From: Bryobacteraceae bacterium
GTDB lineage: Bacteria; Acidobacteriota; Terriglobia; Bryobacterales; Bryobacteraceae
NCBI GenBank assembly: GCA_025927575.1
Contig: JAICLJ010000034.1
Location: 1-34,648 of the forward strand
DNA length: 34,648 bases
Direction: 5' to 3'
The translations under genes were made by a program, and so were the position numbers. The notes under the pieces are model-generated. The model was not told where the DNA came from. It saw nothing but the letters and a program-made list of their open reading frames with translations, and ran no database searches. Below are positions 1 to 34,648 of the stretch, one piece after another (position 1 is the first letter of the stretch; every line of letters starts with the position of its first letter).

Positions 1-3000
1 CGAGGTCCCAATCTGCACCGTTTGCGGAGCCGGATTGGCTGCCTGGTAGTTTGCCGAAAACGCTAAAGACGTGCTCGATGACGTAAGTGAAGCACCGGAT
101 ACCGCCTGCGCGGACGTGACCACAATGTTGTCATACGTAATCGGCTGACTGGAAACATCAAGTGCGATCATTCCGCTTGCGTAGGTGGCATCAGTTGCCT
201 TGATAATGGAGGCGCCGTCATAGGACACCTGTATCTGACTGCCTAGGAATGACAACCGGAAAGTATGGAAGCTCTGGTTGTCCAAAGCCACTGAAGCCTG
301 GCCGAGTTGTGCGTAACCGGCGTCGATGTTCCATTGCCCGACACGGAACAAACGAACGATCTTTTCAGCCGGATAGAGCCAAACTGCGTAGGACGCGCCG
401 GAGACCGGATTCACTCGCCCTCGGAACCCGGCAGGATAATCGGAAAGCGTTGAAAGTTTGATGCCCATTTGCACGTCGTAATCCGTCCACGCAGACGATC
501 CGGCAAAGAGCTGAGTGTGACCGCCGCCGTTGTAATTGAGTGCTTGGTTGACAACCGACCAGTTTGCGGCGTGCCCGAGCGACGAAACCGCCCAGCCTTC
601 GATACTGCCGTCGTCGAAATTGGACAATAACAGTGCGCTATTTACCGTTAGTGTCACGGGGATCACCTGAACCGAACCGTCTCCGGAGGGCGGCGTAATG
701 GTGATCGTCCCGCTGTAAGTGCCGCTGAGCCCCGAAGTGTCAACCGAAACGGACCCCGACGCAGGTGTTGTGCCGGATGTTGCCGAGAGCTTCAGCCATG
801 AGGCGGAAGAGGTCGCTGTCCACGGAATCACTTGCGAACCTTGGTTAGAAATGTTAATCGTTTGCGGCTCTGGACTGCTCTGTCCTTCGCCTTGCATCGC
901 AACGAATGAGAGACTGATCGGCGCGGCGAGAAGTGAGGACGTTCCTCCCGGCATGGATTCGCCTGGAATGAAGACGACATCAACCCAATAGTTCGTCGAA
1001 TTGAACGTATTCGCCGGGAAAGACGTTCCTGAGCCATATGCATACACGCCGTTCGGTGTGTTAGGAGCATGCACGGGCGGATTCTCCACTCCCGATGCAG
1101 TGAAATAACCCGTATCGGCGGAGTAGTGACCTTCAGGCGCCAGATACGACGCAACGTAGGTTGTACCCGCGGACACAGGCACGGGAGTGCTAAAGTTGGC
1201 CTGCTGCCAACCGGAGTTGCTCTCGCCGGTAAACGTCACGGTTCCTAAAAGTTGGCCGGAACTGGACCACAGATGGCCGATATGTGTACCAATATTTCCC
1301 GCGCCCTTGTAGAACCGGATTCCTGTGATAAAGCCGTCATAGTCGGTTTGAAAGCTGACGCCCACCTCAACTGAATTCCCGTCGTCGCTGGCGGTTTCCA
1401 CCGGTGTAACCGAGGGGCTCCAAAGGGTACATGGGCAATCGCGAGCAGCAACTGTATAGGAGATACCCGAGGTCTTGTGCTCCAGGTTTCCACTATCGTC
1501 GACAGCTCGGCTCAAAACGGAGACAGTGCCAATCGTCGCTGGTTTCCAACCGAAGCTCCACTGATTGCGGCCCGTCGTGGGATGCCATGTTTGCCCTCCA
1601 TCCACTGAAACTTCGACCGCTCCCACTACTCCGCCTCCGGAATCGCTCGCCGTTCCCGTTATGGTGACCAGCGAACCGCTCGTCACGATAGCTCCAGGAG
1701 CGGGCGAAACCACGATGGAAGTCGGTGGAGCTGTATCGGTGGATTGCGTCGCGGGCGACAAGCCGGCCTGAATCGAGGCGGGTTGCACGCCCATATCCGC
1801 GAATAAATTGACCGTGGCTTGTTGCATTCTGACGTCTGGAGCAGGCGCCGGCGAGAACTGCGCATCATGATTTTCATCGAGTCCCCAAGACCACTGGACC
1901 GTTCCAGCTCCGAAAACCAGTGCTCCGCTCGCTGCCCGGTACAGGCTCAGGTGGTGCGTGGCGGCGCCTGCGCCATATATCGCTCCGTAATCGAGCAAAA
2001 GATCGGTCGTAAGTGTGTACGTGGAGGTTGACAGGGGGATGAGTCCGGCCGGCCGGTAGCCGTTGTCGATGTCGGCATCCCATTCGTATCCCAGCGTGCC
2101 GGCCGCGAGAGTCGCCGTCTGATCAGGCGCTAAATTTGCGATTGATGTATTGCGCCAGAAACGCATCTTCCCATCGGCGGCGGGCACTTTGATCGAAAGC
2201 CCCACGTTGTCCTCGCCAGGGCCATTGACCATAAATAGCGTTCCGGTCAGCGCGTTCTCAGGCCGCCCGCCGTCGGCCGGTGGACTCAAGCGCGGATCGC
2301 GCCAGGTACCCGTCCAGGTGGGCGGGTCTGCCGGGTCAAGCTTCGTCCCGGTATAAGTCTCCTTATAACAGGCCATTGTCCGGTAAGCATTGCCTGAACC
2401 ATCGATCGAATTCTCCCATCGTGTTTTCCAGAAGTATTCGTTCCCGGTAAAGAACGCCATATTCACGCCGGCTTCGCGAGCGCTCTCGACGTTGGCCCGC
2501 TGCGGACCGGAGACATATTCATCGTGGCCGGACACAAGATATACCTTGTGGTTCTTGATCAGCGACCCACTCCTCGCGGCATCGATGCCGGTGAAGTATG
2601 TAACGTCGTATCCATTTGCCTCGAGCCAACGCACCATTGGATACTCCGCATTGAAGACCCAGCTCGCGGCTTCGAACTGCCTCGTGTCGAAAGGCCGGTT
2701 GTAACTCACTTTGTAAGCACGATCGTTAAGATCCCACGTCCCGTCGCCACCGTATAAACTGTGTCCGCCGTAGTCGTTATACGCTTGCCAGGTCTCGTCC
2801 GTGGTCTGGTAGAGAATGGCCGAATGGCTGCTGTCGTTGCGGACAATAAAGAAAATATGACTGTCGCCGCCGGTGTCGTTCCGAACTAAGTGAGCGAAAT
2901 AGATGCCCGAGACCGCGTTTGAAGGCACCGCCCAGGACGCCGATATCGCCCAATTCCCGCAATCGTACAGATTGGTTGAAGCGTCCGTGAGACACGCCGG

Positions 3001-3396
3001 CTGGGTTTGCGGCAGAGTGGCGGACGGGTCCACCGTAGCCACCTTTCTGGCGCCCATTCCGCCGTAATAACCCATCCGATAAATGTCTAAGTGGTAGGCG
3101 CTGGCAGGCGTTTTAACTTTGAAATCGATGGTCTGGCCCACATTAACGCTGATATCCGTCGCGAATCCCTGAATGGTGTCGTCCCCAACTCCGGAGATCG
3201 CCCACTCGTCGGGAGAATTACCGGGCAGACAATTTTCCGCGACAATTGCGTTTGCAGGAGAAGAGCATTGCGCATAAGCTGTCTGGCTTCCAAAACTCGC
3301 AAGGAGTAGCGCGGCGGCAATTCCGCCCACTCGCGCCAGGTCGTTCGCTCTACTGGGCCTGCGAGTCAGCCTCCCGAAGAACATCCGGAAGCTCAT
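1..3396 (-). CDS. Secreted multidomain protein: N,N-dimethylformamidase beta-like, Ig-like, DUF4082, BACON domains (C-terminus off the left edge)
   Basis: One minus-strand frame stays open from ATG 3396 to the window edge, about 1132 codons. Residues 1-42 form a signal peptide: Arg-rich start, hydrophobic run at about 24-36, cleavage likely after AYA. The mature start AENCLPGN and the later DIYRMGYYGG, YLVSGHDEY and FFTGNEYFWKTRWE belong to the large-subunit-like domain of N,N-dimethylformamidase (about 50-530). An Ig-like repeat follows (about 553-650, with VDGGQTWHP and SRAVDDSGN), then a DUF4082 domain opening CTLWSPSVTP (about 653-812), a BACON-like domain (about 818-917), a LamG-like sandwich (about 920-1085) and the start of another BACON domain. 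In Acidobacteriota such proteins are exported, and their real substrate is unknown; amidase activity should not be assumed. A sigma-54-like promoter at 3480-3495 points to co-regulation with the EPS genes. Start chosen for the signal peptide and AGGG just upstream. Confidence 0.85.
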   Translation of the reverse strand, partial: MSFRMFFGRLTRRPSRANDLARVGGIAAALLLASFGSQTAYAQCSSPANAIVAENCLPGNSPDEWAISGVGDDTIQGFATDISVNVGQTIDFKVKTPASAYHLDIYRMGYYGGMGARKVATVDPSATLPQTQPACLTDASTNLYDCGNWAISASWAVPSNAVSGIYFAHLVRNDTGGDSHIFFIVRNDSSHSAILYQTTDETWQAYNDYGGHSLYGGDGTWDLNDRAYKVSYNRPFDTRQFEAASWVFNAEYPMVRWLEANGYDVTYFTGIDAARSGSLIKNHKVYLVSGHDEYVSGPQRANVESAREAGVNMAFFTGNEYFWKTRWENSIDGSGNAYRTMACYKETYTGTKLDPADPPTWTGTWRDPRLSPPADGGRPENALTGTLFMVNGPGEDNVGLSIKVPAADGKMRFWRNTSIANLAPDQTATLAAGTLGYEWDADIDNGYRPAGLIPLSTSTYTLTTDLLLDYGAIYGAGAATHHLSLYRAASGALVFGAGTVQWSWGLDENHDAQFSPAPAPDVRMQQATVNLFADMGVQPASIQAGLSPATQSTDTAPPTSIVVSPAPGAIVTSGSLVTITGTASDSGGGVVGAVEVSVDGGQTWHPTTGRNQWSFGWKPATIGTVSVLSRAVDDSGNLEHKTSGISYTVAARDCPCTLWSPSVTPVETASDDGNSVEVGVSFQTDYDGFITGIRFYKGAGNIGTHIGHLWSSSGQLLGTVTFTGESNSGWQQANFSTPVPVSAGTTYVASYLAPEGHYSADTGYFTASGVENPPVHAPNTPNGVYAYGSGTSFPANTFNSTNYWVDVVFIPGESMPGGTSSLLAAPISLSFVAMQGEGQSSPEPQTINISNQGSQVIPWTATSSASWLKLSATSGTTPASGSVSVDTSGLSGTYSGTITITPPSGDGSVQVIPVTLTVNSALLLSNFDDGSIEGWAVSSLGHAANWSVVNQALNYNGGGHTQLFAGSSAWTDYDVQMGIKLSTLSDYPAGFRGRVNPVSGASYAVWLYPAEKIVRLFRVGQWNIDAGYAQLGQASVALDNQSFHTFRLSFLGSQIQVSYDGASIIKATDATYASGMIALDVSSQPITYDNIVVTSAQAVSGASLTSSSTSLAFSANYQAANPAPQTVQIGTS

Positions 3397-3479
3397 TCGA
3401 GCCCTGCATGGCAGCGAGAGGGAATGGAGGGAGATAGACAGTATGGAATCAGGCAAAGGTAGCCACCGCGCCTTTCAAA

Positions 3480-3495
3480 AGCATTTAAGAGGCCA
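3480..3495 (-). promoter_or_regulatory. Predicted sigma-54 (-24/-12) promoter for the secreted multidomain protein
   Basis: On the minus strand the element reads TGGCCTCTTAAATGCT: GG and GC dinucleotides separated by exactly ten bases, with T before each and A/T after. This fits the sigma-54 core TGGCAC-N5-TTGCW at the essential positions. The start of transcription would be near 3469, giving a leader of about 73 bases before ATG 3396. One of seven such elements in the EPS region. Confidence 0.45.
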
Positions 3496-3833
3496 CGACT
3501 CTGCTTTCTTTCAAATGCCTTGCGGAAGTTAATCGCCGGTGGTAACGACGGCCTCAATCTAACAAAGAATCAATGGCTTACCTCGGCAATCGCTGAGCTC
3601 TGTATCGAGAATCTTGTGGTATCGGAGGAGTCCAGTTAAGCGCGCAATGAGATATCCTCCGCCGCTTGGCGTCGCGATGTCCAAAACATTTTCCTTTATT
3701 CTCCGGCTTTTGCCGCATACTCATTTAAAATTTGAAGTCTCTCGCTTCGATCCCACGCGTTACGGATTCGCCGCGTGTCACCCTATGTTCATTTCCAAAG
3801 CCTAAACGGCTGCTTTTCGACCGGATTCCGATT

Positions 3834-3849
3834 TGGCCGACCAAGTGCA
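3834..3849 (+). promoter_or_regulatory. Predicted sigma-54 (-24/-12) promoter of the six-gene EPS sugar operon
   Basis: The element reads TGGCCGACCAAGTGCA, with TGG and TGC nine bases apart. Transcription would start near 3860, 28 bases before the TTG start at 3888 and upstream of its GGGAGG ribosome site. This supports the short start for the acetyltransferase. A minus-strand copy (3846-3861) shares the TGCA core head to head. Confidence 0.45.
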
Positions 3850-3887
3850 TCCACCTGTCCAACGACAACGTGCCGGGAGGATTTAAA

Positions 3888-4412
3888 TTGATTTCTGCGG
3901 ATGTTCAATTAGGAGAAAGAGCGGTTGTTTTTCATCCGGATTTGGTTAATCTTTACGGCTGCCGCATCGGTGGCGGTACGCGGATCGGCTCATTTGTAGA
4001 AATTCAAAAAGACGTTGAAGTCGGATCGAATTGCAAAATTTCGAGCCATTCGTTTCTATGCAGCGGAGTGACAGTCGAAGACTCGGTGTTCATTGGACAT
4101 GGCGTCATGTTCATCAACGACATGTATCCCAGCGCGGTGAATCCGGATGGAGGTTTGCAAACGGCGGATGACTGGGAGTGTCTGACGACGACCGTCCGTC
4201 ATAACGCTTCTATCGGAAGCAACGCAACAATTTTGGGCGGCGTTACGATCGGGCGGCATTCGCTCGTGGGCGCCGGAGCAGTGGTGAATCGGGACGTGCC
4301 GGATTATGCCATCGTGGCCGGTGTGCCCGCGCAAGTCATCGGAGATGTGCGCGAAAAGAAGCTGAGTGTCGCGCAAGAGACCGGCGCAGTGGTGGCTGCC
4401 CGGCTGCGGTAG
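3888..4412 (+). CDS. wbpD: WbpD/WlbB-like UDP-2-acetamido-3-amino-glucuronate N-acetyltransferase
   Basis: Likely transfers acetyl from acetyl-CoA to the 3-amino group of UDP-GlcNAc3NA, the last step to UDP-2,3-diacetamido-2,3-dideoxyglucuronate, in the cytosol. The 174-residue protein is a left-handed beta helix with hexapeptide repeats (IGGGTRIGSFVEIQKDVEVG, GVTIGRHSLVGAGAVVNRDV) and the family opening ISADVQLGERAVVFHPDLVNLYG. I chose the TTG at 3888 because GGGAGG lies seven bases upstream and because family members begin at this point; the frame remains open back to 3732 without recognisable sequence. It is first of six closely packed genes. The next gene encodes the dehydrogenase and the third the aminotransferase of the same pathway. 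Substrate is inferred from context; another aminosugar acetylation is possible. Confidence 0.8.
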   Translation: MISADVQLGERAVVFHPDLVNLYGCRIGGGTRIGSFVEIQKDVEVGSNCKISSHSFLCSGVTVEDSVFIGHGVMFINDMYPSAVNPDGGLQTADDWECLTTTVRHNASIGSNATILGGVTIGRHSLVGAGAVVNRDVPDYAIVAGVPAQVIGDVREKKLSVAQETGAVVAARLR

Positions 4413-4457
4413 GGAATTGTCAATGTCTATAGCTTCAATTGCAATCGGAGGTGTGAA

Positions 4458-5498
4458 TTGATTCGAATTGGCGTCGTTGGATACGGATACTGGGGGCCGA
4501 ATCTCGTTCGGAATTTTTTCGAATGCCCGGATACCGAGGTGGCGGCGGTGGCCGATATGCGGCAGGAGCGTCTGGATCTGGTTGCCCGGCGTTATCCAGG
4601 GCTGCGCCTTACTACGGCCTACAAGGATCTCCTGAACGATCCGGCCATCGACGCAGTGGCGATCTCGACGCCAGTTACGACACATTTCCCGCTAGCGATG
4701 GAAGCATTGCGTGCGGGCAAGCACGTGCTGGTAGAGAAGCCGATGGCCGCGAGCATCGAGGAAGCCGAGCGGCTAATCGACGAAGCCGAGCGGCGGAAAC
4801 TTGTGCTGATGGTGGACCACACGTTTGTGTACACCGGAGCAGTCCGCAAGATTCGCGAACTGATCGATAAAGGATCGCTCGGAAGCCTCTATTATTACGA
4901 CTCGACGCGCGTGAACCTGGGTCTGTTCCAACACGATGTGGATGTGGTCTGGGATTTGGCAGTTCACGACCTTTCAATTATGGATTTCCTGCTTCCCCAA
5001 ACGCCTGCGGCCGTTTCGGCGACCGGACTCAGCCATGTCCGGGGAGCGGCTGAAAATATTGCGTATGTCACGGCGTTTTACGATAGCCCGCTCATCGCAC
5101 ACCTCAGCGTGAACTGGCTGTCTCCCGTCAAAGTTCGCCGCACTCTCATCGGCGGCAGTAAACAAATGGTGGTTTACGACGACACCGAGAGCAGCGAAAA
5201 AGTGAAGTTGTACGACAAGGGCATCACTGTGAAAAACGGGCCCGAGTCCCTGTATAAATTGTTGGTTGGTTACCGCTCGGGCGACATGTATTGTCCGCAA
5301 CTCGATGTGACCGAAGCATTACGGCTCGAGGCTCAGCACTTCGCCGAATGCATTACGACGGGAAAGATGCCGCTGACAGACGGGTACTCCGGCCTGCGGG
5401 TTGTGAGCATCCTCGAGGCCGCCAGCCGCTCTATGAAGGAGCGGGGCCGCGAGGTTCGTCTTAAAACATACGCTGGAACTCGCCCGGTGTGTGCGTGA
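4458..5498 (+). CDS. wbpB: Gfo/Idh/MocA oxidoreductase, WbpB/WlbA-like
   Basis: Probably oxidises C3 of UDP-GlcNAc-uronate to the 3-keto sugar using NAD(H), feeding the aminotransferase next door. The protein is 346 residues. It opens with a Rossmann dinucleotide site ([11 protein letters not shown]), has the EKPMA motif of Gfo/Idh/MocA enzymes at about residues 94-98, and a C-terminal alpha/beta domain with [13 protein letters not shown], where the His-containing helix supplies a catalytic residue in this family. The start is TTG 4458, preceded by GGAGG at good spacing; it aligns with the Rossmann strand, so no earlier start is needed. It lies 45 bases after wbpD and 14 bases before the aminotransferase. 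Substrate rests on gene order; other nucleotide-sugar oxidoreductases share the fold. Confidence 0.8.
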
Positions 5499-5512
5499 GC
5501 AAGGGAGATTTT

Positions 5513-6625
5513 ATGACTGTTCCGTTTGTCGATCTAAAACAGCAATACCTCAGCATCAAGGACGAAGTTCTTGCGGCAGTTGCCGGCGTGTTCGAATCCA
5601 CGCAGTTCGTGCTCGGCAAAGAAGTCGCTGCCTTTGAAGAAGAGTTCGCATCGTACAGCGATGCCCGTTATGGCGTCGCCGTGAATAGCGGGACCAGCGC
5701 ATTGCATCTGGCGCTGCTTGCGGCCGGCGTCGGACCGGGCGATGAAGTGATAACGGTCCCGTTTACATTTGTGGCGACGGCAGCGGCTGTTTGGTATACC
5801 GGCGCAAAACCCGTGTTCGTGGATGTCGACCCCGAGAGCTATTGCATGGATTCAGCCCGGATCGAAGAAGCCATTACGCCCCGTACAAAGGCAATCCTTC
5901 CCGTCCATTTATACGGCCAAGCGGCCGACATGGATGCTATCTCGGCAATTGCCCGGCGTCACGGACTGCCGGTGATCGAGGATGCCGCGCAGGCTCATGG
6001 CGCGGAATATCGTGGACGCCGCTGCGGCTCGATCGGCGAGATGGGCTGTTTCAGCTTCTATCCCGGCAAGAACCTCGGCGCTTATGGAGAGGGTGGCATG
6101 GTGACGACCAACAACCCTGAACTTGCCCGCCAAATCCGAATTCTCCGCGACTGGGGAGCCGAGAAGAAGTACCATCACGTTCTTAAGGGTTTCAATTACC
6201 GCATGGAGGGCGTGCAAGGCGCCATTCTGCGAGTAAAGCTTCGCTACCTCGAACAGTGGACGGAGGCCCGCCGCGCGAATGCCACGCTTTATTCCCGCGC
6301 GCTGGCCGATTCCAATCTGCACTTACCGAAAGAAGCGCCGGGCAACCGCCACGTGTATCACGTTTATGGCGTCATGACTCCGCGGAGACGCGAGTTGATG
6401 GATGCGCTGGAGGCGCAGGGCGTACAGACCGGGATCCACTATCCGGTTCCCGTCCATCTCCTTCCCGCTTACAGCGACCTTAACTATCAGGCAGGTGATT
6501 TCCCCATCGCGGAGCGGCTTGCATCCGAGGAACTTTCGCTTCCGATGTTCCCGGAATTAGCAGAATCACAGATTGACGCCGTCGTCAGCGCGATTGAAGA
6601 GTACAGCAGTGTCTATCAATCGTAA
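5513..6625 (+). CDS. wbpE: DegT/DnrJ/EryC1 aminotransferase, WbpE/WlbC-like
   Basis: A PLP-dependent sugar aminotransferase, likely converting the 3-keto UDP-GlcNAc-uronate to the 3-amino sugar with glutamate as donor. The protein is 370 residues, normal for the family, and begins [10 protein letters not shown]. The phosphate-binding [11 protein letters not shown], the EDAAQAHGA segment holding the PLP-ring Asp, and the Schiff-base lysine in [17 protein letters not shown] are all present. The start at 5513 follows AAGGGAG by five bases; the same frame also opens at 5489, inside the end of the preceding gene, but that has no ribosome site. WbpB and WbpE recycle cofactor together in the known pathway, which fits their adjacency here. 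The last 17 bases overlap the next gene. Confidence 0.82.
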
Positions 6626-7319
6626 CGGCGCGTGCCATAGTCTGACGGCCGTACACGGCCGGCGAGAGATTTTGCCCGATCCGTCCTTTGAAGTCGGGTT
6701 ATCCGGGCATCTCAGCTCCGCCTATAGTTCTGAAGCGCTGATCGAGCAGTATCACCGTTTCTCGAACGGCGAAGGAGAACTGGACGCGCTGATGCGCCGC
6801 GCGATCTGGAGATCTGTCGCGCGAAAGTTCGGCAACGGCGTGCGTGTCGGCGCCGCGGTGGGCTTCAAACACCTTGAGACCTTTGAGATCGGCGATGGTG
6901 TGTTCATTGGCGCACAGGCCTACATCCAGGGTAGATTCGACGGAACCACGCGCATTGGGAACCGGGTGTGGATCGGTCCCCAAGCCTATTTTGACGCCCG
7001 CCATTTGATCCTCGAAGACCACGTCGGCTGGGGTCCGGGCGCGAAGGTGCTTGGGTCGGTTCATACCGGATTACCGATTGAAGCGCCAATCATTGAGACC
7101 GATTTGGAAGTACGTCCGGTGAAGGTGGAGGAATGGGCCGACATTGGCACGGGCGCTATTCTGCTGCCGGGCGTAACCGTAGGGAAGGGCAGCATTGTCG
7201 GAGCGGGGGCAGTTGTGACCCGCGATGTGCCTGCGTTTGCGATTGTGGCCGGCGTGCCCGCAAAATTCGTCCGCTGGCGAGATGGATACGAAGGGAACAA
7301 AGAGGAACATGAATTTTAA
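6609..7319 (+). CDS. Hexapeptide-repeat acyltransferase of the EPS operon
   Basis: A left-handed beta-helix acyltransferase of about 236 residues. Hexapeptide turns run through the second half ([44 protein letters not shown]) and finish with the classic [24 protein letters not shown]. About 80 N-terminal residues have no recognised fold; they include a short helical stretch ([12 protein letters not shown]). Start is uncertain: I favour GTG 6609, with GAAGA eight bases upstream and a 17-base overlap with the aminotransferase. A TTG at 6573 is the alternative. Its likely job is O- or N-acylation of a sugar nucleotide or of a lipid-linked repeat unit made by this operon. The acceptor cannot be read from sequence. 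Confidence 0.75.
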
Positions 7320-8286
7320 ACGCGCGTTGATCACCGGCGGAGCCGGTCTGGTAGGGTCGCACATTGCCGATTTACTTGTCAGAGATGGCCTTGACGAGAT
7401 CGTTATTGTGGATAATTTCACTCGCGGCCGCCGGGACAATCTGGCGAATGCATTGGCGAGCGGAACAATCACGATCGTTGAAGGCGATGTCCGCGATCGT
7501 AAACTGATGGCCGAGGCGATGCGAGGCATCGATGTTGTGTTTCATCAGGCGGCCATACGAATCACTCAATGCGCCGAGGATCCGCGTCTTGCTCTCGATG
7601 TGTTATCTACCGGGACCTTCAATGTCTTGGAAGCGGCGGTCGCCGCTCGTGTCAAGAAGGTAGTCGCCGCGTCCTCGGCATCCGTCTACGGACTCGCCGA
7701 GGAATTTCCCACGCCGGAGACGCACCATGGTTACGATAACCGCACCATCTACGGAGCCGCCAAACTCTTCAACGAAGGTTTGCTCCGCAGTTTTCACGAT
7801 ATGTACGGCCTCAATTACGTAGCGCTCCGGTACTTCAATGTCTATGGACCCAGAATGGATATTCACGGCGTCTATACGGAAGTTCTGATTCGCTGGATGG
7901 AGCGGCTTGCAAAAGGCGAACCGTGTTTGATTCTAGGAGACGGAACGCAGACCATGGACTTCGTGTTCATCGAAGACATCGCTCGGGCGAATGTGTTGGC
8001 GGCAAAAGCGAACGTCACTGACGAAGTTTTCAATGTGGCAAGCGGCACGGAAACCAGCCTGAACGAACTCGCTGCTGCGCTGGGCCGGGTTATGGGTTGT
8101 TGCCGGCAGCCGCAGTATGGGCCGGCGCGCAAGGTGAATCCCGTCTCGCGCAGGCTCGCCGATACCGCCAAGGCGGAGCGCTTACTCGGATTCAAGGCGC
8201 GTGTATCGCTGGAGGAAGGACTCAGCCGGCTGGTGGCATGGTGGAGCCTCGCAGGGTCGCTACAACCTACTGCCATTACTGCCTGA
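7309..8286 (+). CDS. NAD-dependent epimerase (extended SDR), nucleotide sugar 4-epimerase-like
   Basis: An extended short-chain dehydrogenase of 325 residues acting on a nucleotide sugar. The NAD-binding TGGAGLVGSH is at residues 9-18. The Ser of SSASVYG and the YGAAK pair (Tyr and Lys of YxxxK) form the catalytic set, followed by RYFNVYGPRMD and a substrate loop ending FVFIEDIARA. The ASVYG form rather than TDEVYG suggests an epimerase more than a 4,6-dehydratase, but the substrate is not determined. ATG 7309 overlaps the end of the acyltransferase by 11 bases and has AGAGGA just upstream, indicating coupled translation. With the aminotransferase after it, it could make a second amino sugar of the polymer. 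Confidence 0.8.
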   Translation: MNFKRALITGGAGLVGSHIADLLVRDGLDEIVIVDNFTRGRRDNLANALASGTITIVEGDVRDRKLMAEAMRGIDVVFHQAAIRITQCAEDPRLALDVLSTGTFNVLEAAVAARVKKVVAASSASVYGLAEEFPTPETHHGYDNRTIYGAAKLFNEGLLRSFHDMYGLNYVALRYFNVYGPRMDIHGVYTEVLIRWMERLAKGEPCLILGDGTQTMDFVFIEDIARANVLAAKANVTDEVFNVASGTETSLNELAAALGRVMGCCRQPQYGPARKVNPVSRRLADTAKAERLLGFKARVSLEEGLSRLVAWWSLAGSLQPTAITA

Positions 8287-8305
8287 ATGCTTGTGGAAAC
8301 CTGTC

Positions 8306-9475
8306 ATGATTCCGATTATTAAACCTTCTCTCGACGAGCGTGAAGCGGAGGCGGCCAGCCGCGTCATTCTGTCCGGCTGGATTACGCAGGGGCCTGAGGT
8401 GGCCTCGTTCGAAAGAGAATTTGCCGAAATGGTTGCGGCTCCGCACGCCTGTGCCGTTTCGAATTGCACGACTGCGCTTCACCTTGCGCTGCTCGCGGCC
8501 GGTGTGCATGCCGGCGACGAAGTTGTAACGGTCAGCCACTCGTATATAGCGACGGCGAATAGCATTCGCTATTGCGGGGCCGTTCCGGTCTTTGTCGATA
8601 TCGAACCAGCGACTTTCAACATCGATCCGCATCTTGCCGAAGCGGCGATCACCGACAAAACGCGAGCGATTCTCTGCGTACATCAGGTGGGTATGCCATG
8701 CGATTTGGCGAGCCTGGTTCCGATCGCGGAACGGCATGGGTTGCACCTGATTGAAGATGCGGCCTGCGCCGCGGGCAGCGAAATTCTGTGGAACGGCCAA
8801 TGGGAGCGAATCGGCAAGCCCCACGGGGACGCGGCTTGCTTCTCATTCCATCCCCGGAAATTAGTTTCAACCGGGGATGGCGGCATGATCACAACCAGGC
8901 ACAAGGACTGGGATAAGCAATTCCGGTTGTGGCGCCAGCATGCCATGTCGGTGCCCGACACGGTGCGGCACTCATCGAATGAAGTCATCTTCGAGACTTA
9001 TCCGGAGCTTGGATTTAACTACCGCATGACCGACATCCAGGCGGCGGTAGGTCGTGAACAATTGAAGAAGCTGCCGGGCATTGTCGCCCGGCGTCGTGAA
9101 CTGGCCAGCCGCTATTCCAGCCTGCTTGCGGATGTGCCCGGACTCATCACTCCAGTGGAACCCGAGTGGGCGCGCAGCAATTGGCAAAGTTACTGCGTCC
9201 GCCTTCCGAAGAGCTGCGATCAGAAGCAAACGATGCAGACTCTGCTCGATCGCGGCATCTCGACGAGGCGAGGAATTATGTGCGCTCACCGCGAGCCAGC
9301 CTACCGGCAGCAGCCCTGGCGCTCGCTGGGGAGTCTTCGGGTGAGCGAGCAGGCGCAGGAAACGGCCACCATTCTGCCGCTCTACAACGAGCTGTCGCTT
9401 GCAGATCAGGAGTATATAGCTGAACAGCTTCGCGCTGCTGTGCTTGCACAGACTCCCTGCGAAGTCTCCGCTTGA
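8306..9475 (+). CDS. DegT/DnrJ/EryC1 aminotransferase, perosamine-synthase-like
   Basis: A second PLP sugar aminotransferase, 389 residues. It begins IPIIKPSLDEREAEA, has [16 protein letters not shown] for the phosphate site, EDAACAAGS with the cofactor Asp, and Schiff-base lysine in FSFHPRKLVSTGDGGM. That last form is typical of 4-aminotransferases related to GDP-perosamine synthase, rather than the WbpE form earlier in the operon, so the two enzymes probably act on different sugars. ATG 8306 lies 19 bases after the epimerase stop, with GTGGAAA upstream. The frame extends back to 8201 inside the epimerase without support. This is the last gene of the operon; a hairpin lies 27 bases after its stop. 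Confidence 0.8.
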   Translation: MIPIIKPSLDEREAEAASRVILSGWITQGPEVASFEREFAEMVAAPHACAVSNCTTALHLALLAAGVHAGDEVVTVSHSYIATANSIRYCGAVPVFVDIEPATFNIDPHLAEAAITDKTRAILCVHQVGMPCDLASLVPIAERHGLHLIEDAACAAGSEILWNGQWERIGKPHGDAACFSFHPRKLVSTGDGGMITTRHKDWDKQFRLWRQHAMSVPDTVRHSSNEVIFETYPELGFNYRMTDIQAAVGREQLKKLPGIVARRRELASRYSSLLADVPGLITPVEPEWARSNWQSYCVRLPKSCDQKQTMQTLLDRGISTRRGIMCAHREPAYRQQPWRSLGSLRVSEQAQETATILPLYNELSLADQEYIAEQLRAAVLAQTPCEVSA

Positions 9476-9502
9476 AGTACGAGACTGCGAATTCCTGTAG
9501 GG

Positions 9503-9520
9503 GGACGGGCATGCCTGTCC
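9503..9520. terminator. Possible bidirectional hairpin between convergent genes
   Basis: GGACGGG and CCTGTCC can pair across a four-base CATG loop, with one G-T wobble. The hairpin sits between the stop of the aminotransferase and the convergent glycosidase. It lacks a U-tract on either side, so it may be a Rho-aided stop or a dispersed palindrome. Confidence 0.3.
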
Positions 9521-9527
9521 GTCCTTG

Positions 9528-9800
9528 TTATGTCTGGAACTTTAGAATCGCCGCGCTTGCGGCACGGATCCGGATCTCATACCGGCCGCTCTTGTTCCCA
9601 AGGGGTTCCAGGCGTTCGGGCTTCCATTCGCCTTCGGCAGTGACAGCGGCGCCGGCCAGCGTGATTCCGTCTTTGGCTTGGAGAGAAGGCCCAATGAGGC
9701 GTAATACTGCCGCGCGCGCGAAGCGTTCGGTGATGGCGATGTGCACGTCGGCATCTTGGGATATCTCTTTGTTGACGATTGAAGCGAGAGCCGCTTCCAA
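9528..9800 (-). pseudogene. Out-of-frame C-terminal beta domain of the GH79 gene
   Basis: This frame encodes the missing end of the glycosidase: EAALASIVNKEISQDADVHI, then LRLIGPSLQAKDGITLAGAA and WKPERLEPLG, the usual GH79 C-terminal sandwich. It has no ribosome site and no plausible start, so it is not a gene of its own. It and the upstream ORF together span 9528-10981, with the break at 9797-9798. A single-base deletion, real or from sequencing, explains it. Confidence 0.75.
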
Positions 9801-10981
9801 TCGTGAACGACCGCATAAGCGGTGAGGTTTATATTCGCGGCATCACAATCCACGGCTAGCAACTGTCCCTGGCTGGCTTGTGCAAAAGCTAACATGCCGT
9901 AATATTCCGGTTTCGCCGAGTAAGTTCCGCGTTCATCGTCGGCGATCGGAGAATAGGAGCTGATAAACCCAAGCTGGTTCACACCGGTCTCGATGTTGAC
10001 GCCAGCGCAGCCCGCCGACGCGAGACTGAACATAAAATCGAGCACCCAAAGCGCAGCGCCGAACGTATCGCTCACGCCCGGCTTACCACCACCGCAAAAG
10101 GAATTTGTTTCACAAATCCGATATGGCGTGCGCGAAGCTTTGGAAGCGGATCTTAGTTTCTCCAGCATCGGAGCGAGTTTCGGATCAGGATGCAGCAACT
10201 TATCCATGGTGCTGCTCGGGCCTGCGCACTCCCGGTAATAGTGATGGGTCAGCAATTTCAAATCGTGTCCTTCGTCATGCGCGAACAGAGTCACCCAATC
10301 GGTTGCGCCCGCCGCGTCCGGGCCGGCGAACGGCGTATGGGGCAGCTTCGCGCGAATGGCTGACTTGTAGCGTCTGTATTCCTTCAAGTAGTCGCCGTAG
10401 CTGTAGTCCTTCGGCCTGTGCGTGGTTCCTCGGCCGAACAGGTCCGGCTCGTTCCCAATCTCAAAGGCGAGAAGCTTATCTTTGACACCGGTAGTCACTG
10501 CTTCGGATTCTTCGACCGCTTGTCGTTCGTCGCCGCTACCCAGATTCAGACCCCAGATCAACTTCCAGCCGGTTGCGTCAAGAAACGTGCCTAGTTGCCG
10601 AAGGCTGGCGGTGTTTACGACAGTTCCCTTCGGCGACGCCACAGCGTGGCCGGTTGGAGCGAATGAGGCGTAGTCGGAGGTGTTGCCGCCAACTCGGATT
10701 ACCCCGGCGGATCCCAGCGACCGAAGTAACTGCACATAGATCCGGTTGTCAGCGCTGAGCAGACCGGGTATAGATACCGAAGAAATCTCATAGCCAAGTC
10801 CAATAAAGTCGGTGGCAATTGCGCCGAGCTCTCGCCGCGTATCGACGGCAATCCGTACCGAAGCCGCGCCGCCCGCGGGGCGTGCTTCAGTGCCGAAGCT
10901 ACGTCTGGCAAGTGCTAACGTTGCGGCAGTAACCGAACCCGTAAGAAGTTTTCTACGACTCGGGTACACGTTATCTCTCAC
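9542..10981 (-). CDS. GH79 family glycosidase (beta-glucuronidase-like), Tat-exported, frameshifted near the C-terminus
   Basis: Likely removes uronic acids from glycans outside the cytoplasm. Residues 8-30 carry a twin-arginine signal (SRRKLLTGS and a hydrophobic stretch). The catalytic domain contains RVGGNTSD, the acid/base Glu in FEIGNEPD (residue 178) and the nucleophile Glu in ICETNSF (residue 291), matching GH79 enzymes such as the Acidobacterium capsulatum glucuronidase. After AVVHDW (about residue 395) the frame stops resembling the family; the expected beta-sandwich end is found in another frame (9528-9800). Adding one G in the GG at 9797-9798 would join HDW to EAALASIVNKE and restore the gene. 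The GTG at 10981 may not be the start; GTG 10969 has a better GAGAG site and leaves the Tat motif intact. No sigma-54-like element lies upstream. Confidence 0.8.
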   Translation of the reverse strand: MRDNVYPSRRKLLTGSVTAATLALARRSFGTEARPAGGAASVRIAVDTRRELGAIATDFIGLGYEISSVSIPGLLSADNRIYVQLLRSLGSAGVIRVGGNTSDYASFAPTGHAVASPKGTVVNTASLRQLGTFLDATGWKLIWGLNLGSGDERQAVEESEAVTTGVKDKLLAFEIGNEPDLFGRGTTHRPKDYSYGDYLKEYRRYKSAIRAKLPHTPFAGPDAAGATDWVTLFAHDEGHDLKLLTHHYYRECAGPSSTMDKLLHPDPKLAPMLEKLRSASKASRTPYRICETNSFCGGGKPGVSDTFGAALWVLDFMFSLASAGCAGVNIETGVNQLGFISSYSPIADDERGTYSAKPEYYGMLAFAQASQGQLLAVDCDAANINLTAYAVVHDWKRLSLQSSTKRYPKMPTCTSPSPNASRARQYYASLGLLSKPKTESRWPAPLSLPKANGSPNAWNPLGTRAAGMRSGSVPQARRF

Positions 10982-11039
10982 TTCTTCTATCTGGTAATGT
11001 CACCTACCTTTAGTCTAGGAAGCCGAACAGTTGGGAAAA

Positions 11040-11638
11040 GCCAGAGAGATTCCGCCATTGTGCCGGGTCAGGCGTACTTCAAAGCGAATTTTCCGGATCA
11101 GTATTGGAACACAACCCCGTAAACGCAGATCACCGTGGATCAGACCAAATTCAAAGTGCGCACCGTCCATGTGGCGGCACACGCGGTCGTGCGGCTTATC
11201 TTTATGCAGGCCGTGGGCTTTAGGACGACAATTGTCGCCGCGAACGGCCAGGCATCGCGGCGCGATCTGAACGTCATCCTAACTCTGGACCGCTCCGGGC
11301 TAATGGCAAGCTCCAAGTTTTGCGATCCAATGAAAGCCGCGGCGTTGGGCTTAATTACCTTCATGCAGTCCGCGAGTGTCGACTGTGCGCCGACGGCCCA
11401 GGAGCCGGTCATATCAAAATCGATGACCAGAAAGCGCTAGACGCTGCTTCACTTGATGCGGCGACGACAGTCCGGAACGACCCCATTTACGAAACCGCGC
11501 CGGGTGGCGAACGATTCAACCTCTCCTATCTATGATTCGACTCGTCCCGCCGGTGAATTTGTGTTTGCTCCCGATCAAAGCGCGGTCCTGACCGCGTTTA
11601 ACGCTATCGCCACCGAAATTCTACGCCGGTCTCAATAG
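11040..11638 (+). pseudogene. Decayed TadG-like (Flp pilus, VWA-domain) gene remnant
   Basis: Pieces of one protein appear in more than one frame. VPGQAYFKANFPDQYW is followed by a stop at about 11120. The same frame then continues with FKVRTVHVAAHAVVRLIFMQ, then ANGQASRRDLNVILTLDRSG and DPMKAAALGLITF, which is the start of the von Willebrand A domain of acidobacterial TadE/TadG-type pilus proteins. Where the metal site should read DRSGSM it reads DRSGLM. Most of the domain is then missing, and the family's C-terminus (VANDSTSPIYDSTRPAGEF, ending EILRRSQ) appears in a different frame up to the TAG at 11638. Stop codon, frame changes and internal deletion all indicate a dead gene. No other tad genes are in the window. 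Confidence 0.7.
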
Positions 11639-11682
11639 CTGTCAAAAGGCTTTCCACCCTGTAAACAAAGATCTGCGGGGGC

Positions 11683-12270
11683 TTACTTCAGCCGGACGCG
11701 CTGCACTGCTGCGGTAGTGATTTCCTTGCTTGCTGCCTTGCTGGCCTCTTTCTGGTCGGCGCCTCTGGCATTCGCAATACGTACTGTCGACAATGCCGGA
11801 TCAACGGCCAGTGTGTCACCTTGGCCGGAGACCGCGAGCGGGCGATCCAGCGTGACCACCACCTTCTGAATCGCCGCCCCTTCTCTTAGCCGGAACCTGG
11901 CCTCTGCGATTTCGCCGTCCGGAATCGGATTAGCGTTAACGCCCCAAAGGAGGCATCGCGTCTCACCCTTCTGGCTGCTGCACGCGATGGCTTTCTTTGC
12001 CTTCCAAGATTTGTATCCAACGGCAAACGAGATCGGTGAGATCGACCCCGCGTCGTAGCGGAATGTCCATTGCAGCCCGGCGGCTTTCACTTGTTTCATG
12101 CCTGCTGCGCGCACAGTTAGAACGACATCTCCGCCCGCCGTCACCGCATCCGGCGAAGCAGAGAGGGTAACGAGCGGACTGGCGGGCATCTCTGACACGG
12201 CGTGTGAGCACGAAACCGTAGACACCGACAACAATCCTGAAGAGAAAATGGCGAACAGAGTGCGATTCAT
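11683..12270 (-). CDS. Secreted cohesin-domain-like protein
   Basis: A 195-residue exported protein. An N-terminal hydrophobic stretch (FAIFSSGLLSVSTVSC) is a signal peptide, with a Cys that could be a weak lipobox. The rest resembles a single cohesin-type beta sandwich: VTLSASPDAVTAGGDVVLTV, LQWTFRYDAGSISPI and RCLLWGVNANPIPDGEIA match the pattern of acidobacterial cohesin-like domains. A Lys/Ala-rich tail follows. No dockerin is visible nearby, so its binding partner is unknown. The start is taken at ATG 12270; an upstream GTG at 12309 is possible, but the sigma-54-like element at 12291-12306 lies between them. That element implies expression with the EPS genes and a role in matrix assembly. 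Confidence 0.65.
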   Translation of the reverse strand: MNRTLFAIFSSGLLSVSTVSCSHAVSEMPASPLVTLSASPDAVTAGGDVVLTVRAAGMKQVKAAGLQWTFRYDAGSISPISFAVGYKSWKAKKAIACSSQKGETRCLLWGVNANPIPDGEIAEARFRLREGAAIQKVVVTLDRPLAVSGQGDTLAVDPALSTVRIANARGADQKEASKAASKEITTAAVQRVRLK

Positions 12271-12290
12271 GAGGGCTTGCCAGGGTAGTT

Positions 12291-12306
12291 TGCAACTCAC
12301 TGTCCA
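12291..12306 (-). promoter_or_regulatory. Predicted sigma-54 promoter of the cohesin-like gene
   Basis: The minus strand reads TGGACAGTGAGTTGCA; the -12 half is the full TTGCA consensus. The start of transcription would be about 12280, only ten bases before ATG 12270. The leader is short, so the real translation start could be re-examined. Confidence 0.45.
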
Positions 12307-12560
12307 CACGGAGCTGTCATTAGGAGCGATCTATCTGGAGAAGAGTAGGCGCCGCTTCCGACGATGACGAGATTGCAAGCGTATTCTCGTGCAGGTTTGG
12401 GCATGCCCGTTCCGTGCGTGATCTTGGAATCTTCGAAACCGGAGCCTGGAGCCGTCAGCAGTTGCGTGTCCAACTGCGCCAGATTCTGAGGCGAGATACA
12501 TTCTCTCATCCGCTTATCCATGGCGAACCATTCGATCCACCTGGCGATTCCGGCTGTCAT
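12297..12560 (-). CDS. Hypothetical small protein, doubtful
   Basis: An 87-codon frame that starts at ATG 12560, inside the end of the PEP-CTERM-like gene (47-base overlap), on the same strand. Its codon use is G/C-rich at third positions, like real genes here, but it has no recognisable domain, no signal peptide and no clear ribosome site. Its end overlaps the sigma-54-like element of the next gene. It could be a small second gene or the remains of a longer upstream frame. Confidence 0.25.
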   Translation of the reverse strand: MTAGIARWIEWFAMDKRMRECISPQNLAQLDTQLLTAPGSGFEDSKITHGTGMPKPAREYACNLVIVGSGAYSSPDRSLLMTAPCGQ

Positions 12561-12948
12561 GTTCCAAAGGAGATCTTGCCTGTTTGCGCGAAGCCAATGG
12601 GAGGACAGTAAGGTCCGAAATTTCAGGCAATTTGCCCATCGATAGAGGTTTTCTACGGAGGCGGCTAACGTGCTTCATCGCGGCGGATGCGCCAATGAGA
12701 GCGGCCCCGACCAGAAAGTAGAGAAGCGGCTGGGGCCAGTTCGGACTGTAGGGTACCGTGACCGAAAAATTCATTGAAGCTGGAAGAGTTCTCGCGCCAC
12801 CCGTACTTACCGAAGATGTCGAGTGAATCGACAAAGAGGCGCTCGGCGGTTCGAGTCCTGCTGGTTTGGCGGACATCAAGGCGGTCGACGCAGCGCACAG
12901 TATTGCGGCGGTGACGATCGAAATTAGAATGGATCCCTTCGAGTTCAT
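12514..12948 (-). CDS. Exported single-pass protein with a PEP-CTERM-like segment
   Basis: A 144-residue protein with no matching family. Residues 1-27 form a signal peptide (ISIVTAAILCAASTALMSA). A Ser/Thr/Pro-rich stretch follows, then WPQP at 71-74, a hydrophobic run at 75-90 (LLYFLVGAALIGASAA) and the basic cluster RLRRK at 96-100. This order of Pro motif, transmembrane helix and Arg cluster resembles the PEP-CTERM signal handled by exosortase. It differs in having PQP for PEP and a 44-residue tail after the basic cluster. Neighbouring genes (EpsB-type transferase and XrtA-type deacetylase) belong to families linked to PEP-CTERM systems, which favours that reading. A sigma-54-like element lies 28 bases upstream of ATG 12948. 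It could instead be a plain membrane protein. Confidence 0.55.
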   Translation of the reverse strand: MNSKGSILISIVTAAILCAASTALMSAKPAGLEPPSASLSIHSTSSVSTGGARTLPASMNFSVTVPYSPNWPQPLLYFLVGAALIGASAAMKHVSRLRRKPLSMGKLPEISDLTVLPLASRKQARSPLEHDSRNRQVDRMVRHG

Positions 12949-12975
12949 AAGTGACTCTTCGTCTCTGCATAGCTG

Positions 12976-12991
12976 TGCATGCTACGGGCCA
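12976..12991 (-). promoter_or_regulatory. Predicted sigma-54 promoter of the PEP-CTERM-like gene
   Basis: The minus strand reads TGGCCCGTAGCATGCA, matching TGGC.CG and TGCA of the consensus. The expected start near 12965 lies 17 bases before ATG 12948. It is back to back with the element at 13058-13073, so both divergent units would answer to the same activator. Confidence 0.5.
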
Positions 12992-13057
12992 TTTAGAGCC
13001 GTCGAAGGCTCAAGCGAACCCAAAACGACGCCGGGCGCCGCTTGTTGGACGCCGTGC

Positions 13058-13073
13058 TGGTATTGAAAATGCA
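13058..13073 (+). promoter_or_regulatory. Predicted sigma-54 promoter of the EpsB-type transferase gene
   Basis: The plus strand reads TGGTATTGAAAATGCA, with GG and GC ten bases apart and an A-rich spacer. The expected start is near 13084, leaving a leader of about 76 bases before ATG 13160. Confidence 0.45.
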
Positions 13074-13159
13074 TTTAGCATTATTCGAACGTTCAGCCGC
13101 AAATTTCCGCTTCACGTAGGAAAGGCGTCATAACTCCGCAGTTCCAGAGCAAAATATTT

Positions 13160-14560
13160 ATGGTTCGAGTCTTTAACCAATACGTTTCCGTTAAAAGCCT
13201 GCTCTTGATTCTTCTTGAAGGCATTCTTATCGTCGGCGGATTGCTCTGTGGGGCCAAGCTGCGATTTTTAGGGAATGTTGCCGAATTTTACGACTTTGTC
13301 CAGTTGCCGAATTTCGGCGAACAGGTCTTGATCATAGTAATCGCAGTTCAAATCTGTTTTTACTATTGCGACCTTTACAGCTTTACGTATACCCGGAGCC
13401 GAAGCGGAGAGATCGTCGACATTTGTCAATCTATCGGAGTTGCGTGTCTGATTCTGGGGGTCGTTTATTTCATATTTCCTGCGCTCCTCCTGGGGCGCGG
13501 CGTCTTCTTTATGGGCGTGGGGATTTCGGGTGCCCTCGTTTTCGGCAGCAGGCTTTTGCTCGACCATGCCTGGCGTGCGGCGGCGCCGCAGCATCGCGTT
13601 CTGATTTTGGGCAGCGGTGAGGCGGCCATCACCATTGCGCGCGAGCTCACCAGGCGGGGCGACCTGAATGTCCATCTGTCCGGATTGGTTCACGAAGAAG
13701 ATGTTGAATCGGGGTCTGTCTTCGGTTACCCGATTCTGGGCGGAATGGATCGGTTGGAGGAAATCGCGGCCCGGCACGGTATTACCCGAATAGTTGTTGC
13801 GCTTGCAAATCGCCGTGGCGTCTTGCCGGTGCGTGAGTTGGTAACACTGCGCGTGCAGGGAATCATCGTCGAAGACGTTCACTCGACGATTGCGGCGCTT
13901 AGCGGTCGTGTCTGGCTATCGGTTGTTAAGCCAGGTTGGTTTGTGTTTGCAGGAGGATTTCACCGGTCGCGTCTCACGCTGATTACAAAGCGATGTTTGG
14001 ATCTTGCGTTCAGTGTGCTGGCCCTGGCCGTGGCGTCGCCGATCATGGCCTTGGTTGCGCTTGCGGTGCGGCTCGATTCGAAGGGACCAGTGCTCTATCG
14101 GCAGACAAGAGTCGGCCTCGGCGGCCGCTGTTTCGAAGTCCTGAAGTTCAGGTCGATGTCCGTGAACGCCGAGTCTGGCAACGGCGCGCAATGGGCCCAG
14201 CAAAACGATCCGCGCGTGACTCGCGTGGGCAGGAGCCTGCGCAAATACCGTTTGGATGAGTTCCCACAGTTGATCAACGTGATTCGCGGGGATATGAGCT
14301 TCGTCGGTCCTAGGCCTGAACGACCGGCCTTTGTCGAAATGCTCCGGAAAGAAATACCCTACTACGACGAGCGGCATTCCGTCCGTCCGGGAATCACGGG
14401 ATGGGCACAAGTGCGCTACGATTACGGCGCAACCGTCGAGGACGCCCTCAGGAAGCTGGAGTATGAGCTGTTCTATCTCCAGAACATGTCGGTGTTGTTC
14501 GACCTTGCGATTATGTTTGCGACTGTCCGCGTCATGTTGTCGGGCAGCGGAGCCCGATAG
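13160..14560 (+). CDS. epsB: EpsB-type undecaprenyl-phosphate sugar phosphotransferase (PEP-CTERM-associated)
   Basis: An initiating phosphoglycosyltransferase of 466 residues that would load the first sugar phosphate onto undecaprenyl phosphate in the inner membrane. The N-terminal half has about four membrane helices (near 12-30, 55-75, 93-112, 113-130) and a Rossmann-like domain (VLILGSGEAA). A further helix near 280-300 precedes the C-terminal catalytic domain, with KRCLDLAFS, PVLYRQTRVGLGG, VLKFRSM, RLDEFPQLINVIRGDMSFVG, PRPERP and RPGITGWAQVRYDY, all hallmarks of bacterial sugar transferases. The opening MVRVFNQYVS is typical of the subfamily found with exosortase/PEP-CTERM loci. It is monocistronic, convergent with the deacetylase, and sits behind a sigma-54-like promoter. 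The first sugar is not known; UDP-glucose or UDP-galactose are family precedents. Confidence 0.85.
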   Translation: MVRVFNQYVSVKSLLLILLEGILIVGGLLCGAKLRFLGNVAEFYDFVQLPNFGEQVLIIVIAVQICFYYCDLYSFTYTRSRSGEIVDICQSIGVACLILGVVYFIFPALLLGRGVFFMGVGISGALVFGSRLLLDHAWRAAAPQHRVLILGSGEAAITIARELTRRGDLNVHLSGLVHEEDVESGSVFGYPILGGMDRLEEIAARHGITRIVVALANRRGVLPVRELVTLRVQGIIVEDVHSTIAALSGRVWLSVVKPGWFVFAGGFHRSRLTLITKRCLDLAFSVLALAVASPIMALVALAVRLDSKGPVLYRQTRVGLGGRCFEVLKFRSMSVNAESGNGAQWAQQNDPRVTRVGRSLRKYRLDEFPQLINVIRGDMSFVGPRPERPAFVEMLRKEIPYYDERHSVRPGITGWAQVRYDYGATVEDALRKLEYELFYLQNMSVLFDLAIMFATVRVMLSGSGAR

Positions 14561-14784
14561 CGCACTCACCCGTGCGGGCAGCCTCCCTTACGCGCTCTTT
14601 TCATGGGCGCTTTGTATCAAGAGCGGTTCGACTGCGGCGGTCGCGTGCAGTCCCTACAGAATTAGGTGGTCGTTGCCGCGGCCGGCGCCGCATCTTGTGG
14701 GAATCCGAACGGAATGTGGCAGGTCCCGCCGCTTGCAGTGAGACCAAATTCCCTTCGCGTCCGGCTCGATGCTGATGGGAGTGA

Positions 14785-15663
14785 TCAACGGACGAGTGAT
14801 AAGTCCGGCTGTTCGACTGGATGGACGGCGGTAAGCGGCCCAAAGGCGAAATCCGAGAGCAGGCGTTCCAGCTTGCCGGCCATCGAGCGTAGACCGTAAT
14901 ATGTGCGGATCGTGGAAACCAGGCTTGAAGTCAATCTGGGCTGGTCGGGATCTAATTCCCATGGGTGAAAGTACACGCATGCCGGTTGGCTCTCGCTGTC
15001 ATTGATACGGCGGACACCGGCGGCCGTGTAGCAGTAGGGTAGAAGCCGGAGATAGCCGCCTCCCCCCACAGGAACAAGTCTGTTAGAAGAGATTCGGGCT
15101 GTCGCGATCGGCACTTCATAGATACCGCCTGACGGAGTCTCGTATCGCCGCGCATTTCTGCCAAACCCGGGAATGCCATAGCGATCATGACGGATGGGGT
15201 AGATGCTCGAGTCGTGAGTGAAGCCGAGCTCTACGAGAATTTCCAGAGCCCATAGCGATTTGGCTGTTATGGAGTAGCTGGGAGCGCGATAGATGCGTGG
15301 AGTCAGGCCGCAAGCATCTTCGATGCACCCGACCGCTCGTTTGGTATCCTCCCGAAATTCATGAGGCGTCAAGTCATAAACCAGTGAATGGGCATAACTG
15401 TGGCATCCGATTTCATGGCCCTGTTTCGCAATTTCTTGAACCAGCCGCGGGTGTTTTTCCGCAACTTTGCCGAGCATGAAAAATGTTGCCGAAACACCAT
15501 GACGCGCAAGCAACTCCAGAACCTGTTCTGTTTGCGGCTCTACCAATGAAGGCGTGTACCGCGAACCGTCATCAGAGCCGGATACTTCGGTCGCGTGGAA
15601 GCATTCCTCCACATCGACCGACAAAACGTTCAATATCTGCTGCCGGCCAAGAGGTAATTTCAT
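14785..15663 (-). CDS. XrtA/PEP-CTERM-associated polysaccharide deacetylase (DUF3473-type)
   Basis: A 292-residue NodB-fold deacetylase. The catalytic set is visible: LSVDVEE with the base and metal Asp (residues 14-20), ATFFMLGKVAEKHP, GHEIGCHSYAH with the two metal His residues, and RAPSYSITAKSLWAL. The second half (YEVPIATARI, VPVGGGGYLRLLPYCYT and YFHPWELDPDQPRL) is the extension typical of the deacetylases found beside exosortase loci. It probably removes N-acetyl groups from the polymer or from lipid-linked precursor. No signal peptide is evident. The start at ATG 15663 lacks a good ribosome site, so a few residues may be wrong. A sigma-54-like element lies about 130 bases upstream. Confidence 0.83.
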   Translation of the reverse strand: MKLPLGRQQILNVLSVDVEECFHATEVSGSDDGSRYTPSLVEPQTEQVLELLARHGVSATFFMLGKVAEKHPRLVQEIAKQGHEIGCHSYAHSLVYDLTPHEFREDTKRAVGCIEDACGLTPRIYRAPSYSITAKSLWALEILVELGFTHDSSIYPIRHDRYGIPGFGRNARRYETPSGGIYEVPIATARISSNRLVPVGGGGYLRLLPYCYTAAGVRRINDSESQPACVYFHPWELDPDQPRLTSSLVSTIRTYYGLRSMAGKLERLLSDFAFGPLTAVHPVEQPDLSLVR

Positions 15664-15995
15664 ATGCTGTTTGCGAAACGGCGGCGCTGTTTTAAGAGCA
15701 ACACCGAGAGTTGGAAAAGCGTGCCAAAAAAACTCAGCACGGCTGCGTCGGTCAATCGAGTTTGCATATTCCGCATGACGTTGGGGAAAGCACGTCGCAT
15801 GCCAGCTGCCCGTGAGAAAAGATAATGCGCAATAACGCCAGAATCGGGGGCAACGCGAGCTCCGATGCTACATTTCCAATCCCGGAAACTCGGAATCTGT
15901 CGTAAACTTCCGATTGCGCCGGATTGTTCCACATTCGTGAGCGCCCTGCTGTGAATGGAACTCCAGTGTTCCGGTATTGTCCACGGAGACAGCTC
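15664..15995. other. Intergenic region between PilZ gene and deacetylase
   Basis: 332 bases without a convincing gene. A 90-codon minus-strand frame (15660-15932) overlaps the deacetylase start by four bases, but it has no family likeness or ribosome site, and the promoter-like element at 15789-15804 falls inside it. No other signal recognised. Confidence 0.5.
15789..15804 (-). promoter_or_regulatory. Predicted sigma-54 promoter of the polysaccharide deacetylase
   Basis: The minus strand reads TGGCATGCGACGTGCT, matching TGGCA.G in the -24 half and TGCT in the -12 half. The expected start near 15778 gives a leader of about 115 bases. Confidence 0.45.
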
Positions 15996-16364
15996 TCAGT
16001 TGTAAGCTAATCCGCCGCCATACGGGGCATCGTGCTTCGCGCTGTTTGAAAATGAGTAGCTCTCGATATGACACTCCACGCCGAAGCCGTTGTTGTCGTT
16101 CAATACTTCCACGGCCATGACACGAATGCGGCAGTGCAAGTCCAGGCTCCCGTTCAAGAGTGACGGGTCAAACGTGGGAATCGAAATCAGGCATTCTAGT
16201 TCCTCTCCCGGAGTGAATCGCCGCCTGGCGCGGAAATAAAATCCCTCGCTGCTGACGTTATCAGTCTGGCTCGAAATGGCTGGCCGTTCGGAGGATTCGA
16301 AAATCTGGATTGTCCAGCGTACCCCGAGCCGCGAGAATCGTTGGCGCCCGTTCTGTCCTGTCAT
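15996..16364 (-). CDS. PilZ-domain protein, probable c-di-GMP receptor
   Basis: A 122-residue single-domain protein. The two c-di-GMP-binding signatures of PilZ are present: RLGVR (RxxxR, residues 12-16) near the N-terminus, and NVSSEG ([D/N]xSxxG) about 20 residues later. The strands that follow (FTPGEELECLISIP, LDLHCRIRVMAVEV, FGVECHIESY) fit the PilZ barrel. It has no signal peptide or membrane helix, so it acts in the cytosol. Its place beside the deacetylase, on the same strand and behind its own sigma-54-like element (16451-16466), suggests that c-di-GMP tunes synthesis or export of the polymer after transcription. The start is ATG 16364; the ribosome site is weak. Confidence 0.75.
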   Translation of the reverse strand: MTGQNGRQRFSRLGVRWTIQIFESSERPAISSQTDNVSSEGFYFRARRRFTPGEELECLISIPTFDPSLLNGSLDLHCRIRVMAVEVLNDNNGFGVECHIESYSFSNSAKHDAPYGGGLAYN

Positions 16365-16848
16365 TTTGTTCTTATGCTGTCGTCCGTGGATTGGATCGTC
16401 CCCTTCATCCTTTAAAGCTGGCCAGTAGTCGGGAGACCTGCTGCTCCTTGAGCATTTCGTAGTCCAACCCGGAACGACAGAAAGGGAGAGGTGTCAGGGG
16501 GGAAGCCGATAAAACTGGACTATTTGCGATTGCGCGGAATTATTTTGGAGTCTGGCGCGAATTTTCTGAAATGTGCCAGAGTATAAGCAAATAACTTAGT
16601 ACTTGTTACTGTCTTTTGGTACGCGTGGAGGTTGAACGCCGCTGCTATCTGAGGTACCGTTGAGTCATCCAAGTCATGTTCCTTTTAGCCTAGGCCGATA
16701 GTTTTTGTCGGAGGGTATCTCATCGGAGGAGGTCTGGCAGCCGGCGAACGCTACGGATTTGTCTGAGGGCAGATTCGAGTGTTCTCAAACGATAATTGTT
16801 CGGACAGGTGACCGTCTAGACAGGTCATTGAGGCTGGCGAACTAGCAA
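16365..16848. other. Divergent regulatory region between PilZ gene and the kinase operon
   Basis: 484 bases without a gene. It holds the sigma-54-like element facing the PilZ gene. Nearer the kinase is an inverted pair, TCTGGC at 16551-16556 and GCCAGA at 16575-16580, just before TATAAG (about 16582), a possible -10 box with only a weak -35. No TGG-N9-TGC element faces the kinase, so the regulator operon seems not to need sigma-54. Confidence 0.45.
16451..16466 (-). promoter_or_regulatory. Predicted sigma-54 promoter of the PilZ gene
   Basis: The minus strand reads TGGACTACGAAATGCT, with TGG and TGC nine bases apart. The expected start is about 16440, 76 bases before ATG 16364. Confidence 0.42.
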
Positions 16849-18093
16849 ATGAAAGTAAAGCTGATAGCAAGAGATCCGGAACTATTCCGTATTTGTAGAG
16901 AAATCCTACCTAAAGAACACATATTAGGTTGGAACTCATTTGATGAGCAGGCCGGCGAATTGCCTGAGCCTGACGAGCTGACGATCTGGGATGTGCCGCC
17001 AGGTGGGGTGATCCCGGGTAATGCGACAGTGAAGCCTCTCTGGAATTCTCTGTTTCTCGTCGATCGCAACGACGTCGGCGCTTTCCGTGAAGCACACGGC
17101 CTGACACATCTCAACGTTGTTTTGAAGCCTGTCGGAAAGGCCACGCTCTCCGCGTTTCTCAATGAGGTTCTGGAAGTTGGCATGAAACCGCAGGCGAAGC
17201 GGAGCGAGTCTCCAGACCGCGAGGACTGCGATCAGATGCTGCAGTGCCTGATTCAGGCAAATCTGAGGTTGCAGGAATACGAGCAGGGACACTGGAACTT
17301 TCTCGCGCGGACTGTACACGACTTCCGGGCACCGCTGACGGCGGTGACGGGTTACTCGGGACTGCTCCTTGGTGAATTGTTGGGACCGCTCACAAAAGAT
17401 CAGAAGGAAGTGATTGAACGAATTCAGCAGAGCGCGCAACGGCTCTCGCGGATGTCGACTTCCATTTATCAGTTGAGCCTCGCGAGGCGCGGGGAGTACA
17501 GCGCGAATTATCAGCGGGCGGATATCCGAGAATGCCTGGAACAGGCGCTCGATGAAATGACGCCGGTCATCAGAGAGAAGGGAATCAGCATTGAGGCGGA
17601 ACTACTGCCCACACCCGATGACCTGCTGTTTGAACCGGCGCATATTGAGCAGGTGTTGCTCAGCCTTCTCGACAACGCGTGCAAATTTACCCCTCGATAC
17701 GGCCGGATCAGTATCCAGGGCCGCCCGTTTTTCTGGGAGCGGCGGCAGCCGAGGGGACGAGATGTGAATACCACGCAGGAACGTCGTTCTCGGGACCGGC
17801 GTCTGGTCAATGCTTTTCGCATCGACATTCAAGACAATGGTCCGGCTATTCCACAGGATCGCCTGGGCCGGATGTTTGAAGAGAATGCAAGCTACAGTGG
17901 AACCGGCGACCGTTCCGGAGGCGGCCTCGGGCTCGCGATTTCCAAGCTCATCATCGACCGCCACAGAGGTTCCATTTGGAGCGAAAATACGCCGGCCGGC
18001 GCGGCGTTTTCTTTTATTATGCCCATTGGGCTCATGTCGGATCACCTGGAATGCAGCGCACTGCAAGCGGGCGCGGCGGCGGGGAAGGAATAG
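16849..18093 (+). CDS. Cytosolic hybrid-like sensor histidine kinase with N-terminal receiver-like domain
   Basis: A 414-residue kinase lacking membrane helices. Residues 1-112 look like a receiver fold: strand ending IWDV with Asp48, SLFLVDR, then VVLKPVGKATLSAF with the conserved Lys-Pro; the usual acidic pair at the start is reduced to one Asp. The dimerisation helix carries the phospho-His in TVHDFRAPLTAVTGY (His157). The ATPase domain has LLDNACKF (N box), DIQDNGPAIP (G1) and SGGGLGLAIS (G2). An Arg-rich insertion of about 30 residues (292-322) is unusual inside this domain. The gene is nine bases upstream of the sigma-54 activator and is surely its partner in function. Signal input is unknown; the N-terminal domain may receive a phosphoryl group or bind another regulator. 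Confidence 0.83.
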   Translation: MKVKLIARDPELFRICREILPKEHILGWNSFDEQAGELPEPDELTIWDVPPGGVIPGNATVKPLWNSLFLVDRNDVGAFREAHGLTHLNVVLKPVGKATLSAFLNEVLEVGMKPQAKRSESPDREDCDQMLQCLIQANLRLQEYEQGHWNFLARTVHDFRAPLTAVTGYSGLLLGELLGPLTKDQKEVIERIQQSAQRLSRMSTSIYQLSLARRGEYSANYQRADIRECLEQALDEMTPVIREKGISIEAELLPTPDDLLFEPAHIEQVLLSLLDNACKFTPRYGRISIQGRPFFWERRQPRGRDVNTTQERRSRDRRLVNAFRIDIQDNGPAIPQDRLGRMFEENASYSGTGDRSGGGLGLAISKLIIDRHRGSIWSENTPAGAAFSFIMPIGLMSDHLECSALQAGAAAGKE

Positions 18094-18102
18094 ATCGATA
18101 CT

Positions 18103-19599
18103 ATGCAGCGAGATTATACAAGTCTGCGAATTGTTGTGGCCGAGGACGAACTCGAGGTACGTAGCTACTTCGAAACCGTGCTTCGGTGCCAGGGCTATGC
18201 GGTCGATACGGCGCAGGATGGGGATGAAGTGCTGGGCTATCTGCAGGATGGGAATGGCGAGTCCAGCGTCCAGGCGGTGCTGCTCGCCTTTCGAATGGCT
18301 GGAAAGGACGGCCTTTCGGTGTTGCGTGAGATTCGCAGCTTCGATAAGCGGTTGCCGGTAATCATGATTTCCGCCGATGGCTCGCCGCACGAGGCTCTCG
18401 AAGCGCGGCGAGCCGGCGCGACGGACCTTCTCGTGAAACCGGTGAATCACGAGGACCTCAGCAAGGCCGTCGCGAAAGTAGTCGAAGGCGCGTTGCCGTC
18501 CGCTGCGGTGGCCATCCGCCGGCTACCGTTAAACAGCAAAGGAACCTTTTTCGGAGCCAATCCAAGGATGCGAGAAATCGAAACGCTCGCCACTCAAATC
18601 GGCTCCTCCGAGGCGACGGTTCTGATCCAGGGAGAAACCGGATCAGGGAAGGAGATGCTCGCTCGTCACTTGCACTCGGTGTCACGCCGCGCCAATCGGC
18701 CTTTTTTGAAACTCAACTGTGCCGCGTTGCCGTCGGAACTGGTCGAAAGTGAGCTTTTTGGGTATGAAAAAGGTGCTTTTACAGGCGCTTTTCAGAAGAA
18801 ATCGGGCATGTTCGAGATCGCCGACGGAGGGACCATTCTGCTCGATGAAATCGGCGACATGGACTTCAAACTGCAGGCCAAGCTGTTGCAAGTGCTACAG
18901 GATTCCGAATTCCAGCGTGTCGGTGGAAAAGAAACCATCCACGTGGACGTGCGCGTCATCGCGGCTACTCATGCCGACCTTGAGGGAGGGATCGCGAAGA
19001 AAACTTTTCGTGAGGATCTGTTCTACCGATTGAACGTCATCAATCTGCGCTTGCCGCCGCTTCGTGAACGAAAAGACGACATTTTGGGACTGGCTGAGAT
19101 TTTCTTGCAGAAACATAGCACGCCGGGAACGCCCGCGCCGGTCCTCACCGCTCCTCTGCAGCGAGCGCTGATCAATCACAGTTGGCCGGGCAATATTCGG
19201 GAGCTTGAAAACGTCATCCGCAAATTCATTGTGCTCGGCAACGCGAGCCTGATTATCTCGGAACTACAGGAGCGCGCGATGCGTTCGGCCTCCTCCAAGC
19301 AAAACGGCGTATTGCCCGTTCCTCCGAGCGCGTCGGCGGCCCCGGCCTCACCGATTCTGGAGCAGGTAACCAAGGCAAAAGAAGAAGCCGAAAGCGAAGC
19401 GATTAAAGCGGCGCTGAATGCGACTCATTGGAACCGAAAGCAGGCTGCGGCGCTTTTGAAAATCGATTACAAAGCACTTTTATACAAAATGAAAAAACTT
19501 GGCCTCGAAGATGCTGTACCGATTTCGGCGGCTTCAAAGCGGAAGATCTCTTCGGAGTCGGACGCCAGTTTTATCATTCGATACGAAACAAGGATGTAG
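18103..19599 (+). CDS. Sigma-54 activator (NtrC type) with a receiver lacking the phospho-acceptor Asp
   Basis: A 498-residue enhancer-binding protein. The receiver (about 8-125) keeps the acidic pocket (EDE, 14-16), Ser90 and Lys112, but the phospho-acceptor position reads LLAFRM: Ala62, codon GCC at 18286-18288, instead of Asp. The AAA+ domain has Walker A GETGSGKE (178-185), the sigma-54-contacting GAFTGA loop (225-230) and Walker [13 protein letters not shown] (243-254). A Fis-type helix-turn-helix ends the protein ([20 protein letters not shown]). So it should open sigma-54 promoters, but not through ordinary Asp phosphorylation. It follows the kinase by nine bases and precedes wbpA by 11. 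PEP-CTERM/EPS loci elsewhere carry a comparable PrsK/PrsR pair. Its likely targets are the TGG-N9-TGC promoters in this window. Confidence 0.88.
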
Positions 19600-19610
19600 G
19601 TGTCATTTAG

Positions 19611-20942
19611 ATGCTTCTTACGAAAACAGAACCCGAAGTCTGGGTGGAATCGCTTTCTGAAAAGATTCGCGAGCGTACGGCGCTTGTTGGAATCGTAGGC
19701 CTGGGCTACGTTGGTCTTCCCCTCGCGGTGGAGTTCGCCAAAGCGGGCTTCACCGTCACGGGAATCGATTTGCAGGGATCGAAGGTGGATGGAATTAACC
19801 TCGGCCGGTCGCACGTTGCCGACATCCCTACCGAGGAAGTGGCGCAGCTCGTCGAGAGCGGCAAATTGACGGCGACCTCGGATTTTTCTGTAATCGCGGA
19901 TTTGGACACGATTAACATTTGTGTGCCGACGCCGCTCCGGAAAACCAAGGATCCGGACATGAGCTATATCGTCTCCGCTTGCAACCAGATCGGCCAGCAT
20001 CTGCATCCAGGAACGCTGGTCATCCTCGAATCAACAACCTATCCGGGTACTACCGATGAGCTGGTTTTGCCAGCTCTGCAAAAACCAAACCTTCGGATTG
20101 GTGAAGAATTCTTTCTCTGTTTCTCCCCGGAACGCGTGGACCCAGGTAACCCACAGTACCGGACTAAGAATATTCCGAAGGTAGTGGGCGGTGTCACTCC
20201 GGCGTGTACGCAGCTAGGCGCCTTGTTCTATTCGCAAGCGCTTGAAAAGGTGATTTCCGTCAGTTCCACTCAGGTCGCCGAAATGGTGAAGCTGCTTGAG
20301 AATACGTTCCGCATGATCAACATCGGGCTGGTGAACGAAATGGCCGTCATGTGCGATCGCATGAAAATCAATATCTGGGAAGTGATCGACGCAGCCGCTA
20401 CCAAGCCGTTTGGCTTCATGCCCTTCTACCCGGGCCCCGGATTAGGTGGTCACTGCATTCCGGTCGATCCCTTTTATCTATCGTGGAAAACACGCCAGGC
20501 CGGAATTGAGGCGCGGTTCATCGAACTCGCCGGATATATCAACGGGCAGATGCCCCATTTCGTGGTGGATAAGATCCAAAATGCGTTGAACGATCACGGC
20601 AAACCATTGCGAAACTCACACGTTCATTTGATGGGCGTCGCCTACAAGAAGGACATCGACGACGTTCGCGAATCTCCCGCTCTGGATATCATCCACCTGT
20701 TGCGCTCTCGTGGAAGCCGTGTCACCTACACCGATCCGTTCGTGCCGTCGGTGCGGATCGACGATGGCGAGCGCCTGTTCGCGGCGGATGATGACGGAAT
20801 CCTCGCGGAAGCGGATTGTGTTGTGATCATCACGGACCATACGGGCTTCGATTATGCGAAACTCATCGAGACTTCCCGGTTGGTTCTCGACACCCGAAAC
20901 GCGGTGAAATCATTCTCTTCACCTAAGATTGTCAGGTTGTAG
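19611..20942 (+). CDS. wbpA: UDP-N-acetylglucosamine 6-dehydrogenase, WbpA-like
   Basis: Likely oxidises UDP-GlcNAc to UDP-GlcNAc-uronate with two NAD+, the entry step of the WbpA-B-E-D route. The protein is 443 residues. An NAD site reads VGLGYVGLPLAVEFAKAG (about 29-46); the substrate and hinge region has FSPERVDPGN and the catalytic Cys lies in GPGLGGHCIPVDPFYLSW; the C-terminal UDP-binding domain follows with MGVAYKKDIDDVRESPALDI. These forms are those of the WbpA/TviB group rather than UDP-glucose dehydrogenases. It lies 11 bases after the sigma-54 activator, so the regulators and the first enzyme share a transcript, about 10 kb from the operon holding the other three steps. Confidence 0.85.
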   Translation: MLLTKTEPEVWVESLSEKIRERTALVGIVGLGYVGLPLAVEFAKAGFTVTGIDLQGSKVDGINLGRSHVADIPTEEVAQLVESGKLTATSDFSVIADLDTINICVPTPLRKTKDPDMSYIVSACNQIGQHLHPGTLVILESTTYPGTTDELVLPALQKPNLRIGEEFFLCFSPERVDPGNPQYRTKNIPKVVGGVTPACTQLGALFYSQALEKVISVSSTQVAEMVKLLENTFRMINIGLVNEMAVMCDRMKINIWEVIDAAATKPFGFMPFYPGPGLGGHCIPVDPFYLSWKTRQAGIEARFIELAGYINGQMPHFVVDKIQNALNDHGKPLRNSHVHLMGVAYKKDIDDVRESPALDIIHLLRSRGSRVTYTDPFVPSVRIDDGERLFAADDDGILAEADCVVIITDHTGFDYAKLIETSRLVLDTRNAVKSFSSPKIVRL

Positions 20943-21507
20943 CTGAATATCGGGTTGGCTGCGGACCGAAAATCACGTCGCTCTGTTTCAGAAATTCTCA
21001 AGATGGAGCAAGTGGCCCTCCGCAGCTTACGCTACTCCCCGCTTTTGCGGGTTTCCCACCCGGGTCACGCAAGCGATTCAGGTCAATGCACATAAGGGAT
21101 TCGAACAAGTGTTCCGGAACCCTGGACCGGTGAAAGCGCCCTGGCAGCTAAAGGTAGGGTGCGGGTGCCGGGCGTTCAGCGGTGAGTCGCAAAAGTGTCG
21201 GGCGTGGGCATTCGGCCCGAACACATTCAGGGTTCAGACGGGCGGCCGAGCTTTGATACACATTGCGCAAAAGCCGTTGCGGCGTGTGCGGGAATCGCAG
21301 CCGCCTCGGCTGTCGAGGCTCGGGCGCTCATTGCCCGCACAAGCGCTCTAAGTATCTGGCTTATATCGCGGAAAATCTATAGAAGCGCCCTAACGCCAGC
21401 TGTCGTCGCGCATGGCCCTCAGCGTTGACAGTTGACCATCTACCCCTGTCAGTTCGTTCCGGTGGTAGGATATCTACCGAGACTTCGAAACGGCTGGAAG
21501 TCGCAAC
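20943..21507. other. Intergenic region between wbpA and the first ADOP permease
   Basis: 565 bases. Apart from the hairpin at 21038-21054 and the short palindrome GGTAG-GATAT-CTACC about 40 bases before the permease start (near 21461-21475), I see no gene, transposon end or RNA. Short frames here have no recognisable content. No sigma-54-like element is present on either strand. Confidence 0.45.
21038..21054 (+). terminator. Possible terminator after wbpA
   Basis: CCCGC and GCGGG pair perfectly around a TTTT loop and are followed by TTT. The stem is only five pairs, and the site is about 95 bases after the wbpA stop, so termination here is plausible but weakly supported. Confidence 0.35.
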
Positions 21508-24135
21508 ATGATGTTATGGCCGCGGCGACCGAAACAGGACAACGATCTCGATCGGGAGGTGCGTTCTCATCTGGACCTGGAAGCCGAGGAAGCAACTGAA
21601 TCGGGCGCTTCGCCCGGCGAGGCGCGTTTCGCTGCCCGGCGCCTGTTCGGCAATGTTACGCGTGTGAAGGAAAGCATCCGCGAGACTTCCCCCTGGACGC
21701 GCTGGGATGTGCTTGCGAAAGATGTTCTCTACGCCGCGCGGAGCATTCGCAAAAGCCCAGCATTCGCCGCTCTCGCCATCGTTACACTCGCCTTGGGAAT
21801 CGGCGCAAATACCGCGATCTTTAGCGTGCTGGATAACGTACTGCTGCGGCCACTACCGTATCCCGAATCCAATCGTCTTGTCCGCCTGGTGCAGAACCAA
21901 CCGGGGATGGGCGAGGGGCACCTTGGCACGGCGCCGCCGGAGTTCGTCGCCTACCGGGACCGCACCCGCGCTTTCTCCGGTGTTGCGGGTTATCAGACGG
22001 ATTCATACGATCTCACCGGCGGCAGCGAGGCGGAACAGATTACGGCCTGCCAGGCGACGGCAAGTCTGTTTTCGGTGCTGCGAATAGAACCGCTGCTTGG
22101 CCGCACTTTCACGGCTGGCGAGGAACTTTCGGCCGCCGAAAGAGTCGTGGTCCTGAGCTACGGCTTCTGGCAGCGGCGCTATGGCGCGAATCCGAACGTA
22201 CTCGGCGCGACGCTGACGTTGAACGAGCAATCCTATCGAATCATTGGCGTGATGCCGCGGAGTTTCACGTTTCCAGCCACCGCTACAACGCCGGGCGAGC
22301 CGCCTGCCGTCTGGACGCCTCTGTCCTTCACGCCGCACGAACTTGGTGATTGGGCCAGCAGCTTCGACACGAGCGTCGTCGCGCGGCTTAAAGATGGCGT
22401 GACTCTGGCGCAGGCGAAAGATGATGCCCGCCGCGTTGCAAAGCAGTTTCAGGCGGACCATTCCGACATCTATTCGGGCAACGTGCGGCTCGAGGTCGCC
22501 CTTGAGCCGTGGACTGGTGAACTCGACCAGCGCGTGCCTCTGGCGCTTTCGATGCTGACCTTCGCGGTCGGTTTCGTGCTGCTGATCGCCTGCGCGAATG
22601 TCGCTAATCTGATGCTGGCGCGCGCCGGAACCCGCCAGCGCGAACTGTCAATCCGCCGCGCTCTCGGCGCGGGTCAGATGAGGCTCATGCGGCAGGTGTT
22701 GATCGAAAGCGCGCTGATTGTGACGGCGGGCGCGGCTTTAGGTTGTGTGCTTGCGCAAGGGTTGGTCCGTGTCATTGCCGCGCTCTGGAACCACGAAGTA
22801 AATCTTCAGACGGCGCACGTCGATGTGCGCGCGTTTCTGTTTACTCTTGCGTTATCGGGCATCACTTGTCTGTTATGCGCCTTCGTGCCGGCGTGGCGCG
22901 CCCGCAAACCCAATCTGAACGACGCGCTGAAGCAGTCCGCCCGGCAGGCGGGCTCCAGCCGTCATCATCGGCGGCTTCCTCGTCTTCTGATCGTGGCGGA
23001 AGCGGCGTGCTCGGCGGTTCTGCTGATCGGGGCGGGGCTTCTGCTTCACAGCTTCGTAAGAGTGCTGCAGGTTTCCCCCGGTTTCAACCCGGAGCGCGCG
23101 CTCATCGTCCGAACCACTTTCAATCGCGAGCGCTATGCGGAGCCTTGGCAGCGCCACACAGCCGAGCGCACGATCTTCGCGAAACTTGCCGCGCTGCCGG
23201 GCGTCGAAGCAGTCGCGCTCACCACGCACATTCCACTGGCCGATAGCCGCCAAATCGGAGTGCTGCTCGACGGACACGATCCGGGCGATGTCCATTGGGC
23301 TGACAATGCGCTGATCAGCGGCGATTACTTTCGCGTGATGGGTATCCCTATTCTGCGCGGCCGCACGTTTTCGGAGGCGGATTCGTCGCGAACTCCTCCG
23401 GTGGCGATCGTGAACGAGACCATGGCCAAACAATTCTGGCCGAAGCAGAATCCGGTGGGCCGGGGATTCTGGTGGGGTGGCAGGCATCTCATAGTGGTCG
23501 CCATCTGCGGGGATGTCCGCCTCGAAGCGCTCGATAAACCGGTGGCGCCGGCGGTCTACAACTCGGTGTACCAGATCGAGAGCGGCGCAACCACGAACGG
23601 CGTCTATATCATCCGAACCGCGACAGAGAACCGCATGCGGCTTGCCGCGGCCGCACGCAACGCGATCTGGTCTGTCGATCGCGGGCTTCCCATTGTCGGC
23701 ATTACGAACTTGCATCAAGTGGTCGCCGGATCCCTCGCGATCCGGCGAGCATCGCTCTTGCTTGTGGCGAGCTTTGCCGCGCTCGCGCTCATTCTCTCGC
23801 TCGTCGGCGTTTACGGAGTTCTGTCATACGCAGTAACACAGCGCACCCAGGAGATGGGCGTGCGACTTGCCCTCGGAGCACACCCGGCGGCTTTAATCCG
23901 GCTCGTTGCGGCAGAAGGGCTGCGCCTAACGGGGACCGGGCTACTGTTGGGAATCGCCGCTGGCGCGCTGGCGAGCAAACTGGTATCGAAGCTGCTTTTC
24001 GACGTCCAGCCGCTCGACCCGATTGCCTTTGCCGGCGCAATTCTTCTATTGCTCGCCGTTTCTCTGATCGCCAGCTACATCCCCGCGCGCCGGGCTTCAC
24101 GCATCGACCCGATGGTGGCGCTGCGGGATGAGTGA
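21508..24135 (+). CDS. ADOP-family duplicated orphan ABC permease (MacB/FtsX type), first copy
   Basis: An 875-residue membrane protein of the acidobacterial duplicated orphan permease family. Residues 1-70 are the short helical prefix (LDREVRSHLDLEAEE, GEARFAARRLFGN). A first membrane helix (LAIVTLALGIGANTAIFSVL, about 89-108) precedes a MacB-like periplasmic domain. Then comes an FtsX block with three helices (about 345-460, including CANVANLMLARAGTRQRELSIRRALGAG), and the whole layout repeats in the second half, ending in PARRASRIDPMVALRDE. No ATPase gene is adjacent, hence 'orphan'; the exported substrate is unknown. A padR repressor and a second ADOP gene follow. A GGAAG site lies upstream of ATG 21508. 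Confidence 0.87.
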   Translation: MMLWPRRPKQDNDLDREVRSHLDLEAEEATESGASPGEARFAARRLFGNVTRVKESIRETSPWTRWDVLAKDVLYAARSIRKSPAFAALAIVTLALGIGANTAIFSVLDNVLLRPLPYPESNRLVRLVQNQPGMGEGHLGTAPPEFVAYRDRTRAFSGVAGYQTDSYDLTGGSEAEQITACQATASLFSVLRIEPLLGRTFTAGEELSAAERVVVLSYGFWQRRYGANPNVLGATLTLNEQSYRIIGVMPRSFTFPATATTPGEPPAVWTPLSFTPHELGDWASSFDTSVVARLKDGVTLAQAKDDARRVAKQFQADHSDIYSGNVRLEVALEPWTGELDQRVPLALSMLTFAVGFVLLIACANVANLMLARAGTRQRELSIRRALGAGQMRLMRQVLIESALIVTAGAALGCVLAQGLVRVIAALWNHEVNLQTAHVDVRAFLFTLALSGITCLLCAFVPAWRARKPNLNDALKQSARQAGSSRHHRRLPRLLIVAEAACSAVLLIGAGLLLHSFVRVLQVSPGFNPERALIVRTTFNRERYAEPWQRHTAERTIFAKLAALPGVEAVALTTHIPLADSRQIGVLLDGHDPGDVHWADNALISGDYFRVMGIPILRGRTFSEADSSRTPPVAIVNETMAKQFWPKQNPVGRGFWWGGRHLIVVAICGDVRLEALDKPVAPAVYNSVYQIESGATTNGVYIIRTATENRMRLAAAARNAIWSVDRGLPIVGITNLHQVVAGSLAIRRASLLLVASFAALALILSLVGVYGVLSYAVTQRTQEMGVRLALGAHPAALIRLVAAEGLRLTGTGLLLGIAAGALASKLVSKLLFDVQPLDPIAFAGAILLLLAVSLIASYIPARRASRIDPMVALRDE

Positions 24136-24164
24136 AGGCGCCAGAAACCTCGATAACAATCCGC

Positions 24165-24193
24165 TTGACTCATGGACGCAGCGTATATATAAA
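24165..24193 (+). promoter_or_regulatory. Sigma-70 promoter of padR
   Basis: TTGACT (24165-24170) and TATAAA (24188-24193) are separated by 17 bases, close to the housekeeping consensus. The start of transcription would be near 24200, about 36 bases before ATG 24236. The -10 box overlaps the left arm of the inverted repeat at 24190-24224. Confidence 0.65.
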
Positions 24194-24224
24194 TAACTTA
24201 GGTATGCAGATTGTCAGTTATTTA
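24190..24224. promoter_or_regulatory. Likely PadR operator: 9-bp inverted repeat over the padR promoter
   Basis: TAAATAACT (24190-24198) and AGTTATTTA (24216-24224) are perfect reverse complements 17 bases apart. The left arm covers part of the -10 box and the transcription start lies between the arms. PadR repressors commonly bind such AT-rich palindromes near their own promoters, so autorepression of padR and the downstream permease is the natural reading. Confidence 0.6.
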
Positions 24225-24235
24225 GGCGTCACAAA

Positions 24236-24565
24236 ATGAGCCGGCCTTCGGATCTGATTCAGGGTACGCTCGACCTCCTGATTCTGAAGACGATCTCCAC
24301 CGAGCCGAAGCACGGTTGGGCAATCGCAAAGCGGATTCAACAGGTCAGCGAAGACGCCCTGCAAGTCACGCAAGGCGCTCTCTATCCGGCTCTACACCGC
24401 TTGGAGCACCAGGGTTGGATTTCGGCCAAATGGCGCACCACGGAAACCGGACGCGAGGCGAAGTTCTATCAATTGACAAAAGCGGGAGCCGCTCAGCTCG
24501 AAAAAGAACTGGCGCAATGGGAACGTCTCTCTAACGCCATCGGGCTTGTCATTCGGCTCGCCTAG
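24236..24565 (+). CDS. PadR-family transcriptional repressor
   Basis: A 109-residue winged-helix protein. It begins LIQGTLDLLILKTI, the usual PadR first helix, followed by HGWAIAKRIQQVSEDALQVT, then GALYPALHRLEHQGWISAKW (recognition helix and wing) and the family's GREAKFYQLTKAGAAQLEKE. This is the short PadR class that accompanies ADOP permeases throughout Acidobacteriota. It ends 10 bases before the second permease and is 100 bases after the first, so it probably controls at least the second through the operator at 24190-24224. The inducing ligand is unknown. Confidence 0.88.
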   Translation: MSRPSDLIQGTLDLLILKTISTEPKHGWAIAKRIQQVSEDALQVTQGALYPALHRLEHQGWISAKWRTTETGREAKFYQLTKAGAAQLEKELAQWERLSNAIGLVIRLA

Positions 24566-24575
24566 GAGACGCAAT

Positions 24576-27251
24576 ATGAAAAACCGGCGCTGGCGCGACA
24601 TTCTCCGGATGCGAGCCCGCTCCGTGTTCAACCGCGGCCAGGTGGAGCGGGAGCTCGACAAAGAGCTGCGTTTCCATTTAGACCAGCAAATCGAAGAAAT
24701 GCGAGCGCGTGGACTGCCGCCTGAAGAAGCGCGGTGCGCGGCGCTGAAAAGGATCGGCGGACTCAGCCAGATTCAAGAGGAGTGCCGGGACATGCGGAGA
24801 ACCAACTTTCTTGAAGATCTGAAGCAAGATCTTCGTTATGCCGCTCGGATGCTGGGCAAGAGCCCGGGGTTCACGCTAGTGATGGTGTTGACGCTTGGGC
24901 TCAGCATTGGAGCCACAAGCGCGATTGTGAGCGTGATCCATGGCGTCTTGCTAAGATCGCTGCCTTACCGGAATCCCGACAAGCTGGTTCGGATCTTCAC
25001 CAGCGCGCAGGGTTTTCCAAAATTCCCACTCAATCCGAACGATTTTCGTGATTTCCGTGCGCGTCTGGACAGCTTCGAATCGCTCGCCGCATACACTCGC
25101 AATGATCTGCAACTCGCCGGCACAGGCGACGCGATACGGCTTTCCGGTCTTTCGGTCACGGCCGGATTTTTCAACGTGCTGGGATTGAAACCGGCAATGG
25201 GGCGCGAATTCGACCGCAACGATGAGCTGCCCGGCAAAGCGCCGATCGTCATTATCAGCGACAAGATCTGGCGCAATCGGCTGAGCGGGCGCAGAGATGT
25301 AGTAGGGCAGAAGATCGTTCTGGACGCGGTTCCCTATACTGTTGTCGGCGTGATGCCGCCGGGCATTCAGCATCCCGGTAACATGTATCACGCGATCGCA
25401 TACGGCGACACTGTGGACATTTGGACTCCGTTCACTTCGTTTGGAAATCCGAAGGATCGCGGACCCCACTATCTCGATGGAATCGCACGCATGCGGCCGG
25501 GCATACAAGCCGCGCGGGCGCAAGCTGAAATGAACGCCGCAATGCAGCAACTGGGGCGGGAACACCCGGATGGCGACAGTGGATGGAACGTCCTGGTGAT
25601 TCCACTCGAGACAGAAATTGTCGGGCGCAGCGAACGCCTCTTGCTAGTGCTGCTCGGGGCCGTGATACTGCTGCTGTTGCTGGCATGCGTCAATGCAGCC
25701 AATCTGCTGCTGGCGCGAGCGACCGCGCGGCAGCGTGAGCTTGCCGTGAGGGCCGCGGTGGGCGCGCGCCGGCGGCGCCTGGTCCAGCAAATGCTGACCG
25801 AGAGCGTGCTGTTGACGATGATGGGCGCCACGCTAGGCGCGGTGTTGGCCGTCGCTGGAGTCAAGGCGCTGGTAGCCTTACTGCCTGCCGATTTTCCGCG
25901 GGCCGGCGATATTCATGTTGACGCGCCGATATTTCTGTTCACTTTGTCGATCGCAATCGGCACGGGTATCTTTTTCGGCATTGTTCCGGCGCTGCACGGA
26001 TCGCGGGCGGATTTACGGGCGTCGCTGCACGAAGGCGGCCGGAGCGCGACGAGCAGTCGCGGAATACTTCGCTTGCGCAACGGGCTGGTGATTAGCGAGG
26101 TGACGCTGGCCTGCGTTCTGTTGATGGGGGCCGGGCTAATGCTGCGAAGCTTTGTCAATCTGCTGCGGACAGACCCAGGTTTCCGTCCCGAACAGACGCT
26201 GACATCCAGCATCTCGTTACCTCACGTGAGCTATAAAGACAACCGGGATATCGCAAACTTTTGGGGACGCCTGCTCGACAAGATGCGCCAGATGCCAGGA
26301 GTGACGGCCGCGGGGGCCGGTTCCGACCTGCCTTGGACAGGTTGGGACGATAATGCCGGGTTTGAGATACAGGGCGAAGTTCCGCCGCCCCGCGACTCCT
26401 TTCATGCGCGGTATCACATGGCGACTCCAGGCTATTTTCGAGCGCTCGGCATTTCAATCCTGCGAGGGCGCTCATTCGACGACCACGATCGGGCCGATAG
26501 CCGAAGCGTCCTCCTCATCAATGAAGCAATGGCGCGGTTTTGGCGGCGCGGCGATGCGCTAGGTGGACGGATCACATTCAGCGACCATCCGAAAGAGAAG
26601 GACTGGCTCACAATCGTCGGCATCGTCGGCGATGTGAAGGATACGCCGAAGAGCTCCGGTGCCGAGCCGGCGTTCTGGTGGCCTATGCTGCAGGAGCCGT
26701 TCCCGCTCGCGGCGAACTCCTCCATCGCGATTCGCTCTAACCTGGACACCCAATTGGCCGCTGGCCGGTTGCGTGCGGCGGTCGGCGAACTCGACTCCAA
26801 TCTCGCCGTTTCAGATGTCCTTACGATGGGCCAGGTGGCTTCGGCAGCATACGCCACGCCGCGGTTTGCGCTTCTCCTGGTATCGCTTTTCGCGACTCTC
26901 GCGCTGTTGCTGGCGGCCATCGGAACGTACGGCGTAATTGCCTACACGGTGAGCCAGCGGATTCACGAGTTTGGAGTCCGGATGGCGCTCGGCGCGCAGC
27001 CGCGGGACGTCTTGCTCAATGTCCTCGCGAACGGAATAAAGTTAGCGGTCGCCGGAACGGCGCTCGGCATTTTGTTTGGCGTTGGCCTATCGCGGTTGCT
27101 TGGCAATTTGCTTTACGGCGTAAGCGCGGTGGACCCGATCGCAATTAGCGCGACGAGCATCATTGCGATCTTCGTTGCCGCCGTTGCCTGCTACCTGCCG
27201 GCGCTGCGAGCCACTCGAGCAGATCCAATGACGGCGCTCCGCGCCGATTAA
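24576..27251 (+). CDS. ADOP-family duplicated orphan ABC permease (MacB/FtsX type), second copy
   Basis: An 891-residue relative of the first permease, with the same plan: helical prefix (ELDKELRFHLDQQIEEMRAR, EEARCAALKRIGG), membrane helix (VMVLTLGLSIGATSAIVSVI), MacB-like periplasmic domain, FtsX block (ACVNAANLLLARATARQREL), then a repeat of both ending PALRATRADPMTALRAD. ATG 24576 is chosen because GGAG lies seven bases upstream and family members begin with such a short basic leader; the frame also opens at 24546 inside padR. It is in the same transcript as padR. The two permeases are clearly diverged, so this is an old duplication rather than a recent copy. Confidence 0.87.
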   Translation: MKNRRWRDILRMRARSVFNRGQVERELDKELRFHLDQQIEEMRARGLPPEEARCAALKRIGGLSQIQEECRDMRRTNFLEDLKQDLRYAARMLGKSPGFTLVMVLTLGLSIGATSAIVSVIHGVLLRSLPYRNPDKLVRIFTSAQGFPKFPLNPNDFRDFRARLDSFESLAAYTRNDLQLAGTGDAIRLSGLSVTAGFFNVLGLKPAMGREFDRNDELPGKAPIVIISDKIWRNRLSGRRDVVGQKIVLDAVPYTVVGVMPPGIQHPGNMYHAIAYGDTVDIWTPFTSFGNPKDRGPHYLDGIARMRPGIQAARAQAEMNAAMQQLGREHPDGDSGWNVLVIPLETEIVGRSERLLLVLLGAVILLLLLACVNAANLLLARATARQRELAVRAAVGARRRRLVQQMLTESVLLTMMGATLGAVLAVAGVKALVALLPADFPRAGDIHVDAPIFLFTLSIAIGTGIFFGIVPALHGSRADLRASLHEGGRSATSSRGILRLRNGLVISEVTLACVLLMGAGLMLRSFVNLLRTDPGFRPEQTLTSSISLPHVSYKDNRDIANFWGRLLDKMRQMPGVTAAGAGSDLPWTGWDDNAGFEIQGEVPPPRDSFHARYHMATPGYFRALGISILRGRSFDDHDRADSRSVLLINEAMARFWRRGDALGGRITFSDHPKEKDWLTIVGIVGDVKDTPKSSGAEPAFWWPMLQEPFPLAANSSIAIRSNLDTQLAAGRLRAAVGELDSNLAVSDVLTMGQVASAAYATPRFALLLVSLFATLALLLAAIGTYGVIAYTVSQRIHEFGVRMALGAQPRDVLLNVLANGIKLAVAGTALGILFGVGLSRLLGNLLYGVSAVDPIAISATSIIAIFVAAVACYLPALRATRADPMTALRAD

Positions 27252-27566
27252 AGCGCCCGCTGCGAGTTCTCTTCATACGAACGGATCTCCTCTTTGGTAG
27301 ATCTCCACCGTGTCACGAAATGTAGTATCTCGCCGTCATCGTCCTCGTGTGCCTCAAAAATGACGGAGTACAACCGGCCACGTACCCATCCGATAGCTCA
27401 GTATGCTCAGGAACATCCAGCCTCTGGTCGAGCCAATATGGTGGAGAAAATAACTCCTGTGCCGCCTCAAATCCAATCCCGCGTCGGGAATTGGCTCGAA
27501 GGCGCCGACTCTTTTGAGGATCAAAGCTAAAGCGCGCTTTTGTATAACTGTCATACCCTTATGGGT
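27248..27566 (-). pseudogene. Frameshifted BrnT-like toxin remnant
   Basis: The minus strand encodes two halves of a BrnT-type ribonuclease toxin in different frames. The first reads RFSFDPQKSRRLRAN, then GIGFEAAQELFSPPYW and a stretch to SDGYVAG. The second, in another frame, reads RLYSVIFEAHEDDGEILHF and RWRSTKEEIRSYEEN to a TAA that overlaps the stop of the second permease. The join lies near 27370-27380 and needs a loss of bases that is not a multiple of three. The first frame has no ATG, GTG or TTG in a sensible place, and no BrnA antitoxin gene follows. The gene looks dead. Confidence 0.6.
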
Positions 27567-27622
27567 CACAGCCGGTGCCAGCAGAACCTATTCAGGACCG
27601 TTCATCTCCGCGTCCTCCCACA

Positions 27623-27650
27623 TTGATCCGCTGATCCCCCCTGCTACAAT
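27623..27650 (+). promoter_or_regulatory. Sigma-70 promoter of apt
   Basis: TTGATC (27623-27628) and TACAAT (27645-27650) are 16 bases apart. The predicted start near 27657 gives a leader of about 26 bases before ATG 27683. Confidence 0.5.
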
Positions 27651-27682
27651 GGCGGGTTCGCGCTCTCATCGCCTTCACCAAC

Positions 27683-28198
27683 ATGGACCATTTGAAGCAA
27701 TTGATCCGGGAGGTTCCCGACTTTCCGAAACCTGGAATCAATTTCTACGACATCACCACTCTTTTAAAGGACAGAGACGGTTTTCACGAGACGATTGAAC
27801 TCTTGAAAGACCACTATGCCGTGAAACCTGTCGACGTTGTCGTGGGTATAGAGGCGCGCGGCTACTTTTTTGCGCCTGCCATGGCGCTGGCATTAGGTGC
27901 TGGTTTCGTACCCGTCCGCAAGCCGGGAAAACTGCCGTATCAGCACCGTAGCGTGGAGTATGCGCTCGAATACGGGTCCGACAGCCTGGAAATTCACGCG
28001 GATGCGATCAATCCGGGTCAGAATGTCCTGATTATCGATGACGTGCTCGCCACCGGCGGCACGGCCTCCGCCGTCGCGAAACTTGTTGAAATGTTGGGCG
28101 GCAGAGTCTCGGGGTTGGGCTTCGTCATTGAACTGTCGTTTCTACCGGGGCGCGAGAAGCTGAAGAACTACGATCTCTTCTCGCTCGTCAAATACTGA
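27683..28198 (+). CDS. apt: Adenine phosphoribosyltransferase
   Basis: Salvages adenine to AMP using PRPP, in the cytosol. The 171-residue protein has the Apt opening [20 protein letters not shown], the adenine-site segment [18 protein letters not shown] and the PRPP loop [16 protein letters not shown] (about 113-128), all intact. The length is standard. A consensus-like promoter lies 33 bases upstream. It is followed by ispE and the PRPP synthase gene, so PRPP supply and use are encoded together. Confidence 0.95.
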
Positions 28199-28240
28199 TT
28201 TGCCGTGACTTGCCGATTCCATTAACTTAATGCGCGCTAA

Positions 28241-29221
28241 ATGAGATCGCGTAACTCCACAGCGACGCTTCATGTCGAGGTTCCCGCGTTCGCCAAATTG
28301 AATCTGGATTTGCGGGTACTTTATAAGCGCCTCGACGGATACCACGAGATCCGAACCGTCTTTCAAACCATTAGCTTACGCGAGACACTCGGTATTGAAT
28401 TCCGCCGCGCACGGCGTACCGAACTCATTCTTGATTGCTCGGTCGTAATAGAAAATAACATTGTTCTTAGAGCTGCCCAGGCCGTCCTGGATCATCTGGG
28501 AATGACGGCTTGGGTTCGTTTGTCTCTTCGTAAAAGAATCCCGATGGGGGCCGGCCTGGGGGGCGGATCGAGCGATGCCGCCGCCGTGCTGTTCGCGCTT
28601 CCGGTGCTGGCCGGCAAACCGATTCCTCCAGATCAGCTTCATGAGCTTGCTGCCGGCCTCGGCAGCGATGTTCCGTTTTTCCTATATGGAGGAACGGCCT
28701 TGGGGTTGGGGCGGGGCACTGAATTGTATCCGCTGCCTGACCTTGGCACTCTTCCAGCCCTGGTGGTTGCGAGCGGCGTACACGTGTCGACGGCCGATGC
28801 CTACCGGTCGTTGGAACGGGGTGTTCACGTCCCTGACCGTCCGGATGTCACAGGTTCATTGACTTCGCACGATACGTTGCCTATTCTGGGAGAGTTTCAG
28901 GCCATCGCCTGGGGATTGCATCGGGCCGCCCTCGGTCATCTGCATCTCAAAAACGATTTCGAAAAGGCTGTTTTTTCGATGCATCCAGAGTTGGCGTCTC
29001 TCTCCAGAAAACTGAAGCGCCTGGGCGCCAAACACGCCTTGATGACCGGTAGCGGGTCGGCGCTCTTCGGTGTTTTTGCCAGTCAAGCGGAAGCAAAGGC
29101 CGCGGCCGGGCGCTTTCCATCAGGTTGGGCCTACCCAGTGCGATTCTTGCCGCGCGCTACCTATCGTGCCGTCCGGCATCGGGCCCTGGGAGAAGCGGCG
29201 CAATCGAGTTTCCTGACCTAG
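28241..29221 (+). CDS. ispE: 4-diphosphocytidyl-2-C-methyl-D-erythritol kinase
   Basis: Phosphorylates CDP-methylerythritol with ATP in the MEP isoprenoid pathway; undecaprenyl phosphate needed by the EPS transferase comes from this route. The 326-residue protein shows FAKLNLDLRVLYKRLDGYHE near the start, the GHMP ATP loop PMGAGLGGGSSDAAAV (about 101-116), DVPFFLYGGTALGLGRGT and the C-terminal MTGSGSALFGVF. It is slightly longer than many IspE proteins because of a basic C-terminal tail. The ribosome site before ATG 28241 is weak, so the first ten residues are uncertain. Confidence 0.93.
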   Translation: MRSRNSTATLHVEVPAFAKLNLDLRVLYKRLDGYHEIRTVFQTISLRETLGIEFRRARRTELILDCSVVIENNIVLRAAQAVLDHLGMTAWVRLSLRKRIPMGAGLGGGSSDAAAVLFALPVLAGKPIPPDQLHELAAGLGSDVPFFLYGGTALGLGRGTELYPLPDLGTLPALVVASGVHVSTADAYRSLERGVHVPDRPDVTGSLTSHDTLPILGEFQAIAWGLHRAALGHLHLKNDFEKAVFSMHPELASLSRKLKRLGAKHALMTGSGSALFGVFASQAEAKAAAGRFPSGWAYPVRFLPRATYRAVRHRALGEAAQSSFLT

Positions 29222-29271
29222 ATGACCGGCGGCAGAGCTAACTTGCGGCAAAAGGAGAAGGTACAGAAATA

Positions 29272-30240
29272 ATGGCTGCTCCGCGACCGATTCGAGCGAG
29301 TTATAACCATTTCAAAGTATTCTCAGGCACGGCGAACGTGCCGCTGTCTCAGGAGATCTGCGACAGTCTGGGCTGCCCCCTGGGTTCGGCCATGATCCGC
29401 AGGTTCGCGGATGGCGAAACGCATCTACAGATCGCGGAAAATGTCAGGGGAGCGGACGTTTTTGTCGTCCAGCCCACCTGCACCCCCGTCGATCACAACA
29501 TCATGGAATTGCTCTTGATGATCGACGCACTGAAGCGGGCCAGTGCGGAGCGCATCACAGCAGTGTTACCCTATTATGGATACGCGCGGCAGGACCGAAA
29601 GGACAAGCCGCGTATGCCAATCTCGGCTAAGCTGGTCGCCAGTCTGCTCGAGCGGGCTGGGGCGAGCCGGGTTTTGGCTTTAGATCTTCACGCCGCTCAA
29701 ATTCAGGGATTCTTCGATATTCCTGTCGATCACTTGTTTGCAGCGCCGGTGATGGTGGAATATTTCGAATCGCGGTGGACGGGCAATCTCACGATTGTGT
29801 CACCAGATGCAGGCGGCGTGGAACGCGCCCGCGCCTTCGCGAAGCGTTTGAATGCGCCGCTGGCGATTATCGATAAGCGGCGGACCGAAGTGAACGTGGC
29901 CGAGGTGATGAACATCATTGGCGAAGTTCGCGGGCAGTATTGTTTGATCGTGGACGACCTTGTGGATACGGCCGGCACGCTGGTAAAGGGCGTTGAGGCG
30001 TTGTTGGCGCAAGGGGCAGCGGGTGTTTCCGCCTGTGCCACGCATGCGGTTTTGTCGGGACCGGCGGTTGAGCGTATCGAGTCGTCGCCGATTGAGGAAT
30101 TGGTAGTGACAAACTCGATACCGCTGAACCCCCGTGTGGCGGCTTGCGGTAAGATTCGCACGCTGTCGGTAGCCCCTTTGCTGGGCCGCGCCATCCAGTC
30201 GATACACGAGGGTGGTTCGGTGAGCACGTTGTTTATTTAG
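29272..30240 (+). CDS. prs: Ribose-phosphate pyrophosphokinase
   Basis: Makes PRPP from ribose 5-phosphate and ATP. The 322-residue protein has FADGETHLQI, VFVVQPTCTPVDHNIMELLL, the ATP flap YYGYARQDRKDKPR, DLHAAQIQGFFDIPVDHL and the ribose-phosphate loop CLIVDDLVDTAGTL, complete for the class I enzyme. AAAAGGAG lies upstream of ATG 29272. It sits 50 bases after ispE and 80 before rplY, the common order in this phylum. A tRNA gene that often lies in this spot in other bacteria is absent here. Confidence 0.95.
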   Translation: MAAPRPIRASYNHFKVFSGTANVPLSQEICDSLGCPLGSAMIRRFADGETHLQIAENVRGADVFVVQPTCTPVDHNIMELLLMIDALKRASAERITAVLPYYGYARQDRKDKPRMPISAKLVASLLERAGASRVLALDLHAAQIQGFFDIPVDHLFAAPVMVEYFESRWTGNLTIVSPDAGGVERARAFAKRLNAPLAIIDKRRTEVNVAEVMNIIGEVRGQYCLIVDDLVDTAGTLVKGVEALLAQGAAGVSACATHAVLSGPAVERIESSPIEELVVTNSIPLNPRVAACGKIRTLSVAPLLGRAIQSIHEGGSVSTLFI

Positions 30241-30320
30241 GTTTTTTGCAGTAAAAATCAAACCACGTTCCGCAGCTCGGAATGTAGCGGCAGGCTGGCG
30301 CCGTGGTGATGAGGAAGAAA

Positions 30321-30989
30321 ATGAGTAAAGATATTACAATCGCGGCGGAACTTCGGGATTCGCGCGGCAAGAATGAAGCCCGGCGGTTGCGGGCGAAAGG
30401 CGCGATGCCGGCGATCCTTTACGGTGAGCCGGGCTCCCCCCTGGCGGTCGCCGTGAACCCGAAAGAGCTAGCCAGGATTCTGAACAGCAAGACGGGCCAC
30501 AACACGATTTTCAACATCGAATTGGCCGGCGGCGAGAAGACGCCGGTCATGATCGTCGACTGGCAGCACGATCCGATCAAAGACAACCTTCTGCACGTCG
30601 ATTTGAAACGCATCGATCTCACAAAGCGCATTCAGGTCATGATCCCGATTGTCACGCACGGCGACCCCAAAGGCGTGAAACTGCAGGGCGGATTGCTCGA
30701 GCTTGTAACGCGCGAAGTGGAAATCGAATGCCTTCCGAACGAGATCCCCGACCAATTCGATTTCGACGTCACTGAACTACAGATCGGACAAAGTATTCGC
30801 GTCTCCGATATCCCGTTGACTGGCTCGATGAGGCTACTCGGAACGGCCGAGACGGTGGTCGCGCATGTGGTTTCACCGAAGGCCGAGGCCGAACCAGCGC
30901 CGGTTGAAGCAGTCCCAGTGGCCGCCGAGCCGGAAGTTGCCAAGAAAGGCAAGAAGGAAGAAACCGCCGAAGAGAACAAGAAGAAGTAA
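30321..30989 (+). CDS. rplY: 50S ribosomal protein L25 (TL5/Ctc type)
   Basis: Binds 5S rRNA. The protein is 222 residues, the long Ctc form with an L25 domain (ITIAAELRDSRGKNEARRLR, then PAILYGEP and GHNTIFNIEL) and a C-terminal beta domain (DQFDFDVTELQIGQSIRVSD). An acidic-to-basic Ala/Glu/Lys tail of about 35 residues ends it. I chose ATG 30321, which has GAGGAAG at proper spacing; in-frame starts at 30303 and 30309 precede that site. Confidence 0.93.
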   Translation: MSKDITIAAELRDSRGKNEARRLRAKGAMPAILYGEPGSPLAVAVNPKELARILNSKTGHNTIFNIELAGGEKTPVMIVDWQHDPIKDNLLHVDLKRIDLTKRIQVMIPIVTHGDPKGVKLQGGLLELVTREVEIECLPNEIPDQFDFDVTELQIGQSIRVSDIPLTGSMRLLGTAETVVAHVVSPKAEAEPAPVEAVPVAAEPEVAKKGKKEETAEENKKK

Positions 30990-31022
30990 TCTTCATGTGT
31001 ATTCCTGCCGAATATCCGGTAG

Positions 31023-31718
31023 ATGCCTGAAGAAATCGAATCCGTCGACCCTGCTGGGCGGTCTGTCCCGGCTGGGCAAGCCGAAAGGGGAGAAACGCCC
31101 GGCGGGACGGCTGAGCCGGGTATCAGGACGTACTTCATTGTGGGACTGGGGAATCCGGGTTTGCGGTATGAGAATACGCCGCACAACATCGGATTCATGG
31201 TGCTTGACCGGTTAGCGGAACGGAACGGAATTCGGATCAGGAGCAATGAGGGTGTAACGCTCACGGGAACGGGTAAGATTTGCGGCCGGGATGTGGTTCT
31301 GGCGAAGCCACAAACTTTCATGAACCGGAGCGGAGCGAGCGCGAAGGCCGTCATGCAGAACCGGCGGTTGAGCCACAAGGATCTGGTGCTTGTTTACGAC
31401 GATATCGATTTGCCGTGGACAGCGCTGCGGATCAAGAAAAAAGGTTCGGCCGGCGGGCATAATGGAGTCAAATCGGTGATCGCCGAAATGCGCACCGATT
31501 GGTTCGTGCGGGTGCGGATTGGCATCCGGCCGGAGCACGAAATCGAAGATACTGCGCAGTATGTGCTCGCTCCTTTGGAACGTGCATTAAAAGTGGATTT
31601 GGACGAGGTCCTGACGTATGCCGCGGAAGCGATCGAGTCCATAGTTGCCGAAGGCGCCATGAAGTCCATGACGAGGTTTAATCGTCGCGCCCGAGGTTTA
31701 AAAGACGAGGAAGAATGA
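31023..31718 (+). CDS. pth: Peptidyl-tRNA hydrolase with N-terminal extension
   Basis: Frees tRNA from dropped-off peptidyl-tRNA. The core begins [20 protein letters not shown] (Asn of GLGNPG and catalytic His are present), continues with [19 protein letters not shown] with the catalytic Asp, and [11 protein letters not shown]. About 37 residues before the core are low complexity (Pro, Gly, Glu) and not found in typical Pth, yet no later start codon exists before the first strand, so they appear to be translated or the true start is unusual. Its stop overlaps the ATG of rpsF. Confidence 0.92.
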
Positions 31719-32179
31719 GAATTTACGAAGAGTTGTTCATCGTTCAGCCCGATGCGACGGACGAGCAGATCGATCCGTTAATCGAGCAGTTGAAGGATAT
31801 CATCGCGCAAACGGGCGGTACGCTTGACAAGGCCGAAAAGTGGGGCGTCCGCAGATTGGCTTACCGTATCGGAAAACTGAACGAGGGCTATTACATACTC
31901 CTACAGTTTTCCGCCGGGGCGACGGCTGTCAAGGAGATCCAGCGCCGGCTTCGTGTGAACGATCTGGTCGTCAAATTCCTGACGGTCCGGATCGACGAGA
32001 AGATGAAGCGCATTGAGAAGAGGAAGAAGCAGCGCGAGAAACGAGCAGCGAGGAAGCCGCCAAAGCCGGAAGCTCCGGCCATGGCAACGCCTTCACTGCC
32101 CGCTGAACCGGCGGTCCCGGTTCCAGGCGCCCCGGCGGCCACGGCACCCGGCGCGCCCGCGCAACCGGAACAGAAGTAA
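31715..32179 (+). CDS. rpsF: 30S ribosomal protein S6
   Basis: Binds 16S rRNA with S18. The core of about 100 residues is standard ([57 protein letters not shown]). Then a very basic stretch ([19 protein letters not shown]) and a Pro/Ala tail of about 35 residues extend it to 154 residues. ATG 31715 overlaps the pth stop in an ATGA junction and has GAGGAAG upstream, so it is translationally coupled. Confidence 0.95.
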
Positions 32180-32209
32180 CGACGGAAGGAACACCCAAGG
32201 AGAAACATC

Positions 32210-32512
32210 ATGCCAGATACAAGAGGTGGCCGTCCGATCGCGGCTTCACAACGGCCGACCGGCGGCGACAAAGCCATAGCTACCGGAAAGAAGCAATACT
32301 TCCGGCGCAAAAAGGTCTGCCGATTTTGCGTCGAGAAGGTCGACGACATCAATTATAAAGAAGTTCGCATGTTGAACAGCTTTATTTCCGAACGCGGCAA
32401 GATTACGCCCCGACGCATTTCGGGCGTATGCACGCCGCATCAGAAGCGGCTGAGCGAAGCGATCAAGCAGGCGCGTAACATCGCTCTGCTGCCGTTCGCG
32501 TCGAAGATGTAA
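32210..32512 (+). CDS. rpsR: 30S ribosomal protein S18, zinc-ribbon type
   Basis: Partner of S6 in the small subunit. The 100-residue protein ends with the conserved ITPRRISGVCTPHQKRLSEA and IKQARNIALLPF. It keeps CRFC and CTPH, the potential zinc ligands of the C-plus form of S18. About 27 polar residues precede the core. AAGGAGA precedes ATG 32210. Gene order rpsF-rpsR-rplI is the classical one. Confidence 0.95.
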   Translation: MPDTRGGRPIAASQRPTGGDKAIATGKKQYFRRKKVCRFCVEKVDDINYKEVRMLNSFISERGKITPRRISGVCTPHQKRLSEAIKQARNIALLPFASKM

Positions 32513-32533
32513 GCGCGAAAGGAGCCCAGTTTA

Positions 32534-32980
32534 ATGGAAGTCATTCTAAGAGAAGAGCTCGACAAGCTCGGCCAGCGAGGCTCGATCGTGAAAGTAGCCG
32601 ATGGATACGCGCGCAATTATCTGCTGCCGAAACGACTGGCGGTTCTCGCCACCGACGCCAATCGCAAAATCGTAGAGCAGGAGCGCCAGGCGTGGCTGCG
32701 CAAGGAGGCGAAAATCAAAGTCGATGCCGAGGATCTTGCCAAGCTGCTAACAAACGTCACGCTGACGTTCCGACACAAGGTGGGCGAAAACGATCAGCTA
32801 TTTGGCTCAGTTACCGCCCGCGACATCGCTGAAGGGCTGGAAAAGCAAAACTTTCGTGTCGATCGGCGCAAGATCGTGCTCGATGAGCCGATCCGCGCCC
32901 TTGGCGAACACAAAGTCACGGTGAGGCTGCATCGCGAAGTTCCGACAGAGATCACCGTCGTTGTCGAAAAAGAAGAATAA
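32534..32980 (+). CDS. rplI: 50S ribosomal protein L9
   Basis: Binds 23S rRNA near the L1 stalk. The 148-residue protein opens VILREELDKLGQRGSIVKVA and DGYARNYLLPKRLA, the L9 signature, followed by the long connecting helix and a C-terminal domain with KVGENDQLFGSVTARDIAE. GAAAGGAG precedes ATG 32534. It is the last gene of the operon, ahead of a strong terminator. Confidence 0.95.
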   Translation: MEVILREELDKLGQRGSIVKVADGYARNYLLPKRLAVLATDANRKIVEQERQAWLRKEAKIKVDAEDLAKLLTNVTLTFRHKVGENDQLFGSVTARDIAEGLEKQNFRVDRRKIVLDEPIRALGEHKVTVRLHREVPTEITVVVEKEE

Positions 32981-33013
32981 CTCGATCCTGCTCTGGGAAT
33001 TCGAGACAATAGG

Positions 33014-33037
33014 AGGGTCGCGTGAAAGCGCGGCCCT
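33014..33037 (+). terminator. Rho-independent terminator of the ribosomal-protein operon
   Basis: AGGGTCGCG and CGCGGCCCT form a fully paired nine-base stem (one G-T pair) with a six-base loop TGAAAG, followed by TTCGTTT. It lies 33 bases after the rplI stop. Confidence 0.8.
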
Positions 33038-33067
33038 TTCGTTTCTAGACATTTTTTGAATTTCAAT

Positions 33068-33165
33068 GGCGGGCAGTGGCGCACGCCTTTAGCGTGCCGC
33101 GGCGAAGTTCAGTTCGCCGGAGAACGGACAGTGAACTGCCCGCCAGCACGATGAATCGTGCGCCA
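33068..33165. repeat. Structured palindromic repeat with interleaved arms
   Basis: Four perfect inverted pairs fill 98 bases: GGCGGGCAGT (33068-33077) with ACTGCCCGCC (33135-33144); TGGCGCACG (33077-33085) with CGTGCGCCA (33157-33165); GGCGAA with TTCGCC (33101-33118); and CACGAT-GA-ATCGTG (33147-33160). The first two pairs interleave, so they cannot both form in one flat fold. It has the look of a dispersed intergenic repeat, but no second copy is in the window. Confidence 0.6.
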
Positions 33166-33235
33166 CAATATTACAGATTCCGGGCGTGGTTCCGAGAGTT
33201 GCAAACCAGGGCCGCGTCTCTCACAACAGTTCATT

Positions 33236-34633
33236 ATGTTTCTCGATCCCGACAAACTTTACGAAGCAGCTCCCGCTCAGATTCTGGAAGAAGCCGCCGC
33301 CGGCAGACTTGGCGTAGATCATCGGCTTCTGCGCGCTCTGATCGAACGCCCAGGGGAAACCATGCAGGCGATAGACGGCTGGCGCCGCCGCGATCATGAC
33401 GGCGATGCCGTGGATCTGGAACTGGAGATCGTCGCACTTGTTCGCGCGCTTCACGCGCCGGATGGCATTCCCTCGATCATCGATGCCATCCGGGTCGCGC
33501 CGGACGACATTCCCGACGAAGTCGTTGAAGCAATTCACTCATTCGGCGAACTTGCCGTGGATCCGCTGCTGCATCTCTATCTCGAGCTCAACGGCAAGCG
33601 GGAGGACAGCGAAGAGATTGCGTTTCTGCTTGCCAGCCTTGGTGTTCGAGACCCGCGCATCTTGGGCCTCCTGTTGGAACGGCTGGAGCACGACCCCGAT
33701 CACGGATCGTTTCTATTGGGAATCTACGGCGATCCCGTTGCCCGGCCGGAACTGGAGAAGGTCTTGTCGTCGCTGAACCCCGAACAGAGTGCGTTGCGCA
33801 GCGACATCGAGCGTGCGCTCGAGTCGTTTTCGGACCAGTCGCAAACGTCGCACCCGGGTGAGGCCTACGACATTTATGCCGAATACCCGGAAACGGCGGA
33901 TCCGCCCGTTGAGTTGTTGTCAGACGGGGAACGGTTGGAAATGCTCGACCATCCGAACCCCGCGGTTCGCGCTGAAGTGGCTCGTTCCTTCATGAACAGC
34001 GATTTGGACCCTGTCGCCGTAAAGAAGTTGCTGGCGAGGGCGCAGAATGATTCCGATATTTCGGTTCGTGCCGCCTCGTGGATCGCGCTGACACATGAAA
34101 CGGAACAGGCAGACGTTTTGGAAGCAATGTTGTCCGGGCTGCGTAATCCCACCATCTCTCCGGAGGAGCGCGCCGGCATCACGGTTGGACTTTCGCTGGA
34201 GGCTGACCGGAATGAAGTTCGGAAGGCGATGGAAGATCTCTATGCTCTTCCCGAAACCCGCGCGAGAGCACTGGAGGCAATGTGGCGCAGCCTGCATCCG
34301 TCGTTTCGCGATTATTTTGAACAGCATCTGTACGATACCGACATCGAAATAAGACGAAGCGCAATCTGGGGCGTCGGCTACTTCTCCGTCCGCTCTGCAG
34401 TGGGCAGGCTTCGCGAGTTATTCGAAGACGAGGAACTGCGAGCGGATGCGCTCTTTGCTTATGCGCTCGCTATCCCCGCCGATATCTCCCGGAGCCGCAT
34501 GAAGGGCCTTCTCGCGCGTATTGAAAAAGACGCGGACGCGCTATCGGAAAGCGAAGTGGAACTTGTGAAAATCGCGCTCGATGAACGGCTGGCCATCATT
34601 GGCAAGCATCCCTATTTCAACGCTCCAGATTGA
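33236..34633 (+). CDS. HEAT-repeat-like protein of unknown function
   Basis: A 465-residue soluble protein, mostly alpha-helical and acidic. Repeated helix pairs of HEAT/armadillo type are visible in the second half: LDHPNPAVRAEVARSF, SDISVRAASWIALTHE, YDTDIEIRRSAIWGVGYFS, each with the D-x-x-V/I-R-x-x-A pattern, the last two sharing Ser/Ala at the turn. The first 200 residues have less regular helices (VVEAIHSFGELAVDPLLHLY). No catalytic motif, signal peptide or membrane helix is present. ATG 33236 aligns with the folded start; the upstream frame to 33158 runs through the palindromic repeat and is unlikely to be translated. HEAT proteins act as scaffolds; I cannot name a partner. Confidence 0.75.
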   Translation: MFLDPDKLYEAAPAQILEEAAAGRLGVDHRLLRALIERPGETMQAIDGWRRRDHDGDAVDLELEIVALVRALHAPDGIPSIIDAIRVAPDDIPDEVVEAIHSFGELAVDPLLHLYLELNGKREDSEEIAFLLASLGVRDPRILGLLLERLEHDPDHGSFLLGIYGDPVARPELEKVLSSLNPEQSALRSDIERALESFSDQSQTSHPGEAYDIYAEYPETADPPVELLSDGERLEMLDHPNPAVRAEVARSFMNSDLDPVAVKKLLARAQNDSDISVRAASWIALTHETEQADVLEAMLSGLRNPTISPEERAGITVGLSLEADRNEVRKAMEDLYALPETRARALEAMWRSLHPSFRDYFEQHLYDTDIEIRRSAIWGVGYFSVRSAVGRLRELFEDEELRADALFAYALAIPADISRSRMKGLLARIEKDADALSESEVELVKIALDERLAIIGKHPYFNAPD

Positions 34634-34648
34634 GGCATCCGCCAGACG

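Follow-up and report, generated by a model that had tools for sequence, protein, structure and literature searches.

A predicted secreted dimethylformamidase-like protein linked to amino-sugar exopolysaccharide genes in Bryobacteraceae and other bacteria

Introduction

The large subunit of the dimethylformamidase (DMFase) of Paracoccus (PDB 6lvb) contains the iron ligands Tyr399, Tyr440, and Glu521 and the catalytic residues His519 and Asn547, and its activity requires a small subunit (PMC7686228). The other solved relative is the N-acetyl-(R)-β-phenylalanine acylase (8huy, 8i59, and 8i5a), a 772-amino acid chain whose PDB name shows that N-acetyl amides are cleaved in the superfamily too. Among exopolysaccharide (EPS) systems, the XrtA/PEP-CTERM systems under sigma-54 control are represented by Aquincola pepA, and an RpoN-dependent PEP-CTERM protein is reported to act in the matrix during floc formation (PMC9850573). 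A further point of comparison is the NodB-type (CE4) polysaccharide N-deacetylases. In the open-access literature we found no paper joining dimethylformamidase with exopolysaccharide, and no established name for the amino-sugar EPS locus described here.

In our study, a DNA stretch of 34,648 nucleotides from a Bryobacteraceae bacterium (contig JAICLJ010000034.1, hereafter the window) was found to encode a giant DMFase-like protein next to amino-sugar and EPS genes. The family name suggests solvent degradation and would be a misleading label if the gene linkage reflects function.

Results

Gene and domain architecture

The open frame of the giant protein was found on the minus strand from 3396 to 1 and was unclosed at the sequence end, where the window starts at base 1 of its contig (C228). 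The frame of over 1130 residues given in the earlier note is real; it encodes 1132 residues in the window, and its 3' end lies past the contig edge. The start was taken as the ATG at 3396, a TTG at 3456 also being possible; the ATG was not kept in a relative of the same genus (G001). This relative contained a frame of 1881 codons, 84% identical to the giant protein, with the same architecture and more BACON/LamG-like repeats, from which the whole protein was estimated at about 1860 residues. Another contig of the same genome (C198) was assigned by synteny as the continuation of the gene. At least 170 stretches in the genome collection encode a relative of the protein.

The giant protein is presumably secreted, as a Sec-type signal peptide was recognised by eye in the translation at residues 1–42 (3271–3396, ending SQTAYA before QC; all coordinates of the protein are on the minus strand). 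It was followed by an N-terminal Ig-like domain at residues ~72–188 (2833–3183), which in the AF2 model and in structural alignment to DMFase/acylase and Ig domains packs against the catalytic domain, and by the amide-hydrolase-type domain DMFA2_C (PF20254) at residues 103–510 (1867–3090; 340.8 bits against a cut-off of 27, covering 2–372 of the 374 profile positions). The C-terminal module array contained an Ig-like Big_7 domain at residues 558–624 (1525–1725; 33.3 bits, cut-off 24.1), DUF4082 at residues 663–805 (982–1410; 183.2 bits, cut-off 28.4), a BACON_2 domain at residues 843–904 (685–870; 30.1 bits, cut-off 25), and a LamG-like domain at residues 927–1093 (118–618). The amidase-like, Ig, DUF4082, and BACON parts proposed earlier were thus recovered by Pfam; the part called LamG-like scored as 3keto-disac_hyd (31.0 bits, cut-off 26.8). 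In structure comparison, DUF4082 was predicted to be a lectin-like beta-sandwich (Z 13.3 to Cwp84), and it accompanied DMFA2_C in 78 of 80 loci. The giant protein's 10 listed Pfam families (E ≤ 1) included no NodB domain.

The earlier note had advised a search of the C-terminus for a sorting signal. None was recognised by eye in the continuation contig or in the same-genus relative, where the protein ends at the LamG-like domain with AFTNV(K/Q)VIGF followed by a stop. On these C-termini, a PEP-CTERM/exosortase or sortase substrate was rejected.

Catalytic domain

The AF2 model of the catalytic part (pLDDT 84.3, pTM 0.89) matched the acylase 8huy with Z 29.6 and the DMFase structures 6lvb, 6lvd, and 6lve with Z 29.0–29.3 over 415–417 residues at 2.9–3.0 Å, the best unrelated structure next in the list having Z 11.3. 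As modelled, the catalytic part is of the DMFase/acylase superfamily fold, consisting of an Ig-like and a ThuA-like α/β/α domain, both of which superpose on the DMFase large subunit (6lvb: Z 29.0, 2.9 Å, 417 residues). Sequence profile comparison with the PDB likewise gave 8huy at 3e-16, the best match by profile as by fold, and 6lvb at 4e-10. The profile was needed for these matches; plain phmmer hits were limited to sulfite oxidase chains matching the Ig domain.

The iron ligands and catalytic residues of DMFase were found to have counterparts in the giant protein. Tyr206 (2779–2781) aligned with the ligand Tyr399, Tyr215 (2752–2754) was matched to the ligand Tyr440 by spacing in a gappy part of the alignment, His291-Asp292-Glu293 (2518–2526) aligned with His519-Pro520-Glu521, and Asn319 (2440–2442) aligned with Asn547. 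All the positions matching Y399, Y440, E521, H519, and N547 were invariant in 82 of 82 sequences. An assignment of Tyr399 to the tyrosine of 'SGIY' was dropped, the PDB alignment placing it on 'WQAYN'. Because the equivalents of the iron ligands and of His and Asn are invariant, the giant protein is probably an active metallo-amide hydrolase. The intact-looking amidase site was underplayed in the earlier note; as the probable substrate is itself an N-acyl amide, chemistry of the formamidase type would be compatible with a role on glycans.

The giant protein differs from DMFase in that it is only 18% identical and carries a putative signal peptide, the long C-terminal module array, and an EPS-locus setting. 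The pentraxin domain of about 260 residues (domain II, within the Ig domain of DMFase) was absent; the profile alignment is interrupted from DMFase residue 34 to 337, and the sequence and model of the giant protein are continuous without this insertion. The match to the solved acylase chain likewise lacks a comparable module array. In the list of families drawn up for 444 ORFs neighbouring the 80 loci, none of DMFase small-subunit size was seen to recur.

Neighbouring genes in the window

Beside the giant gene, on the plus strand, stood a cassette of amino-sugar genes. Family and structure matches gave a hexapeptide-repeat sugar acyltransferase of WbpD/QdtC type at 3732–4412 (we take 3mqg to be WbpD-like). 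The next gene (4458–5498), which served as the linked marker, encodes a Gfo/Idh/MocA oxidoreductase of sugar-nucleotide type; its best NCBIfam model, UDP-GlcNAc 3-dehydrogenase, scored 185.5, far below the cut-off of 450, and its PDB matches were general oxidoreductases, so the name WbpB is unproven. A DegT/DnrJ sugar aminotransferase (5489–6625) matched scyllo-inositol transaminase best in the PDB, then QdtB and WbpE. Family matches further assigned a second hexapeptide acyltransferase (6573–7319), an NAD-dependent sugar epimerase/dehydratase (7225–8286), a second DegT/DnrJ sugar aminotransferase (8201–9475), and a bacterial sugar transferase (Bac_transf; 13160–14560), an EPS initiating-type enzyme.

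An XrtA-system polysaccharide deacetylase was found on the minus strand at 14785–15663 (TIGR03006; 297.1 bits, cut-off 276.2), followed on the plus strand by a histidine kinase (16849–18093) and a sigma-54-dependent response regulator (18103–19599), which together form a candidate EPS activator with all best families below their cut-offs, and by a nucleotide-sugar dehydrogenase (19611–20942; TIGR03026, 428.6 bits, cut-off 189.8). The deacetylase and the sigma-54-type regulator are shared with the XrtA/PEP-CTERM systems, as is a matrix-protein role if the giant protein has one; the giant protein differs from those systems (PMC9850573) in having no C-terminal sorting signal.

Linkage to amino-sugar EPS genes

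Linkage was examined in 57 of 80 loci from several phyla. The first set comprised 20 loci, chosen partly with their neighbours known, and the same-genus relative (G001, also L019), and the second set 36 loci on contigs of at least 43 kb. The 23 excluded loci were 20 on contigs below 40 kb, one (L032) on the contig of L029, and two on contigs of 71 kb (L033) and 44 kb (L050).

Each genome was represented by its single best homologue of the oxidoreductase. This homologue lay no more than 25 kb from the matched DMFA2_C locus in 31 of the 57 genomes (0.51 expected; 41–95% identity) and equally close to at least one DMFA2_C gene, matched or not, in 40 (0.93 expected); the genomes are not independent, and P values from these counts overstate the significance. 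Nine of these 40 genomes had as their linked copy a DMFA2_C gene other than the originally matched one, and 17 of the 57 had no DMFA2_C gene within 25 kb of the oxidoreductase. At E ≤ 1e-70 an oxidoreductase homologue was present in 56 of 57 DMFA2_C genomes versus 13 of 61 relatives of the window. Three relatives (G011, G014, and G060) contained the oxidoreductase and no match to the giant protein, which is therefore not essential to the sugar pathway. The EPS sugar transferase family PF02397 was found no further than 25 kb away in 14 of 21 loci (0.85 expected) and in 13 of 36 (1.11 expected), and the Wza-type exporter PF02563 near the locus in 9 of 21 (0.79 expected). Among 11 genomes mapped for cassette order, all drawn from the linked ones, the six amino-sugar genes stood in the order of the window in a gammaproteobacterium and a Bryobacterales genome (L109, L117), and in L110 the same order was found with one ORF left without assignment.

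The giant protein is, with high confidence, linked to an EPS locus. The view that its role lies in the matrix or in glycan processing, and not in solvent degradation, is strongly supported by this linkage across phyla, its activity and substrate being predictions. Linkage by itself does not reveal the target of cleavage, and the protein may instead serve in adhesion or scavenging.

Sigma-54 sites

The earlier note had placed the gene under a predicted EPS promoter and named no site. We found a candidate -24/-12 site, TGGCCTCTTAAATGCT, at 3480–3495 on the minus strand, 84 nt upstream of the ATG and with a GG-N10-GC core; sites of this grade in the window were not above chance, 116 being found at up to 3 mismatches against 141 expected. 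In the same-genus relative the GG and GC of the core were kept, the aligned site scored only 14.5, and the best upstream site (16.5) was a different one. Similar sites lay upstream of the XrtA deacetylase gene (TGGCATGCGACGTGCT, 15789–15804, minus strand), of a small ORF at 12514–12948 (TGGCCCGTAGCATGCA, 12976–12991, minus strand), and of the sugar transferase gene (TGGTATTGAAAATGCA, 13058–13073, plus strand). Equally graded sites elsewhere between genes, for example that at 32227, had no EPS link.

Of 14 acidobacterial genomes, 7 had a sigma-54 activator gene in the stretch reaching 6 kb to each side of the locus (0.73 expected). An upstream scan anchored on the domain, made as a second look after uneven start calls were seen and hence somewhat favoured in strength, gave sites scoring at least 18.5 in 8 of 24 acidobacterial loci (1 on the reverse strand, 0.89 in shuffles), 11 at 17.5 (5 reverse, 3.2 shuffled), and 2 at 19 (1 reverse, 0.37 shuffled). 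The scan anchored on the start codon was weaker at 18.5, with 5 of 24 loci (2 reverse, 0.62 shuffled). The relatives lend the candidate site in the window indirect support at most, and a sigma-54 promoter of the giant-protein gene is plausible but unproven.

Discussion

The metal binding, activity, substrate, and gene regulation that we infer for the giant protein would fit together as follows. A metal centre of the DMFase/N-acyl-amidase type, with two Tyr, one Glu, and the His and Asn, would stand at the N-terminal end of a rod of modules, and the Ig, lectin-like DUF4082, BACON, and LamG-like modules would keep the non-anchored enzyme in the matrix. There, metal-activated water would cut an amide bond, most likely that of N-acyl (acetyl or formyl) groups on an amino-sugar polymer supplied by the linked acyltransferase-oxidoreductase-aminotransferase cassette. 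De-N-acylation would expose free amines and alter the charge and adhesion of the polymer, and expression would probably be coupled to the EPS genes through sigma-54 activators. Taken whole, with its substrate, this reading of a secreted, matrix-bound amidase of the EPS locus that trims N-acyl groups is tentative, and we rate it at a little under an even chance.

The modules that would tether such an enzyme could themselves be its main function. Ig, BACON, LamG-like, and DUF4082 parts make up most of the protein's estimated length, the predicted fold of DUF4082 is lectin-like, and an RpoN-dependent PEP-CTERM protein is reported to act in the floc matrix (PMC9850573). A mainly structural or adhesive protein, whose modules bind and cross-link EPS and whose amidase domain is a polymer-binding fold of minor catalysis, is nevertheless rather unlikely, as the metal-ligand and His/Asn positions kept in every sequence would be needless in a pure scaffold. 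Alternatively, the amidase could be an exo-enzyme scavenging small formamides, N-acyl amino acids, or peptides, with its EPS proximity an incidental clustering of surface genes. Both closest solved enzymes, DMFase and the acylase, act by name on small amides; linkage to the amino-sugar cassette and in particular to a single sugar oxidoreductase (31 of 57 genomes if the matched locus is counted, 40 if any copy is), together with the lectin-like modules, makes this improbable.

The same fold and site could also serve acyl transfer, and the amino-sugar biosynthesis genes beside it would suit a transamidase or amide-forming enzyme that joins amino sugars to other matrix parts. We consider this very improbable, both solved relatives being hydrolases by name and no acyl-donor partner having been noticed.

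The preferred reading, de-N-acylation of an extracellular amino-sugar polymer, is also the reaction of NodB-type deacetylases such as that at 14785–15663; the giant protein differs in using DMFA2_C and in having no NodB-type Pfam match. It may, though we think it doubtful, represent a new class of secreted, lectin-tethered iron amidases of the DMFase superfamily that de-N-acylate amino-sugar EPS, unrelated to the known polysaccharide N-deacetylases and co-inherited with the amino-sugar cassette across Acidobacteriota, alpha-, beta-, and gammaproteobacteria, Geobacter, and Actinomycetota. With such a class, a fold that is familiar chiefly from solvent degradation would gain a function in nature. 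Should the linkage be functional, the unusual Tyr-Tyr-Glu iron site of DMFase would be at home in matrix polysaccharide processing, and most of these genomes pair the candidate enzyme with the sugar pathway expected to make its substrate. DUF4082 is likely a lectin-like module, and the linkage supplies a marker of the amino-sugar EPS locus.

In one locus (L027), a second DMFA2_C protein, with no DUF4082 match, was found to adjoin the gene.

Domain organization and C-terminal end of the giant protein

The giant gene was found as an open frame on the minus strand, starting with an ATG at base 3396 and leaving at base 1 the edge of contig C228, which makes up the window and belongs to a 319-contig assembly. 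The window portion of the protein contained 1132 residues, with a putative Sec-type signal peptide (read by eye) at the N-terminus. The Pfam search identified DMFA2_C (residues 103–510), Ig (558–624), DUF4082 (663–805), BACON (843–904), and LamG-like (927–1093) domains, in agreement with the domain list of the earlier note.

In the same-genus relative G001, an 84%-identical protein was encoded by a frame of 1881 codons, with additional BACON and LamG-like repeats. In the window's genome, contig C198 aligned to G001 just downstream of the window-matched part (blastn, 84.7% over 5.7 kb) and was therefore taken as the end of the giant protein, whose last 267 residues should be encoded there. Placed on the G001 alignment, approximately 1.4 kb was missing between C228 and C198. 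A C-terminal sorting signal, considered in the earlier note, was absent from both the C198 and G001 proteins, which finish at a LamG-like domain. The gene that follows on this strand encodes an FHA-domain sigma-54 activator. The assembly break falls within the BACON/LamG-like part of the gene, and the repeats are probably its cause.

Catalytic domain

A profile built from 26 relatives of the giant protein matched N-acetyl-(R)-beta-phenylalanine acylase (8huy, 3e-16) and N,N-dimethylformamidase (DMFase; 6lvb, 4e-10) in the PDB. The AlphaFold2 model of the catalytic part (pLDDT 84.3, pTM 0.89) superposed on both enzymes with Z scores of 29–30 over approximately 417 residues; the next unrelated entry scored 11.3. 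The mononuclear iron of DMFase is described as liganded by Tyr399, Tyr440, and Glu521, the mutants Y440A, E521A, and H519A are reported as inactive, and a figure legend also terms N547 essential (PMC7686228). The matched residues of the giant protein, Tyr206, Tyr215, Glu293, His291, and Asn319, were identical in all 82 sequences (the window's protein, its own-genome paralogue, and 80 loci). Such agreement is unlikely by chance, since only 56 columns were invariant in the 26-sequence alignment. The equivalence of Tyr215 and Tyr440 rests on spacing. As judged from these residues, the predicted catalytic site looks active. DMFase contains a pentraxin domain whereas the giant protein does not; because the fold and site residues match and this domain is absent, the protein is a member of the DMFase/acylase superfamily and lies outside DMFase by that enzyme's full definition.

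A second DMFA2_C protein of the window's genome (G000:C72:24390-25499, L102; 1930-aa frame) was 34% identical and contained the same site residues. Six DMFA2_C matches were found within one Bradyrhizobium genome (G077, L079). Beside the giant gene of another locus, a further DMFA2_C protein (L027:2545-4959; G066:C61:31259-32287) matched the profile in two pieces (6–158 and 210–369), so the central part of this domain is missing or diverged.

DUF4082

DUF4082 was found on the strand of the giant gene in 78 of the 80 loci, and the Pfam domain was present in the window's protein and in all six relatives scanned whole; the further, incomplete DMFA2_C protein in L027 was devoid of it. The model (pLDDT 87.7) folds as a beta-sandwich whose best structural match is the Cwp84 lectin-like domain (Z 13.3, 138 residues, 3.0 Å), followed by phage fibre and baseplate parts, PHR domains and, lower, fucose-binding modules. 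Polymer binding would be the natural reading of this modelled fold, which by itself proves no function.

Linkage to exopolysaccharide genes

A six-gene cassette (3732–9475) oriented divergently to the giant gene encodes two acyltransferases, two DegT aminotransferases, a Gfo/Idh/MocA oxidoreductase, and an epimerase. Among solved structures, the first acyltransferase was closest to a lipopolysaccharide-biosynthesis acetyltransferase (3mqg, 9e-25); for the first aminotransferase, the top match was a scyllo-inositol transaminase (3e-125), ahead of another transaminase, QdtB, and WbpE (all below 1e-90). Beyond the cassette, the window contained an EPS-initiating-type sugar transferase, an XrtA-system polysaccharide deacetylase, and a nucleotide-sugar dehydrogenase, and among these EPS genes a two-component system including a sigma-54 activator. 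The protein at 9542–10981 (minus strand) has a twin-arginine-like start and matched the GH79 N-terminal family weakly (24.3 bits, cut-off 23.1); the final ~100 residues look different from the remainder, which may reflect a frameshift.

The sugar transferase family PF02397 was found no more than 25 kb from the matched DMFA2_C locus in 14/21 genomes of the first set (0.85 expected), which was partly chosen knowing the neighbours, and Wza-type export (PF02563) in 9/21 (0.79 expected). In the second set, picked by length of the contig carrying the locus, PF02397 was found in 13/36 (1.11 expected; P 1.7e-11 if independent). For the window's oxidoreductase, the best-matching homologue lay within the same distance of the matched locus in 31 of all 57 genomes (0.51 expected), including 18/36 of the second set (0.34 expected), and within 25 kb of any DMFA2_C copy in 40/57 (median 9.4 kb; 0.93 expected). 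No such linkage was found in 17 genomes (G061, G066, G070, G075, G077, G078, G080, G084, G091, G094, G097, G101, G109, G110, G111, G112, and G114), and in G061 the oxidoreductase itself was not found. At E ≤ 1e-70 it was present in 56/57 giant-gene genomes versus 13/61 relatives of the window, where the latter count includes the window's genome and G001 (the Fisher test used 11/59) and the compared groups differ in taxonomy.

Gene order was mapped in 14 stretches of 11 linked genomes. The full set of six cassette genes in window order was found beside the giant gene in one Woeseiaceae genome (L109, the fourth being a hexapeptide acyltransferase) and, divergent as in the window, in one Bryobacterales genome (L117, oxidoreductase 64% identical). 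Methylobacter (L110) contained the same order with an unassigned ORF in fourth place, and Granulicella (L115) the complete cassette with its first two genes interchanged. The cassette was partial in Geobacter (L118), Rhizobium (L111, L119), Actinokineospora (L121), and Nocardioides (L113), and in L120 and L122 the oxidoreductase was the only cassette gene recognised. In 10/80 loci, two or more of the genes for the acyltransferase, oxidoreductase, and first aminotransferase lay within 6 kb of the giant gene. Flippase, Wza-type export, and glycosyltransferase genes adjoin some of the mapped loci. Another gene family was found near the giant gene in 9/80 loci (e.g., L024, L026, L028, L030), mostly Granulicella/Edaphobacter-type; one scanned member (L026:4097-5344) was an FAD-dependent oxidoreductase (DAO). 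In Rhizobium L119, an HlyD-type secretion gene (L119:10751-12160) ~4 kb downstream of a giant gene suggests type I secretion in this bacterium.

Proposed function

The cassette acyltransferases and aminotransferases suggest that the polymer contains N-acylated amino sugars. Past gene linkage, we infer every step of the mechanism: the polymer would be exported bearing many amides, the lectin-like modules would tether the secreted amidase to the matrix, and the amidase, of a superfamily cleaving N-formyl and N-acetyl amides, would trim the amides of the exported polymer. The fold and enzyme type are already known. Among the open-access papers searched, none linking DMFase-like proteins to exopolysaccharide was found, and the secreted, modular, EPS-linked form appears to be undescribed there.

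Sigma-54-like sites

A sigma-54-like site was found upstream of each of four genes, namely the giant gene (3495–3480), the sugar transferase gene, the XrtA deacetylase gene, and a small ORF. Such sites were no more numerous in the window than expected by chance, and intergenic ones of comparable grade also occurred where there is no EPS link (32227). The window's own site scored 17.5 and the aligned site in G001 14.5. Sites scoring at least 18.5 were found upstream in 8/24 acidobacterial loci (reverse strand 1, shuffles 0.89), in a scan of non-independent relatives whose anchor was altered after the first look. A sigma-54 activator gene lay in the locus (6 kb each side) in 7/14 acidobacterial genomes (0.73 expected). 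Sigma-54 control would thus be better supported in the relatives than in the window. There is a precedent for an RpoN-dependent matrix protein (PMC9850573). The small exported-looking ORF (12514–12948, minus strand), without a Pfam or NCBIfam match, ends in a hydrophobic stretch and an Arg/Lys tail, which recalls exosortase substrates, and its sigma-54-like site lies 28 nt upstream.
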